The translations under genes were made by a program, and so were the position numbers. Under the pieces are notes generated by a model. It searched no databases. It saw only the letters and a list, made by a program, of their open reading frames with translations, and was not told the DNA's origin. Shown here in pieces: positions 1 to 64,000 of a DNA stretch of 64,000 nt. Each line of letters opens with the position of its first letter. Positions within the stretch are counted from its first letter, which is position 1. Source of the DNA: an uncultured Pelagibacteraceae bacterium (GTDB taxonomy: Bacteria > Pseudomonadota > Alphaproteobacteria > Pelagibacterales > Pelagibacteraceae); contig CACJSX010000003.1 of NCBI GenBank assembly GCA_902596185.1, forward strand, positions 1 through 64,000, read 5' to 3'.

Positions 1-471
1 ATATATGCCACACATATGAAACACTCCCCGTTTTAACCTTCTAATTGGTAAGTTTAAAAAAAAAGTAGTGATTGCTAATCTTGGTGAACCATATGTGCAA
101 AAAATTATAGCTTTTTTAGCTTTTAAGTTTCCGATTGGATAACCGTAGTTTCCTACTAACTGTTTAAATTTGAAAGCCCAAGGTGGCGCCAATACTTTAT
201 CAATCCAACCCTCAACTATTGCTGGCATTCTAAAATTCCAAATTGGAGCAATTAGTACAATAGTATCACAGTCTTCAATTCTTTTTCTATGATCTAAAAC
301 CTCTTGATCAGGTTCCTCACCAGCGAAAACAGGATTAAATTTCTCTTTATATAAATCAACAACATCAACTTGATTTCCATTAGATTTTGATTGTTTTATA
401 AATTCATCTCTGATTGCTGCATTAAATGAATTATCATTGTAATGTCCGTAAACTAAGAAAATCTTTTTCAT
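1..471 (-). CDS. NAD(P)H dehydrogenase (quinone) / flavodoxin-fold oxidoreductase, C-terminus cut by window edge
   Basis: Manual minus-strand translation from ATG at 471: MKKIFLVYGHYNDNSFNAAIRDEF...DTIVLIAPIWNFRMPAIVEGWIDKVLAPPWAFKF...; open to window edge; NQO/MdaB-like pattern. Confidence 0.8.
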   Translation of the reverse strand, partial: MKKIFLVYGHYNDNSFNAAIRDEFIKQSKSNGNQVDVVDLYKEKFNPVFAGEEPDQEVLDHRKRIEDCDTIVLIAPIWNFRMPAIVEGWIDKVLAPPWAFKFKQLVGNYGYPIGNLKAKKAIIFCTYGSPRLAITTFFLNLPIRRLKRGVFHMCGIY

Positions 472-483
472 ATTTTTAAATTT

Positions 484-2094
484 TTATTCAGTAGTTTTGT
501 ATTTACTATTATTAATTATAAATACAAATACAATTGGAAGAATTAAAGTTAAAAGCGTTACAACAATCAACAAAATTCCAAGCTCAGAATAGTCTGCTGT
601 TGTTTGTATTTCGCCTGAAACTTTATCCTTAACCTCTCTTGTTACAGTAAATATTTCATTTAAATATTTTGTTCCTAATGCACTCGCAGATAATGCAAGA
701 TTTGTAAAAGATGCAAAAACTGCAAAAAATGTTGCCTTTAAATGTGCTGGAGCATTTTTTGCTATCCAGGCAAGCAAAGGTATCATTGATACTTGTCCAA
801 GAGGAGACTCTAAAGCAGTATTAATTAATGCAATAAACTTTGCATCAACTACCCCGCCTGTTAATGAAGCTGTCCAATTATGAAAACCATAATACATTCC
901 AACACTTGGTAAAAATAAAATTGCACCAGCAATACTTAAAACAACAATTATTTTAGCAATTGAATTATTTGCCATAAATGGTCTTAATAGAACAATGCCA
1001 GCCAATGTTAAAATTGATGCAAGTAGTGATAAAATAGAGAAGAATTGCTCATTAAATCCAAGTTCATCAATTTCGAACCAAGTTAAACCAGGACCAGGAC
1101 CTGGCATGGCTCTAAATATAAATATAATTACGGCTGTACCTACAATAGTTAATCTTAAATCCTCAGGTAATTCCTTAATAAGTTTAAACATTAAAAACAG
1201 AATGATTATGACTGATCCAATAAAGACAATTTCCTGTGCAAAAGGTACTTTGAATGAGCCCACTGACAATGTAAAAATAACAAAAACTAAACTTCCTCCT
1301 AAAATCCACCAGTTTATTTTTGTTTTTACGTTATCTCTCTCTTCTTTAAATTCTAAACCTTTAGATTTTAAGCTTTGTATTTTTTTATGTCTTAAATAAT
1401 TTGCTAAAATTACACCTAAGATAGAGACCAAAGGTATTACTAGAGCATAGATATAAATGGTTCCATATAAATTTATCTTTTCGGACTGTTCTAAACTTTC
1501 TACATCTCTAAATAAAATTACGTTAACTAATGCAACAAGTACTGTGCCGCCAATAATAGCAAACCTTCCAAGGGTCTGCATTGTTGTATGCATTATTTTT
1601 ATTTTATCTTTAGTGTAATCATTCCCTGTTTCATCAACCAGGGGAACAGCTTCAACTGTCATGGCATCAGCCACAACATCTTGAACCACGTAACCAACTG
1701 GAGCTAAAATCACGCTAATCACAAACCAAGTCTCAACAGAAAATACTTCTGACATATCTTCAGTATGAATAATTAAACCATACATAATTAATAAACTTAG
1801 AGCTATTAACGAGGCTCCAAAATAAACCATGTAGTTTTTTCTATTCCAAATAAGATCGACGAGATGCCCTAACGGCATTTTTAACGCCCAAGGTATTCCT
1901 GCCCAAAAACCCAACCCTGCAAGAAATGCAGCAGAAAGATTTAAATAATCCTTTACAAAAAAAGTTCCAACTATTCCTGTTAATCCAGAAATCCCAGCAG
2001 CCATATAAACCATCAATGGTGGTAAGTAGGTCCATTTAAACTGACGACCTAAATCTAAAAAAGTATTATCTAAAAATTTAATTATTTTATTCAT
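484..2094 (-). CDS. Multi-TM transporter, MFS / BT1 folate-biopterin transporter-like
   Basis: 536 aa ORF, many hydrophobic TM segments, BT1/MFS-like N-terminus. Confidence 0.65.
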   Translation of the reverse strand: MNKIIKFLDNTFLDLGRQFKWTYLPPLMVYMAAGISGLTGIVGTFFVKDYLNLSAAFLAGLGFWAGIPWALKMPLGHLVDLIWNRKNYMVYFGASLIALSLLIMYGLIIHTEDMSEVFSVETWFVISVILAPVGYVVQDVVADAMTVEAVPLVDETGNDYTKDKIKIMHTTMQTLGRFAIIGGTVLVALVNVILFRDVESLEQSEKINLYGTIYIYALVIPLVSILGVILANYLRHKKIQSLKSKGLEFKEERDNVKTKINWWILGGSLVFVIFTLSVGSFKVPFAQEIVFIGSVIIILFLMFKLIKELPEDLRLTIVGTAVIIFIFRAMPGPGPGLTWFEIDELGFNEQFFSILSLLASILTLAGIVLLRPFMANNSIAKIIVVLSIAGAILFLPSVGMYYGFHNWTASLTGGVVDAKFIALINTALESPLGQVSMIPLLAWIAKNAPAHLKATFFAVFASFTNLALSASALGTKYLNEIFTVTREVKDKVSGEIQTTADYSELGILLIVVTLLTLILPIVFVFIINNSKYKTTE

Positions 2095-2529
2095 TTAGTC
2101 ACTTAGAACGGGGAATGCTTGTCTTACTTTTAAAAAATATTTTTGATATTCCATTTTAGTACATTTATTTTCAACATATTCCATTTTATTTTCTTCAACT
2201 AATTTTTTTGCCTTTTGATCTCGAATACCAAGTTGAAGCCATAAAACTTTTGCACCTATTTTTACCGCATCTTCCGCAATCCCATATGCCTCGCTAGATG
2301 GTCTAAATACATCTACTATATCTACATTTTTATTAATATCTGCAACTTTAGCATAAACTTCTTCACCTAGTATTTTTTCCCCTTTTGCGCTTGGGTTTAC
2401 TGGGTAAACTTTAAAACCATAATCTTGCATATATTTCATAACAATAGTTGATGTTTTTTTAGGATCCTTGCTAACTCCTACCATTGCAATAGATTTATAT
2501 TTAGAGAGAATATTTTTTATTTCATTCAT
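2095..2529 (-). CDS. CoA-binding domain protein (YccU-like)
   Basis: 144 aa; SIAMVGVSKDPKKTSTIVMKYMQDYGFKVYPVNP Rossmann-like CoA-binding pattern. Confidence 0.85.
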   Translation of the reverse strand: MNEIKNILSKYKSIAMVGVSKDPKKTSTIVMKYMQDYGFKVYPVNPSAKGEKILGEEVYAKVADINKNVDIVDVFRPSSEAYGIAEDAVKIGAKVLWLQLGIRDQKAKKLVEENKMEYVENKCTKMEYQKYFLKVRQAFPVLSD

Positions 2530-2534
2530 ATGAT

Positions 2535-2726
2535 TTATTTGTCTTTTAATAAAATTTTTTTCTTACAAAATTCTTTTGCTTCTTCAATAGTCATTGGTTT
2601 TTCTAATTTTTGACTACCTGCAACGCATGCATCTATAGCTCTTTGAGAGTTATGATCTCTAAAGTCCAGAACAATATAAAGCCCTACAATAATAAAAATT
2701 ATTATTAAAATATTTTTAATTTTCAT
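2535..2726 (-). CDS. Small membrane-anchored protein of unknown function
   Basis: 63 aa ORF with one N-terminal TM helix, packed between operon genes (4-nt overlap with upstream gene). Confidence 0.5.
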   Translation of the reverse strand: MKIKNILIIIFIIVGLYIVLDFRDHNSQRAIDACVAGSQKLEKPMTIEEAKEFCKKKILLKDK

Positions 2727-3502
2727 TTATTTTTCCAAATAGCTTTTCTTTTTTCTAGGAAAGCAGAAATTCCCTCTTTTGCATCCATTGCCATCATATT
2801 AAGAGTCATCATTTTACTTGTATAAGCGTAAGCTTTACTTAATGGCATTTCTAATTGTTTGTAAAAAGCTTGCTTTCCAATTTTTATTGTTAAATTAGAT
2901 TTAGAGGCGATCTTTTTTGCAACTTTTAATACTTCATTGTTTAATTTTTTTTTTGAAAAATTATCATTTATTAAGCCTATTTCTTTTGCATAATTTGCAT
3001 TGATAGGCTCTCCAGTTAAAAGCATTTTCATCATTGGTTTTCGATTTATTTTTCTACTAACAGCAACCATAGGTGTACTACAAAACAAACCAATATTTAC
3101 ACCAGGAGTAGCAAATAATGCTTCTTTAGTACTATAAGCTAAATCACAACTTGCAACCAATTGACACCCTGCTGCGAATGCTGCTCCATGAACTTTAGCA
3201 ATTACAGGTTTCCTGCCTTCAACAATTTGAAGCATTACTTTTGAACAAAGATTAAATAATTTTAAATATTTATCTCTCTTTTTTAATCCTTTTACTTCTT
3301 TTAAATTATGTCCTGCACTAAATCCTTTTCCAGCACCCTCTAATATTATTACTTTAACTTTTTTATCAGTATCTAGTTTTTTTAAAGTCTTTAATAAATC
3401 TGAGAGATTTTTGAATGATAAGGAATTATAAGTTTTTGGTTCATCAATAATAATTGATGAAATTTCTTTATTTATTTTTTTAATTTTTATATTGCTTGTC
3501 AT
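2723..3502 (-). CDS. Enoyl-CoA hydratase/isomerase family protein
   Basis: 259 aa; crotonase signature GKGFSAGHNLKEV...KPVIAKVHGAAFAAGCQLVASCDLAY. Confidence 0.9.
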   Translation of the reverse strand: MTSNIKIKKINKEISSIIIDEPKTYNSLSFKNLSDLLKTLKKLDTDKKVKVIILEGAGKGFSAGHNLKEVKGLKKRDKYLKLFNLCSKVMLQIVEGRKPVIAKVHGAAFAAGCQLVASCDLAYSTKEALFATPGVNIGLFCSTPMVAVSRKINRKPMMKMLLTGEPINANYAKEIGLINDNFSKKKLNNEVLKVAKKIASKSNLTIKIGKQAFYKQLEMPLSKAYAYTSKMMTLNMMAMDAKEGISAFLEKRKAIWKNK

Positions 3503-4354
3503 TTAATCAGCTAATCCGTCAGATCTAGCCTGATTTCTTTCTATATGAATTGGTAAAACTTTGCCATAAATAGCTTTGGAATGTTCTGGTGTATTTACTC
3601 TCCATGGATCTAAAACATAAGCTGGAATACACATATATCTTGATTTTTGGCCTTCAACTTTTGTTACCCTATGCAAAGTAAATCTACCTTTAAATATTTG
3701 TAAATCTCCTGGCTCTAACTTCAATTGTCTTACTCTAGTTCTATCTCCTGATATAACTTTTTGAACTTCTTCAAAATTTTCGTTTCCAGGTTCTCTAATA
3801 TTTGGACAGTACTCAAATACACCTCCCTTCTCTGGTTTTTGGATCATTAAACTAAGTGTAAATTCACAACTATCAAAATGCCATGGGAGTACTCCATCTG
3901 GTTTCATAACATTGTACGCATGACATGCTAAAGGATCTGCCCATCTGTAAATAGGAGAAACATCTAAACAAGCAGATACAAATTTTAAAAGTTCTTCAGT
4001 TTCGTATAGATATTTCATCTCTGATTCTTTTGGAAAACAATCTGAATTTAAATATCCATTGTATCTATTCATAAAAGTTCTTTTTGGATGATCTTTTGGT
4101 AATGAAGGGTCATCCTTTGCATACAAGTAAGCATTTATACTCTCTTTGGACATGTAAACTTCGTCTAATTGTTTTTCTAACTCAGAATTCATTACCTTGA
4201 GTGATTTAGGTAAAATAAAATTTGGAATTGTTGAACAGCTATGTTGATCAAGTTCTTCTTTACATTTTTTAATTAGATTTTTAATTATTGGTGAGTTTAA
4301 ATCGTGTATTGGATATTTTTCTAAATCTACAATAGTCTTAAGTCTATCGTTCAT
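3503..4354 (-). CDS. 2OG-Fe(II) oxygenase-like protein
   Basis: 283 aa; HxD...H facial triad candidate (LPWHFDSCEFTLSLMIQ ... GRFTLHRVT). Confidence 0.65.
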   Translation of the reverse strand: MNDRLKTIVDLEKYPIHDLNSPIIKNLIKKCKEELDQHSCSTIPNFILPKSLKVMNSELEKQLDEVYMSKESINAYLYAKDDPSLPKDHPKRTFMNRYNGYLNSDCFPKESEMKYLYETEELLKFVSACLDVSPIYRWADPLACHAYNVMKPDGVLPWHFDSCEFTLSLMIQKPEKGGVFEYCPNIREPGNENFEEVQKVISGDRTRVRQLKLEPGDLQIFKGRFTLHRVTKVEGQKSRYMCIPAYVLDPWRVNTPEHSKAIYGKVLPIHIERNQARSDGLAD

Positions 4355-4360
4355 TTAAGT

Positions 4361-4735
4361 TTATTTTAACTTTCCCTCTTCTCTCATTTTTGCTCTTATC
4401 TTAGTAGCTGATATTTTTTGAGTTTCTTCGTCCAAGACTATTTCCTCAATCTTATATCCAACTCCTCTACCATAACAAATATTTGTAATATTAGGTACTA
4501 ACATTATTTTAAATTGCCCTTCAAATTCAGGATTTAATCGTTCTTCAATATTTTTTTTTACTGTTTCAAAATCAAAAGGATTATCATCTACACCTTGAAC
4601 ATCTCTAATTTGAATACAAACTTGTCCAGTTTTTTTAATAATTTCTTTAAACAAAGTATAATGTCCATCGTGAAAAGGTTGCCATCTTCCTAGCATTTGT
4701 GCTGTTGGTTTTTTGTTATCCCATTGGTGTGTCAT
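4361..4735 (-). CDS. Nucleotidyltransferase-fold (cytidylyl/adenylyltransferase-like) protein
   Basis: 124 aa; GRWQPFHDGHYTLFKE (HxGH-type motif) and C-terminal ISATKIR motif. Confidence 0.75.
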   Translation of the reverse strand: MTHQWDNKKPTAQMLGRWQPFHDGHYTLFKEIIKKTGQVCIQIRDVQGVDDNPFDFETVKKNIEERLNPEFEGQFKIMLVPNITNICYGRGVGYKIEEIVLDEETQKISATKIRAKMREEGKLK

Positions 4736-5141
4736 TTTTTATCTCCTCTATTATTTTTGGTGCCCACTTAATTGCATCCTGAGTTGTTACATGAAAATCA
4801 AAATTCTTAGGATTAACAAACATTTGATTTGTGTCTTCAAATCTTCCTTTTTTAATTGTATCGACCCACACTATATAATCTGCAGGAAACAAGCTTCTTG
4901 CCTCAGGAGTTGGTGCAATAAAATCAGCAATTACATAATGACCTTCTGCTTTTAATTTTAAAGCTGCTTCAGCCATTCTTTTTGCTTGTCTTATCCTTCC
5001 TTCTTCTGAAAAATCCCAATCGTTTGCTGCTTTTCTTACCTCATCAGCATTTAATCTTTTGGCATTTAAGTATGGTGCTATTTCATTTGCTAGAGTTGTT
5101 TTGCCAGCTCCAGGCAAACCCATTACTAAAATAATTTTCAT
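4716..5141 (-). CDS. P-loop kinase, adenylylsulfate kinase-like
   Basis: 141 aa; Walker A GLPGAGKTTLA; APS-kinase-like NADEVRKAANDWDFSEEGRIRQAKRM; overlaps next gene by 20 bp. Confidence 0.75.
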   Translation of the reverse strand: MKIILVMGLPGAGKTTLANEIAPYLNAKRLNADEVRKAANDWDFSEEGRIRQAKRMAEAALKLKAEGHYVIADFIAPTPEARSLFPADYIVWVDTIKKGRFEDTNQMFVNPKNFDFHVTTQDAIKWAPKIIEEIKNDTPMG

Positions 5142-6376
5142 TAAATATCTTCTAACGGATGATGGGACATTAATTCAAGTCCATTTTCACCAATTAAATA
5201 CTGTTGTTCAAGTTTTACACCTTCTTTGCCACCAACTTTACCGATATAGCTTTCAACAGTAATGGTCATATTTTTTTGAAAAGTTCCACCACGCTCACCA
5301 CCATCTGTAGGATATCTAATCGCAGGCCACTCATCACATAAACCAATTCCATGAACCATTACTGAATATCGGTTTGGATAATATTCATCTGGTAATACCC
5401 ATGATTTTTCTGTGAATTCCTGAAAAGTAACTCCGTCTTTAATTAATCTAGAATTAAAATCAATTTGCTCCATGGCCATTAAATATAATGTTTTCTGCGC
5501 ATCATTAAATTTATTACCCACAACAAAAGCTCTAGAAATATCTGCACAATATCCATAAGGACCAACCATATCGGTATCAAAAGCAACTATTTCTCCTTGT
5601 TGGATAACTTTATTACTACTTTCTTGCATCCATGGATTTGTTCTTTCACCGGAAGATAAAATTCTACAATCAATCCATTCACCTCCATTTTCAATATTTG
5701 TTTTATGTAGAATTGACCACAATTCATCTTCTGTCATTCCTGGTTTGAGATCTAATCTCATCTTAGATACACCTTTTTCCGCAACTTCTATTGCTGCTTT
5801 CATACAAATTAATTCATCAGGTGATTTTATTACTCTTGCTTGTTCTAAAATAAATTTTGCATCTACAACTTCAATACCTTCTTTATTTAAAGCTGCAACC
5901 GCAGGACCATTTAGAATATCGATTGCAATTTTTTTTGTTTTAAAATAATTTTTTGATAAATCTTTAACTTCATTAATCCATTTTGATAATTGTAGATTTG
6001 CTTGGTCTCCATTACTAAAATAATCCCATGTGATTGCAGGTCTTATTTCGTCAATTAAATTTAAATGCTTTGATAATATTTCACAATTAAAATACTCATA
6101 AAGAATTGTTGGTCCATTGACTGGAACAAAACAATATCTTGTTAAATTATGCATATTGTAGACGCTCATGTTAACAGTATCTAAAGCATAACGAACATTC
6201 ACTGGATCAAAGAGAATACAAGCTTCTAAATTGTTTTTTACTAATTCCTTTCTAACCCTATCTAAACGATATGATCTTAACTTATCAAAATTTATCTCAT
6301 CTTCTCTTAATCTTTTTTTAGTAATAAAATTTTGTCTTGGTTTTATTTCAGGTGCAATTTTTCTACTAAATCTCAT
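5141..6376 (-). CDS. M24-family (creatinase/aminopeptidase fold) protein resembling DMSP lyase DddP
   Basis: 411 aa; FDPVNVRYALDTVNM, NGGEWIDCRILSSGERTNPWMQE, EIVAFDTDMVGPYGYCADISRAF, VMVHGIGLCDEWPAIRYP resemble DddP motifs from memory; no alignment run. Confidence 0.6.
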   Translation of the reverse strand: MRFSRKIAPEIKPRQNFITKKRLREDEINFDKLRSYRLDRVRKELVKNNLEACILFDPVNVRYALDTVNMSVYNMHNLTRYCFVPVNGPTILYEYFNCEILSKHLNLIDEIRPAITWDYFSNGDQANLQLSKWINEVKDLSKNYFKTKKIAIDILNGPAVAALNKEGIEVVDAKFILEQARVIKSPDELICMKAAIEVAEKGVSKMRLDLKPGMTEDELWSILHKTNIENGGEWIDCRILSSGERTNPWMQESSNKVIQQGEIVAFDTDMVGPYGYCADISRAFVVGNKFNDAQKTLYLMAMEQIDFNSRLIKDGVTFQEFTEKSWVLPDEYYPNRYSVMVHGIGLCDEWPAIRYPTDGGERGGTFQKNMTITVESYIGKVGGKEGVKLEQQYLIGENGLELMSHHPLEDI

Positions 6377-6999
6377 AATACCCTATATAACCCTAACCAT
6401 GCGTTAACATCTTTGCTTGCAATGTAGTCAGATTTAAAAAATTCTACTTCTTCCCACTTCTTGCTATCTTTCAGTATATCAATTTTTTTATCAAAACCAT
6501 ACTCTTCATGAATTCCTTCATTTATAGTAAAACAAATCAATCCACCTGGTTTTGTTATTCTTATAAATTCATCTAATGCATTTGGTTTTACATGCCCAAA
6601 AGTAAATGTTCCAACACACATAATTCCACCATAAAAGTTATCCTCAACTTTTATTGGTTTATTTAAATCAACCTTTACTAATTTTTGATAAAGATCTTTT
6701 GGTACAGTATCTAATAGAGTTTGAGATAAATCGGCTCCATGAAAATTTTTAAAACTATATTTTTTAAGCTCCAATCCCACTAAACCTGTTCCACATCCAG
6801 CATCAAAAATTAAAGTATCTTTATTTTTCTCATATTTGTTAAATGTTTCTGCAGTTTCTTTAGGTCCTGTATAGTTCCAATCAACCATATCTCTATTATA
6901 TTTATCTTTGTCTCCCCATTCATCGTAGTACTTCATAACTTCATCAGTAGTTTTAAGCTTATAAATTGGAATTTTGTTTCCTACGTCTTTTTGAGCCAT
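6373..6999 (-). CDS. SAM-dependent class I methyltransferase
   Basis: 208 aa; DTLIFDAGCGTGLVGLEL motif I. Confidence 0.85.
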   Translation of the reverse strand: MAQKDVGNKIPIYKLKTTDEVMKYYDEWGDKDKYNRDMVDWNYTGPKETAETFNKYEKNKDTLIFDAGCGTGLVGLELKKYSFKNFHGADLSQTLLDTVPKDLYQKLVKVDLNKPIKVEDNFYGGIMCVGTFTFGHVKPNALDEFIRITKPGGLICFTINEGIHEEYGFDKKIDILKDSKKWEEVEFFKSDYIASKDVNAWLGLYRVL

Positions 7000-9404
7000 T
7001 AGCTTCTCATTTTTTGACCACTTGGATCATAAAGTGGTTCTTTAATTATTGAGCAATTAAATAAATCTCCATTTATCTCTACTTGAATTTTATTTTCAGA
7101 ATTAATGTTTTTTTGATCAACAAAAGTAAACGCTACACTTTTATTTACAAAATGAGCAAAACCACCTGAAGTTACATAACCAATACTTTGATCTCCATTC
7201 ATAACAGCTTCATTATTTGTTACATCAATATCATTTGTTTCAACAATTAATGGTATGAGTTTATTTGAAGAATTTTCCTTTTGTGCACTTTCTTTACCAA
7301 TAAACTCTTTATCCCAATTAATAAAAACATCTAAGCCTGTCTCTTTTGCAGTAAAATCTGGTCTATAATCTAAAGTCCAAGCTCCCCAATTTTTCTCTAA
7401 CCTCATTGACATTAATGCTCTTCCACCAAATGGTTTAATATTAAATTCTTTTCCAGCTTTCATTAATTCTTCATAAAGTTTTAATTGATAGTGAGGTGCT
7501 ACATAAATTTCGTATCCAAGTTCACCAGTAAATGAAATTCTATTTATTATTGCTGGAACACCCCCAACAAACATTCTTCTAGAATCTCTAAATTTAAATT
7601 TTTCATTTGAAACATCGTCTCTTACAATTTTTTCTAAAACTTTCCTTGAGTTAGGTCCCGCGATAGATAAACCGTGATACTCATCTGATCTATTAGAATA
7701 ACTTAAATTAAATTTATCTAAATGACTCTCAAACCAACGTCTATGCATTTCTTGAGCAGCTCCAGAACCAAACACCATGAATTCATTTTCATCTAAACAA
7801 GCCACGGTTAAATCACCACATAACTTTCCTCTATATGACAACATTGGGGATAAAGATATTCTTCCTGGCTTTGGAAGTCGTCCAGCCATTATGTGATCTA
7901 AAAATTTTCTAGAATCAGGACCTTTGAATTCATGTTTTGAAAAGTTGGCAACTTCTATTAAACCAACATTTTCTCTTACATTAATAACTTCCTTTGAAAC
8001 ATAGTCATGTGATCTTGATCTTTTAATAGTAGGCTCTTCATGAGCATCTTCTTTATTATTTGCAAACCACAAAACATTTTCTAAACCAAAGCTATCTCCC
8101 ATAACAGCACCTTGATTTACAAAACGATCATACAGTGCAGTAGTTTTTTGTTTTCTTCCTTTTGGTAAAGTTTCATTTGGAAAAGTCATAATAAATCTTC
8201 GCTCATAATTTTCCGAAGATTTAATAGTTCCATACTGAGGTGAAGCATAATCTCCAAAACGAGCAACATCCATTGCCCAAACATCAATAGAGGGCTCTCC
8301 ATCTATAATCCATTCAGCAATACATTTCCCAACACCGCCACCTTGGCAAAATCCAGCCATAACACCAACTGCAACCCAATAATTTTTCATACCTGGTACT
8401 GGACCAATTAAAGGGCTTCCGTCTGGACCAAAAGTAAAAGGACCATTAACTATATTTTTTATACCTGCACGCTCTAAAGCTGGCATTCTTTCAAAACCAA
8501 TTGCTAATCTATCTTCTATATTATCTAACTTTGGCTCAAGTAACTCATGACCAAAATTCATTGGTGTACCCTGTACTTTCCAAGGTGTTGATTTTGGCTC
8601 ATAGGTTCCAAGCAACATTCCTTTTCCTTCTTGTCTAAAGTAAATATTTCCCTCAAAATCTGTTCCTATAGGTAGTCTTTGATCGTCCATTGCTTCGATT
8701 TCAGGAATAGGTTCGGTGATTAAATAATGGTGCTCCATTGGTTGAACAGGAAGGTTAAGCCCAGCTAATTGCCCAACTTCTCTTGCCCATAAACCACCAG
8801 CGTTAATTACTATTTGAGCATTAATATTTCCTTTTTCAGTAAAGACATCCCAAGTCCCGTCTTCTTTTTGTTTCGTGTCCTTAACAACTGTGTGAGTGTA
8901 ATATTTTCCACCATGAACTTTTGCAGCTTTTGCAAAAGCATAAGTAACTCCTGATGGATCAACTTCACCATCAATAGGATCCCATAATGCTAGCAAGTAT
9001 CTAGATGGATCAATTAAAGGATGTTTCTTTTTTACTTCCTCTAGAGAAATAAACTCTTGATCAAGTCCCATGTATCTTGCTTTTGATCTTTCTCTTTTTA
9101 AATATTCAGCCCACACTTCGTTTGATGCTAAATAAAATCCTCCACTAGGTTTAAATCCAGTTGAGTGACCAGACTCTTTTTCTATCTCTTTATACAAGCC
9201 TATCGTATAAGCCATCATCCTAGAAATATTTGGATCTGAAGATATTACATGAACATTTCCTGCTGCATGCCAAGACGAACCAGAAGTAAGCTCATTTCTT
9301 TCAAGCAAGATACAATCCTTTAATCCAAATTTAGATAAATGATAAAGAATAGAGCACCCTACTACACCACCTCCTATGATTACTACCTTCGCATGCTTTT
9401 CCAT
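6999..9404 (-). CDS. FAD-dependent oxidoreductase + GcvT fusion, dimethylglycine/sarcosine dehydrogenase-like
   Basis: 801 aa; N-terminal VVIIGGGVVGCSILYHLSKFG, C-terminal GCV_T/GCV_T_C domains (FTGELGYEIYV, GKESAQKEN). Confidence 0.88.
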   Translation of the reverse strand: MEKHAKVVIIGGGVVGCSILYHLSKFGLKDCILLERNELTSGSSWHAAGNVHVISSDPNISRMMAYTIGLYKEIEKESGHSTGFKPSGGFYLASNEVWAEYLKRERSKARYMGLDQEFISLEEVKKKHPLIDPSRYLLALWDPIDGEVDPSGVTYAFAKAAKVHGGKYYTHTVVKDTKQKEDGTWDVFTEKGNINAQIVINAGGLWAREVGQLAGLNLPVQPMEHHYLITEPIPEIEAMDDQRLPIGTDFEGNIYFRQEGKGMLLGTYEPKSTPWKVQGTPMNFGHELLEPKLDNIEDRLAIGFERMPALERAGIKNIVNGPFTFGPDGSPLIGPVPGMKNYWVAVGVMAGFCQGGGVGKCIAEWIIDGEPSIDVWAMDVARFGDYASPQYGTIKSSENYERRFIMTFPNETLPKGRKQKTTALYDRFVNQGAVMGDSFGLENVLWFANNKEDAHEEPTIKRSRSHDYVSKEVINVRENVGLIEVANFSKHEFKGPDSRKFLDHIMAGRLPKPGRISLSPMLSYRGKLCGDLTVACLDENEFMVFGSGAAQEMHRRWFESHLDKFNLSYSNRSDEYHGLSIAGPNSRKVLEKIVRDDVSNEKFKFRDSRRMFVGGVPAIINRISFTGELGYEIYVAPHYQLKLYEELMKAGKEFNIKPFGGRALMSMRLEKNWGAWTLDYRPDFTAKETGLDVFINWDKEFIGKESAQKENSSNKLIPLIVETNDIDVTNNEAVMNGDQSIGYVTSGGFAHFVNKSVAFTFVDQKNINSENKIQVEINGDLFNCSIIKEPLYDPSGQKMRS

Positions 9405-10444
9405 TAGTATTTAATTTCCTTGTTTACTTTTTTTAGAGATTTATCTGTACCATGATGGAAGTGTTTGCTCATATCAGGCATATATTTCATTGAAATTGGT
9501 TTTTTTCCAATTGCAACTGACATTTCTCTTACGTGATGTGCTTCTGCTCCACAACATATACCAATAAAATTTATTTTGTTCTTAACACAATCTTTTGCAA
9601 ACTCTGCCATTTCAAATCTGTTACAAAACAAATTATCTAAAGCTACTGGGAATGCATTTCCCCCTGGAATACAATTACAACCATGATCAGTTATATTTAG
9701 AAAACCAGGTTCTTCCTCTGTTGTTCTGTATGGTACTGGAAGTCCAGCAACATGACATGAAACTTTTTCTCTAACTTTTTTTAATAGTTTCATTGTCATT
9801 TCAGGTCCTCGATAACAATTTAAACCAACTACATCTGCACCTAAATCTTCCATCATTTTGCAAGCATCTTCAGCGGTATGACCTTCTCTAGTTTTGTCTC
9901 CTCTAGGAATAGCAAAATTACAAACTGCAACAAGACCTGCATCCTTGATAGCTTTTAATGCTATCTTCATTTCTTCTGTCCAATTTATGGTTTCTGCAAT
10001 TACAAAATCAACACCAGCTTCTTTCGCCCAAGCTATCTGTTCTTCATACATTTGTTGACATTGTTTATGAGTATTAGCATCACCAGGATCAAATACGTTT
10101 GTATTAGCTACATCTCCACAAACCATTAAATCTAAATCTTTAAATTCATTCGCAGCATCTTTCGCTATCTTAAGAGCATTTTTTTGGAGTGGCTCTAACA
10201 TATCTTCTTTGCCAATAATTCTCAGTTTTTCTCTATGTCCATAATAAGTAAATGCCTGAACAACATCTGATCCAGCTCTAATAAATTCTCTATGTAGCTG
10301 AGTTACTACCTCAGGATGTTCTAAAACTACTTCTGGAACAAATGGACCCGCTGAAAGATAACCTCTTCTTTCCATTGCAAAAAGGTATCCTTCTGCACAC
10401 ATAATAGGTCCTTCATTTAATCTAGTAATAAGATCTTTTTTCAT
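9404..10444 (-). CDS. Betaine--homocysteine S-methyltransferase-like protein
   Basis: 346 aa; GLNCYRGPEM and Zn-binding FIGICCGAEAHHVREM typical of BHMT/homocysteine methyltransferases. Confidence 0.88.
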   Translation of the reverse strand: MKKDLITRLNEGPIMCAEGYLFAMERRGYLSAGPFVPEVVLEHPEVVTQLHREFIRAGSDVVQAFTYYGHREKLRIIGKEDMLEPLQKNALKIAKDAANEFKDLDLMVCGDVANTNVFDPGDANTHKQCQQMYEEQIAWAKEAGVDFVIAETINWTEEMKIALKAIKDAGLVAVCNFAIPRGDKTREGHTAEDACKMMEDLGADVVGLNCYRGPEMTMKLLKKVREKVSCHVAGLPVPYRTTEEEPGFLNITDHGCNCIPGGNAFPVALDNLFCNRFEMAEFAKDCVKNKINFIGICCGAEAHHVREMSVAIGKKPISMKYMPDMSKHFHHGTDKSLKKVNKEIKY

Positions 10445-10455
10445 AATTTATCCTT

Positions 10456-11634
10456 TCATTTCATTATATTATTTGCAACCCATTTGTGGAAATGATGGGT
10501 GGGATTATCCATCACAGGTGAAAAGTTTCCCCCATTATAAGATGGTGATTTTCTCCCATCTTGCATTCCCTCAATTATATTTAAATCTTCACTTTGAACT
10601 CCTTTCCAAAGTTCAAAGTTTTGTTTTCTAAGTGATTTAAATTTTTTCGAATTTGCCGCTTCATTGCCAACATAATAAATTTCCATATGCTCTTTGGTGT
10701 ATTCATTATTTACTGGTTCTAGCCAGTAAGCATAAAAATGGTCTTTATGTATCCCAAGCATAACATTTGGGAAAAGAGCAACATATTCTGCAATATGTTC
10801 TTGATCTTTTGGCCAATTTGGGAATGTTGGAAATTTTAAGTTACTTTTGAACCTTGGGTTATAAACCATTGTACCTTGGCCTGCAAAACGATTTGGTAAT
10901 CCTTGAATATGATAATGATCATCAATTTTTGAGTAAGAGTTTAAACCAGGATGAACCCATGGAAGATGATAACTTTCACAATAATTTTCTATTGCAAACT
11001 TCCAATTGCATTTAGCATTCAAATTAAAATAACCATGATCGTTTGAATAAACTATTAAATCTCTATCCTTTACTGACCAAAATTTTTTCCATCTATCACT
11101 TAAAGGTTTAATATATTTTTCAAAATCAATTTCATTATTATTTAAATTTACAAAAATTAAATCTAACCAAACATTAGATCTAACTTCCTTAAGCCCACTT
11201 TTTGATTTACTAAATTTATTACAATTATGTTTATTCATTCCACCAATATGAGGTGTCGCTATTAGCTTGCCGCTCATATCGTAGGACCAAGAGTGATAAG
11301 GACATCTTATTACATTTTTAATTTTACATTTTTCTTGAAGAATCTTAAATCCTCGATGACTACAAACATTATGAAAAACTTTTATTTTTTTATTTTTATC
11401 TCTTAAAATAATTAATGGTATTCCTAAAAGATCAAATGGTTTTGCATCTCCAACATTGGGAATTGAGCTCCCAACACCAATTACAACCCATTTATTTTCA
11501 AATATTTTTTTTCTTTCAATAGATAAATACTCATTATTAGTATAGCACTCGTTAGGTAGACCATGAGCTTTATCAATATTTTTATTTACTGCTTTTATTT
11601 TTTTTAAATCGACTATGTGTGATAACTTTTTCAT
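10456..11634 (-). CDS. Rieske [2Fe-2S] ring-hydroxylating oxygenase alpha subunit (glycine betaine monooxygenase GbcA-like)
   Basis: 392 aa; Rieske CSHRGF-x18-CPYHSW; catalytic ENYCESYHLPWVHPGL. Confidence 0.82.
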   Translation of the reverse strand: MKKLSHIVDLKKIKAVNKNIDKAHGLPNECYTNNEYLSIERKKIFENKWVVIGVGSSIPNVGDAKPFDLLGIPLIILRDKNKKIKVFHNVCSHRGFKILQEKCKIKNVIRCPYHSWSYDMSGKLIATPHIGGMNKHNCNKFSKSKSGLKEVRSNVWLDLIFVNLNNNEIDFEKYIKPLSDRWKKFWSVKDRDLIVYSNDHGYFNLNAKCNWKFAIENYCESYHLPWVHPGLNSYSKIDDHYHIQGLPNRFAGQGTMVYNPRFKSNLKFPTFPNWPKDQEHIAEYVALFPNVMLGIHKDHFYAYWLEPVNNEYTKEHMEIYYVGNEAANSKKFKSLRKQNFELWKGVQSEDLNIIEGMQDGRKSPSYNGGNFSPVMDNPTHHFHKWVANNIMK

Positions 11635-11910
11635 TTCAACTTTTATTAAACCTCCTTGTTTAAGTTGGAATTAATTAAAGCTAAATTTTTACGATTCTCT
11701 TATTATGATTTGTTGAAATACGGTCTTGCAATTTAAAATATAAACAAACTCTTTGAAAAAAAAATTTGCAGAAAATTTCATTAAAAAACACTATCCCTTA
11801 ATAAATCTTATTTAAAGACAATTTGGCTTCAACTAATAGTTGAAAGATATTTGCAATCTTTTCATTGTTGTGTTCTAGTATTTATTCGAAAATTAACTGA
11901 CGGAGAAATA

Positions 11911-12921
11911 ATGAGAAAATTAAAAACAATACTATTTTCTACGATTTTGGCATTTGGTATGACTTCTTTTGCTAACGCTTGTGGAAAATTAGTGATTGCC
12001 GAACAAAACTGGGCATCAGCCGAGTTAATGGCAAACGTTGATAAAATCATCCTAGAAGAAGGATATGGATGTGACGTAGAATTAGTACCAGGTGCTACTA
12101 TGCCTACATTTACTTCGATGAATGACAAAGGAACACCTGACATGAACCCTGAACAATGGGCTAATGCAGTTTACACTCCTTTAAAAAAAGCAGTAAGTGA
12201 GAAAAGATTAATTATTGCAAACAAGGCACCAATTACTGGTCTAGGTGAAGGTTGGTGGTTAAATCCAGCAGCTTTAAAAAAACATCCAGAGCTTAAAGGG
12301 ATGACAGCAATTCAAATCCTAGAACGTCCTGATTTATTTCCAGACAAAGAAGATCCATCAAAAGGAGCTTTCATGGGATGTCCTGCTGGTTGGGGATGTC
12401 AATTAGCTAACGCTAACCTTTACAGAGCTTTTGATATGGAAAAAAAAGGATGGAAATTAATTGATCCAGGTTCTGCTGCAGGTTTAGATGGTTCTATCGC
12501 TAAAGCTTCAGACTCTGGTGAGCCATGGTTTGGTTATTATTGGAACCCAACTTCAATGGTTGGAAAATATAATTTACAACCAGTAGACTTTGGCGTTCCT
12601 TTTGCAGGAAGAGATAACTGGGATAATTGCATCACCCTAGCGGAGCAAGATTGTGCAAACCCAAAACCAACTGCATGGACAAAATCTGAAGTTAACTCAA
12701 TTGTAAGTGCTAACTTTGCAAAAACTGGTGGAAAAGATGTTCTAAGTTACGTTGAAAATAGAACCTATCCAGGTACTGTAATGAACGGAATGTTGGTTTA
12801 CATGGCTGATAACCAGGCTAAAGGTTCAGATGCTGCAGTTGAGTTTTTAATTAAGCATGAAGATATTTGGACTAAGTGGGTATCTTCAGATGCCGCAAAA
12901 AAAATCAAAAAAAGTTTATAA
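11911..12921 (+). CDS. Glycine betaine/proline-type ABC transporter substrate-binding protein
   Basis: Track ORF starts at 11851; preferred ATG 11911 follows GGAG and yields signal peptide MRKLKTILFSTILAFGMTSFANA; OpuAC/ProX-type sequence. Confidence 0.87.
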   Translation: MRKLKTILFSTILAFGMTSFANACGKLVIAEQNWASAELMANVDKIILEEGYGCDVELVPGATMPTFTSMNDKGTPDMNPEQWANAVYTPLKKAVSEKRLIIANKAPITGLGEGWWLNPAALKKHPELKGMTAIQILERPDLFPDKEDPSKGAFMGCPAGWGCQLANANLYRAFDMEKKGWKLIDPGSAAGLDGSIAKASDSGEPWFGYYWNPTSMVGKYNLQPVDFGVPFAGRDNWDNCITLAEQDCANPKPTAWTKSEVNSIVSANFAKTGGKDVLSYVENRTYPGTVMNGMLVYMADNQAKGSDAAVEFLIKHEDIWTKWVSSDAAKKIKKSL

Positions 12922-12932
12922 TTAACTTTTAA

Positions 12933-12961
12933 TTACGAGCCTATTTAATATAGGCTCGTAA
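12933..12961 (+). promoter_or_regulatory. Intercistronic stem-loop between binding-protein and permease genes
   Basis: ttacgagcctat-ttaat-ataggctcgtaa perfect 12-bp stem, 5-nt loop. Confidence 0.75.
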
Positions 12962-12972
12962 AAAATATATTT

Positions 12973-13857
12973 ATGGAATTTTTTACTGAATTTCCAGAAA
13001 TGGGAAGAAGATCCCAAATGGAGCTAAGAAAGGGTATAGACTTAGCTTTTAGAAATTTTTCAAGAGAATATGGGGATAATATAGAAGCATTTTTTGATCC
13101 ATTATTATTTTTTTTAGTATCATTAGAAAAATTATTATTATCTACACCATGGATAATAATTATTGCAATAATTTGTGGATTAGCATGGTTGGGTTCAAAA
13201 AGTTGGAAATTAGTGGTTGGAAGTGCAATTGCTTTTTTATTAATCGGTTATTTTGGAATGTGGGAAGATTGTATGGCAACAGTTGCAATTATTACTGTAT
13301 GTACAATCATTTGTATTGTTGTTGGTATTCCAATAGGAATTGTAATGGCTAGATCCTCTAGAGCAGAAAAAACAATACTTCCTGTTTTGGATATGATGCA
13401 AACAATACCAAGTTTTGTTTATTTAATACCAATTTTAATGTTGTTAGGTATAGGAAAGGTTCCGGGATTAATTGCTGTTTGTGTTTATGCAGTTCCTCCA
13501 ATTATTAGATTAACTAATTTAGGTATTAGAGAAGTAGATAAAGAGACTTTGGAGGCTAGTGAAGCTTTTGGAGCAACTACAACTCAAAAATTAAAATCTG
13601 TTCAAATTCCGCTAGCTTTACCCACTGTTTTTGCTGGTGTAAACCAAACCATAATGATGGCTTTAGCTATGGTGGTAATTGCTTCTATGATAGGCGTAAA
13701 AGGTCTAGGTGTGCCAATATTAAGAGCTGTTTCTAACCAATATTTGGCTCTTGGTATGATGAATGGATTAGCAATAGTTGCTCTCGCAATTGTCTTTGAT
13801 AGGGTAACTCAAGAATATGGAAGAAGGATCCAAAAGCATAGAGGTCAGATAAAATAG
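12973..13857 (+). CDS. Glycine betaine/proline ABC transporter permease (ProW-like)
   Basis: 294 aa multi-TM; MMQTIPSFVYLIPILMLLGIG...EAFGATTTQKLKSVQIPLALPTVFAGVNQTIMM. Confidence 0.9.
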   Translation: MEFFTEFPEMGRRSQMELRKGIDLAFRNFSREYGDNIEAFFDPLLFFLVSLEKLLLSTPWIIIIAIICGLAWLGSKSWKLVVGSAIAFLLIGYFGMWEDCMATVAIITVCTIICIVVGIPIGIVMARSSRAEKTILPVLDMMQTIPSFVYLIPILMLLGIGKVPGLIAVCVYAVPPIIRLTNLGIREVDKETLEASEAFGATTTQKLKSVQIPLALPTVFAGVNQTIMMALAMVVIASMIGVKGLGVPILRAVSNQYLALGMMNGLAIVALAIVFDRVTQEYGRRIQKHRGQIK

Positions 13858-13919
13858 TTGATACTTTGATGCATCGAATTTTCTAGACTCATATTTCAAA
13901 ATAAATAAAAATCTCCCCT

Positions 13920-14648
13920 ATGAATTTTTCATTGGAAATAGGTCCTAAAACAGAGGTTGATAAAGTTCCAGCATTATCTGATGTTTACATTACCATGCTA
14001 CCTGGAGGTGATTACAGAGAGACTGCTGATAAAGCGATAGAGCTTGTAAAAAAAGGATTCAACCCTGTGCCTCATTTTCCTGCTAGATCAATGCATGATG
14101 AAAAAGAACTTAAAGATTATGTTTCTAGATGCAAAGATGGAGGAGTAAAGCAAGCATTAATTATTGGAGGTGGAAGAGAGCCGGCAGGTAAATTTGATAG
14201 TTCATTTCAACTTTTAGAGACAGGGTATTTTGAAAAAATGAAAATAGGAATTGCTGGACATCCCGAGGGGAGTCCTGATATATCCGACTCAGATTTAGAA
14301 AAAGCTATGATAGATAAAAAGCCTTACGCTGATTATATTGTAACACAATGGTTACTTAATCCTCAGCCTATTATAGATTTTATTTCTAAGCAAAGCGTAC
14401 CAGTGCATGTGGGAATCACTGGGCCTTTAAAAATATCTAGCCTAATTAAATTTGCTAATATTGTAGGGGCAAAAAATTCCTTAAACTTTCTTAAATCTAA
14501 TTTTACTAAGGCATTAGATTTATTGAAACCTAAAGACCCTAATGATTTAATTGGGAAAGTTAAATCGCACACTGATAACTTCCACATTTATACATTCGGC
14601 GGCTTGAAGGAAACTAACAAGTGGTTGAGGGAGAATAGTTATGTCTAA
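13920..14648 (+). CDS. Methylenetetrahydrofolate reductase-like protein (short form)
   Basis: 242 aa; FNPVPHFPARSM...GGGREPAG...GIAGHPEGSPDI MTHFR-like motifs. Confidence 0.8.
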   Translation: MNFSLEIGPKTEVDKVPALSDVYITMLPGGDYRETADKAIELVKKGFNPVPHFPARSMHDEKELKDYVSRCKDGGVKQALIIGGGREPAGKFDSSFQLLETGYFEKMKIGIAGHPEGSPDISDSDLEKAMIDKKPYADYIVTQWLLNPQPIIDFISKQSVPVHVGITGPLKISSLIKFANIVGAKNSLNFLKSNFTKALDLLKPKDPNDLIGKVKSHTDNFHIYTFGGLKETNKWLRENSYV

Positions 14649-15999
14649 TGAATTTGACTATACTAAATTAAAACATGTTACTTCTGTTGATCAATCAGAT
14701 AGAGAAGTACCATACAACTTAAGACAAAGTGGGCCAACAAAAGTTGAAATGTTAATTTCAACAAGGGTAAGAAAATCACCTTATTGGCATTTATCAATGC
14801 AGGCAGGTTGTTGGAGAGCAACTGTATACAATCGTATTTATCACCCAAGAGGTTATGTAAAACCTGAAGATGGTGGAGCTATGGTTGAATACGATGCGAT
14901 CGTAAACCACGTAACAATGTGGAACGTTGCTGTTGAAAGACAAATAAGAGTAAAGGGTCCAGATGCAGAAAAATTTACGGACTATGTAATCACTAGAGAT
15001 GCAACAAAAATTTCTCCAATGAGAGCAAGATACGTAATTTTGTGTAACGCTTACGGCGGAGTTTTAAATGATCCAATTCTTTTAAGAATTTCAGAAGATG
15101 AGTTTTGGTTTTCATTATCAGATTCTGATATTGGAATGTATTTACAAGGTGTTAATGCTGATGGAAGATTCAATTGTACTATTGAAGAAATTGATGTCAG
15201 TCCAGTTCAAATACAAGGACCTAAATCAAAAGCATTAATGAAAGATCTATGTGGAGATCAAGTTGATTTTGATAATATGCCTTTCTACGGCTTAGCAGCA
15301 GCTAAGGTTGGAGGAAGAGATGTTGTAATTTCACAATCTGGTTTCTCAGGAGAAGCTGGTTACGAAATTTATTTAAGAAACTCTACTTTATATGCTGAAG
15401 ATATGTGGAATGCTGTGCTTGCGGCAGGAAAAAAACATAGCTTAATGGTTATTGCTCCTGCTCACCATAGAAGAATTCAAGCGGGTATTCTTTCATGGGG
15501 ACAAGACATGGATCAACAACATAATCCGTTTCAATGTAATTTAGGTTATCAAGTTTCTTTGTCTGGAAAAGGAGAATGGAACAAAACTGCTGATTATGTT
15601 GGTAAGGCTGCACTAGAAAAAATGAAAGATGAATTAAAAGCAGGAAAAAAACCTTACAAACTTCAATTAGTTGGTATGGAATTAGGTGGTAAACCTATTG
15701 ATAATTATGCGCCTGACTTTTGGTTAGTTTCTCCTGAAAGTGGTGGAGATCCAGTAGGATTTTTAACATCACCATGGTGGCATCCTGAAAAGAAAACAAA
15801 CATTGCTATGGGATATGTTCCTTTCGATGGAACGTTGAATGCAAATGGTTTTCCAAAAGGAAAAGTAGGAACTAAATTTAAAGTTCATCTACCTGAAAAA
15901 TATTCAGAAACTCCCGGAATACCTGTGGATGCTGTTGTGGTGGATATTCCATTCAAAGAGTCTTTCAACGCTAACACAAGAGAAGTTGTAGAAGGCTAA
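14641..15999 (+). CDS. DmdA-like / GcvT-superfamily folate-dependent demethylase
   Basis: 452 aa; VYNRIYHPRGY...MWNVAVERQIRVKGPDAEKF...NDPILLRISEDEFWFSLSDSDI...EIDVSPVQIQGPKSKALM resembles DmdA more than housekeeping GcvT; 8-bp overlap with MTHFR. Confidence 0.75.
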   Translation: MSNEFDYTKLKHVTSVDQSDREVPYNLRQSGPTKVEMLISTRVRKSPYWHLSMQAGCWRATVYNRIYHPRGYVKPEDGGAMVEYDAIVNHVTMWNVAVERQIRVKGPDAEKFTDYVITRDATKISPMRARYVILCNAYGGVLNDPILLRISEDEFWFSLSDSDIGMYLQGVNADGRFNCTIEEIDVSPVQIQGPKSKALMKDLCGDQVDFDNMPFYGLAAAKVGGRDVVISQSGFSGEAGYEIYLRNSTLYAEDMWNAVLAAGKKHSLMVIAPAHHRRIQAGILSWGQDMDQQHNPFQCNLGYQVSLSGKGEWNKTADYVGKAALEKMKDELKAGKKPYKLQLVGMELGGKPIDNYAPDFWLVSPESGGDPVGFLTSPWWHPEKKTNIAMGYVPFDGTLNANGFPKGKVGTKFKVHLPEKYSETPGIPVDAVVVDIPFKESFNANTREVVEG

Positions 16000-16007
16000 A
16001 ATTTACT

Positions 16008-16035
16008 AAGGGGGAGCTAATTTCGGCTCCCCCTT
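16008..16035 (+). terminator. Strong intrinsic-type stem-loop after the DmdA-like gene
   Basis: aagggggagc-taatttcg-gctccccctt, 10-bp perfect stem; short T-run. Confidence 0.75.
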
Positions 16036-16044
16036 TCAATTCTG

Positions 16045-16155
16045 ATGACCAAAAGTTTTCTAATAGCAGTTTGCATTATCATTGCTATTGCTTTAATAAT
16101 ATTTCCATTAATTGTTTCTTATAAAGCTCAAAAAAATAAAAATAAAAAAAATTAA
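16045..16155 (+). CDS. Short single-TM peptide (36 aa), candidate
   Basis: Manual translation MTKSFLIAVCIIIAIALIIFPLIVSYKAQKNKNKKN*; stop overlaps next start (TAATG). Confidence 0.45.
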   Translation: MTKSFLIAVCIIIAIALIIFPLIVSYKAQKNKNKKN

Positions 16156-16700
16156 TGTTTGCTGAATTTTTAAATATAATTTTTAAGTCAATAAAATTAG
16201 ACAAAACTCTTTATTCGGATAATAAAAATTTTGGAGAAGCATCAATATACTTTGCTGGGATTATAATGATCCTAGATGGTATCGCTGGAGCAGTAGCAGC
16301 AAATACAATTATTAAAACAGCTATTGCAATGTCTGGTCTAACTGCAATAGTTACTTGGCTAATATGGGCGATTTTTATCTTTGTAATTGGAGTTAAATTA
16401 TTTCCTGACAAGCAAACTAAGGTTTCTTTTAAAAAAGTTTTAACAGCTGTTGGATTTGCACATGCCCCTGGTTTATTAAGATTTTTTGCTGTCACACCAG
16501 ATTTAATGATACCAATAATTTTTCTTACGCAGTTTTGGATTTTTGCAGGTTTAATAATTTCAACTAAACAAATATTAAGTTTAAAATCTAATTTTAAATC
16601 TTTTGGGATTGTACTTTTATCATTTTTAATTATTGCATTTTTATCTATCTCATTTGTGATGAGTAGAATGAATATGCTTCCAGTTAGTCAAATCAGTTAA
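16155..16700 (+). CDS. Yip1-family-like multi-TM membrane protein
   Basis: 181 aa, about 5 TM segments, Yip1-type pattern. Confidence 0.6.
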   Translation: MFAEFLNIIFKSIKLDKTLYSDNKNFGEASIYFAGIIMILDGIAGAVAANTIIKTAIAMSGLTAIVTWLIWAIFIFVIGVKLFPDKQTKVSFKKVLTAVGFAHAPGLLRFFAVTPDLMIPIIFLTQFWIFAGLIISTKQILSLKSNFKSFGIVLLSFLIIAFLSISFVMSRMNMLPVSQIS

Positions 16701-16864
16701 AGTGGAAATATAGTCTTAGATACTCTACAAGATTTACATAATTTAAACCCAGTAAGAATTAAATTTTGAGTAACACTCTCGTCTTCCTCTTTACATTCAT
16801 CACAAATATTATTTAACTCTTCAGTATCTATCTTTAAATTTTTTTCATCAATTTGATCAATCAT
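16697..16864 (-). CDS. Small zinc-ribbon-like protein (55 aa)
   Basis: Manual translation MIDQIDEKNLKIDTEELNNICDECKEEDESVTQNLILTGFKLCKSCRVSKTIFPL*; paired CxxC motifs; overlaps DUF3726 start by 8 bp and convergent gene's stop. Confidence 0.6.
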   Translation of the reverse strand: MIDQIDEKNLKIDTEELNNICDECKEEDESVTQNLILTGFKLCKSCRVSKTIFPL

Positions 16865-17468
16865 TATCTGTCAAACCAGCACCTGCTGCCCCCTCTTTTA
16901 AACTGTCACTTTCTTCAACAAAAGTTTCTTCGGATAACTTGTATAAATTATTCCATTCATCTTCTGTAAAGTTATCTCCATTTTCAAGTAGATTGACCTC
17001 AATTGTATTCGATATCTTTGGAAATTCTTGATCAATAAAATTTGAAATAATATTTACATTTAGATTTAGTAACATTTTTTTTTCATCTATTTTTACATTA
17101 ATTTTTTTTCCAATAATTTCTGATGAACGACTTATGAAGGAAATAAAAATTATTGGATAAGCAACATTTTTAAACTCAATTTTTTTTAAATTTTCTAAAA
17201 CATTTATTTGATCTAAAAAACTAACACCTAAAGTAATTGGACAGTAAGGATTATTTGATGGAGAGTTATTTTCACTAATTAAATTTAAATTTTCAAATTT
17301 ACTTTTATTTTTTTGATTAAAATATTCATTAAGGTGCTTAATACCCGGTAAACTAAATAGCTCTAACAATCTTATACTTTTTCCTGTTTCCTCAGAAACT
17401 CCCCAAGAATATCCTGCTGCCTTTGAAGCTCTTTTAACAGTAGTTTCAATTTCACTCAGTGATTTCAT
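16857..17468 (-). CDS. DUF3726-like protein
   Basis: 203 aa; LSEIETTVKRASKAAGYSWGVSEETGKSIRLLE N-terminus. Confidence 0.6.
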   Translation of the reverse strand: MKSLSEIETTVKRASKAAGYSWGVSEETGKSIRLLELFSLPGIKHLNEYFNQKNKSKFENLNLISENNSPSNNPYCPITLGVSFLDQINVLENLKKIEFKNVAYPIIFISFISRSSEIIGKKINVKIDEKKMLLNLNVNIISNFIDQEFPKISNTIEVNLLENGDNFTEDEWNNLYKLSEETFVEESDSLKEGAAGAGLTDND

Positions 17469-17470
17469 TA

Positions 17471-19132
17471 TTAAATATTAGTTTTATACACCCACTGCTC
17501 GTCATAACATTTTAACTCATTTGGAAGTGGAGCTCCTTGGAACATACAAATTCTTAACCATTTGTCAGATCGTGGATCAAATTTTAGTGCCCCAAAAAAA
17601 GATAATTTTAGTCTTAGCATATCAATTGGCATCAAATCTTTACCAATTGTATTATCTTGTATTTCTGAATAAGGAAATTTTTCTACAATGAAGGCTCTCC
17701 TTACAACATGTCTTAACTCAGAATTCGATGTTAAAAACTCTGCAATAGTTAAACTATTTTTTGTGACTAATAATTTGTCATAAAGTTTTTTTATATCTCT
17801 TGCTATTGCTAAAGGCTGTTCTAATTCTGATCCATGCTCCTCAAAACGATCAGCCAATCTGGGCTCCTCTTTATTTTTTGAAATAAACCAAAAGTTTTTA
17901 TTATTTTCTTTTTCTTCAAAATTAATATCTAAAATGTTTGGATACTTTGTTTCGATGATATTACGCAATTCTTCAACTTTTCTATGAGTTGGAATATTAA
18001 AATATTTTTCTTCATCTGAGCTCATTTCTTTTACCAAAGGATTTACAATATTGTTATAAGGTTCCATCATTATTGAAACAATGTATTCAATGCATTCCTC
18101 GCAAGTATAATCCTCCAGCCATTGATATATTTTGTTAAAAGGATATTCGATCTTAAAATTAAAATCTTTGTTTATAAAATTCAAAAATTTTTCAACATCT
18201 TTTAGTAATGATGAGATTTTTTTTTGCTGATATTCGCTATCAGTATTCCAGCTTGTAATATTTTTTAATGATTTTTTTACACAATCTATAAACAAATCAC
18301 TATCTTGACTTTCTACATCTTTGATTTCTCTAATTTTCTTAAGTGCCTTTTCTCTACTTAAAATCCAATTATTTAATAGAGTTGGGTGATTGACTATAAA
18401 TGGAGCCATACCCAAGCCTGTGGAATTACCTATTCCTAAGTTTTTACAAATATTATCATCTAGCTTAACGGCTTTTTTTGGATTTTTATGATAAGCAACA
18501 TGATTAACTTGATCAAAAGTAAATTGTCTTACCAAATATACCAACATCATTTCTAATCTGAATGGACCATTAATTTCTTCACGATTTTTAATTCTAAATC
18601 GATCTGCAAGACCAAATTTACCTGAACCATATACTGCCGTAGTTCTATATAAATAGCCTACTTTTGATAATAAGTTTAAATCTGGCTGCTGACCTTTGCT
18701 CAAACTTTCAACTACATGATTATAAATTCTTACCGATTTGTTTGCTCTCGATAAAGTTAATTCTTTATAAGAAAGTCTACCAACTTCTTGTTTTGGAACT
18801 TCATTTTTTAATCTTTCGATATCTTTTTTTTTAGGAACCCCATCATGTAATGTAAAAGCTGCATCCCATTTTGTAGCAATAACTCTATCTGATCTTTCTT
18901 CATCTTTAATTTCATTTGCAAAACAAACTAAAGAATAAACTCTTTTATTTTTTTTAAATGAGTAAACTGCTTCTCCAAAACCATTTTCATTTAAATTAAA
19001 TAAATCTCTCTTATATTCCCACTCTTTAAACTCATTAAGAAAACTTCTTAAAAATGATAATTTTGATTGATGAAAAGATCCTAGCCGTGATAATTTCATT
19101 ATCTTATTTGGGTCTCTTAATTCAACTTTCAT
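17471..19132 (-). CDS. Uncharacterised 553 aa protein
   Basis: Long ORF adjacent to DUF3726 gene; no family recognised. Confidence 0.75.
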   Translation of the reverse strand: MKVELRDPNKIMKLSRLGSFHQSKLSFLRSFLNEFKEWEYKRDLFNLNENGFGEAVYSFKKNKRVYSLVCFANEIKDEERSDRVIATKWDAAFTLHDGVPKKKDIERLKNEVPKQEVGRLSYKELTLSRANKSVRIYNHVVESLSKGQQPDLNLLSKVGYLYRTTAVYGSGKFGLADRFRIKNREEINGPFRLEMMLVYLVRQFTFDQVNHVAYHKNPKKAVKLDDNICKNLGIGNSTGLGMAPFIVNHPTLLNNWILSREKALKKIREIKDVESQDSDLFIDCVKKSLKNITSWNTDSEYQQKKISSLLKDVEKFLNFINKDFNFKIEYPFNKIYQWLEDYTCEECIEYIVSIMMEPYNNIVNPLVKEMSSDEEKYFNIPTHRKVEELRNIIETKYPNILDINFEEKENNKNFWFISKNKEEPRLADRFEEHGSELEQPLAIARDIKKLYDKLLVTKNSLTIAEFLTSNSELRHVVRRAFIVEKFPYSEIQDNTIGKDLMPIDMLRLKLSFFGALKFDPRSDKWLRICMFQGAPLPNELKCYDEQWVYKTNI

Positions 19133-19162
19133 AATTAAATTGATTTATAAAAACTGTACCAG

Positions 19163-20122
19163 TTATTTCCAAGTATTCCATGTGTCTCGGTATCTGAAAA
19201 ACCTGCTTTTTTTTAGACCTTTTTCAATATTTGAGAACCCTCTTGCATCAAGAAACCAGTCAGGTTGTTTCGGAAAACCTGGTTTATTTTTCGAACCTTC
19301 ACCAAAGTTTTTACTTTTAGACCAAGAACCATTTCTCATCCATTCAACAACACTATCTGGGTGATCTAAACAAAGATCTGATCCTATTCCTATTTTTTTT
19401 ACATCCATGATTTCAGCTGTTTTTGCCACCATTTCACAAAAACTATCTAGAGTACAATTTGTGTTATCTTTTAAGTGATGAGGGTATAGTGATAAACCTA
19501 ACATACCACCACTATCACTCAAAATTTTTAATAAATCTGAAGATTTGTTTCTTTTAGCTGGATGCCAAAAAGAAGGATTGGCATGAGTAATTGCAATTGG
19601 TTTTTCACTTAATTCAATTGCATCTAGAGTACTTTTTTCTGCAGAATGTGACATGTCAACTACAAGACCAACTTTATTCATTTCTCTTATAACCTCACGT
19701 CCAAAATTTGTAACTCCACTATCTACTTTTTCATAACAGCCTGTAGCTAACAAAGACTGGTTATTATAAGTAAGTTGCATAAATCTACATCCTAATTGAT
19801 GAACCTTTTCAACTAACTTTATGTCATCTTCAATTGGCGAACAATTTTGAAAACCAAAGAATATTGCAGTTTTATTTTCTTTATTAGCTTTATCAATATC
19901 TTGAAAATTCTTACCAGGAAAAATTAAATCAGAGTTTTCTTCAAATAATTTTTCCCATTTTTTTATTTCAAGTTGTAACTCATCAAAATCTTCATGGTAG
20001 ACAATGGTAGCATGGACAGCATCTAATCCAGCAGATCTGTTGACCTCAAAGATTTTCCTAGACCAATTACAATATTGAAGATTATCGATTTTATAATTCA
20101 TAGTATGCTTAACTCTAATCAA
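19163..20122 (-). CDS. M19 membrane (renal) dipeptidase family protein
   Basis: 319 aa; VVDMSHSAEKSTLDAIELSEKPIAITHANPSF and KKIGIGSDLCLDHPDS; start may be ATG at 20101. Confidence 0.85.
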   Translation of the reverse strand: MIRVKHTMNYKIDNLQYCNWSRKIFEVNRSAGLDAVHATIVYHEDFDELQLEIKKWEKLFEENSDLIFPGKNFQDIDKANKENKTAIFFGFQNCSPIEDDIKLVEKVHQLGCRFMQLTYNNQSLLATGCYEKVDSGVTNFGREVIREMNKVGLVVDMSHSAEKSTLDAIELSEKPIAITHANPSFWHPAKRNKSSDLLKILSDSGGMLGLSLYPHHLKDNTNCTLDSFCEMVAKTAEIMDVKKIGIGSDLCLDHPDSVVEWMRNGSWSKSKNFGEGSKNKPGFPKQPDWFLDARGFSNIEKGLKKSRFFRYRDTWNTWK

Positions 20123-20195
20123 TATGTATTTTAAATACTATTAATTTTATTGAAATTTTAAGTTAATTTTGAAATAAACAGATTGATCAATTTTC

Positions 20196-20687
20196 ATGAA
20201 AAAAAATAGTAAATTAAAAGTTTCAATCATAATGGGAAGTCAATCTGACTATAAAGTGATGAAACTAGCCGAAAAAACCCTAAAAAAAATTGGAGTTTCA
20301 TTTGAAACAAAAATTATATCTGCTCACAGAACACCACAAAGAATGTATGAGTATGCTGCAAAAGTTGAGCAAAATAATATAGGAGTAATAATTGCAGGTG
20401 CTGGAGGATCTGCTCATCTTCCAGGTATGATATCAGCGCTTACACATGTGCCAGTGCTTGGTGTTCCTGTTGAAAGTAAAAAACTTAAAGGTTTGGATAG
20501 TTTGTTATCAATTGCACAAATGCCTAAAGGAATTCCTGTAGGAACGCTTGCTATAGGAGAGGATGGCGCCATTAATGCTGCTTTATTAGCTGCGGCAATA
20601 ATTGCTAATAATAATTCAAATGTTCGAAAAAAACTTAAAAATTTTAGAACATTACAAACTAAATCTGTAAAGAAATATCCAAAATAA
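20196..20687 (+). CDS. purE: N5-carboxyaminoimidazole ribonucleotide mutase
   Basis: 163 aa; IMGSQSDYKVMKLAEKTL...SAHRTPQRM...GAGGSAHLPGM. Confidence 0.96.
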   Translation: MKKNSKLKVSIIMGSQSDYKVMKLAEKTLKKIGVSFETKIISAHRTPQRMYEYAAKVEQNNIGVIIAGAGGSAHLPGMISALTHVPVLGVPVESKKLKGLDSLLSIAQMPKGIPVGTLAIGEDGAINAALLAAAIIANNNSNVRKKLKNFRTLQTKSVKKYPK

Positions 20688-20688
20688 A

Positions 20689-21735
20689 ATGTCAGAAATT
20701 ACTCTTGGTATCATTGGGGGTGGTCAACTTGGAAGTATGCTTGCAATAGCAGCTAAAAAATTAAATGTTAAAACAGTTGTTCTTTGTGATGATGTAGATG
20801 CACCAGCGCAAAATTTTTGTAATCAATTTGTTACAGGAAGTTATGATAATAAAGAAAAAATATCAGAATTTATAAATCAAGTTGATTTAGTAACTTATGA
20901 ATTTGAAAATATTCCATTTGAAACATTAAATGAAATAAACAAATCTAAACCTGTTTTGCCAAAACCTTCTGTTAACAGATTAATTCAACATCGATTAGCT
21001 GAAAAAGATTTTGTTAATAAATTAAATATTAGAACAACTAGATATGTTTCAATTGAAAAAAAATCTGACGTAGATGCATTAGAAGATTTTTTACCAGGAA
21101 TATTAAAAACAACAACACTTGGATATGATGGCAAAGGTCAATATCCAATTAAATCAGGTAAAGATCTTAATTCATTGAATATTGATTTTTCAAAAGGATA
21201 TATTCTTGAAAAACTTGTGAAATTAAAAAAAGAGATTTCAATTATAATCACAAGGTTTAGTAATAATAAGTACGAAATTTATGAACCAATAGAAAACACT
21301 CACGAAGATCAAATTTTAAAATATTCAACAATACCTGCTAAAATTAATGAAAAAATTTTTAATCAATCTAAAGATTGGGCAATGCTAATAGCTGAAGAAC
21401 TTAAATATGTCGGAACTTTGTGTGTAGAATTTTTTATTGATAGGAATGATAATCTTTATGTTAATGAAATTGCTCCAAGAGTACACAATTCAGGACATCT
21501 AACAATAAATGCTTTTAATGTGAGTCAATTTGAAAATCATATTAGAGCTGTATGTGGTTTAGAACAAGTCTCTTTAAAAAAAATATCTAATGCTAAAATG
21601 ATGAATTTGCTTGGCGATCAAATTACTCATTACAGAAACATACAAAAGTTTAATGATAACGAATTTTTCTTTGATTATTTAAAAAAAGATATAAAAGAAA
21701 AAAGAAAAATGGGTCATATCACAACTTTAGTATAA
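20689..21735 (+). CDS. purK: 5-(carboxyamino)imidazole ribonucleotide synthase
   Basis: 348 aa; LGIIGGGQLGSMLAIAA..., ATP-grasp, NEIAPRVHNSGHLTINA; directly follows purE. Confidence 0.95.
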   Translation: MSEITLGIIGGGQLGSMLAIAAKKLNVKTVVLCDDVDAPAQNFCNQFVTGSYDNKEKISEFINQVDLVTYEFENIPFETLNEINKSKPVLPKPSVNRLIQHRLAEKDFVNKLNIRTTRYVSIEKKSDVDALEDFLPGILKTTTLGYDGKGQYPIKSGKDLNSLNIDFSKGYILEKLVKLKKEISIIITRFSNNKYEIYEPIENTHEDQILKYSTIPAKINEKIFNQSKDWAMLIAEELKYVGTLCVEFFIDRNDNLYVNEIAPRVHNSGHLTINAFNVSQFENHIRAVCGLEQVSLKKISNAKMMNLLGDQITHYRNIQKFNDNEFFFDYLKKDIKEKRKMGHITTLV

Positions 21736-22203
21736 ATGTTAAAATCGATAGAAGGCAATTTTGATAATCCAGAAGTTAATGAGCTTCTAACTAAACATTT
21801 TGTTGAGCTTAGAGCCGCTTCACCAGAAGGAAGTGCTCACGTACTAGATATTCCAGGTTTAAAAATACCATCAATTAAATTTTGGAGTTTGTGGGATGAT
21901 GAAAAATTGATAGGTTGTGGTGCTTTAAAATTTTTAGATAAAGAACATGGAGAATTTAAATCGATAAGAATTCATGATAATTTTAGAATGCAAGGCCAGG
22001 GGATTAATGTAATCAATCATTTAATTAATGAAGCTAAAAAGCTTAAAATAAAAAGATTGAGTATAGAAACAGGAGCAGGTGATTTTTTTATACCAGCAAG
22101 AAAACTTTTCAAAAAAAAAGGTTTTACCGTGTGCGAACCTTTTGCGCACTATAAAGAAGACATTAATTCTGTTTATTTAACTATGCTTATAAATGATATT
22201 TAA
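21736..22203 (+). CDS. GNAT-family N-acetyltransferase
   Basis: 155 aa; LIGCGALKFLDKEHGEFKSIRIHDNFRMQGQG. Confidence 0.85.
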   Translation: MLKSIEGNFDNPEVNELLTKHFVELRAASPEGSAHVLDIPGLKIPSIKFWSLWDDEKLIGCGALKFLDKEHGEFKSIRIHDNFRMQGQGINVINHLINEAKKLKIKRLSIETGAGDFFIPARKLFKKKGFTVCEPFAHYKEDINSVYLTMLINDI

Positions 22204-22266
22204 AAAATTATTTTATAAATTGATCTATTTTGTTGACAAAACCCAATAAAATCTAAAGAAAGCCAA

Positions 22267-22288
22267 TATTACTTAATTATAAGTAATA
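22267..22288 (+). promoter_or_regulatory. Inverted repeat in 5' leader of cold-shock gene
   Basis: tattactta-atta-taagtaata, 9-bp perfect arms, 4-nt loop. Confidence 0.5.
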
Positions 22289-22319
22289 ATTAAACATAAC
22301 AAAAAGTAAGAAGATAAAT

Positions 22320-22526
22320 ATGAGTCTACAAGGTAAAGTAAAGTGGTTCAATCCAACCAAAGGTTTTGGTTTTATTGAAAGAGAAGATAAAGAAAAAGAT
22401 GTGTTTGTACATGTTTCAGCAGTAAGAGATGCTGGTATGAATGGTTTAGATGAGGGTCAAGCTTTGACTTTCGATGTTGAAGATGGTCCTAAAGGTCCTT
22501 CAGCAGTTAACTTAAAAACTGCATAA
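22320..22526 (+). CDS. Cold-shock domain protein
   Basis: 68 aa; [31 protein letters not shown]. Confidence 0.97.
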
Positions 22527-22539
22527 TTTCACACTTCCT

Positions 22540-22588
22540 ATTGGCTGAAAAATTTTATTTGTAAATACAAATTTAGTATTCAGCCAAT
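22540..22588 (+). terminator. Two-tier hairpin downstream of cold-shock gene
   Basis: attggctgaa...ttcagccaat outer arms with atttgta/tacaaat inner arms. Confidence 0.5.
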
Positions 22589-22666
22589 ACCTTAATTTTT
22601 AACAACCTTTAAACACAATTATTAATTATAGATTTAAATTAAAAAATTAATAAATTAATCAAAATT

Positions 22667-23413
22667 ATGATTGGAATTTTAGGAGGAATGGGAACTCAAG
22701 CTGGTCTTGATTTTTGTAACAAGCTTGCTGTTCTGAATAGAGGAAAAATTGATCAAGAGTATCCTTTATTTCTACTTTATAATAAATCAAATATTCCCGG
22801 CAGACCTGAGTCTATAGGCTCTCAAACTAAAAAACTTTCAAACAAATCTACAAATAAAACTAGTAGAGATAAATATAACAAAGTTCTAAAGAGTTTGCTC
22901 CAAGGTTGTAAGCTTCTAGAAAAAAATAAATGTAAATTCATAGTTATACCTTGCAATACAGCTCATTATTGGTTTGAGGATTTACAAAATAAAATCAATA
23001 TTCCAATAATAAATATGCCAAAAGAAGTTTTTAAATTTACAAAAAAAAAATGTAAGAAAAACTCTAAAGTTGGCCTTTTAGCAACTGATGGAACTCTTAA
23101 AACTGGTGTTTATAAAAAATTTTTTGAAAAAGATTATCAATTAATAGAACCATCTCAAAAAATACAAAAATTGTCAGTGAATAAAGCGATTAGATTAGTT
23201 AAAATGGGTAATGTTAAAGCAGCAGCAAAAGCTATTAAACCTGCAATTGACTCCTTAATTAAAATGAAGTGTAAAAAAATTATATTAGGTTGTACAGAGC
23301 TACCTATTGCAATTTTTGCATTTAAATCATTTAAAAATGTTAAATCCTCAAAAGTTTTCTTAGATCCTAATTTAATTTTGGCTCATTCAGCTATGATTAA
23401 GCATAAAAATTAG
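22667..23413 (+). CDS. Aspartate/glutamate racemase family protein
   Basis: 248 aa; GILGGMGTQAGLDF...VIPCNTAHYW...LGCTELP. Confidence 0.9.
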   Translation: MIGILGGMGTQAGLDFCNKLAVLNRGKIDQEYPLFLLYNKSNIPGRPESIGSQTKKLSNKSTNKTSRDKYNKVLKSLLQGCKLLEKNKCKFIVIPCNTAHYWFEDLQNKINIPIINMPKEVFKFTKKKCKKNSKVGLLATDGTLKTGVYKKFFEKDYQLIEPSQKIQKLSVNKAIRLVKMGNVKAAAKAIKPAIDSLIKMKCKKIILGCTELPIAIFAFKSFKNVKSSKVFLDPNLILAHSAMIKHKN

Positions 23414-23416
23414 CTT

Positions 23417-23857
23417 ATGACTAACAAGAATGAAAAGCCATATGTGTTAAGAGCTGCTGAATTTGTTTATTCAAATATAGTTCAAATTAAAAAACAAAAT
23501 CCTGAAACAAATAATATACAAGCATTTGAAATTTTTATGACTACTAAAGAATATGAAATTTTAAGTTCTGGGGAATTTCATGATAAATGGTTTTTAGAAC
23601 TAAGGAATAATAAATTTATTGACTCGTTCACCAAAAAAAAAATCAGTGGAGAAACTTTAAGACTTTTGGAACTTCAAAAAGATTCTATGGTTAAATTTTT
23701 AATGAAAATACCTAAGCTTTATTATACCAAAAGTCATTTTCCACTAGAGATTTCACAAAGAGCTTTTGATCATTTATGGAGAGTTTGTGAAAGCTATGAA
23801 ATGTGGTGCAGAGAAACTAAACAGGAAAATCTGATATATCTTAATATTATTGAGTAG
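23417..23857 (+). CDS. Hypothetical protein
   Basis: 146 aa ORF directly after racemase. Confidence 0.6.
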   Translation: MTNKNEKPYVLRAAEFVYSNIVQIKKQNPETNNIQAFEIFMTTKEYEILSSGEFHDKWFLELRNNKFIDSFTKKKISGETLRLLELQKDSMVKFLMKIPKLYYTKSHFPLEISQRAFDHLWRVCESYEMWCRETKQENLIYLNIIE

Positions 23858-24221
23858 TATTATCTAAATTAATAATTGATCTAGTAATATGTATTCTTTG
23901 TTTAACTAATTTTCTTAATTCTTGTTCCTCAAGTTTTTTTCGTGTCATTTTTATTCTTTTTTCAACAAGATTTCTTAATTCTTCATTAAATTCATTTTTA
24001 TTTTTTTTCTTATCTAATTCCTCTTTAACTAAAGTTAATGAATTTTTACCAGTTTTCTTTTTTATGCTTTGATCAATTATAAATTGGGCAGTTGCTTTAT
24101 AAATATTACCAGAAGTAAGAACTGTAACGCCAGGACCAAGAATTGAGATAAAAGGTGTAAAACCAGTTAAAAACAGAAATGATACCAAAATCATGAAAAT
24201 TTTAAAAAATCTAAAGTTCAT
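23847..24221 (-). CDS. Hypothetical exported/membrane protein
   Basis: 124 aa; hydrophobic N-terminus then charged helix. Confidence 0.55.
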   Translation of the reverse strand: MNFRFFKIFMILVSFLFLTGFTPFISILGPGVTVLTSGNIYKATAQFIIDQSIKKKTGKNSLTLVKEELDKKKNKNEFNEELRNLVEKRIKMTRKKLEEQELRKLVKQRIHITRSIINLDNTTQ

Positions 24222-24324
24222 AAAGAAAACCTAAGTGATTTGGTAAACTATATCTATAGTTAATTAGTTCATTTTAGGCGTTGATTTATTTGATTTTATT
24301 AAATTTATTTGCTTATTAAATATT

Positions 24325-25173
24325 ATGCTTAAAATATTTCCTTTTATATTTGTACTTCTATGGTCTTCTGCATTTATAACAACAAAACCTATAATAGATA
24401 ATAGTGATCCATTTGCTGCTCTAGCTTTTAGATTTGCTTTGGTTGCTTTTGGTTTTTTTTTATTTTCTATTTATTCAAAACAAAAAATTTTAGTTAGTAA
24501 AAAAAACTTTTTTGAATCTTTTTTTAGTGGAGTTCTTTTTCATGGTTTTTATCTAGGAGGTGTCTTTTATTCTATTTCAATAGGTATGCCAACAGGGATT
24601 GCAGCATTAATAGTAACTCTACAACCAGTTCTTACAAATGCATTAAGTGGTCCAATCTTGAATGAAAAAGTGTCTGCCAAACAGTGGGTAGGCGTCTTAT
24701 TAGGATTTACTGGTGCAGGGCTTGTATTGGGTTTTGATATTGGTTCTAAAATACCTGCAGCAGGATTGATCGCAACAATAATAGCGTTATTAGCAATTAC
24801 ATTTTCAACTTTATGGCAAAAAAAATTGAGTAACAACTTACCTTTGTCTACAAATAATATGAATCAAGCTCTTGGTGGTTGTTTATTTCATTTGTTAATA
24901 ATAATCTTATTTGTTGATCCATATATTGATTTCTCACAAACATTCATTATTGCAATGAGTCATCAAATATTTTTAGTATCATTCGGTGCATTTACTATTT
25001 TGATGTATTTAATAAGACACAATTCAGCTAGCAAAACTGTTTCCATATTTTTTTTAATCCCGGCTACATCTGCTTTTATGGCATGGCTTTTCTTAAATGA
25101 AAGTTTAACTAACTTAGACCTAATTGGATTTCTAATTACTTCTATAGGTGTTTATATTGCAACAAGAGATTGA
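24325..25173 (+). CDS. EamA/DMT-family transporter
   Basis: 282 aa, about 10 TM; internal EamA-type repeats. Confidence 0.85.
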   Translation: MLKIFPFIFVLLWSSAFITTKPIIDNSDPFAALAFRFALVAFGFFLFSIYSKQKILVSKKNFFESFFSGVLFHGFYLGGVFYSISIGMPTGIAALIVTLQPVLTNALSGPILNEKVSAKQWVGVLLGFTGAGLVLGFDIGSKIPAAGLIATIIALLAITFSTLWQKKLSNNLPLSTNNMNQALGGCLFHLLIIILFVDPYIDFSQTFIIAMSHQIFLVSFGAFTILMYLIRHNSASKTVSIFFLIPATSAFMAWLFLNESLTNLDLIGFLITSIGVYIATRD

Positions 25174-25183
25174 AAACTTAAGC

Positions 25184-25772
25184 CTATAAAGACTCAAAGC
25201 CAAACTCTAGAGATGCATCTGTGATAGAATGATATAAAGACTCTCCAAAACTTCTTAAAGCAAATAACCTTACTTTATTTGGATTTTCACCCAACCTATC
25301 AACGGTAAAAGCTATTCCATTATAAGTTGAGTTAATTGAATTATTTTTATTTAATGTATCAAAATTAAAAGGGCATCCCTTTTTTTAAAACTTCTATCGT
25401 ATCATTACCTTCGATTTGAATAATAGCTCTTGAATGTGATAAATCTGTTACAGCAAAGTCTGTATATTTAAATTTATCTTCTATATCATTTATTAAATCT
25501 TTTTTGGTTGAAACTAAAAACCAGTTTTTTGGTCCATTCCATAAAATCCTTGTAGTTTCATTAAATACTACAGTTAAAGGTTCGTTTTTAAATTTTAAAC
25601 CATCAATATCAATGTCCTCAAATGAAACTGAGGAATTTTTGTATTGAAATATTTGAACAATTAATAAATTTTTGATTTCAGATATTTTAAGTAAATTATT
25701 TTCATTTTTACCTTCATAATCTCCAAATTGACCTTTTAAATGAACATTTGTTAAAGCTGAAATTAATGTCAT
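25184..25772 (-). pseudogene. Sarcosine oxidase gamma-like (soxG/mgdD type), apparent single-base frameshift
   Basis: Track ORF 25365-25772 ends EVLKKGMPF*; removing one A from the A7 run at about 25381-25387 continues as [66 protein letters not shown] to 25184. Confidence 0.75.
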
Positions 25773-28765
25773 GATCTAACTCTTTCACCTTTTGGGTCTA
25801 CATAATGTGATGAAACTATCTCAACTGGTATTACTTTGTTTTTAAGTGGTGACATCGCAAAAAGCTTTTGACCAATCATGTTTTTTCCATCTTTTAAAAT
25901 TGCCAAAGAAAAAGGATTATCATATTCAACACTCCAACAAGATGCAGAGATATGACCTAATTTTGGATTTGGTAACGGTGCTTTATCATCTTTAACTAAG
26001 TGAGAGCCTTCTGGTATACTTGTTTGTTTATCTAATGGAACTACGCCCACTATTCTTTGTCTATCTTCAGCTATAAATGCAGATCTTTGTAATGATCTTT
26101 TTCCAATAAAATCTTTCTTTTTGCTAACAAGACCTTCTAAGGCGTTGTCGAATGGAATTGTTCTGCCATCAAGTTCTGATCCAGCAACATGTCCCATTTC
26201 AATTCTAAGAGTTGATAATGCTTCTGTTCCATATGGTTGAATGTTAAATTCCTCACCAACTTCCATTATTTTTTCCCACATGAAATTTCCATAATCAGAT
26301 TCAACATTTACTTCATAAGCAAGCTCGCCTGAGAACGAAATTCTAAATATTCTTGCTTTAACACCAGATAAATCTCCCTCCATATAACCCATGAAAGGCA
26401 AACCTTCATTTGATACATCTAATTTTGGAAATAATTTTTGTAATAAATCTCTAGATTTAGGTCCAGCGATAGCTGCTCCTGCCCACTGTTCTGTAGTTGA
26501 AACTACATTCACATTTAATTCAGGCCAAACTAGTTGCAAATAATATTCTAAATGCGAGAGAACGTTTGCTGCTTGAGCTGTCGTAGTAGTCATATGATAA
26601 TGATTTTCTGAAATTCTTGTAGTTGTTCCGTCATCCATAACAATTCCATCTTCTCTTAACATTACACCATATCTAGCTTTACCAACTGGTAGTTTTAGCC
26701 AAGCATTTGTATAAACTCTATTTAATAACTCTGCTGCATCAGGACCTTTGACATCAATTTTTCCTAAAGTTGTTACGTCACAAACTCCAACATTTGTTCT
26801 TACATTTTTAGCCTCTCTTTTAGAAGCCTCAAATAAATTTTCATTTCCTCTTCTATAATATCTTGGTCTTAACCAAACACCCGCATCAACAAAAACTGCA
26901 TTATTTTTTTCATGCCATGAATGCATTGGAGATTTTCTTGTTGGTTTTGATTGTTTTCCAACCTCTCTTCCTACTATTGCTCCAATAGAAACAGGAGTAT
27001 ATGGGGGTCTGAAAGTTGTATGACCTACCGCAGGAACAACTTTATTTTCAATTTCAGATACTAATTGCAATCCATTTAAATTACTTGTTTTTCCTTGGTC
27101 TGTTGCCATACCTAGAGTTGTATATCTTTTAACGTGTTCAATTGATCGATACCCTTCTCTTAAAGCTATTTCTACATCAGATACCGCTACATCATTTTGA
27201 AAATCTAAAAATCTTTTATAATTTTTACCTTTTGGCAATGGAACACACCAAAACTTATCATGTTGTGAAGATTTTTTTTCAACAACATTTGGAATAGCTA
27301 TCTCATTATCTTTTTTAGTAATTTTTTTTGATAATTCACTTCCTGTTTTAAATGAAGTTTTTAATGTTTCTTCAAGCGAAAATACTCCGTTAGCTGAACC
27401 TAATGTGATTTCATTTTGTTTTGATTGTCCTGGTACAAATGCATCAATTTCTTCTTTAAACTTTGTTTTATTCCCTGATTGTGAAGCTAAATGAATGGTT
27501 GGTGTCCAAAAACCTGAAACACAAATACAGTCACATTCTATATTTTCTATTTTACCAAGTTTTTTTTTGTCTTCAGAAATACTTGCAATATCTGCAGATT
27601 TTACTTTCTTGTATCCTTGTGCTGCAACCACAACATATGAATTTTTAATGTTAATTCCTAAACTTTTTGCTTCATCAATTATTTCTGACTCTGGGTTTTT
27701 TCTTGAGTCTAAAACAACTGTATCTACTCCATGTTTTTTAAATTCAATGGCTGTTTCGTATCCACTATCGTTATTTGTAAATACCAATGGTTTTATTCCA
27801 ACTAAAACACCATATACTTTTAAATATTCTTTGGCAGCTGAAGAAAGCATTACTCCTGGTGTATCATTATTTCCAAAAACTATCGGTCTTTCAATTGATC
27901 CAGAGGAAATTAAAACTTCTTTTGCACGAATGTACCATAACCTTTTGTTAGGGTGATATTTTTTAGTTGCAGGTAAATGATCGCTAACTTTTTCCGACAT
28001 CACAAGCATGTTGTGATCATAGTATCCAAAAATTTGAGATCTATTTTTTACTACAACATTTGGCATTGTTTTTAGCTCAGCAATTATCCCCTCAGCCCAG
28101 TCTTGTCCTGATTGATTACCAATATTGACATCACTAGTTAGTAAAGATCCACCAAATCTTGATTTATCCTCAGCTAAAATTACTTTAGCTCCATTTTTTG
28201 CTGCAGCATATGCACCCGCTAATCCCGAAGGTCCTGAGCCTGCAATTAATAAATCACAATATTCATATTTATGTTCATATCTTTCTTTATCATGTTTAGT
28301 TGAAGCTACACCTAAACCAGCTGCTTTTCTTATAAAAGGTTCATAAATTCGATACCAAAAACTTTTAGGCCACATAAAAGTTTTGTAATAAAAACCTGCT
28401 GGTAAAAAGATTTTTAAAAAATTATTGATTGCACCTATATCAAAATTAACACTTGGCCAACAATTAACACTTTTTGCCTCTAAACCCTCAAATAACTCCT
28501 GCTCAGTGGCTTTAATATTAGGTTCTGTTTCACCATTTCTATAAAGTTGAACTACAGCATAAGGTTCATCTACCCCTGCTCCAAAGAAACCTCTAGGTCT
28601 GTGATACTTAAAACTTCTTCCTACCAAATGAACTCCATTTGCTAATAAAGCTGAAGCTAATGAGTCACCCTCATAACCTAAGTAAGTTTTACCATTAAAC
28701 TTAAAAGATAATTTTTTATCTCTATTTATTAATCCACCATTTTCAATTCTAAAAGCTTGAGTCAT
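25769..28765 (-). CDS. Sarcosine oxidase alpha subunit-like (or NMG dehydrogenase subunit C)
   Basis: 998 aa; N-terminal 2Fe-2S-type region, FAD/NAD region [25 protein letters not shown]-terminal GCV_T. Confidence 0.9.
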
Positions 28766-29034
28766 TAAGCAACTTCCTCATCAGCTTTAAAGGTTCTGAA
28801 AATTTCATGTGTTGCAGTATCTCTCTCGACTTTTATCCATTGTCTACACCCAGAAATATGTTGCCATAGCTCTAAATGCTTTCCTCTTAAACTTTTTCTA
28901 TTATAAACAAAGTTATCCCATTCTTGATCAGAAACTTCTTTATTAAGTTCTGGTCTTTTAACGCTTGCATCACCACCATATGAAAATTCATTTTGAGATC
29001 TCATTCCACAGTGTGGGCAATTTATGTAAAGCAT
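28765..29034 (-). CDS. Sarcosine oxidase delta subunit-like (or NMG dehydrogenase subunit B)
   Basis: 89 aa; MLYINCPHCGMRSQNEFSYGGDA... typical SoxD. Confidence 0.93.
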   Translation of the reverse strand: MLYINCPHCGMRSQNEFSYGGDASVKRPELNKEVSDQEWDNFVYNRKSLRGKHLELWQHISGCRQWIKVERDTATHEIFRTFKADEEVA

Positions 29035-30291
29035 TTACGATATCCAGGTTTTTGTTCCAAGTCCCTTTTCATCAATAAGATGGCCAGTACTAAATCTATT
29101 TAAATTATAACCAGCATTTAATTCGTGAACTCTATCTTGTGCAATTGTGTGTGCAAATGTCCATCCTGATGCAGGCGTCGCTTTAAATCCTCCGTAGCAC
29201 CATCCACAATTTAAATATAATCCTTCAATATGTGTTTTGTCAATAATTGGTGAACCATCCATTGACATATCCATTATACCACCCCAAGTTCTCAACATTT
29301 TTAATTTACTTAAAAATGGCATCATCGCTATTCCTTCAGTTAAAACGTGTTGCAATGTTGGTAAATTTCCTCTCTGAGCATAACTATTGTATCCATCAAG
29401 ATCACCACCCATTACCATCTCACCTTTGTCTGACTGACTTACATAAAAATGTCCTGCACCAAATGTAACTACATTATCAAGCACTGGTTTAATTGGTTCA
29501 GAAACACATGCTTGAAGCAAATGAGTTTCAATTGGTAAAGTCATATTTAATTTTTCAGCTAATATATTTGTGCTACCAGCAACACATAAACCAACTTTTT
29601 TTGCTTTAATATTTCCTCTTGAAGTTCTAATTCCTTTTATTTTGCCAGCGGAAACATCAAACCCAATCACTTCACAATTTTGAATTATATCTACACCCAT
29701 AGAGTCTGCTTGTCGTGCATAACCCCAAGCAACAGCGTCGTGTCTTGCTGTGCCTGCACTTGGTTGCATCAAACCACCAAAAATTGGAAACCTTACATTT
29801 TCAGAAAAGTCAGCCATTGGAATAATTTCTTTAACTTGTTCTCTATTTAAAAGAACTGCATCAATTCCATTTAACCTCATCGAATTTCCTCTTCTCGCAT
29901 ATGCATTCATTTGTGCATCAGAGTGCGCAAGGTTAATTATTCCTCTTGGAGAAAACATTACATTGTAGTTCAAATCCTGACTCATCTTTCTCCATAAATC
30001 CATTCCAAACTCACTGAACAATCCATTTTCATCGTGCATATAATTAGATCTAATAATTGTAGTGTTACGTCCTACATTTCCTCCTCCAATCCAACCTTTC
30101 TCAATAATTGCAACTTTTGAAATGTTGTGCTCTTTGGCAAGGTAATATGCGGTAGCTAATCCATGGCCACCACCACCGATAATCACTACATCGTATTCTT
30201 CTTTAGGTGTTGGATCTTTCCAGGCCAGATCCCAATTTTCATGGTTTGAGAAAGCGTTTTTAACCAAATTAAATATAGAATATTTTTGCAT
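29035..30291 (-). CDS. Sarcosine oxidase beta subunit-like (or NMG dehydrogenase subunit A)
   Basis: 418 aa; YDVVIIGGGGHGLATAYYLAKEHNISKVAIIEKGWIGGGNVGRNTTIIRSNY typical SoxB. Confidence 0.93.
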   Translation of the reverse strand: MQKYSIFNLVKNAFSNHENWDLAWKDPTPKEEYDVVIIGGGGHGLATAYYLAKEHNISKVAIIEKGWIGGGNVGRNTTIIRSNYMHDENGLFSEFGMDLWRKMSQDLNYNVMFSPRGIINLAHSDAQMNAYARRGNSMRLNGIDAVLLNREQVKEIIPMADFSENVRFPIFGGLMQPSAGTARHDAVAWGYARQADSMGVDIIQNCEVIGFDVSAGKIKGIRTSRGNIKAKKVGLCVAGSTNILAEKLNMTLPIETHLLQACVSEPIKPVLDNVVTFGAGHFYVSQSDKGEMVMGGDLDGYNSYAQRGNLPTLQHVLTEGIAMMPFLSKLKMLRTWGGIMDMSMDGSPIIDKTHIEGLYLNCGWCYGGFKATPASGWTFAHTIAQDRVHELNAGYNLNRFSTGHLIDEKGLGTKTWIS

Positions 30292-30422
30292 TAATATAAT
30301 TTTATAACAATCAATTTAAATAGTGCTTATTTTTTTTATATATATTTTTTAGAAGTTTCCAAATATCTCAAAAAAGGATAAGAAGTCACAGATAAAAAAA
30401 CTTTTAATTTATTTGATTATTT

Positions 30423-32105
30423 ATGGCCGAAATTAAATCTGACATCCAAATAGCTAGAGAAGCTAAGATGCAGCCAATAAAAGATATTCTTTCAAAGGTT
30501 GGTGTCCCCGATGAAAATTTTGCTTTTAGTCCAATGGGAAGACACATAGCCAAATTAAATCTGGAATATTTGAATACTCTTAAAAAAGAAAATGGTAAAT
30601 TAATTTTAGTTACAGCAATCACTCCCACTCCAGCTGGTGAAGGTAAAACAACAACTTCGGTTGGATTAAACGACGGTTTGAATAAAATTGGAAAAAAATC
30701 TATTGTTTGTTTAAGAGAACCTAGTCTTGGTCCATCATTTGGAATGAAAGGTGGAGCTGCTGGTGGTGGCTATGCCCAAGTAGTACCAATGGAACAAATC
30801 AATCTTCATTTCACAGGTGACTTTCATGCTATTACATCTGCACATAATTTACTATCTGCATTAATTGACAATCATATTTATTGGGGCAACAAACTTAACA
30901 TTGATGTTAGAAGAGTTGTTTGGAGAAGAGTAATGGATATGAATGATAGATCGTTAAGATCTATTATTGTTGATCTGGGAGGAGTAGCTAATGGTTACCC
31001 TAGGCAAGATAGTTTCGATATTACGGTTGCATCCGAGCTTATGGCTATTTTTTGTTTAGCAACAGACTTAAAAGATTTAGAAAACAGAATTGGAAATATT
31101 ACAATTGGTTATACTAGAGATAAGCAAGCAATTTATGCAAAAGATTTAAATGCCCAAGGTCCGATGACTGTTTTACTTAAGGAAGCAATAAGACCCAATG
31201 TAACTCAAACTCTAGAAAACAACCCTGCAATAATTCATGGTGGGCCTTTTGCAAATATTGCACACGGATGTAATTCGGTTATTGCAACTAAAGCTGGACT
31301 TAAATTAGCTGACTACGTTGTAACAGAGGCTGGATTCGGAGCTGATTTGGGAGCTGAAAAATTTCTGGATATTAAGTGCAGAAAATCTGGTCTAAAACCA
31401 GATTGCGTTGTCATTGTTGCAACTATAAGAGCTCTGAAAATGCATGGGGGAGTTGCTAAAGAAGATTTAAAAAAAGAAAATGTATCAGCACTTAAAGAGG
31501 GAATGGTAAATTTACGTAGACATATTAATAATATTAGAAAATTTGGATTACCTGTTACTGTTGCAGTTAATCATTTTATTACTGATACAGAAGATGAAAT
31601 GAAAACCTTGTTAGATTTTTGTAAAACGCAAGGAGTAAAAACTTCTAAATGTACTCATTGGTCAAATGGAAGTGAGGGAACTATTGAGCTGGCTAAAAAT
31701 GTTACAGAAATTTGTGAAGATAAAAAAGATACATTTAAATTTTTATATGAAGATGATCTTCCGTTATTCAAAAAAATAGAAAAAATTGCACAAGAAATTT
31801 ATAGCGCCTCTGAAGTGGTAGCAGATACAAAAGTTAGGCAACAATTAAAAGATTTTGAAGAAAAAGGTTATGGTAAATTACCTGTTTGTATTGCAAAAAC
31901 ACAATATAGTTTTTCAACAGATCCAAATTTAAAAGGTGCTCCCACAGGTCATGTTTTGCCTGTAAGAGAAGTAAGACTTTCTTCTGGTGCTGAATTTATA
32001 GTTGTTGTGTGTGGAGAAATTATGACAATGCCAGGGCTTCCAAGAGTTCCAGCAGCCGACTCTATAAAATTAAATGATAAAGGTGAAATAGAAGGTTTAT
32101 TCTAA
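30423..32105 (+). CDS. fhs: Formate--tetrahydrofolate ligase
   Basis: 560 aa; [59 protein letters not shown]. Confidence 0.97.
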
Positions 32106-32885
32106 ATTTAAATAGTCTAACCAGTTCTCTAATTCTCTCATTCTAGAAACTTTATCTAATTTATTATTCTCAGTTTCTATATGTTTAATATGATTATCGA
32201 TTTCAATCTCATCTTTAAAAGCACCTTTTTCTAAAAGTCTCTTTTTTCTAAAAATAATCAAATTAATCATTTTATTGTAAGTAATCTCGGGGTGATATTG
32301 AAGACCCCATATATTACAGTTGCCAACTTCAAAATTTAATCCTTGCACATTATTTATTGAGTTTGAAGCTAACAAAGTTGAATTTTCTGGCATTGTTACT
32401 ACTTCATCAAAATTAAAAGCAGGTGTATTAAATTTTTTATCTTTATTTTTATAAAGTGGATGATTTAATCCATTTTCATTAATTTCTATATTTGAAGCAA
32501 TACCTCTATGAGATCCTTTTGAAGCTTTTTTAACTTCTCCTCCTGCTGCTGTTACTGCTACTTGCATGCCCCAACATATTGCTAAAATTTTTTTGATTTT
32601 TTTCTGACATTCTTTCATAAATTCAATTTGTCTTTTTATCTCTGGAGTATTGTTATAAATGTTTAAACTACTTCCTCCCCAAATAAGACCATCGTAACTT
32701 TCAAGTGCATCGATATTTTTATCGATATTTTCATCTGAAGAAGGATTAACCACGTGAGTTTCTAATTTATCTGTGAAAAACGCCAAACTATCTTTAAGGC
32801 TTTCTGTGTGTGTTTGAATTCCAGCCTCAGAAAAGCTTTGATTTTCTTCTCGTAAGTTTCCTTCTACTATTAATATTTTTTTCAT
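32097..32885 (-). CDS. Class I glutamine amidotransferase (GMP synthase-type GATase domain)
   Basis: 262 aa; [16 protein letters not shown] nucleophile elbow, [11 protein letters not shown] His/Glu. Confidence 0.85.
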
Positions 32886-34042
32886 TAAAATAATTCTCCA
32901 GAAATACTTTTTATATACATTTCTTTTAGATCGTTTTGACTTAATTTTTTGGGATTTCCTCCAGTTGATGGATCTTCAAATGCCATTAAGGAAAGTTCAT
33001 CTAAATCAATATTATTACAATCCATTACATCTGACAATTTATGTGGAATATTTAAATTATTTCTTAATTCTAAAATCCAATCTAAAAAACTATCAAAATT
33101 TTTATTTAGGCTAAGATAATCACAAATTGATATTATTTTATTTTCAATTGAAGATTTATTAAATGTTAAAACATAAGGCATAAATATTGCGTTAGATAAA
33201 CCATGGTGAACATTAAATTTACCGTTTACAGGATGGCTCAATGAGTGAATTGCTCCTAGTCCTTTCTGAAATGCGGTCGAGCCCATTGAAGCTGCAGAAA
33301 GTAAATCCATTCTAGCATTAACATCTTTTCCATTTATGAATGCTTTAATTAAAGAATTTTTAATTAACTTTATTCCTTCTATTGCCATACCATCAGCCAT
33401 AGGATGATATCCTGGTGCACAAAACGCCTCTAAATTATGAGCTAGTGCATCCATTCCAGTTGCTGCTGTTAATCTTGGAGATAAATCTAATGTAAGTACA
33501 GGATCTAAAATAACAATCGAAGGTAACATTTTTGGGTGAAAAATAATTTTTTTTGCACCTGTTTTTTTATTTATAATTGCAGATGCTCTACCAGTTTCGG
33601 AACCTGTTCCAGCAGTAGTTGGAACTGCAATAATTTTTGAAATTTTAGAATTATCAGCTCTTGTCCAGTAATCACCAATATCTTCGAAATCCCATAACGG
33701 TCGAGATTGATTACACATAAATGCTATGGCTTTTCCAACATCTAAACCACTTCCACCTCCTAAAGCTATTACACCATCACAGTCCGAAGTATTATAAACC
33801 TTAACACCTTCCTCTACGTTTTCTCCAATTGGATTTCCCGTAAAATTAGAAAAAGTAGCTAAATTTTTAAAACTTTTTTTTAATTTTAATATTATATTTT
33901 TTATTAAATCTAGGTTAATTAAATCCTTGTCTGTTACGAATAATGGATTTGAAATATTTAACTCTTCACAGGCTAAGGATAAATCTTCAATTCTATTTTC
34001 TCCTATCCACATAGTGGTTGGATAATTCCAATTAATACCCAT
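32885..34042 (-). CDS. Iron-containing alcohol dehydrogenase
   Basis: 385 aa; GGGSGLDVGKAIA, TTAGTGSETGRAS, HSLSHPVNGKFNVHHGLSNAIFMP. Confidence 0.92.
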   Translation of the reverse strand: MGINWNYPTTMWIGENRIEDLSLACEELNISNPLFVTDKDLINLDLIKNIILKLKKSFKNLATFSNFTGNPIGENVEEGVKVYNTSDCDGVIALGGGSGLDVGKAIAFMCNQSRPLWDFEDIGDYWTRADNSKISKIIAVPTTAGTGSETGRASAIINKKTGAKKIIFHPKMLPSIVILDPVLTLDLSPRLTAATGMDALAHNLEAFCAPGYHPMADGMAIEGIKLIKNSLIKAFINGKDVNARMDLLSAASMGSTAFQKGLGAIHSLSHPVNGKFNVHHGLSNAIFMPYVLTFNKSSIENKIISICDYLSLNKNFDSFLDWILELRNNLNIPHKLSDVMDCNNIDLDELSLMAFEDPSTGGNPKKLSQNDLKEMYIKSISGELF

Positions 34043-34119
34043 AACAAAATATAATTTTATTTTTTTAAAAATTGTTAGTAAGATATATTTATAAATTTAT
34101 TAATGATAGGAAAAATTCT

Positions 34120-35454
34120 ATGTCAAAAGTAGCAATCATTGGTGCTGGCCCATGTGGACTTTCAATTTTAAGAGCATTTGAGCATTTAGAAAAAAAAGGA
34201 GAAAAAATTCCTGAAATAGTTTGCTTTGAAAAACAAGAAAGTTGGGGTGGTTTATGGAACTACAACTGGAGAACTGGTTCAGATCAATATGGAGATCCTG
34301 TTCCTAACAGTATGTATAGATACTTATGGTCTAATGGACCTAAAGAGTGTTTGGAATTTGCTGATTATTCTTTTGATGAACATTTTGGAAAGCCAATTCC
34401 TTCTTTTCCTCCGAGAGAAGTTTTGCAAGATTATATTTTAGGAAGAGTAAGCAAAGGAAATGTAAAAAGTAAGATTAAATTTAACACAAGAGTTACAAAT
34501 ACTGTTTATAAAAATGATAAATTTGAAATTAGCTACCAAGATAAAGTAAATAATAAAATTTTAAATGATACGTTTGATTACGTGGTAGTCTCTACAGGTC
34601 ATTTTTCTGTGCCTTTTATTCCTGAATACGAAGGTATGAAATCTTTCCCAGGAAGAATAATGCACTCACATGATTTTAGAGATGCTGAAGAATTCAGAGG
34701 AAAAGATGTTATTGTTTTGGGAAGCAGTTATTCGGCTGAAGATGTGGCCCTGCAATGTAATAAATATGGTGCTAAAAGTGTAACTATTGGTTATAGGCAT
34801 AACCCAATGGGCTTTAAATGGCCAAAAGGCATGAGAGAAGTTCATTACTTAGATAGGTTAGAAGGAAAAAAAGCTATATTTAAAGACGGAACAGAACAAG
34901 ATGCTGATGTAGTGATCTTGTGTACTGGGTATCTCCATGATTTCCCGTTTTTAGATGAAAGTTTAAAATTAAAAACTCATAACAGATTGTATCCACCAAA
35001 GCTTTATAAAGGTGTTGTGTGGCAAGATAATCATAAACTTTTATATTTAGGAATGCAGGATCAATTTCACACATTTAACATGTTTGACTGTCAGGGATGG
35101 TATGCAAGAGACGTAATCATGGGTAAAATAAAAATGCCTAGTAATGACGAAATAGATAAAGACATTAATAAGTGGGTTTCAATGGAGGAGAAATTAGAAA
35201 ATCCTGATCAAATGATTGATTTTCAAACAGAATATACAAAAGAGTTACATGATATGTCTGATTACCCTAAAATTGACTTTGAATTAATTAGAAAACATTT
35301 CAAAGAATGGGAACACCATAAAGTAGAGGATATTCTAACTTATAGAAATAAATCATTCTCATCTCCAGTGACTGGATCAGTTGCGCCTATTCATCATACA
35401 CCTTGGGAAAAAGCAATGGATGACTCGATGAAGACGTTTTTAAATCAAAAATAA
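34120..35454 (+). CDS. tmm: Trimethylamine monooxygenase (FMO family)
   Basis: 444 aa from preferred ATG 34120 (track ORF from 34072); KVAIIGAGPCGLSILRAFE, DVIVLGSSYSAEDVALQ, VVILCTGYLHDFPFL; close to Tmm as remembered. Confidence 0.88.
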   Translation: MSKVAIIGAGPCGLSILRAFEHLEKKGEKIPEIVCFEKQESWGGLWNYNWRTGSDQYGDPVPNSMYRYLWSNGPKECLEFADYSFDEHFGKPIPSFPPREVLQDYILGRVSKGNVKSKIKFNTRVTNTVYKNDKFEISYQDKVNNKILNDTFDYVVVSTGHFSVPFIPEYEGMKSFPGRIMHSHDFRDAEEFRGKDVIVLGSSYSAEDVALQCNKYGAKSVTIGYRHNPMGFKWPKGMREVHYLDRLEGKKAIFKDGTEQDADVVILCTGYLHDFPFLDESLKLKTHNRLYPPKLYKGVVWQDNHKLLYLGMQDQFHTFNMFDCQGWYARDVIMGKIKMPSNDEIDKDINKWVSMEEKLENPDQMIDFQTEYTKELHDMSDYPKIDFELIRKHFKEWEHHKVEDILTYRNKSFSSPVTGSVAPIHHTPWEKAMDDSMKTFLNQK

Positions 35455-35456
35455 TA

Positions 35457-36485
35457 TTACCAGTTAATTTCTAGTTTCTGGTTATTACAAATACATTTAA
35501 TTACACTAAAAAGTAGAGGAAATTCCTTTTCTTCAAATTCTTTTAAAACTTTTGGTCCTATTTCGTGGGCTAAATCAGCGCCTTCTACAGTAATATCTTT
35601 CATAAATTTCTCTTTAGCCTCTTTAAATAAATGACCTTGCCCTAAATAATATCCCATCTTACTATTCCTACCTCCAGCCGAACTAACATATAAATCTCCT
35701 AATCCTGCTAAACCATAGGCTGACTCTTCTTTGCCATTTAATTTTCTAGTTAAAGATTTCATTTCAGCGACAGCCTTATAGGCTAAAGATGCAGCTGTAT
35801 TGAGAAAATATTTTTTCTTTATTTCGTTGTCTAGTGATTTGCTACTCAAACCTTCTGAAGCTCCAATTAACATAGAGTAAATATTTTTTGTAGCCGCACA
35901 TACCTCTACCCCAATTAAATCATCCGAATACTCTGTAGAATAATAATTTGTTGAAATTATTGACCCTATATTTTTAACAACATTAATATTTTCATTAGCC
36001 AAAACAACACTACTATTAATTCTATTTACTAAACCATTAGCTAAACAAGGTCCAGCTACAGCAGAAATTTTAGCATTATCAATTCCTTTTTCTTTGAGAA
36101 TGTTATCTAGTTTTTCTGCTAAAGTTTCGAATTTATTTTCAATTAAAGCTAAACCTTTTGTTAATAAAAGAATATCAACTGACGATTTATAAAATTTAGA
36201 GATTTCATCCCCTATCCACTCAATTCCTTTTGAGCTCACCCCAACAACTAAAAGATCGATATTGTTTTTAATTTCATCGTTAAATTCTGAGAATTTTAAG
36301 ACTTTTATATTTTTTGGTAATTGACTTTTTAAAATAGGATGAAAATTATTTGAATTTTTAATTTCATCAATAACTTTATCTTCAAGAAATGATCCAACTA
36401 AAAAAACTTTATTTGAATTATCCGCACAAGGAACAGAAAAAGCAGACCCCATTGCGCCAGCTCCAATAATTACAATTTTTTTCAT
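35457..36485 (-). CDS. gpsA: Glycerol-3-phosphate dehydrogenase [NAD(P)+]
   Basis: 342 aa; IVIIGAGAMGSAFSVPCADN...AATKNIYSMLIGASEGL...YGLAGLGDLYVSSAGGRNSKMGYYLGQG. Confidence 0.87.
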   Translation of the reverse strand: MKKIVIIGAGAMGSAFSVPCADNSNKVFLVGSFLEDKVIDEIKNSNNFHPILKSQLPKNIKVLKFSEFNDEIKNNIDLLVVGVSSKGIEWIGDEISKFYKSSVDILLLTKGLALIENKFETLAEKLDNILKEKGIDNAKISAVAGPCLANGLVNRINSSVVLANENINVVKNIGSIISTNYYSTEYSDDLIGVEVCAATKNIYSMLIGASEGLSSKSLDNEIKKKYFLNTAASLAYKAVAEMKSLTRKLNGKEESAYGLAGLGDLYVSSAGGRNSKMGYYLGQGHLFKEAKEKFMKDITVEGADLAHEIGPKVLKEFEEKEFPLLFSVIKCICNNQKLEINW

Positions 36486-36488
36486 AAA

Positions 36489-36851
36489 TTACACATATCT
36501 AAAGACAAATATTGCAAAAATAGAGGACAACAATGTAGCGATCCAAAGATTAAAATCAGTAAGACCAAGCCAAGCTAAATGGATAAATGCTGCACTTAAC
36601 AACGATACAAAAAGTCTATCTCCTCTAGTAGTATTTAGAGTGAGTATTCCTTTCCTAGGGCTACCGCCTGGATCCTTTTTTTCCCAGAAATACATGGCTG
36701 TAATACAAAGAGCTATAAAAATAAAAAAACTTGCTGTAGGCCATGTCCAAGCCATCCATTTTATAAAATCAAAATCAAAAAGACCTTTTTCTTTTGCTTT
36801 ACCAACTGTATTCCAAGTATTTGTGGCTGCATGTAGATTTGTAAAAATCAT
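36489..36851 (-). CDS. DUF2160-type membrane protein (GlpU-like)
   Basis: 120 aa; FIKWMAWTWPTASFFIFIALCITAMYFWEKKDPGGSPRKGIL; adjacent to permeases. Confidence 0.78.
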   Translation of the reverse strand: MIFTNLHAATNTWNTVGKAKEKGLFDFDFIKWMAWTWPTASFFIFIALCITAMYFWEKKDPGGSPRKGILTLNTTRGDRLFVSLLSAAFIHLAWLGLTDFNLWIATLLSSIFAIFVFRYV

Positions 36852-37648
36852 ACTCTCCCCATCGCAAATCCTTTAGCAATATAATTTCTTACAAAGTAAA
36901 TTACTACTGCCCCAGGTATAATAGTTAAACTTCCGGCCGCTGCTAATAATCCAAGTTCATAACCTGATGTACTTGAAGTTCTCGTCATTATAGCTGCAAT
37001 TGGTTTGGCTATTGTCGCTGTAAGAGTTTTTGCCAACAATAACTCAACCCAAGAAAACATAAAACAGAAAAACATAGTTATACCTATTCCAGCAGCTATC
37101 GTAGGAATAAAAATTTTAAAGAAAAATTTAGGAAAAGAATAACCATCAACATAGGCAGTTTCATCTAATTCTTTAGGAACAGCAGACATAAATCCCTCTA
37201 ATATCCAAACAGCAAGAGGAATATTAAAAAGACAATGAGATAGCGCGATAGCTATGTGTGTATCAAATAAATTTACTGATGAGTAAAATTGGAAGAAAGG
37301 TAAAGCGAAAACAGCTGGTGGAGCCATTCTGTTTGTTAAAAGCCAGAAAAATAAATGTTTATCACCTAAAAATTTATATCTTGAAAAAGCATAGGCGGCA
37401 GGAAGTGCTGCAGACACAGAAAGTATAGTGTTAAAAACTGTGTACATTATAGAATTTACGTAGCCCATATACCATGTGCTATCTGTAAATATTGTTCTAT
37501 AATTATCTAATGTAAAATCTTGTGGCCACAATGAATAAACATTTATAATTTCAGTAGTTGATTTAAATGACATATTTAACAACCAATAAATAGGTAACAT
37601 TAAAAAAATTATGTAAAAAGTTGGTACTACCCATTTTATTTTTTTCAT
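36848..37648 (-). CDS. Sugar/polyol ABC transporter permease (GlpQ-like)
   Basis: 266 aa multi-TM; ELDETAYVDGYSFPKFFFKIFIPTIAAGI EAA loop. Confidence 0.87.
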   Translation of the reverse strand: MKKIKWVVPTFYIIFLMLPIYWLLNMSFKSTTEIINVYSLWPQDFTLDNYRTIFTDSTWYMGYVNSIMYTVFNTILSVSAALPAAYAFSRYKFLGDKHLFFWLLTNRMAPPAVFALPFFQFYSSVNLFDTHIAIALSHCLFNIPLAVWILEGFMSAVPKELDETAYVDGYSFPKFFFKIFIPTIAAGIGITMFFCFMFSWVELLLAKTLTATIAKPIAAIMTRTSSTSGYELGLLAAAGSLTIIPGAVVIYFVRNYIAKGFAMGRV

Positions 37649-38511
37649 GTTCTTCCCTCATTTTTCATCATTAAGCTGTAAAAAACCCAACAAATTAAAA
37701 GCACAATTAAAAAATAGATAAGTGACATAGCAGCTGCAGGTCCGAGATCAAATTGACCTAAGGCCATTTTTACTAAATCTAACGATAGAAAATTAGTTGC
37801 ATTACCAGGACCGCCTCCTGTTAAAACAAAAGGTTCCGTGTAGATCATGAAGCTATCCATAAACCTTAAAAGTATAGCTAAAGTTAAAACTTTTTTCATT
37901 TTTGGTAGTTCGATATATCTAAAGATATCCCATCTACTAGCACCATCTATTTCTGCAGCTTGATAGTAAGCTGGCTGAATTGAATTTAAACCTGCGTAAG
38001 ACAAAAGAACAACTAAAGAGGTCCAATGCCAAACATCCATAAGAATAGTTGTGAACCAAGCATCTCCACTTTGTTGAGTAAAATTGTAATCAAAACCAAG
38101 TGAATTAAGAGAATTTCCTAAAAAACCTATATCCGGGAGAGCAAATATATTCCACATAGCGCCTACTACATTCCAAGGTATTAATAACGGCATTGACATT
38201 AAAATTAAACAAACAGGAACTCCCCAACCTTTTTTAGGCATAGTTAAAGCAATACCTATTCCTAGAGGCAACTGAATTAGAAGAATTATAAAAGTAAATA
38301 TAAATTGTCTTCCTAGTGATGCATGAAATCTCTCAGAATGTAAAATCTGCTTGAACCATCTTGTTCCTTCCCATGCAAAAACGTTACTTCCAAAAGTTTC
38401 TTGGAAGGAATAATTAACAACAGTCATTAATGGCACGACAGCATTAAATGCAACAAGCACAAATACAGGAACAACAAAGAACCAGGCTTTTTGATTATAT
38501 GTTTTGTTCAT
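37645..38511 (-). CDS. Sugar/polyol ABC transporter permease (GlpP-like)
   Basis: 288 aa multi-TM; QAAEIDGASRWDIFRYIELPKMKKVL EAA loop. Confidence 0.87.
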   Translation of the reverse strand: MNKTYNQKAWFFVVPVFVLVAFNAVVPLMTVVNYSFQETFGSNVFAWEGTRWFKQILHSERFHASLGRQFIFTFIILLIQLPLGIGIALTMPKKGWGVPVCLILMSMPLLIPWNVVGAMWNIFALPDIGFLGNSLNSLGFDYNFTQQSGDAWFTTILMDVWHWTSLVVLLSYAGLNSIQPAYYQAAEIDGASRWDIFRYIELPKMKKVLTLAILLRFMDSFMIYTEPFVLTGGGPGNATNFLSLDLVKMALGQFDLGPAAAMSLIYFLIVLLICWVFYSLMMKNEGRT

Positions 38512-39575
38512 TATTCAACTATCCAATCATCTCCATATACATAAGTATATTTTTGTTCAAAAGTTATATGCGCACTATCGCTTGGTATTTCAGTACTGGA
38601 GTTGGCTAAAATTTTAATACTTCCACTACTACACTCAGTATCAATTACTTTATGTCTACCTGTATCACTAACTCTTTTAATCTTCACTTTAATTCCATCA
38701 TTAGAAAATTTAATAAATTCTGGTCTAATACCTAATTGCGTTTTACTAAAATTTGTTTTTTTAAAACTGTTATTGCTAGGTATTATTTTTCCTTCAAAAT
38801 TAATTTGACCATTTGCAATTTCACAAGGAAGAATATTCATACCTGGTGAGCCAATAAAATGTCCTACAAAAGTATGTTTTGGTTTTTCAAATAATTCTAC
38901 AGGAGTACCTGTTTGAACAATTTGCCCCTCATGCATAACCACTACTTCGTCTGCAAAAGTTAAAGCTTCAATTTGATCATGGGTAACATAAATCATAGTA
39001 CGATTAATTTTTTGATGTAATTCTTTTAACTTTGACCTTAAAACCCATTTTAAATGAGGATCTATAACTGTTAAAGGTTCATCAAACATAATTACATTCA
39101 CATCTGATCGCACTAAACCTCTTCCTAAGGAAATTTTTTGTTTCCCATCCGCTGTCAGCCCAGCAGCTTTATTATTCAGAGTTGATGTAAGTTCCAACAT
39201 TTCTCCAATTTCTTTTACTTTTGAATCAATTTCTGTTTTAGAAAGACCTCTATTTTTAAGTGGAAAAGCTAAATTTTCATAAACAGTCATTGTGTCATAT
39301 ATAACTGGAAATTGAAATATTTGAGCAATATCTCTCTCAACTGGGTTTAAAGCTGTTACGTCTTTATCATCAAATAAAATTTCTCCTTTAGTTGGTTTTA
39401 ATAAACCAGAAATAATATTTAATAATGTCGTTTTTCCACAGCCAGAAGGACCTAATAACGCGTAAGCTCCCCCGTCTTTCCAATCAATATTGACGCCTCT
39501 CAATGCCCAGTCTGTATCATTACTTTGTTTTGATAGATAACTATGACTTAATTCTTTTAAGGTAATTTTAGCCAT
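38511..39575 (-). CDS. ABC transporter ATP-binding protein (GlpT-like)
   Basis: 354 aa; GPSGCGKTTLLNIISGL, QKISLGRGLVRSDVNVIMFDEPL, TOBE-type C-terminus. Confidence 0.87.
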   Translation of the reverse strand: MAKITLKELSHSYLSKQSNDTDWALRGVNIDWKDGGAYALLGPSGCGKTTLLNIISGLLKPTKGEILFDDKDVTALNPVERDIAQIFQFPVIYDTMTVYENLAFPLKNRGLSKTEIDSKVKEIGEMLELTSTLNNKAAGLTADGKQKISLGRGLVRSDVNVIMFDEPLTVIDPHLKWVLRSKLKELHQKINRTMIYVTHDQIEALTFADEVVVMHEGQIVQTGTPVELFEKPKHTFVGHFIGSPGMNILPCEIANGQINFEGKIIPSNNSFKKTNFSKTQLGIRPEFIKFSNDGIKVKIKRVSDTGRHKVIDTECSSGSIKILANSSTEIPSDSAHITFEQKYTYVYGDDWIVE

Positions 39576-40632
39576 TGGTTACCAATCTGTTATTTGCGTC
39601 AAAATACAAAAATTCATCCACATTCATAAATAATTTTGTGTTCTCACCAATATTTTTTTGCTGAACCCCGTTTGATAATGAAACCCAATTAAGTTTTCCG
39701 CTGGTAAAATGAATTAAACTTTCTGACCCACTTAATTCAGAAATCAAAACCTTTCCATTAATTTCAACTGAATTATTTCCTTCTTTATAAGTGGTAATGT
39801 TGTGTGGTCTAATGCCTATTTTATAGTCTCCATCTTTGATCTTTATGTCTGATTTCCATTGAACATTATAATCTTTTAATTTGAACATGTCCCCACTTTT
39901 ACTTATTTCTGCTATATTCATTGGGGGATCACTAAATACTTTAGCTGAAATTAAATTTTCAGGTTTGTTATAAACTTTTAAAGTTTCTCCATATTGAATA
40001 ATACGTCCTTCTAGTAACGTTGCTGTATTTCCGCCTATCATTAATGCATCTAAAGGTTCTGTAGTTGCATATACAACAATACAATCTCTATCTTCAAAAA
40101 GTTTAGGTAATTCTTCTCTTAACTCTTCACGAAGTTTAAAATCTAAATTAGCTAATGGTTCATCTAACAAAATTAAATCTGAGTCTTTTACTAGTGCTCT
40201 AGCTAAAGCAGTTCTCTGCTGTTGTCCTCCAGATAATTCATCAGGTTTTTTATTTAGCATAGCTGATAATTTTAAAAGCTCAGCAACTTTTCCCACTCTT
40301 TCTTTAATTTCATCAGGTTTCACACCAGTAATTTTTAATGGTGAAGCAATATTTTCAAAAACTGTAAAATTAGGATAATTTATAAATTGTTGGTAAACCA
40401 TAGAGCAATTTCTTTTTTGAACTTCTTTACCAGTAACATTTTCATCATTAAACCAAATTTCACCTGACGTAGGTTTGTCAAGACCAGCCATAATTTGCAT
40501 AAGTGTTGTTTTGCCCGCAAGTGTAGAGCCTAATAAAACATTAATAGTGTTTTTTTCCAATTTTAGATTAGTTGAATATATATGAGTTTCTATTCCTACT
40601 TTTTTTTCAACATTTTTTAATTCTAAACTCAT
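39568..40632 (-). CDS. ABC transporter ATP-binding protein (GlpS-like)
   Basis: 354 aa; GSTLAGKTTLMQIMAGL, LSGGQQQRTALARALVKDSDLILLDEPLANLD. Confidence 0.88.
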   Translation of the reverse strand: MSLELKNVEKKVGIETHIYSTNLKLEKNTINVLLGSTLAGKTTLMQIMAGLDKPTSGEIWFNDENVTGKEVQKRNCSMVYQQFINYPNFTVFENIASPLKITGVKPDEIKERVGKVAELLKLSAMLNKKPDELSGGQQQRTALARALVKDSDLILLDEPLANLDFKLREELREELPKLFEDRDCIVVYATTEPLDALMIGGNTATLLEGRIIQYGETLKVYNKPENLISAKVFSDPPMNIAEISKSGDMFKLKDYNVQWKSDIKIKDGDYKIGIRPHNITTYKEGNNSVEINGKVLISELSGSESLIHFTSGKLNWVSLSNGVQQKNIGENTKLFMNVDEFLYFDANNRLVTNG

Positions 40633-40674
40633 ATTTGTAATTTATTTATTATTTGTAATTTAGTCTTAAAAAAA

Positions 40675-40693
40675 GGGGGCAATAAATGCCCCC
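40675..40693 (-). promoter_or_regulatory. Stem-loop (intrinsic terminator/attenuator) between binding-protein gene and ATPase genes
   Basis: gggggca-ataaa-tgccccc with flanking A-run = U-run on minus strand. Confidence 0.75.
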
Positions 40694-40717
40694 TCTTAAA
40701 TTTAGATTAACCTAGGG

Positions 40718-42448
40718 TTACTTCCAAGCGTCTTTGTATGCTATGGTTTTACCTTGAGGTTTCTCGTTCACTTTAGCTTTTGGCGAACCAGCTTTATTTA
40801 ACCAATAAGATTTGTCTCTTGGTTTATTAAGTCTTGGTCCACATCCACCGTATGCGTTACTACCTTTGTCAGCAGCTTCCATACGAGACATAACTAAGTC
40901 CATCTCATCTGCAAGACGATCCATAGTTTCTTGTGGTGTAAATGTACCAGAGTTAACTTCTCCGATATGCTGCCACCATAATTGTGCTAGCTTCGGATAA
41001 TCTGGAACGTTGATACCTGTTGGAGACCATACATTTCTGTTGTCTGATCTATAGAACTCAATAAGTCCACCCAATTCAGGTGCTCTCTTTGTAAAGTGTT
41101 TGTGGTTAACAGTACTTTTTCTTACGAAAGTTAAACCTACATCAGCTTTTTTAAGAGAAACAGTTTTTGAAACTGCAAATTGAGCATATAACCATGCAGC
41201 TTTTCTTCTCTCAACGTCAGTAGACTTAAACAAAGTCCATGATCCAACGTCTTGATATCCAAGCTTCATACCTTCTTCCCAATAAGGTCCTTTAGGTGAT
41301 GGGCCCATTCTCCATAATGGCATACCGTCTGCATCAACTACTTTATTATTAGGATTTTTTCCTACTAAAGAAGCTGTGAAAGCTGTGTACCAGAAAATTT
41401 GCTGAGCAACATTTCCTGAAGAAAGAGATGGTAAAGACTGATAGAAGTCCATTGCCGCTGCTCCCGGAGGTGCATAAGCTCTTAACCATTCATCCCATTT
41501 TCTAATTGCGTATACTGCAGCAGGACCATTAGTAGCTCCACCTCTTGATACGTTAGCACCAACTGGGTTACAAGAACCTGGCTCCATTCTAATTCCCCAC
41601 TCATCTACAGGCACTCCATTAGGTAGACCTTTACTTCCTGCACCAGCCATTGATAACCATGCATCAGTCATTCTCCAACCTAAGTCAGGAGCTCTTTTAC
41701 CGTAGTCCATATGACCATAAATATTAACACCATCTATCGTCTTAACATCTTCTGAAAAGAATTTAGCGATGTCTTCATAAGCAGACCAGTTTAATGGTAC
41801 ACCTAAGTCATAACCATATTTAGCTTTAAATTGTTTTTTAATTTCAGGTCTATCAAACCAGTCTTTTCTGAACCAATAAAGGTTAGCAAATTGTTGGTCT
41901 GGTAGTTGGTAAAGATTTCCATCTGGACCTGTAGTAAATTGTAGCCCAATGAAATCATCTAAATCCAAATATGGATTAGTAACAGCTTTACCTTCACCTT
42001 TCATCCATTCAGTTAAATTAACAGCTTGTTGCATACGCGCGTGCGTACCAATTAAGTCTGAGTCATTAACATATGCATCGTAAATACTTACGTTAGTTTG
42101 CATTTGTGTTTGAACTGCCATTACTACATCACCTTCACCTATGATTTGGTGTTGTACTTTGATGCCTGTTATTTCTTCAAACGCTTTCGTAAGAGTCTTA
42201 GACTCGTACACGTGAGTTGGTATCCCTTCAGATACTACTTTTAAAGTCATTCCTGCGAATGGCTTAGCAGCATCATGAAACCATTTTAGCTCCTTTTCTC
42301 TTTCTTTAGCAGATAGAGCAGATAAACTAAACTCACCGTTAGACCATTTCTTAATAGCAGCCATATGACCGTCTGCAAATGCATTAGAAATAGTTACGAT
42401 TGAAAACCAAACAGCAACAGTAAAACAAGTTTTTAATTTATTTATCAT
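40718..42448 (-). CDS. Extracellular solute-binding protein of glycerol-type ABC transporter (GlpV-like)
   Basis: 576 aa with signal peptide MINKLKTCFTVAVWFSIVTISNAFA; long family 1 SBP; gene order matches GlpSTPQUV-type loci. Confidence 0.83.
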   Translation of the reverse strand: MINKLKTCFTVAVWFSIVTISNAFADGHMAAIKKWSNGEFSLSALSAKEREKELKWFHDAAKPFAGMTLKVVSEGIPTHVYESKTLTKAFEEITGIKVQHQIIGEGDVVMAVQTQMQTNVSIYDAYVNDSDLIGTHARMQQAVNLTEWMKGEGKAVTNPYLDLDDFIGLQFTTGPDGNLYQLPDQQFANLYWFRKDWFDRPEIKKQFKAKYGYDLGVPLNWSAYEDIAKFFSEDVKTIDGVNIYGHMDYGKRAPDLGWRMTDAWLSMAGAGSKGLPNGVPVDEWGIRMEPGSCNPVGANVSRGGATNGPAAVYAIRKWDEWLRAYAPPGAAAMDFYQSLPSLSSGNVAQQIFWYTAFTASLVGKNPNNKVVDADGMPLWRMGPSPKGPYWEEGMKLGYQDVGSWTLFKSTDVERRKAAWLYAQFAVSKTVSLKKADVGLTFVRKSTVNHKHFTKRAPELGGLIEFYRSDNRNVWSPTGINVPDYPKLAQLWWQHIGEVNSGTFTPQETMDRLADEMDLVMSRMEAADKGSNAYGGCGPRLNKPRDKSYWLNKAGSPKAKVNEKPQGKTIAYKDAWK

Positions 42449-42567
42449 TACTTCTCCCTTTATTTGGTTAGTATTTATTTTAAGTAATCTATGTTAACTT
42501 GATCGAAGAGTGTATGTCAAAAAAAAATTAAATTTATACAACAGTTTTCACTTTCTAATTGAAAAAA

Positions 42568-44046
42568 TCATGCTAATGTTTTTTTGATTGCTTTCTTCCA
42601 ACCATCAATTAAGTTTTTTCTCTCTATATTTTTTATCTTAGGACTAAAACTTTTATCTGCCTTCCAATTTTTGGCTATATCATTTAAAGATTTATAAACT
42701 CCTATTTGAAGACCTGCCATAAATGCAGCGCCAAGTGCAGTAGTTTCATTTACTTTAGGTCTTAAAACTTTTGCATTAATAGTATTTGATAAAAATTGAG
42801 AGAACCAGTTGTTTAAAACCATTCCACCATCAACTTTAATTAACTTTGGTTTCAACCCATCATTTTTCATCGCTTCAAATAAATCATATGTTTGATAAGC
42901 AACAGACTCGATCGTCGCTCTAATAATTTCTTTTGGTCCTGTATCTCTTGTTAAGCCTGATAACAAACCACGCGCACTTGCATCCCAATAAGGAGCTCCA
43001 AGCCCAGTGAAAGCTGGTACTAAATATATCCCGCTATTTGAACTAAGAGATTTTGCAATATTTTCAGTATCGGACGCCTTTGAAATAAACTTTATTTTAT
43101 CTCTTAACCACTGAACTCCTGCTCCAGCAATGAAAATTGTTCCCTCCAAAGCATAAGTTGTTTTTCCATTAATTCTATAGCCTATAGTAGTCAGCAATCT
43201 ATTTTTTGAATAAACTTTTTTGCTTCCTGTGTTTAAAAGTACAAATGCTCCTGTTCCGTATGTACTTTTTAATGATCCTGGTTCAAAACAACACTGTCCA
43301 ATCGTAGCAGATTGTTGGTCTCCCACCATTCCTGTGATTGGATAAGAAGTACCTGTAATAGAAGGATCAGTATAACCAAAGTCAGCAGCACAATCTTTAA
43401 CTACTGGAAGTATTTCTTTAGGAATTTTTAAAATTTTGAGTATTTGGTCATCCCATTTGTTTGTTGAAATATTAAATAACATTGTTCTGCTGGCATTAGT
43501 TGCATCTGTTGCATGATCAACACCTTTGGTTAATTTCCACAACAAAAAACTATCAACTGTTCCAAACAACAATCTTTTCTTTTTGATTAAATCTTTTGCT
43601 TTTGGAACATTGTCAATTATCCACTTTATTTTTGTTGCTGAGAAATAAGCATCAATTAATAAACCTGTCTTATTATAAATTATAGTTTCTTTTTTTTGTT
43701 TAATAAGTTTTTTACAATATTCGAAAGATCTTCTATCTTGCCATACAATTGCGTTATAAACTGACTTTCCAGTTTTTTTGTCCCACAAAATAGTTGTTTC
43801 TCGTTGATTTGTTATTCCGATAGTTAATACTTTTCCTTTAAGCTTCTTGCTTTTTTTAATAACTTCTTTTAAAACTTTTAAAGTAGTTTTCCATATTTCT
43901 TCTGGATCATGTTCTACCCAACCATCCTTAGGAAAATATTGTGTAAATTCTTTTTGTGAAATAAAAATAGGTTTTCCTTTTAAATCAAATAATATTGCTC
44001 TACTTGAAGTCGTACCTTGATCAATAGAAATAATAAATTTTTTCAT
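42568..44046 (-). CDS. glpK: Glycerol kinase
   Basis: 492 aa; FIISIDQGTTSSRAILFD, GITNQRETTILWDKKTG, GDQQSATIGQCC. Confidence 0.96.
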   Translation of the reverse strand: MKKFIISIDQGTTSSRAILFDLKGKPIFISQKEFTQYFPKDGWVEHDPEEIWKTTLKVLKEVIKKSKKLKGKVLTIGITNQRETTILWDKKTGKSVYNAIVWQDRRSFEYCKKLIKQKKETIIYNKTGLLIDAYFSATKIKWIIDNVPKAKDLIKKKRLLFGTVDSFLLWKLTKGVDHATDATNASRTMLFNISTNKWDDQILKILKIPKEILPVVKDCAADFGYTDPSITGTSYPITGMVGDQQSATIGQCCFEPGSLKSTYGTGAFVLLNTGSKKVYSKNRLLTTIGYRINGKTTYALEGTIFIAGAGVQWLRDKIKFISKASDTENIAKSLSSNSGIYLVPAFTGLGAPYWDASARGLLSGLTRDTGPKEIIRATIESVAYQTYDLFEAMKNDGLKPKLIKVDGGMVLNNWFSQFLSNTINAKVLRPKVNETTALGAAFMAGLQIGVYKSLNDIAKNWKADKSFSPKIKNIERKNLIDGWKKAIKKTLA

Positions 44047-44053
44047 ATTTTGA

Positions 44054-46207
44054 TTAATTTATACCCAAATGTTTTTTTCTTTTTTCAACCCAAGTTCTGA
44101 TAAGATTATCAAAAATTAAACCAATGAACGCTACACAAATACCTAGTGTTAATCCTATACCAGCACCATTTTTATCTGAAAGTGCTTTTAAAATATATTG
44201 ACCAAGATCTTCTGTTCCAATAAAGGCTCCAATTATAACCATAAACAAAGCAAAAACTATTGTTTGATTTAAACCAAGCATCATATGTGGAAATGCTAAT
44301 GGAAACTCAATTTTTGTTAATCTTTGAAACTTATTTACACCAGACATTGTTGCTGCTTCATGTAAACCAACTGGGACACTTCTTAAACCTTCAATTGTGT
44401 ACCTTGTTGCTGGTATTGTTGCATAAACAATTACTGCGATTAACACAGAAGTATCAGTAATTCCAAAAAGCATCATTACTGGAATTAAATATACAAAAGA
44501 TGGAAATGTTTGAAATATATCACAAATACCAAGCATAAACGCTGCTGATTTTTTGTTTTGAAAACATAATGTTCCAACTGTAAATCCTATTAAACAAGAA
44601 ATAACTACTCCAAAAGTTGCCATATATAATGTAACTAGCGCTCTATCCCACCATGGGCTTAATGCTATAAATAAAGTCAAAGCAGCAACAACTAATGCTG
44701 AACGAATTCCCCCAATTAAATATCCTGCACCAACTGCTAGTACCAATGTAGCAACTGCAGGCATTCTTAAATATAAAGCTCTCATCGGCTGAAGCACATC
44801 TTGAATTAACCATGTATTGAATGCTTTAATATACACGAAGAAAGTATCAAAAATCCAATCAACTCCTTTATTCCAAAAATCTGCTGTTGATATTCCTTTG
44901 TTATGTGGAATTTCAAACAAGTAATTAAAACTACCTTTGAAAATAAAAGTACCAACATATGCAAGAATTATTCCAATTACGAATGAAGCTGCAAAAAATA
45001 TTACGTTTTTATTCCTTTGGAAAAATGTCAAATTACCAAAATAATCTGTTTGTTTATTTGCCCAAGCTAAAGACATTTTATCAAGAAGAATTGCAATTAA
45101 ACTAATACACAATCCTGCTTCCAATGCTAATCCAATATTAAGTTGGTTCAAAGCTAATAGTAAATTAAATCCTAATCCTTTTGCACCAATAAATGCAGAT
45201 ATAACTGCCATTGAAAAACAAACCATTATTACTTGGTTAACTCCAATTAAAATATCTCGTCTTGCTGTTGGAATTAAAACCTTGAACATTAATTGCCAAT
45301 TTGTACAGCCACTCATTCTTCCAGCTTCAATTACTTCCGGTGGTATGGCTCTTAAGCCTAAAATTGTAAGTAATATCATTGGCGGAACCGCAACAACCAT
45401 TGTAATGATTACTGCAGCGTGATCACCAACTCCAAATAAAACAAGTGCAGGAACTAATACAGCATATTGTGGCATTGTCTGCATCACTAGAAGGATTGGG
45501 TACAAAGCTTTTTCAACACGTTTACTTTTGTAAGCAGCAATTCCTAAACCTAAACCAAAAATAAATGAAAGTGGAGCCGCAACAAGTATGAAAGAAAGCG
45601 TTTGCATTGAAGGTTTCCATTGACCAAATATAGAAATATAGATCATTGTTAAACCTGCAAACAAAGCTAGTCCCTTTCCACTTAGTTTATACGAAAGTAT
45701 CGCTGCTCCAGCTGCAACAATAGTCCAAGGTAAACCTGGCAACTCTAACCATGGATAAGCATCAATAAAATCCCAGCTAGTAAATGCAACAATAGTTTCT
45801 AAACCTCCAAGCAAAATCTCTCTAATTAATTCAATTAAAAAAGTCATAAATGCAGTTAAATTTCTACTTATCTCTAATAATAATGGTCGAGTTTTAAATT
45901 CTTGAGTATCTTCGTTCCAAAACTCCATTGGCATCCATTCATTCATTAAGAAGAATAAAGAGTCGTTTATCCAAATAGGTAGCCAACCGAGTAACGGAGG
46001 TAATCTCCAAAATACATCAAAGGCATAATACCTAACTTCTTTACCTAAAAAAAAGTAAACACTTTGGTTTGGATCTTTAACAAATTCAGCCTGACCTCTT
46101 ATAAATTTATAAGTTTCGGGAACATCAATTGCAAAACATAAAGCAAAAAATACAATTAATAAAAATAACCATTGAAATAATTTTGGATATTTTTTTAAAT
46201 ACTCCAT
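44054..46207 (-). CDS. tmoW: Fused double-permease of betaine/TMAO-type ABC transporter (TmoW-like)
   Basis: 717 aa; two ProW-like domains (AGRMSGCTNWQLMFKVLIPTARRDILIGVNQVIM; AATMSGVNKFQRLTKIEFPLAFPHMMLGLNQTIVFA). Confidence 0.8.
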   Translation of the reverse strand: MEYLKKYPKLFQWLFLLIVFFALCFAIDVPETYKFIRGQAEFVKDPNQSVYFFLGKEVRYYAFDVFWRLPPLLGWLPIWINDSLFFLMNEWMPMEFWNEDTQEFKTRPLLLEISRNLTAFMTFLIELIREILLGGLETIVAFTSWDFIDAYPWLELPGLPWTIVAAGAAILSYKLSGKGLALFAGLTMIYISIFGQWKPSMQTLSFILVAAPLSFIFGLGLGIAAYKSKRVEKALYPILLVMQTMPQYAVLVPALVLFGVGDHAAVIITMVVAVPPMILLTILGLRAIPPEVIEAGRMSGCTNWQLMFKVLIPTARRDILIGVNQVIMVCFSMAVISAFIGAKGLGFNLLLALNQLNIGLALEAGLCISLIAILLDKMSLAWANKQTDYFGNLTFFQRNKNVIFFAASFVIGIILAYVGTFIFKGSFNYLFEIPHNKGISTADFWNKGVDWIFDTFFVYIKAFNTWLIQDVLQPMRALYLRMPAVATLVLAVGAGYLIGGIRSALVVAALTLFIALSPWWDRALVTLYMATFGVVISCLIGFTVGTLCFQNKKSAAFMLGICDIFQTFPSFVYLIPVMMLFGITDTSVLIAVIVYATIPATRYTIEGLRSVPVGLHEAATMSGVNKFQRLTKIEFPLAFPHMMLGLNQTIVFALFMVIIGAFIGTEDLGQYILKALSDKNGAGIGLTLGICVAFIGLIFDNLIRTWVEKRKKHLGIN

Positions 46208-46210
46208 ATT

Positions 46211-47242
46211 TTAACTACCGTTTTTTCTTCCTCCAAAAACTGTATCTATTATTTTTGAAGGTTTAATTGATCCTACAATATTATTATTTGAATCAACTAC
46301 TCCTACTAATTTTTCTTGAGTAAGTATTTTTTCTGCAACATTTTCTATAATTTCATCTTTTGATACTTTTAAATCTCCTAAATTATCTTTACTTAAAGCA
46401 TCCATTACATCCTCAATAATCAAAACCTTCTCTCTCGGTACTTCTTCAGTAAACTTTCTTACATATTCAGTTGCTGGATTTAGTACAATATTTGCAGGTG
46501 TATCTAATTGTTCAATTATACCATCTTTCATGATTGCTATTCGATCAGCTAACTTTAATGCCTCATCAAAATCATGGGTAATGAACATAATTGTTTTTTG
46601 TAATTTTTCTTGAAGTCTTAAAAACTCATCCTGCATTTCTTTTCTTATTAATGGATCTAATGCAGAAAAAGGTTCATCTAAAAACCATATATCAGGCTCT
46701 ACTGCTAATGACCTTGCGATCCCTACCCTTTGTTGTTGTCCTCCTGAAAGTTCTCTTGGGAAATAATTCTCTCTTCCATCCAGGCCAACTAGTTTTACCA
46801 TTTCCATTGCTCTACTAATACTCTCTTCAGTATTAGTGCCTTTTATCTGAAGTGGAAAAGCAATATTTTCAACAACTGTTTTATGAGGTAACAAAGCAAA
46901 GCTTTGAAACACCATTCCCATTTTATTTCTTCTAAGCTCAATAAGCTCTTTATTATTTAATTCTAATAAATCTTGACCTTCAATAAAAATTTTTCCACCG
47001 GTAGCATCTGTTAATCTTGAAATACATCTAAGAAGTGTTGATTTACCTGAACCAGATAAACCCATTACTACTAACATTTCACCTTTTGCAACTTCAAAAG
47101 AAGCATTATTTACTCCGACTATACATCCTCTTTCCTGAAAGGTTTTTGCATCTACATTGCCATTAGATTCTTCAAGCATCTTTTTGGCATTTTGTCCAAA
47201 AATTTTATAAACCGACTCGCATTTGATTACAATCTCAGACAT
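46211..47242 (-). CDS. tmoV: ABC transporter ATP-binding protein, ProV/TmoV-like
   Basis: 343 aa; GLSGSGKSTLLRCISRL, LSGGQQQRVGIARSLAVEPDIWFLDEPFSALDP, C-terminal CBS-like region. Confidence 0.82.
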   Translation of the reverse strand: MSEIVIKCESVYKIFGQNAKKMLEESNGNVDAKTFQERGCIVGVNNASFEVAKGEMLVVMGLSGSGKSTLLRCISRLTDATGGKIFIEGQDLLELNNKELIELRRNKMGMVFQSFALLPHKTVVENIAFPLQIKGTNTEESISRAMEMVKLVGLDGRENYFPRELSGGQQQRVGIARSLAVEPDIWFLDEPFSALDPLIRKEMQDEFLRLQEKLQKTIMFITHDFDEALKLADRIAIMKDGIIEQLDTPANIVLNPATEYVRKFTEEVPREKVLIIEDVMDALSKDNLGDLKVSKDEIIENVAEKILTQEKLVGVVDSNNNIVGSIKPSKIIDTVFGGRKNGS

Positions 47243-47307
47243 AAATTGATTTAAAGTTATATTAAATTCTATAAAATTAAAATGTTAATAATTGTTGCCT
47301 TTCCTCA

Positions 47308-47859
47308 TTAAAAATTTTTAATAAAATAAACTCTAGTATCAATTCCAGTACTTAAAAAACTTAAAGCTTCTCCACTTATAGTAATACTTTCATCAACACC
47401 TACATTATTTCCACTAACTGTAAAACCCGCAAAACATTTGCTTTTTTCTTCATCCCATTTGACAAAAGTCTTATCAATTTTATTTCCATTAATTGTATAA
47501 AGCTCATGTGCTCTAAAATTTAAAAAATTAGCACCCATTATTGCTCTTTGAGGAATTAGCTTTGTAGCTTTACATACTTGCTCATATACTTCATCTGTTA
47601 ATTTGTAGTGATCGGTTCCATCAAATGAAACTAATATTCCAGAGGGTAGTTTAGATATTAATTCACTTAGTTTTTTTTCTTCAGCAATTCTCTCTTCCTC
47701 TAACTTCATTCTTTTTACTAAATCATCACCTTGTCCAAAAATTCCATTTAAAATACTAAAAGATACAATTACTATTAGAGTAATAAATATAAGACCAATA
47801 AATTGTCTCAAAGACTCAGGTAAATCTTTTATTTTATTAATATAATTTTCTTTAGACAT
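47308..47859 (-). CDS. Uncharacterised membrane-anchored protein
   Basis: Preferred start ATG at 47859 (TAATG overlap with upstream gene; track ORF starts 47886); one TM helix IGLIFITLIVIVSFSILNGIF. Confidence 0.6.
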   Translation of the reverse strand: MSKENYINKIKDLPESLRQFIGLIFITLIVIVSFSILNGIFGQGDDLVKRMKLEEERIAEEKKLSELISKLPSGILVSFDGTDHYKLTDEVYEQVCKATKLIPQRAIMGANFLNFRAHELYTINGNKIDKTFVKWDEEKSKCFAGFTVSGNNVGVDESITISGEALSFLSTGIDTRVYFIKNF

Positions 47860-48242
47860 TATTCTTGTAACTTGCCGTTCTTCCAAATACCTGTTTTTTG
47901 TTTTCCATCAGCCCAAGTAAATGTTCCTTGACCATTCATAAAACCGTTCGACCACTCTCCTTCGTAAGTAGAACCATCAGGAAATGTTAATGTACCTATT
48001 CCGCTCCAGACACTATTTTTGAATTCTCCTTTATAAATATATCCATTTGGCCAAGTCTCTACACCTTGTCCTTGTTTTTTTGTTGAAACCCATTCTCCTT
48101 CATAAGTTGTTTTATCAGTATAAACCCACTTACCATATCCATTATCACAATTACCTTCTTTACAGCCTGTACTTCGTGCAAAGACTGATGAGCAAACTAG
48201 AAAGCTTAAAAGAAAAACAAGAATAGATCTTTTCATAAACAT
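47859..48242 (-). CDS. MORN-repeat protein with signal peptide
   Basis: 127 aa; repeated YEGEW..G.G..TWP(D)G motifs. Confidence 0.9.
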   Translation of the reverse strand: MFMKRSILVFLLSFLVCSSVFARSTGCKEGNCDNGYGKWVYTDKTTYEGEWVSTKKQGQGVETWPNGYIYKGEFKNSVWSGIGTLTFPDGSTYEGEWSNGFMNGQGTFTWADGKQKTGIWKNGKLQE

Positions 48243-48273
48243 ATTTTACACAAAATTATTTAAAAAAAAATCC

Positions 48274-48292
48274 CCCCCAACAATGTTGGGGG
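48274..48292 (-). terminator. Intrinsic terminator after binding-protein gene (minus strand)
   Basis: cccccaac-aat-gttggggg stem with A9 run at 48262-48270 on plus = U-run on minus. Confidence 0.85.
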
Positions 48293-48317
48293 AGATTTAA
48301 AATTTTAACTTTTATCC

Positions 48318-49262
48318 TTATTTAGTAAAAGCTTGCCAAACTGACTTGTTATCAGCTAACCATTTTTTAGCTGCATCTTCGTGAGTCATTTTGTCAACAT
48401 CAACTAAAGCTGCCATTGCACCAATTTGACTTGTAGAGAATGACATTTTCTTAAACGTTGCTGCTGCATCAGGATGAGTTTTTGGGAAATCCTCATGAAC
48501 TGCTTTTTTCAAGTATCCATCAGGAGAACCACATTTACCATCTCCACCATCTTCTGGTCTGCAACCAGCTGTATATGGAGGGAAGTCAATAAATGTAAAA
48601 CCAGCACCATCTGTAAAGTTAGGCGTCCAGTTGAAGATAATTGTTCCTCTTCCTTCTTTTTCAGCTGCAGCTAACTCTGCCCAAAGTGCATCAGCACTTC
48701 CAGCAAATTTAACCCACCATAAATCACCTAAACCTAGTGCATCAACCCTTTGTGGAATTAAGTCACCATGCCAAGTTTGTGGACCTTCCAACATTCTTCC
48801 TTTTCCATCTGGTGAATCAGGTGTTGTAAAGTTTTTAGCACAATCTGGATTTTTTAAAGCTGTCCAGTCTGGTAAACCTGGGCATAATCCTTTTTCAGCA
48901 ACCCAGTTTGGATATCCCATATCCTCAAGAGTTCTTGCTTCATGATCACCCCAATCTAATAAACCACCTTTATCTAAAGCAGTAGTAAAAGATTTACCAA
49001 ATGCAGATTCCCATACCTCGTGAGATATAGTTACATCTCCAATTCTAATTGACTCATAAACTGCCTGTGAGTCAGCGTTAACGTATTTCACGTTATTACC
49101 CATACTTTCGAAAATCCCACCAATAACATAAGCCATTACAATTTGACTTGACCAGTTATGAGTTGGGATAACGATAGGCTTCTTGCTATCAGCGTTAGAA
49201 ATTCCTGCAAAACTTACAACAGAAATCACTAGAGCAGATAGTAATGATATTATTTTTTTCAT
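48318..49262 (-). CDS. tmoX: TMAO/betaine ABC transporter substrate-binding protein (TmoX-like)
   Basis: 314 aa; signal peptide, PIVIPTHNWSSQIVMAYVIGGIFESMGNNVKYV...HEVWESAFG; Trp-rich OpuAC-type, divergent from tdm. Confidence 0.78.
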   Translation of the reverse strand: MKKIISLLSALVISVVSFAGISNADSKKPIVIPTHNWSSQIVMAYVIGGIFESMGNNVKYVNADSQAVYESIRIGDVTISHEVWESAFGKSFTTALDKGGLLDWGDHEARTLEDMGYPNWVAEKGLCPGLPDWTALKNPDCAKNFTTPDSPDGKGRMLEGPQTWHGDLIPQRVDALGLGDLWWVKFAGSADALWAELAAAEKEGRGTIIFNWTPNFTDGAGFTFIDFPPYTAGCRPEDGGDGKCGSPDGYLKKAVHEDFPKTHPDAAATFKKMSFSTSQIGAMAALVDVDKMTHEDAAKKWLADNKSVWQAFTK

Positions 49263-49403
49263 GTATACCCCTCTATTAATATTAATAATAATAGTCTATG
49301 ACAAAAAGAACAGGTAGGTAAAGGATAATTAGTTCTAAAAAATATATATATATTTAAACAATAAAAATGGTGATAATCTAAATAACAATAATAATTTTTA
49401 AAA

Positions 49404-51743
49404 ATGTTAGGAACAAGTAAAGAAATTAAATATCCTGGTTTAAATGTTTTGCCACCTGGGGTTGAAAGACATATTGTCAATGGTGGGGGTCTAACTGGTT
49501 TTCAAATTTTTCCTGATGATGAAATAGAAATAATCAATAATGAAGGAAATCAAATATGTGAGATTATTTGTTTTGGAAAAGATGGAAATTCAGATCTTGG
49601 AATTTTAAATCTTAAATCAAACAGTGAAAAAAACTTTGTAAGAAATATTCTTAGTGGGAATGATGAAACAATTTTAGCAACCAACTATCAATTAAAAAAA
49701 AGAAATTTAAAAATTTCTAATTCAAAATCATCAATTATATTTGATCTAGACACAGAACCTGGTGAAAAAATTAAATTAAAATCAAAAGATAAATGTTACG
49801 TAATATTTTCAGCACCTGGCGAAGATATGGATGTTACAAAACAAAATCCACCAACTGATTTAACTATATTTGTTAAAAGAGCTAAAATTGTTAATGATAA
49901 GGAATTAAATGTAATTCCTGATCCTGTTTTCGAACCTGTTTATGAAGAAAATATAAATAAAGAAAGTTGTATATCTTATGAGGTTAAAGAAGGAGATTAT
50001 ATTCAAGTGATAAGTCCAACTGGCAGGCAATGTTCTGACTTTGTGGCATTCGATACAAGAAAATTAGAAAAAGGAATTGAAAAAGGTTTAGACTGGCAAA
50101 CCACGAGAACATTCATGGGTAATACTTTCCCAGGACCAGGTTTGTTCTCTAAATTTTATGATACAGATCATGAGCCACTTGTTGAAGTAATAAGAGATAC
50201 TGTTGGTAAACACGATACTTTTAATCTTGCATGTACTTCAAAGTATTATGAGGACTCGGGATATTTTGGTCATCCAAACTGTTCGGATAATTTAACTGAA
50301 AGTATGTCGAAATATGGTGTTCAGAAACAGAAAGGTTGGCATGCAATTAATTTATTTTTTAACACCTCTGCTGGAGGATTGAATTCTGTTATTTCTGATG
50401 AATCTTATTCAAGGCCTGGTGATTATGTAATGTTTAAGGCTTTAAAAGATTTAACAATAGGAACAACTGCATGTCCAAGTGATATAGATCCTTGTAATTC
50501 ATGGAATCCTACAAATATATTTGTTAGAACTTACGATAAAAATAAAGAATTTAGAAAGTCATTTGGTTTTAGAATGAAAACAGACTCTGAAAATAAACTT
50601 ACTAGAAATTCTGGCTTTTATGAAAGAACTTCAAAATTAACTAGAAACTTTGTTGATGCTAGAGGGTTTTGGCTTCCAAACGATTACACCAAACATGGTT
50701 TGGTTAATGAGTACAATGCTTGCAGAAATGATGCTGTATTAATTGATCTATCATCACTTAGAAAATTTGAAATAATTGGTCCTGATGCTGAAGAGTTAAT
50801 GAACTACACTCTTACAAGAAATATAAAAAAACTTTCTGTTGGGCAGGTTGTATATTCTGCAATGTGTTACGAAAATGGAATGATGTTCGATGATGGAACT
50901 CTTTTAAGATTAAGTGAAACAGGTTTTAGATGGATATGTGGAGATGAGTATGGTGGAGAATGGCTAAAAGAAATTGCAAAGAAAAAGAATTTTAATGCTA
51001 TTGTTAAAAATTCTACTGATCAAATTAGCAATGTATCTTTGCAAGGTCCAAAAAGTAGAGAAATTTTAAAAAGAATTATCTTTACTCCACCAACACAGCC
51101 TTCGATAGATGAGTTGGGCTGGTTCAGATTTACAATTTGTAGAATAGAAGAACTTCAAGGTATTCCATTAATTGTTTCTAGAACAGGTTACACCGGTGAA
51201 TTAGGTTATGAAATTTGGTGTCATCCAAAACATGCTCCTGATGTTTGGGATAAATTGATGGAAGCGGGTAAAGATGATAGATTAATACCAGCTGGATTTG
51301 CTGCATTAGACAAACTAAGAATCGAGGCAGGTTTAATTTTATTTGGCGCTGAATTTGATGGAGAACAAGATCCTTTTGAAGCTGGGATTGGTTTTGCTGT
51401 TCCATTGAAAACCAAAGAAGAAGATTTTATTGGTAAAGAGGAATTAATTAAAAGAAAAGCTAACCCTCAAAAGAAATTGGTAGGACTAGAACTTAATGGA
51501 AAAGAAATAGCAGGCCATGGAGACTGTGTTCATATTGGAAGATCACAGGTTGGTATAGTTACCAGTGGATGCTTGTCCTCTACTTTAAATAAAAATATTG
51601 CTCTTTGCAGAATAGATGTTCAATACTCAGAAATCGGCACTGATGTTGAAATAGGTAAAATCGATGGTCATCAAAAAAGGATTGGTGCTAAAGTTGTTGG
51701 TTTTCCATTCTACGATCCAACTAAATCTAGAGTTAGAGCTTAA
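49404..51743 (+). CDS. tdm: Trimethylamine N-oxide demethylase (DUF1989 + GcvT fusion)
   Basis: 779 aa; DUF1989-type region (SPTGRQCSDFVAFD...SPG-type Cys/His residues) fused to GcvT domain (SRTGYTGELGYEIWCHP), architecture reported for Tdm. Confidence 0.82.
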   Translation: MLGTSKEIKYPGLNVLPPGVERHIVNGGGLTGFQIFPDDEIEIINNEGNQICEIICFGKDGNSDLGILNLKSNSEKNFVRNILSGNDETILATNYQLKKRNLKISNSKSSIIFDLDTEPGEKIKLKSKDKCYVIFSAPGEDMDVTKQNPPTDLTIFVKRAKIVNDKELNVIPDPVFEPVYEENINKESCISYEVKEGDYIQVISPTGRQCSDFVAFDTRKLEKGIEKGLDWQTTRTFMGNTFPGPGLFSKFYDTDHEPLVEVIRDTVGKHDTFNLACTSKYYEDSGYFGHPNCSDNLTESMSKYGVQKQKGWHAINLFFNTSAGGLNSVISDESYSRPGDYVMFKALKDLTIGTTACPSDIDPCNSWNPTNIFVRTYDKNKEFRKSFGFRMKTDSENKLTRNSGFYERTSKLTRNFVDARGFWLPNDYTKHGLVNEYNACRNDAVLIDLSSLRKFEIIGPDAEELMNYTLTRNIKKLSVGQVVYSAMCYENGMMFDDGTLLRLSETGFRWICGDEYGGEWLKEIAKKKNFNAIVKNSTDQISNVSLQGPKSREILKRIIFTPPTQPSIDELGWFRFTICRIEELQGIPLIVSRTGYTGELGYEIWCHPKHAPDVWDKLMEAGKDDRLIPAGFAALDKLRIEAGLILFGAEFDGEQDPFEAGIGFAVPLKTKEEDFIGKEELIKRKANPQKKLVGLELNGKEIAGHGDCVHIGRSQVGIVTSGCLSSTLNKNIALCRIDVQYSEIGTDVEIGKIDGHQKRIGAKVVGFPFYDPTKSRVRA

Positions 51744-51748
51744 GATAA

Positions 51749-52099
51749 ATGCCAAAAGAAAAAAAGACCTTATTAGATTTTTGGGAAGATCAAATGAGAC
51801 AATCCCATACTGCTAGTAACTATTTTTTTAGAAAATCTCCTTCTCACTATCATATGATGTTATTAGTGATGTCTGCATATAAAGAAAATAAAAAACTATC
51901 TGTAGAAGAACTTAAAACAAAATTATTTAAAACATCTAGACCTAAATCTGCATTAATTATTACTGAAGCTTGTGAAAAAGGATTCTTCCGTCTTGAAAAA
52001 ACATCAACAGACCAAAGGATAAAAAATATAATACCTAGCGATTCTTTTATTAAAGAATTTAATGAGTACCTGGATACCTTAAAAAATATAAGTTATTAG
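51749..52099 (+). CDS. Small helical, possibly winged-helix, protein
   Basis: 116 aa; LSVEELKTKLFKTSRPKSALIITEACEKGFFRLEKTSTDQRIKNIIPS resembles a MarR-like wHTH. Confidence 0.5.
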   Translation: MPKEKKTLLDFWEDQMRQSHTASNYFFRKSPSHYHMMLLVMSAYKENKKLSVEELKTKLFKTSRPKSALIITEACEKGFFRLEKTSTDQRIKNIIPSDSFIKEFNEYLDTLKNISY

Positions 52100-52200
52100 C
52101 GATAAATTTCACTCAAATTGAAATATCTAAATTATATATATAATTTTTAGTTCTATAAAAAATTATATTAATTACTATTTGCAAAAAATAATGTTTTCAC

Positions 52201-53529
52201 ATGACGACATTACCTTCGAAAGCAAAAGTAGTTATAATCGGTGGTGGAATTCATGGTCTAAGTACTGCTTGGAAACTTTCTGAAACTTACAAAAATCCTG
52301 GAGACATAATTGTATTAGAAAAAAAAGACACTGCAGCTGGAGCAAGTGGAATTGCTTGTGGTGTTGTAAGAAATAATTATTTCCAACCAGCAATGAGAGA
52401 ATTAATGGCTCACTCAGTTTCTGTGTGGGAAAGTGATCCTAAAGCATTTAAATACAATCCAGTTGGTTATTTACAAATATCACCTGAGGTAATGCATGAA
52501 GATGTTGCAACTATTTACGAACAACAAAAAGCTATTGGATACGAGTCAGTATTCATAGAAGGTGAAAAAGATTGTTCAAATTATATGAAGGGTATTTTTG
52601 ATGATTGGCAAGCACAGGGTATTACTTCTGTGCTTCATGAAAAAAAAGGTGGCTACGCATTTAACAAAGATTCAATTAAAGCACTAGAGAGTAAATCTAC
52701 ATCAAATGGTGTGCAAGTAATGAAAGGTGTAAAAGTAACAGGATTTAAAAAAGGTAGTAACAGTCAAGCTGTTACAGGAGTAGAAACAGACAAAGGTACA
52801 ATTGAGTGCGAACAGGTTGTTATCGGCGCAGGTCCTTGGGCAAGAGATTTTTGGAACATGTTGGAATTGCCTAAGACAGCAAATATCAAAGGTAAAGATG
52901 GTAAAATGCATGAAACTGATATGTGGACATACTGGATGTTACAAGAAGGTGTTATTGGTGTTGAACCAGATTTTTTGAAAACAAATGATGGAAAACAACC
53001 ACCTGTAGTTCATGTAGACTCGACTGCTCCGTTATATTCAGACAAAACTAAAAAATTATTAACAGATAAAATTTGGGGAATTTATTATAAACCTGATATT
53101 GAAGGATTAGGCGTTCAAGGTGGTACTTCACCTTACATAGTCAAAAAACATTTTGATCAAGTAAATGTTGATCCTTACGGAATTGAATCTCCCGAGTACC
53201 AAACAACTGATGCATTTAGTGAAATGTGGTGTTCAGCTTTAGCACATTGTCAAAAAAGATTTGAAGGTAAATCAGATTTATATAGAAAAGGACCATCAGG
53301 TGGACTTGGATGTATGACGCCAGACTCATTTCCAATCTTTGATAGATTTTTTGAAAACGTTTACATGATTGCAGATGCCAATCACGGTTACAAAATGATT
53401 GGTGTTGGTGAGCTTGTTGCAAAAGAAATTCTTGGTACTGAAAGTGATTTGTTAAAACCATTTAGATTCAACCGTTACGAGAAGGGAGAACTTCACCCTA
53501 CTTCGAACAGTCCGTTTCCTTGGAGCTAG
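52201..53529 (+). CDS. FAD-dependent oxidoreductase (DAO/SoxB-like), substrate unknown
   Basis: 442 aa; AKVVIIGGGIHGLSTAWKLSETYKNPGDIIVLEKKDTAAGASGIACGVVRNNYFQP. Confidence 0.88.
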   Translation: MTTLPSKAKVVIIGGGIHGLSTAWKLSETYKNPGDIIVLEKKDTAAGASGIACGVVRNNYFQPAMRELMAHSVSVWESDPKAFKYNPVGYLQISPEVMHEDVATIYEQQKAIGYESVFIEGEKDCSNYMKGIFDDWQAQGITSVLHEKKGGYAFNKDSIKALESKSTSNGVQVMKGVKVTGFKKGSNSQAVTGVETDKGTIECEQVVIGAGPWARDFWNMLELPKTANIKGKDGKMHETDMWTYWMLQEGVIGVEPDFLKTNDGKQPPVVHVDSTAPLYSDKTKKLLTDKIWGIYYKPDIEGLGVQGGTSPYIVKKHFDQVNVDPYGIESPEYQTTDAFSEMWCSALAHCQKRFEGKSDLYRKGPSGGLGCMTPDSFPIFDRFFENVYMIADANHGYKMIGVGELVAKEILGTESDLLKPFRFNRYEKGELHPTSNSPFPWS

Positions 53530-53598
53530 ACTCTTAGCCTAGACACAAATAAATTTTTCAGCTACGTTTGAATAAATTAAATTCATTGAGGGGTGAAA

Positions 53599-55068
53599 AT
53601 GACAGATCTAGAAAAACACGTAAACCAACCTGGACGTGCGAAATTAGTAAAAGACGTAAGAGCTAAAATTAAAGAGTTAGGAATAACTTATATTTATTTT
53701 CAATTCATATCAGTTACTGGGAGAGTTGTAGGTAAGGGAATCCCTGCCGACCATTGGGAAAGAACTGCGGAAAAAGGGTTTCAATTAGTTTACGGTTCTA
53801 CTGCAAACTTATTTTTAGATCGTCACAATAATTACATTGGATACGGACCAGAGGCTATGGAGCTTGTGGGAATTCCTGATCCTGAAACTTTCGTGCAATT
53901 ACCTTGGGATAAAAGAGTTGCAAGAGTATTTTGCACTTGTTTTAGAAATAGAGAAGAAAGAGAAAATCCAGGCGGTCATTTAACTTCAGACTGTCGAGGA
54001 AATTTAAGAATTTTCATGGATGAATTTAAAAAGAAACATGGATTAGAATTAAGAGTTGGTACAGAACCTGAAATGATGTGGTTAACTAAAAACGAAGATG
54101 GAACACCGTCAGGTAAAGGTTTTTCAAAACCTTTCTGCTACCACATTGATCAATTTGAGTCATTAAGACCAGTATTTATGCAAGTAATAGAATATGCAAA
54201 TGCTATGGGTCTAGATATGATTCAAGGTGACCATGAAGATGCGCCAGGTCAATTAGAATTAAACTGGACTTATGATAACGTTTTAAGAAATGCGGATAGA
54301 TTATCTACTTACAGACAAATTTGTGCTCAAGTTGCAAGAGAACATAATTTGATTGCTTGCTTTATGACAAAACCTTTTATGGGTGTTTCTGCAAGTGGTT
54401 GTCATACAAACATGTCTTTATGGAAAGGTGGAACGGTTAAAGTTAATAAACTTGGTCATAAATCTTTACCAGGTGTTGATGGGGTGTTTAGTTATGTTGA
54501 GGGTGGAACAAATACTTTCATGCCTGATACAAAGGATATGCAAATGCCAGGTAAAATTGGTTTACAATCTATTGCAGGTATCATGAAACACTTACCAGCG
54601 TTAACAGCTCTTGGATCATCAACAGTAAATTCTTACAGAAGATTATGGGATCAAGGATTTTGGGCTCCTGTTTACGCTGACTGGGGATATCAAAACAGAA
54701 CTTGTGGATTAAGAGTTTCTGCTCCAGGAAGATTTGAGTATAGATCAGTAGACTCTATGCACAATCCTTACTTATTAGGTGCTGCTTTATTAAAAGCTTG
54801 CGATGAAGGTATTAGTAAGAAAATGAAACCAGCGGCTCCAGAATCTAGAAATATTTATGAAGCTCAAAAAGCTGGTAAAGATGTTAAAAAACTTCCATTA
54901 AGTTTAGGTGAAGCTTTGGATAGACTGGCAGAGGATGAAGTAATCAAATCTGCAATGCCAGATGAAATGTATAAAGTTTTCCATTGGTATAAAAACGATG
55001 AGTGGGAAAGATTTCTTGGTGCAACAACACAATGGGATCTGGATACTTATCTTGATTGTCTACCGTAG
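53599..55068 (+). CDS. Glutamine synthetase-family protein (copy A)
   Basis: Track ORF begins at GTG 53593; preferred ATG 53599 after GAGGGG; GS core GTEPEMMWL, GDHEDAPGQLELNW, NRTCGLRVSAPGRFEYRSVDSMHNPYLLGAALL. Confidence 0.85.
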   Translation: MTDLEKHVNQPGRAKLVKDVRAKIKELGITYIYFQFISVTGRVVGKGIPADHWERTAEKGFQLVYGSTANLFLDRHNNYIGYGPEAMELVGIPDPETFVQLPWDKRVARVFCTCFRNREERENPGGHLTSDCRGNLRIFMDEFKKKHGLELRVGTEPEMMWLTKNEDGTPSGKGFSKPFCYHIDQFESLRPVFMQVIEYANAMGLDMIQGDHEDAPGQLELNWTYDNVLRNADRLSTYRQICAQVAREHNLIACFMTKPFMGVSASGCHTNMSLWKGGTVKVNKLGHKSLPGVDGVFSYVEGGTNTFMPDTKDMQMPGKIGLQSIAGIMKHLPALTALGSSTVNSYRRLWDQGFWAPVYADWGYQNRTCGLRVSAPGRFEYRSVDSMHNPYLLGAALLKACDEGISKKMKPAAPESRNIYEAQKAGKDVKKLPLSLGEALDRLAEDEVIKSAMPDEMYKVFHWYKNDEWERFLGATTQWDLDTYLDCLP

Positions 55069-55100
55069 GTCACAGAAATAGATAGAAAGGGTATTAATAT

Positions 55101-56045
55101 ATGTGTGGAATAGCAGGTTTAATTCATAGAGGAAAATCCTCAAATGTTGGAAGCGAACTACAAGGTATGCTTCAAGCATTAAAACATAGAGGAGAAGATT
55201 CAACAGGTTACGCTTTATATGGAGATACTGATGGTAAAAATTTCATTATGCGTTTTAAAGTTGGAGAAAACGTAGGTGAAGGAAGTTCTTCAGTAATGGA
55301 AGATGTTTCTGTTTATGATGAAAGAAAAAAAATTGTAGATCAAACTTTAGTAGAAATAGGTGCTAAAATAATTAAAGAGGAAAGAACACTACCCTACTCT
55401 TTAAGATATGAATTAGAGTATGACGCTAAAGATCTTCTTAATTTTTCACAAACTATTGAAGCCATACCTGGTGTTGAAATCCTTTCAATGGGTAAATCAT
55501 TAGAAGTTATTAAAGATCTAGGAAATGCCAAAGCAGTTTGTGATAGATACTCGTTAGATAAACTTGTAGGAACGCATGCTATAGGTCACGCAAGAATGGC
55601 TACAGAATCTGGTGTTGATATTAAATCAGCTCACCCATTTTGGGGATATCCTTTTAGTGATGTTTCGGTGGTTCACAACGGACAACTTACAAACTACTGG
55701 AACAATAGAAGAGTTTTAGAAAATAAAGGAATGAGATTTATGTCTGAGTGTGATTCAGAGCTTATAGCTGTTTATATAGCCCAAAAAATGAGAGAAGGTG
55801 CAACACTTGAAGAAGGAATGAAAGACTCTTTATTAGGACTTGATGGTGTATTTACTTATTTTGTTGCAACAAAAGACTCATTAGGTATGGCGAAAGATAC
55901 AATGGCTGCTAAACCATTAGTCCTCTATGAATCAGACGATTTAGTTGCAATGGGATCTGAAGAAATTGCAATTAGATCAGTATTACCACAAGAAATTGAT
56001 ACATATGATCCATTTGATGGGGAGGTTAAAGTATGGCAAATCTAA
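55101..56045 (+). CDS. Class II glutamine amidotransferase-like subunit (GlxB/MgsA-type), copy A
   Basis: 314 aa; N-terminal MCGIAGLIHRG, HRGEDSTGYA, GHARMATES, VHNGQLTNYW. Confidence 0.88.
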   Translation: MCGIAGLIHRGKSSNVGSELQGMLQALKHRGEDSTGYALYGDTDGKNFIMRFKVGENVGEGSSSVMEDVSVYDERKKIVDQTLVEIGAKIIKEERTLPYSLRYELEYDAKDLLNFSQTIEAIPGVEILSMGKSLEVIKDLGNAKAVCDRYSLDKLVGTHAIGHARMATESGVDIKSAHPFWGYPFSDVSVVHNGQLTNYWNNRRVLENKGMRFMSECDSELIAVYIAQKMREGATLEEGMKDSLLGLDGVFTYFVATKDSLGMAKDTMAAKPLVLYESDDLVAMGSEEIAIRSVLPQEIDTYDPFDGEVKVWQI

Positions 56046-56887
56046 AAACTGTTTCGAAAAAATCAAAAGCCCAATCAATGGGTATGCACACTGAGATATT
56101 AACAGGAAGAACTCAGCAAAAATTCTTTAATCCTGATGAGGCTGAAAACTTTTACTATTTTGGTACTTATGATGTTGATTTTAACAAAAGAACTGAACTA
56201 GATGTTATGGATATGACTGCACCTGAGGCAAACAAAGAAATAGATAACTTAATGAGTCAAGGTTATGGGACGATTGTAATAAAAAATCCTCAAGGAAAAC
56301 ATAGTCTGGGTGTTGGCATCTTAAATAAATTAAATTTAATTTTTGAGGGAAGTTTAGGTTACTTTGGTATGGGCTCTTGCGATGGTCCAATAGTAAGAAT
56401 TAATGGAAGAGTTGGATGGTCGTGTGCAGAAAATTTAATGGCTGGTAAAGTTGTTATCGAAAAGAATGCTGGATCTTGTTTTGGTGCAGCAATTAGAGGT
56501 GGAGATTTAATCTGCAAAGGTAGTGTTGGTGCTAGAACTGGTATTGATATGAAGGGTGGAACTATAATAATTGGTGGTGACGCTGGTGCCTTTACTGGTT
56601 TTATGATGCAAAGAGGTAGAATTATTATCCTTGGAGATGTAGGGATAAATTTAGGTGACTCAATGTACGATGGGACAATTTTCGTAGGTGGAGAAATTGG
56701 ATCTTATGGTAGTGATGCAGTTGACGCTGAATTAACTAAAAGTGATCAAGATTGGCTAAAGAGAAAATTAAAAGTAGCTGAGATTGGTGAAAATTTTGAA
56801 GTTAGTAAAATGAAAAAAATTGTAGCTGGTAAGAAACTTTGGAATTATGACAATTTAGAACCTACAGAGAAGAAGGGAGCAATATAA
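56033..56887 (+). CDS. GXGXG-domain glutamate synthase-like subunit (GlxC/MgsB-type), copy A
   Basis: 284 aa; repeated beta-helix GxxG motifs (GSCFGAAIRGGDLICKGSVGARTGIDMKGGTIIIGGDAGAFTGFM). Confidence 0.87.
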   Translation: MANLKTVSKKSKAQSMGMHTEILTGRTQQKFFNPDEAENFYYFGTYDVDFNKRTELDVMDMTAPEANKEIDNLMSQGYGTIVIKNPQGKHSLGVGILNKLNLIFEGSLGYFGMGSCDGPIVRINGRVGWSCAENLMAGKVVIEKNAGSCFGAAIRGGDLICKGSVGARTGIDMKGGTIIIGGDAGAFTGFMMQRGRIIILGDVGINLGDSMYDGTIFVGGEIGSYGSDAVDAELTKSDQDWLKRKLKVAEIGENFEVSKMKKIVAGKKLWNYDNLEPTEKKGAI

Positions 56888-58299
56888 TGCCTAAGAAAAA
56901 ATCTAAAAAAGTTAAAAAAAATGGAAAAGGTGTTGGTGGAAAAGCTGATGTTCACGCACATGAAGAAGGTAAAAGAAATAAAAGTTTATTAGGTCATAAC
57001 GCAATCTTCACTCCTGAAGTAATAGACGATATTCATATTAAATCTCAATTAGGAAGATACAGAATGCGAGGAATGGCATTGATGAAAAAAATTCCTACTT
57101 TTGATGATTTAGTTTTCTTACCTGGAACACTAACTAGATTTGTAATCGAAGGTTACAGAGAAAAATGTGAAACGAAAACTGTTATTGGACCAAGATGTGA
57201 AAATCCAATTGAATTAGATATTCCAGTTTATATTACAGGAATGAGTTTTGGGGCACTTTCATATGAAGCAAAAACTGCTTTAGCAAGAGGAGCAACTATG
57301 GCAGGTAGTGCTACATGTTCTGGTGAAGGTGGAATGATACCTGATGAAAGAAGATATTCTGAAAAATGGTACTACCAATGTATTCAATCAAGATATGGTT
57401 TTAATCCTCATCATGCACAATTAGCGGATGGTATTGAAGTGTTTATTGGACAAGGTCAAAAAGTTGGAATGGGCGGACACTTAATGGGTCAAAAAGTTAC
57501 TGATCAAGTAGCTGAGATGAGATCATTACCATCTGGTATTGACCAAAGATCTCCAGCAAGACACCCCGACTGGCTAGGACCAGATGATTTAGCATTAAAA
57601 GTAGAAGAGTTAAGACAATTGACTAAAAATAAAGTGCCAATTCAATTAAAGTTAGGTGCATCTAAAGTTTATGATGATGTGCGTATGGCTGCAAAATGTG
57701 ATCCTGACTCTATTTATCTAGATGGAATGGAAGGTTCTACTGGAGCTGGCCCGCATATTGCTGCTGCAAACACTGGTATTCCTGGTATTGCTGCAATTCG
57801 GGAAGCTAGAAGAGCAATTGATGATGTTGGTAAAACTGGAAAAGTAACTTTAATTTATGCTGGTGGTGTAAGAGACGGTGCTGACATGGCTAAGGCTTTA
57901 GCTCTTGGAGCTGATGCGATAGCTATTGGTACAGGTTCTATGATTGCATTAAATTGTAACAAAGACATCCCAGAAGCAAACTTTGAAAAAGAAATGGGTG
58001 TAAAAGCAGGTGAATGTTATCACTGCCACACTGGAAGATGTCCAGTTGGTGTTGCAACACAAGATCCTAAGCTTAGAGCTAGATTAAATCCTGATGATGC
58101 TGCACTAAGAGTTTACAATTATCTTCACTCAATGACTTTAGAAGCTCAGTTATTAGCAAGAGCTTGTGGTAAAACAAATATCCACTCATTAGAGCCTGAA
58201 GATTTGGCTGCATTAACATCTGAAGCTTCAGCTTTAGCAAAAGTTCCATTAGCTGGAACTAACTACACTGTTGGAGTTGATAACTATCATAAAATATAA
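56887..58299 (+). CDS. FMN-binding glutamate synthase-like subunit with Cys cluster (GlxD/MgsC-type), copy A
   Basis: 470 aa; GMSFGALSYEAKTALARGA, LKLGASKVYDDV, CYHCHTGRCPVGVATQDP. Confidence 0.9.
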   Translation: MPKKKSKKVKKNGKGVGGKADVHAHEEGKRNKSLLGHNAIFTPEVIDDIHIKSQLGRYRMRGMALMKKIPTFDDLVFLPGTLTRFVIEGYREKCETKTVIGPRCENPIELDIPVYITGMSFGALSYEAKTALARGATMAGSATCSGEGGMIPDERRYSEKWYYQCIQSRYGFNPHHAQLADGIEVFIGQGQKVGMGGHLMGQKVTDQVAEMRSLPSGIDQRSPARHPDWLGPDDLALKVEELRQLTKNKVPIQLKLGASKVYDDVRMAAKCDPDSIYLDGMEGSTGAGPHIAAANTGIPGIAAIREARRAIDDVGKTGKVTLIYAGGVRDGADMAKALALGADAIAIGTGSMIALNCNKDIPEANFEKEMGVKAGECYHCHTGRCPVGVATQDPKLRARLNPDDAALRVYNYLHSMTLEAQLLARACGKTNIHSLEPEDLAALTSEASALAKVPLAGTNYTVGVDNYHKI

Positions 58300-58310
58300 G
58301 GATAATAACT

Positions 58311-58727
58311 ATGGCAAAAAAAAAGGGTAAAAAGGTAGTTAAAGCAAAAGTAAAAGAGATCAAAGGTCAGTTAGGTAAAAAAGCAGAAACAGCTAGAGAA
58401 AAAATGATCGGTCAATCAATTGGTTACCGATATGATGTAAATCTTTTACCTGATTACAGCAAACTCACACCATTTCTAAAAAAATATATAGAGGCAATGG
58501 GATGGGATGATTTAAACTGGTTAGAAGATGTTCATATGGGATATGAAGAAGATAGACCGGCGGTATTTTGTAGAAATGCGAATGGTTGGGTTACTATCCC
58601 AAAAACAATTAAACTTCCAAATAATCAACAAGATAGAGATATGATTGCAAGAGAGCTTTTAGTAAAGTTTCAAATGTCTCCAAAGCACCCTCTTGTTGAT
58701 TTGAAAAAAGCTTATTTAAAATTTTAA
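58311..58727 (+). CDS. Uncharacterised protein in copy-A glutamate synthase-like operon
   Basis: 138 aa; basic N-terminus then RYDVNLLPDYSKLTPFLKKYIEAMGWDDLNWLEDVHMGYEEDRPAVFCRNANGWVTIPK. Confidence 0.75.
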   Translation: MAKKKGKKVVKAKVKEIKGQLGKKAETAREKMIGQSIGYRYDVNLLPDYSKLTPFLKKYIEAMGWDDLNWLEDVHMGYEEDRPAVFCRNANGWVTIPKTIKLPNNQQDRDMIARELLVKFQMSPKHPLVDLKKAYLKF

Positions 58728-58752
58728 GTTTTCAATTAATAGTTGATAATTT

Positions 58753-58784
58753 TTAAAAACCTAGTGTTCGCATCAGGTTTTTAA
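58753..58784 (+). terminator. Stem-loop ahead of Amt gene
   Basis: ttaaaaacct...aggtttttaa arms with 12-nt loop. Confidence 0.6.
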
Positions 58785-58851
58785 GTATTTTATATTTGTA
58801 TCGAATCATAAAATTTAATAGGGTTTCAAAAAACTAATATGGAGAGAGAAT

Positions 58852-60252
58852 ATGACTGATCAGTTAGGTGCTCTTACAACCATATTTACAGAATTTTACT
58901 ACTGGGTAACAGTGGTACTGATGTTTTTAATTCACGTTGGTTTCTGTATGTATGAAGTTGGAGCTTCTCGATACAAACACCATCAACATACTCTTATGAA
59001 AAATACGATGCTGATACCTTTGGTAACAGTAACTTGGTTTTTCTTTGGTTGGTGGATTTACTGGGCATTCCCAACAGGACCGGGAATTGCACCTTCAATA
59101 ATGAATGAAAGTACCGCGCTAATAACAGATGAATCTGCTTTTAGTGCTACATGGTACACAGCAACAAGTGAGTTAATGGCTGTCAATCTGGGAGACCACA
59201 TTTCTGGTGTTTTCTGGGCTGCATTCCTATTATTCTCATGGACTGCTGCGTCTATTGTTTCAGGAGCAATCATTGAAAGAATTACAACTTTTGCATTTGG
59301 TATATTAGCCATAGCAATAGGTTCTGTATTTTGGACAATTGATGCTGCTTGGGGATGGCACTTTGATGGATGGATGCTTAAAATTTTAGGATACCACGAT
59401 GCATATGCATCAGGAGTAATTCACGCAATTGCGGGTGGATTTGCTTTAGGTGTTCTTATGGTTTTAGGACCAAGAATTGGTAAGTTTTCATCAAGTGGTG
59501 AACCAAGAAACATTGGACCAAGAAATCCTTGGCTAGTTACAGTTGGATTATTTTTAATTTATACTGGATTCTGGGGATTTTATGCAGCGTGTAACATACC
59601 AATCTTTGACCTTGGACCTGAATACGGGATGGAAGGTATAAGTTATTGGACAGCTACAAACATATATGTAACCCCTACTACACTTAGTGGTATTACTTTT
59701 AACTTCTTGATGTCGTTATCAGGAGGATTATTAGCTGGTTATTGGATTGCTAAAGGTGATCCTTTCTGGACATACTCAAGTGGACTAGCAGGTGTTATCT
59801 GTGCTTCAGCTGGAAATGATTTATATCACCCAATTCAAGCAATGATCATTGGTATGATCGGTGTTGTGATTGCATACAAACTACATTACTGGGTTGAACG
59901 TAAGTTCAAAATTGATGATGCAGTTGGAGCAGTAGCAGTACATGGTTATGCTGGATTTGTTGGTCTAGTAATTTGTGGTTTTGTTTTAAATGGTTACCCA
60001 GCGTCTGGTTACAGTGTTGGAGCTATGTGGGATGGAACTACTTATGCTTCTATTAACCCATTAGGACAATTTCTAGGAGCAATAATTATGTTCGTAGTTC
60101 TTGGACTAATACCAGGCTATATCATAGCTAAAGTACTAAACGGTATGGGCAGATTAAGAATCCCACGTGAAGTAGAAATAGCTGGATTAGACTATGAAAT
60201 GATGGAGTCTGCTAAAGAAGATGAAAAAGCAGTTTCATCTGCAACCAGGTAA
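58852..60252 (+). CDS. Ammonium (or methylammonium) transporter, Amt family
   Basis: 466 aa, about 11 TM; WTAASIVSGAIIERITTFAF, GVIHAIAGGFALGVLMVLGPRIGKF, GAVAVHGYAGFVGLV. Confidence 0.92.
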   Translation: MTDQLGALTTIFTEFYYWVTVVLMFLIHVGFCMYEVGASRYKHHQHTLMKNTMLIPLVTVTWFFFGWWIYWAFPTGPGIAPSIMNESTALITDESAFSATWYTATSELMAVNLGDHISGVFWAAFLLFSWTAASIVSGAIIERITTFAFGILAIAIGSVFWTIDAAWGWHFDGWMLKILGYHDAYASGVIHAIAGGFALGVLMVLGPRIGKFSSSGEPRNIGPRNPWLVTVGLFLIYTGFWGFYAACNIPIFDLGPEYGMEGISYWTATNIYVTPTTLSGITFNFLMSLSGGLLAGYWIAKGDPFWTYSSGLAGVICASAGNDLYHPIQAMIIGMIGVVIAYKLHYWVERKFKIDDAVGAVAVHGYAGFVGLVICGFVLNGYPASGYSVGAMWDGTTYASINPLGQFLGAIIMFVVLGLIPGYIIAKVLNGMGRLRIPREVEIAGLDYEMMESAKEDEKAVSSATR

Positions 60253-60264
60253 AGGAGATACAAT

Positions 60265-60495
60265 ATGGCAACAGTTACAAATTGGATCGATCACCTAAAC
60301 AAACCTGCTGAAGAAGTTGTAGGTGCTGTTTATCCTGGTGCTGGATCCGTAGAAGGAATACTAGTTATTGTTGGTATTATTTTATGGGTTGGTTGGCATG
60401 TTTTAACAGCTAAATCTGAAAGTGAAGAACTTGATAGATTGGCTAGAAAAAGACATAGCGCCAATGATCATAAAAGCAACATTACCGACTGGTAA
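60265..60495 (+). CDS. Small single-TM protein next to Amt
   Basis: 76 aa; GSVEGILVIVGIILWVGWHVLTA TM helix; preceded by aaggag. Confidence 0.75.
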   Translation: MATVTNWIDHLNKPAEEVVGAVYPGAGSVEGILVIVGIILWVGWHVLTAKSESEELDRLARKRHSANDHKSNITDW

Positions 60496-60511
60496 TATAA
60501 AATAAAAATTT

Positions 60512-60543
60512 GGGCGCTACTTTAATGTGGCGCCCTTTTTTTT
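60512..60543 (+). terminator. Rho-independent terminator
   Basis: gggcgctac-tttaat-gtggcgccc followed by T-run. Confidence 0.92.
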
Positions 60544-60552
60544 TCAAAAAAT

Positions 60553-60705
60553 ATGACTGATAAAGATAACGAAGAACTAAGACCAACCAAAATGAGAGGC
60601 GTAGCTTTCCCTAAAGCAAAGTACGGAGTGATAGCGGCTATTATCATCATTGTAGTTGTAAACCTTATCTATTATAAAGAATTCTTTTTATCGTTAATAA
60701 ATTAA
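60553..60705 (+). CDS. Short single-TM protein (50 aa)
   Basis: Manual translation MTDKDNEELRPTKMRGVAFPKAKYGVIAAIIIIVVVNLIYYKEFFLSLIN*. Confidence 0.55.
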   Translation: MTDKDNEELRPTKMRGVAFPKAKYGVIAAIIIIVVVNLIYYKEFFLSLIN

Positions 60706-60717
60706 ACTCTTAAATCT

Positions 60718-61602
60718 ATGTGTGGAATAGTTGGTATATACCTTAAAACGAAAAAGTTTGAAAACAATTTGGGTAAAATGTTATCAGGTATGCTTAACAA
60801 TATGGAGTCTAGAGGACCAGATAGTGCAGGATTTGCGATATATAAGAATTCAGACAGAAAAGAATATAAATACTCTTTGTGCATTAATAATTTAGATTTT
60901 AGTAAATTTAAAAAAAATATTTCACAAAAAATTAAGAATTTAAAACTAAATCAATACTCAGATCACGTAATTTTAAAAACAACAGAAAAACCAAAAAAAT
61001 TTATAAATTTAATTAATAAAGAATTCCCTGAAATTTCTATTGTCGGATATGGACATTCTATTGAAATTTTTAAACAGGTTGGAAATCCAAAAGATGTGGT
61101 TAAAAAATTTAATTTAGAAAGTTTTAGTGGCACACATGGTATTGGACATACTAGAATGGCAACTGAAAGTGCAATAACTACTGATGGTTCTCACCCTTAT
61201 TCAACTGGAGAAGATGAATGTTTAGTTCACAATGGTTCTTTATCTAATCATAATAACTTAAGAAGAGAGCTTAAGAAAAAAGGAAATATTTTTACTTCTG
61301 AAAATGATACTGAAGTTGCTGCTGGCTACGTTTCAAATAGTCTCTCAAATAATAAATCATTAAAAGATACACTTGTTTCAGGTCTGAAAGACCTTGATGG
61401 CTTTTATACATTTATAGCGGGAACGAGAAAAGGATTTGCAGTAGTAAGAGATGAAATTGCATGTAAGCCTGCAGTTATAGCGGAAACTAAAAATTATGTT
61501 GCAATCGCATCTGAATTTCAAGCGATGGCACATCTTCCAGATGTTAACAATGCAAAAATTTTTGAGCCAGAACCTGGTATTGTATATTCTTGGGGAAATT
61601 AA
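60718..61602 (+). CDS. mgsA: N-methylglutamate synthase subunit A-like (GlxB), copy B
   Basis: 294 aa; MCGIVGIYLKT, SRGPDSAGFAIY, GHTRMATES, VHNGSLSNHN. Confidence 0.82.
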   Translation: MCGIVGIYLKTKKFENNLGKMLSGMLNNMESRGPDSAGFAIYKNSDRKEYKYSLCINNLDFSKFKKNISQKIKNLKLNQYSDHVILKTTEKPKKFINLINKEFPEISIVGYGHSIEIFKQVGNPKDVVKKFNLESFSGTHGIGHTRMATESAITTDGSHPYSTGEDECLVHNGSLSNHNNLRRELKKKGNIFTSENDTEVAAGYVSNSLSNNKSLKDTLVSGLKDLDGFYTFIAGTRKGFAVVRDEIACKPAVIAETKNYVAIASEFQAMAHLPDVNNAKIFEPEPGIVYSWGN

Positions 61603-62285
61603 TGAAATTAGATTTAAAAAAATTAAAGTTAAGAAAAGTAAACGAACAATTGCAAAGTATAGATAGAAAAATAAACGATAGAAATTTTACAATAATAAAT
61701 CCTGAGGGTAATCACGCTGTATGTGCTGGGCTTACTGAAGAATTAAATATTAATATTAAAGGTCATGTTGGGTATTATTGTGCCGGAATGAATCAAAAAG
61801 CAAATATTACAATTGAAGGTAATGTGGGAACTGGTGTAGCTGAAAATATGATGTCTGGTAAAGTTCATGTAAAAGGCAATGCATCACAATCAGCAGGAGC
61901 AACTGCTCATGGTGGACTTTTAATTATTGATGGTGATGCTAGTTCAAGATGTGGGATATCTATGAAAGGGGTAGACATAGTTGTTAAAGGTTCAGTTGGC
62001 CATATGTCTGGTTTTATGTCTCAAGCAGGAAACTTAGTAGTATGTGGTGATGCTGGTGAGGCATTAGGTGATAGTTTGTATGAAACAAACATATATATAA
62101 AGGGTAAAGTTAAATCACTTGGTGCAGATTGTGTTGAAAAAAAAATGGATAAAAAACATATAAAAAAACTAAATTTACTTTTGCAGGAAGCCAATATTAA
62201 AAATCAAAAAGCTGAAAGTTTTAAAAGATATGGTTCAGCAAAAAAACTATACAATTTTAAAATAGATAATATTTCTAATTATTAA
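61602..62285 (+). CDS. mgsB: N-methylglutamate synthase subunit B-like (GlxC), copy B
   Basis: Preferred ATG 61602 (TAATG overlap; track ORF starts at TTG 61590); GXGXG-type repeats. Confidence 0.82.
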   Translation: MKLDLKKLKLRKVNEQLQSIDRKINDRNFTIINPEGNHAVCAGLTEELNINIKGHVGYYCAGMNQKANITIEGNVGTGVAENMMSGKVHVKGNASQSAGATAHGGLLIIDGDASSRCGISMKGVDIVVKGSVGHMSGFMSQAGNLVVCGDAGEALGDSLYETNIYIKGKVKSLGADCVEKKMDKKHIKKLNLLLQEANIKNQKAESFKRYGSAKKLYNFKIDNISNY

Positions 62286-62287
62286 TC

Positions 62288-63616
62288 ATGAAAAAAAATA
62301 ACAGAACTCACCCACGTCAATCATGGACTTTTGATGAATATACAAATTCAGAAATAAGAAGAGCTGCAGCAACAGGCATTTATGATATTAGAGGTGGAGG
62401 ATCAAAAAGAAAGCTTCCCCACTTTGATGATTTATTATTTTTAGGAGCCTCAATGTCTAGATACCCGTTAGAAGGATATAGAGAAAAATGCACTACAAAT
62501 GTAACTCTTGGTACTAAATATGCTAAAAAACCACTTGAATTAGATATACCAATCACAATCGCTGGAATGAGCTTTGGTGCATTATCAGGCCCAGCAAAAG
62601 AAGCTCTAGGAAGAGGCGCAAGTGCTGCTGGTACATCTACTACTACTGGTGATGGTGGAATGACTCCTGAAGAAAGAGGACAATCCAAATATTTAGTCTA
62701 CCAATTATTACCATCTAGATACGGAATGAACCCAGATGATTTAAGAAAGGCAGATGCAATTGAAGTAGTTATTGGTCAAGGGGCAAAGCCTGGTGGTGGA
62801 GGAATGTTATTGGGTCAAAAAATAAATGATAGAGTTGCAAAAATGAGAACTTTACCTAAAGGAGTTGATCAAAGATCTGCTTGTAGACATCCTGACTGGA
62901 CCGGACCTGACGATTTAAAAATAAAAATTTTAGAGTTACGTGAAATTACAAAGTGGAAAGTTCCTATCTTCATAAAAATTGCAGGTGCAAGACCATATTA
63001 CGATACTGCTTTAGCTGTAAAAGCGGGTGCAGATGTAGTTGTCCTAGATGGAATGCAAGGTGGTACAGCAGCTACTCAAGAAGTTTTTATTGAAAATGTT
63101 GGCCAACCTACATTAGCTTGTATAAGGCCTGCAGTAGATGCCTTACAAGATTTAAACGCACATAGAGAAGTGCAATTGGTGATATCAGGTGGAATTAGAA
63201 ATGGTGCAGATGTTGCAAAAGCTCTAGCGCTTGGAGCAGATGCTGTTTCAATAGGTAGTGCTGCAATGATAGCTATAGGTGATAATGATCCAAAGTGGGA
63301 AAAAGAATACAATAAGTTAGGTTCTACCGCAGGCGCCTATGATGATTGGCATGAGGGGAATGATCCTGCTGGAATATCAACTCAAAATCCAACTTTAATG
63401 AAAAGATTAGATCCAGTTAAAGCTGGTAAAAAATTAACCAATTATCTAAAAGTGATGACGCTAGAGGCACAAACACTTGCAAGAGCCTGTGGAAAAAATA
63501 GTTTGCATAATTTGGAACCTGAAGATTTATGTGCACTAACGGTTGAAGCTGCTGCAATGGCTAGAGTTCCTCTTGCAGGGAGCGATTGGATACCAGGAAT
63601 AAAAGAAAAAAAGTGA
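62288..63616 (+). CDS. mgsC: N-methylglutamate synthase subunit C-like (GlxD), copy B
   Basis: 442 aa; GMSFGALSGPAKEALGRGA, IKIAGARPYYDTALAVKAGADVVVLDGMQGGTAATQE, AYDDWHEGNDPAGISTQNP (no Cys cluster). Confidence 0.85.
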   Translation: MKKNNRTHPRQSWTFDEYTNSEIRRAAATGIYDIRGGGSKRKLPHFDDLLFLGASMSRYPLEGYREKCTTNVTLGTKYAKKPLELDIPITIAGMSFGALSGPAKEALGRGASAAGTSTTTGDGGMTPEERGQSKYLVYQLLPSRYGMNPDDLRKADAIEVVIGQGAKPGGGGMLLGQKINDRVAKMRTLPKGVDQRSACRHPDWTGPDDLKIKILELREITKWKVPIFIKIAGARPYYDTALAVKAGADVVVLDGMQGGTAATQEVFIENVGQPTLACIRPAVDALQDLNAHREVQLVISGGIRNGADVAKALALGADAVSIGSAAMIAIGDNDPKWEKEYNKLGSTAGAYDDWHEGNDPAGISTQNPTLMKRLDPVKAGKKLTNYLKVMTLEAQTLARACGKNSLHNLEPEDLCALTVEAAAMARVPLAGSDWIPGIKEKK

Positions 63617-63650
63617 TTGATACAAATCTTTATAATTCATAAGATTAAAT

Positions 63651-64000
63651 ATGCCAAAAAATTTATCTAAGATAGCAAAAGCTAAAAAAATTAAATATTT
63701 TTTGATAAGTTTCGTGGATCTTTTTGGTGTTTTAAGATCTAAATTAGTTCCAGCTCAAGCAATTGGAGATATGCAGAAAGATGGAGCAGGTTTCGCAGGT
63801 TTCGCGACATGGTTAGATATGACACCTGCTGACAGTGATATGTTTGGTGTTCCTGATCCTGACAGCCTAATTCAACTACCATGGAATAAAGAAATTGGTT
63901 GGTTGGCTTCTGATTTATACATGGATGGCAAACCTGTTAAAGCTTCGCCAAGAATAATGCTTAAAGAGCAGATAAAAAAAATGTCAAAAAAAAAACTTCA
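63651..64000 (+). CDS. Type III glutamine synthetase-like / gamma-glutamylmethylamide synthetase (GlnT/GmaS-like), truncated by window end
   Basis: Manual translation MPKNLSKIAKAKKIKYFLISFVDLFGVLRSKLVPAQAIGDMQKDGAGFAGFATWLDMTPADSDMFGVPDPDSLIQLPWNKEIGWLASDLYMDGKPVKASPRIMLKEQI... Confidence 0.82.
   Translation, partial: MPKNLSKIAKAKKIKYFLISFVDLFGVLRSKLVPAQAIGDMQKDGAGFAGFATWLDMTPADSDMFGVPDPDSLIQLPWNKEIGWLASDLYMDGKPVKASPRIMLKEQIKKMSKKKL

Follow-up and report, generated by a model that had tools for sequence, protein, structure and literature searches.

Which methylated compound is the substrate of the DmdA-like protein encoded beside an MTHFR-like gene in this Pelagibacteraceae locus, and do these two genes form one unit with the transporter genes that precede them? 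Glycine betaine ranks among the major osmolytes of the ocean, with SAR11 as one of its main consumers, and we know of no validated enzyme for the first betaine demethylation in SAR11, a step assigned to BHMT by annotation only, which ties the removal of the first methyl to the supply of homocysteine. HTCC1062 oxidises the methyl groups of betaine to CO2 (PMC3160333), and a 2025 study reported that the B12-dependent betaine system of other marine bacteria is missing from SAR11, which lacks MetH, MetE, and MtgBCD (PMC12478193). SAR11 bhmT is riboswitch-controlled and goes up about 34-fold under sulfur limitation (PMC5069961).

Layout of the Locus

Four genes lie consecutively on the + strand of the window (the whole stretch of 64,000 nucleotides analysed here), their coordinates and domain matches agreeing with the preliminary description:

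11911-12921, + strand: OpuAC-type substrate-binding protein (OpuAC, 6.9e-43), allele A, putatively DmpX-like (DMSP); facultative neighbour
12933-12961, + strand: hairpin between the binding-protein and permease genes (-18 kcal/mol, z -6.2)
12973-13857, + strand: ABC permease of the ProW/ChoW kind (BPD_transp_1, 1.4e-26)
13920-14648, + strand: MTHFR-like protein, 242 aa, relative of S6MTHFR
14641-14648, + strand: 8-bp overlap of the MTHFR stop and the demethylase start, ATGTCTAA
14641-15999, + strand: DmdA-like, GcvT-fold demethylase of 452 aa, hereafter the “452 family” (GCV_T, 3.1e-39)
16008-16036, + strand: terminator-like hairpin closing the unit (-21.1 kcal/mol, z -3.4)

The 8-bp overlap claimed earlier is present and is kept in SAR11 (seen in families f1 and f2), and the DmdA-like protein, as had been said, exceeds DmdA in length by about 80 aa (452 vs. 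369 aa). The stable unit is this overlapping pair of MTHFR and 452 genes (13920-15999). The hairpin at 12933-12961 probably limits read-through from the binding-protein gene into the permease gene, and a search for riboswitch control gave no Rfam match within the 64-kb window.

The four genes had also been described as a self-contained transporter and demethylase module with its own importer, and this part of the description has to be given up, given that they are not one self-contained module. No gene for an ATP-binding subunit was found among the ORFs at 11600-16200 or adjoining, ProV-type ATPase genes being located elsewhere (window positions 46211-47242, and contigs C30 and C20 of the genome), and the binding-protein and permease genes are absent between the Rieske and MTHFR genes in many relatives. 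These two genes belong to the Rieske island and vary jointly with a divergent Rieske gene as two alleles of about 65–77% DNA identity with better conserved flanks, and the transporter alleles swap together with Rieske while MTHFR and 452 stay constant. A single uptake and demethylation module for a DMSP-like compound, suggested by the consecutive order on one strand in the window and in most of the nearest relatives, is for these reasons very improbable.

The best solved relative of the binding protein is 7yle, the DMSP-binding RnDmpX (174 bits, 34% identity), and seven of the eight residues of the DmpX pocket (W35, T64, W84, E113, W152, A153, Y200, and W202) recur in it, with A153->G as the only change; the permease remained below the cut-off of the choline permease model (269 vs. 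363 bits). The two genes are a separate, exchangeable cassette; its role is probably the import of DMSP or of an onium compound like it, by means of an ATPase encoded at another place.

The variable island, to which the Rieske gene belongs and which lies outside the core pair, holds the following genes:

10456-11634, - strand: Rieske oxygenase whose nearest solved relative is CntA, a carnitine monooxygenase; allelic with the genes for binding protein and permease
9404-10444, - strand: human-type BHMT homologue (1lt7, human BHMT, 156 bits)
6999-9404, - strand: DMGDH-like FAD/GcvT protein (mammalian DMGDH, 580 bits)
5141-6376, - strand: DddP-like (DMSP lyase) M24 protein (4rzy, 285 bits)

The island DMGDH-like protein is of another subfamily (29–37% identity to the core DMGDH and its relatives). 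In the alignment with 4rzy, the M24 protein keeps the six metal ligands, D377, and Y366, with W95 changed to Y, the roles of these positions being presumably those of the DddP literature. The presence in SAR11 of a human-type BHMT, to which removal of the first methyl is attributed by assumption, is a counterpoint to the function proposed below for the 452 protein.

The 452 Family and Its MTHFR-Like Partner

Sequence evidence sets the 452 family apart from both DmdA and GcvT. In the tree it is a fully supported clade by itself (SH-aLRT 100), with DmdA as a separate group (SH-aLRT 99), and it lies outside the housekeeping GcvT clade, in which its placement had been named beforehand as evidence against an onium demethylase. 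A housekeeping aminomethyltransferase or a non-catalytic folate-binding paralogue, to which the GCV_T domain might point, is hardly credible, given that the protein falls far below all curated GcvT cut-offs (145/300, 128/236, and 110/459 bits), groups apart in the tree, and keeps the catalytic Asp and the folate Glu/Tyr (D144, E242, and Y244, corresponding to D108, E204, and Y206 of DmdA). Other candidates were also rejected: Tdm (trimethylamine N-oxide demethylase; 145 bits against a cut-off of 1100, no DUF1989), the O-demethylases LigM/DesA (36 and 43 bits against cut-offs of 580/800), and MtgB (MTTB), whose PF06253 domain is absent from the 452 protein, which has GCV_T domains only. A fusion of 452 to another domain, to which the 860–960 aa frames of G174 and G509 seemed to point, was discarded as well, since the extra part had no NCBIfam match at 1e-10 and is therefore read as an over-extended reading frame in G+C-rich DNA.

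The same fold and folate residues are also what a second DMSP demethylase of different affinity would have, the family sharing 31–34% identity with DmdA, but the window protein scores 234 bits against the DmdA equivalog NF009133 (cut-off 410) and stands outside the DmdA clade. Moreover, the family-specific R59, R65, F235, and W286 occupy the positions of DmdA A28, H34, W197, and Y247, so that two Arg are added and the DMSP-specific Trp is replaced by Phe, the latter in 35 of the 35 family members aligned; a second DMSP demethylase is accordingly a very doubtful proposition. These pocket positions are based on sequence alignment and on PMC7487153, where W197 of 3tfh corresponds, as mapped by alignment, to “W171”. 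The AlphaFold prediction for 452, made from a shallow alignment, reached a mean pLDDT of 43 and was set aside as evidence.

The MTHFR-like protein has as its best solved relative 7xg9, the S6MTHFR of Sphingobium (E 5.6e-31, residues 3–236), and by sequence is a clear relative of it over the whole protein, while remaining below the cut-offs of PF02219 (21.4 vs. 24 bits) and of the NCBIfam MTHFR models (25 vs. 310 and 22 vs. 294 bits). S6MTHFR is an oxidative MTHFR paired with the THF-dependent demethylase LigM (PMC12585457), and by this analogy the MTHFR-like protein would also work in the oxidative direction, from 5-methyl-THF to 5,10-methylene-THF. The earlier idea of a DmdA-like, THF-dependent demethylase feeding an oxidative MTHFR gains support from this closest solved relative. 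In most non-SAR11 carriers, the MTHFR gene is not adjacent to the 452 gene.

Gene Company and Distribution across Genomes

The partner genes of 452 are DMGDH with EtfBA, sarcosine oxidase, fhs, and MTHFR. The core DMGDH orthologue comes nearest to mammalian DMGDH (658 bits), with EtfBA following it, and the window also contains:

25769-28765, - strand: SoxA, sarcosine oxidase alpha subunit (TIGR01372, 1320 bits, over cut-off)
29035-30291, - strand: SoxB, sarcosine oxidase beta subunit (TIGR01373, 666 bits, over cut-off)
30423-32105, + strand: fhs, formate-THF ligase for THF C1 oxidation (PRK13505, 916 bits, over cut-off)

The 452 gene lies at most 10 kb from a DMGDH-type gene in 10 of 15 non-SAR11 carriers, and in family f32 soxBDAG-like genes, a DMGDH-like gene, MTHFR, and 452 are consecutive on one strand.

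Among the 60 alphaproteobacterial genomes with a DMGDH orthologue at 1000 bits or more, 452 and MTTB/MtgB, the family of B12-dependent betaine demethylases, are mutually exclusive: 12 carry 452 alone and 46 MTTB alone, while one carries both and one neither (Fisher 1.2e-10, for a co-occurrence profile that is correlative and phylogenetically structured). The choice differs even inside one family (G174 vs. G304 in f30; G391 vs. G161 and G470 in f17). MTTB proteins could also have other betaines as substrates. In Pelagibacterales of at least 90% completeness, 452 and DMGDH occur together in 83 genomes, 452 only in 1, DMGDH only in 4, and neither in 17. DMGDH was found without 452 in G044, G068, and G142, and 452 without the main DMGDH subfamily in f32 and in G444, the latter with strong MTTB, BHMT, and GbcA-like matches besides 452; G000 gave no MTTB match. 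Regarding alternative first steps, the models of BHMT (NF005718) and GbcA (NF058607) were over or near cut-off in G444 only, and since NF005718 may miss human-type BHMT, SAR11 may still use BHMT.

Proposed Function

The preliminary description had not remarked that the 452/MTHFR pair follows DMGDH in its distribution and stands in for MtgB. This points to glycine betaine, and we infer this compound to be the substrate of the 452 protein. Most of our confidence goes to the pair being a B12-independent, THF-dependent glycine betaine demethylase whose MTHFR oxidises 5-methyl-THF, a reading based on gene content, the overlap, the clade, the active-site residues, the linkage and co-occurrence with DMGDH, Sox, and MTHFR, and the exclusion of MTTB/MtgB. 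The 452 protein would transfer an N-methyl of glycine betaine directly to THF, needing neither cobalamin nor homocysteine and yielding dimethylglycine and 5-methyl-THF; the methylene-THF then formed by the MTHFR-like protein would join that of DMGDH and sarcosine oxidase, and the pool would be burned via FolD, Fhs, and formate dehydrogenase or serve as C1 donor. The earlier expectation of an onium substrate other than DMSP is likewise favoured by clade, active-site residues, and gene distribution.

A demethylase that uses THF but acts on a different quaternary ammonium compound (proline betaine, one derived from choline or carnitine, or other), with its product going to dimethylglycine/sarcosine or the C1 pool and the role of MTHFR unchanged, would keep the same gene company, and it could be suspected from the carnitine-monooxygenase-like Rieske in the adjoining variable island and from the several betaine substrates of MTTB-family enzymes (PMC12478193). 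We consider this possible although not probable, since it is with DMGDH that 452 is strictly paired, and betaine demethylation directly yields the substrate of DMGDH. Less likely still is a second step of DMSP breakdown, from methylmercaptopropionate to mercaptopropionate, the idea of Sun et al. 2011 for SAR11_1265 (PMC3160333), of which the 452 protein is the presumed orthologue. DmdA is indeed the nearest characterised relative, and some strains have the gene of a DmpX-type binding protein and a DddP-like gene in the neighbourhood; however, the former is facultative and varies with Rieske, the partner genes are DMGDH/Sox, and either gene occurs without the other, six 452 carriers lacking DmdA (G221, G391, G430, G455, G507, and G509) and three SAR11 genomes having DmdA without 452 (G030, G068, and G078).

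Returning to glycine betaine, we also lean towards the view that 452 is a single-protein, cobalamin-independent betaine:THF methyltransferase that displaced MtgBCD in SAR11 and several other alphaproteobacterial lineages, and that together with MTHFR it would be the catabolic entry of betaine in the most abundant bacteria of the ocean, with BHMT left to methionine synthesis. If true, direct transfer to THF would account for the oxidation of betaine independently of B12 and of homocysteine turnover, a betaine-type substrate would be added to the DmdA/GcvT demethylases, and 452 would give a marker gene for metagenomes.

Comparison with Known Systems

In Ca. Pelagibacter ubique HTCC1062, the presumed orthologous pair is SAR11_1264/SAR11_1265, published in 2011 as metF adjoining a gcvT-like, dmdA-related AMT, for which removal of the second methyl of DMSP was guessed, glycine betaine not being considered for SAR11_1265 (PMC3160333). 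Its transcripts drop to 0.1–0.2 in stationary phase (PMC5069961), and the HTCC1062 dmgdh (SAR11_1253) lies near the pair, as in the loci described here. The DmpXWV transporter of DMSP (PMC10030565) resembles the binding protein in most of its pocket and includes the ATPase DmpV, whereas the cluster here has no ATPase gene and its ligand is putative. DmdA (3tfh) shares with 452 the GcvT fold, the catalytic and folate positions, and, presumably, THF as acceptor, and differs in its separate clade, its shorter length, and the four replacements A28->R, H34->R, W197->F, and Y247->W. In Sphingobium SYK-6, LigM and S6MTHFR likewise combine a THF demethylase of GcvT descent with an oxidative MTHFR (PMC12585457), but LigM acts on aryl methyl ethers and 452 falls outside its family. 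Closest in chemistry is MtgBCD of Ruegeria pomeroyi with MetF2, which performs the same net reaction as proposed for 452, from betaine and THF to dimethylglycine and methyl-THF followed by MetF oxidation (PMC12478193), and MtgB-family genes are neighbours of the same DMGDH; the proteins are unrelated, however, and MtgBCD needs cobalamin and three components, while the 452 protein would need neither.

Anatomy of the Locus

The source genome, a Pelagibacteraceae (SAR11) assembly of 896 kb in 51 contigs, is 70% complete, and gene calls and domain matches recovered all four genes of the preliminary description as described there:

11911-12921, binding protein
12973-13857, permease
13920-14648, MTHFR-like protein
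14641-15999, DmdA-like protein (452 family)

The 8-bp overlap claimed for the last two genes is present in the sequence as ATGTCTAA, a hairpin with a perfect 12-bp stem lies between the binding-protein and permease genes (12933-12961), and the unit closes with a hairpin resembling a terminator.

The Transporter and the Demethylase Pair

These genes had been read as one self-contained transporter/demethylase module, which does not hold, given that the four-gene unit contains no ATPase gene and that the transporter is facultative and swaps with the Rieske gene while the MTHFR/452 pair stays constant. Among about 110 loci bearing the 452 gene, the MTHFR and 452 genes adjoin in all SAR11 loci with sufficient upstream sequence, nearly always with an identical overlap. 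The binding protein and permease are missing in genomes G003, G005, G013, G026 and G128 and from contigs including L031, L038, L056, L065, L070, L078 and L079, the MTHFR gene being there directly flanked by the Rieske or another gene. Where found, they come as two alleles, and in the 59 loci with both genes the binding protein/Rieske combinations were A/A 27, B/B 28, B/A 4 and A/B 0 (Fisher 9e-13, a descriptive value that ignores relatedness). Aligned with the allele-B contig L009, the window shows DNA identity of about 81-97% as far as 10.4 kb, 65-77% from about 10.4 to 13.9 kb, and 90-98% again at the MTHFR gene. The allele co-variation, the facultative transporter and this identity dip therefore place the transporter together with the Rieske oxygenase in an exchangeable cassette, and not with the demethylase. 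Comparison of 10400-13900 with L008-L087 likewise shows binding protein, permease and divergent Rieske as an allelic cassette swapped among close SAR11 relatives, most flanking genes being about 90% or more identical.

The best solved relative of the binding protein is the DMSP-binding RnDmpX (174 bits), and seven of the eight published DMSP pocket residues (PMC10030565) are kept, the sole change being A153 to Gly. Neither of the two other OpuAC proteins compared (source-genome contigs C30 and C20) has E113, and at 27% and 23% identity they are less closely related. The SAR11 DmpX of HTCC7211, a possible orthologue, has about 35% identity to the R. pomeroyi protein and binds DMSP at 100 nM (PMC10030565).

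The 452 Family

On the DmdA model the 452 protein scores 234 bits, below the cut-off of 410, and it stays far under the cut-offs for GcvT, Tdm, LigM and DesA. In a quick tree of 109 rows, whose deep branches are unsure, the 35 rows of the family form a single group (support 100), apart from DmdA (99) and from the GcvT/DMGDH/Sox/Tdm group; two unclassified proteins of genome G162 are closest. Alignment to DmdA shows that the catalytic Asp and the folate-binding Glu/Tyr pair are retained, and all members carry Arg at DmdA A28 and H34, Phe at W197 and Trp at Y247. A Trp is reported to be key for DMSP and replaced by Phe in a non-DmdA clade (PMC7487153), its position 171 in that study being equated here with W197 via spacing to the Glu/Tyr pair.

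A second DmdA-like family of about 380 aa keeps W197 (G005:C1:330684-331760, and loci L184, L191 and L192), scores 384 bits against the same cut-off of 410, is widespread in Alphaproteobacteria, and at times adjoins an enoyl-CoA hydratase resembling that at 2723-3502.

Gene Company and Proposed Substrate

In 10 of the 15 non-SAR11 carriers, 10 kb or less separates the 452 gene from a DMGDH-type gene. In family f32, soxBDAG-like genes, then DMGDH-like, MTHFR and 452 genes, share one strand; in genome G391, 452 is followed by MTHFR, fhs and DMGDH, with soxA/soxB-like genes on its opposite side. The main DMGDH subfamily most resembles mammalian DMGDH (658 bits); in SAR11 and G306, EtfBA comes next after its gene. 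The HTCC1062 genes are SAR11_1253 for dmgdh and SAR11_1264/1265 for the core pair (PMC3160333).

Gene distribution gives the most incisive test. Of 385 Alphaproteobacteria, 60 have DMGDH at 1000 bits or more: 46 hold MTTB, the family of the R. pomeroyi betaine demethylase MtgB, without 452, 12 hold 452 without MTTB, G391 has both (MTTB weak) and G162 neither (Fisher 1.2e-10, again descriptive, relatedness being ignored). MTTB directly adjoins DMGDH in many genomes (e.g., G357, G446, G523, G187 and G313), and 452 holds that place in G306, G402, G221, G507 and G430. Families f30 and f17 each hold both states, so the exchange does not reflect deep ancestry alone. In Pelagibacterales at least 90% complete, 452 and DMGDH occur together in 83 genomes and are both missing from 17; 452 stands alone in 1 and DMGDH alone in 4 (one partial), and genus g5 includes members with both and members without either.

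It has been proposed that the SAR11_1265-type gene takes off the second DMSP methyl (PMC3160333). DmdA does not follow 452, being found without it in G030, G068 and G078 and missing from the 452 carriers G221, G391, G430, G455, G507 and G509, and this role is therefore unlikely. We consider the likeliest function, with somewhat better than even confidence, to be B12-independent, THF-dependent glycine betaine demethylation: the 452 protein would pass a betaine methyl to THF without B12, and the resulting 5-methyl-THF would then be oxidised by the MTHFR partner. Anatomy, clade, residues, linkage and distribution are direct observations, from which we infer substrate and direction.

Neighbouring Genes

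The adjoining divergent island encodes a human-type BHMT, a DMGDH-like protein, a carnitine-monooxygenase-like Rieske protein and a DddP-like protein. The last, an M24 protein (5141-6376) close to the DMSP lyase DddP (285 bits to 4rzy), retains the metal ligands and D377, has W95 changed to Tyr, and scores 347 bits on the DddP model, short of its cut-off of 600. The 283-aa protein at 3503-4354 matches HalD/WelO5-type Fe/2-oxoglutarate halogenases (45 bits), with homologues of 54-91% identity in related SAR11 islands. At 44054-51743, the TMAO demethylase Tdm (1084 bits, slightly below the 1100 cut-off) adjoins an OpuAC binding protein, a fused permease and a ProV-type ATPase, probably a TMAO uptake and demethylation cluster. 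Locus L097 (source-genome contig C30) has a complete OpuAC/permease/ATPase cluster whose flanking genes, TauD/gamma-butyrobetaine-dioxygenase-like and 3-hydroxyacyl-CoA-dehydrogenase-like (identified by eye), suggest carnitine or butyrobetaine use.

In HTCC1062, bhmT is controlled by a SAM riboswitch and increases about 34-fold when sulfur is limiting, and the mRNA of SAR11_1264/1265 drops to 0.1-0.2 when cultures are stationary (PMC5069961); these data agree, if weakly, with BHMT serving methionine synthesis and the core pair another role.

Comparison with Known Systems

The core gene pair itself is already known: in the full-text open-access literature, a body without preprints and with few subscription papers, only two papers name it, and none that came up suggests betaine as its substrate. 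Betaine demethylation in R. pomeroyi uses MtgB (PF06253), MtgC and MtgD (PMC12478193). The MTHFR-like protein matches ordinary MTHFR models weakly and aligns over its full length with Sphingobium S6MTHFR (7xg9, 5.6e-31). In family f2 (L172, L173 and L181), it is about 50% identical to the window's and the adjoining 452 protein 83-85%, so the partner is either much faster evolving or replaced. S6MTHFR oxidises the 5-methyl-THF produced by LigM, a THF-dependent demethylase (PMC12585457), and the same oxidative sense has been proposed for R. pomeroyi MetF2 during betaine growth (PMC12478193).
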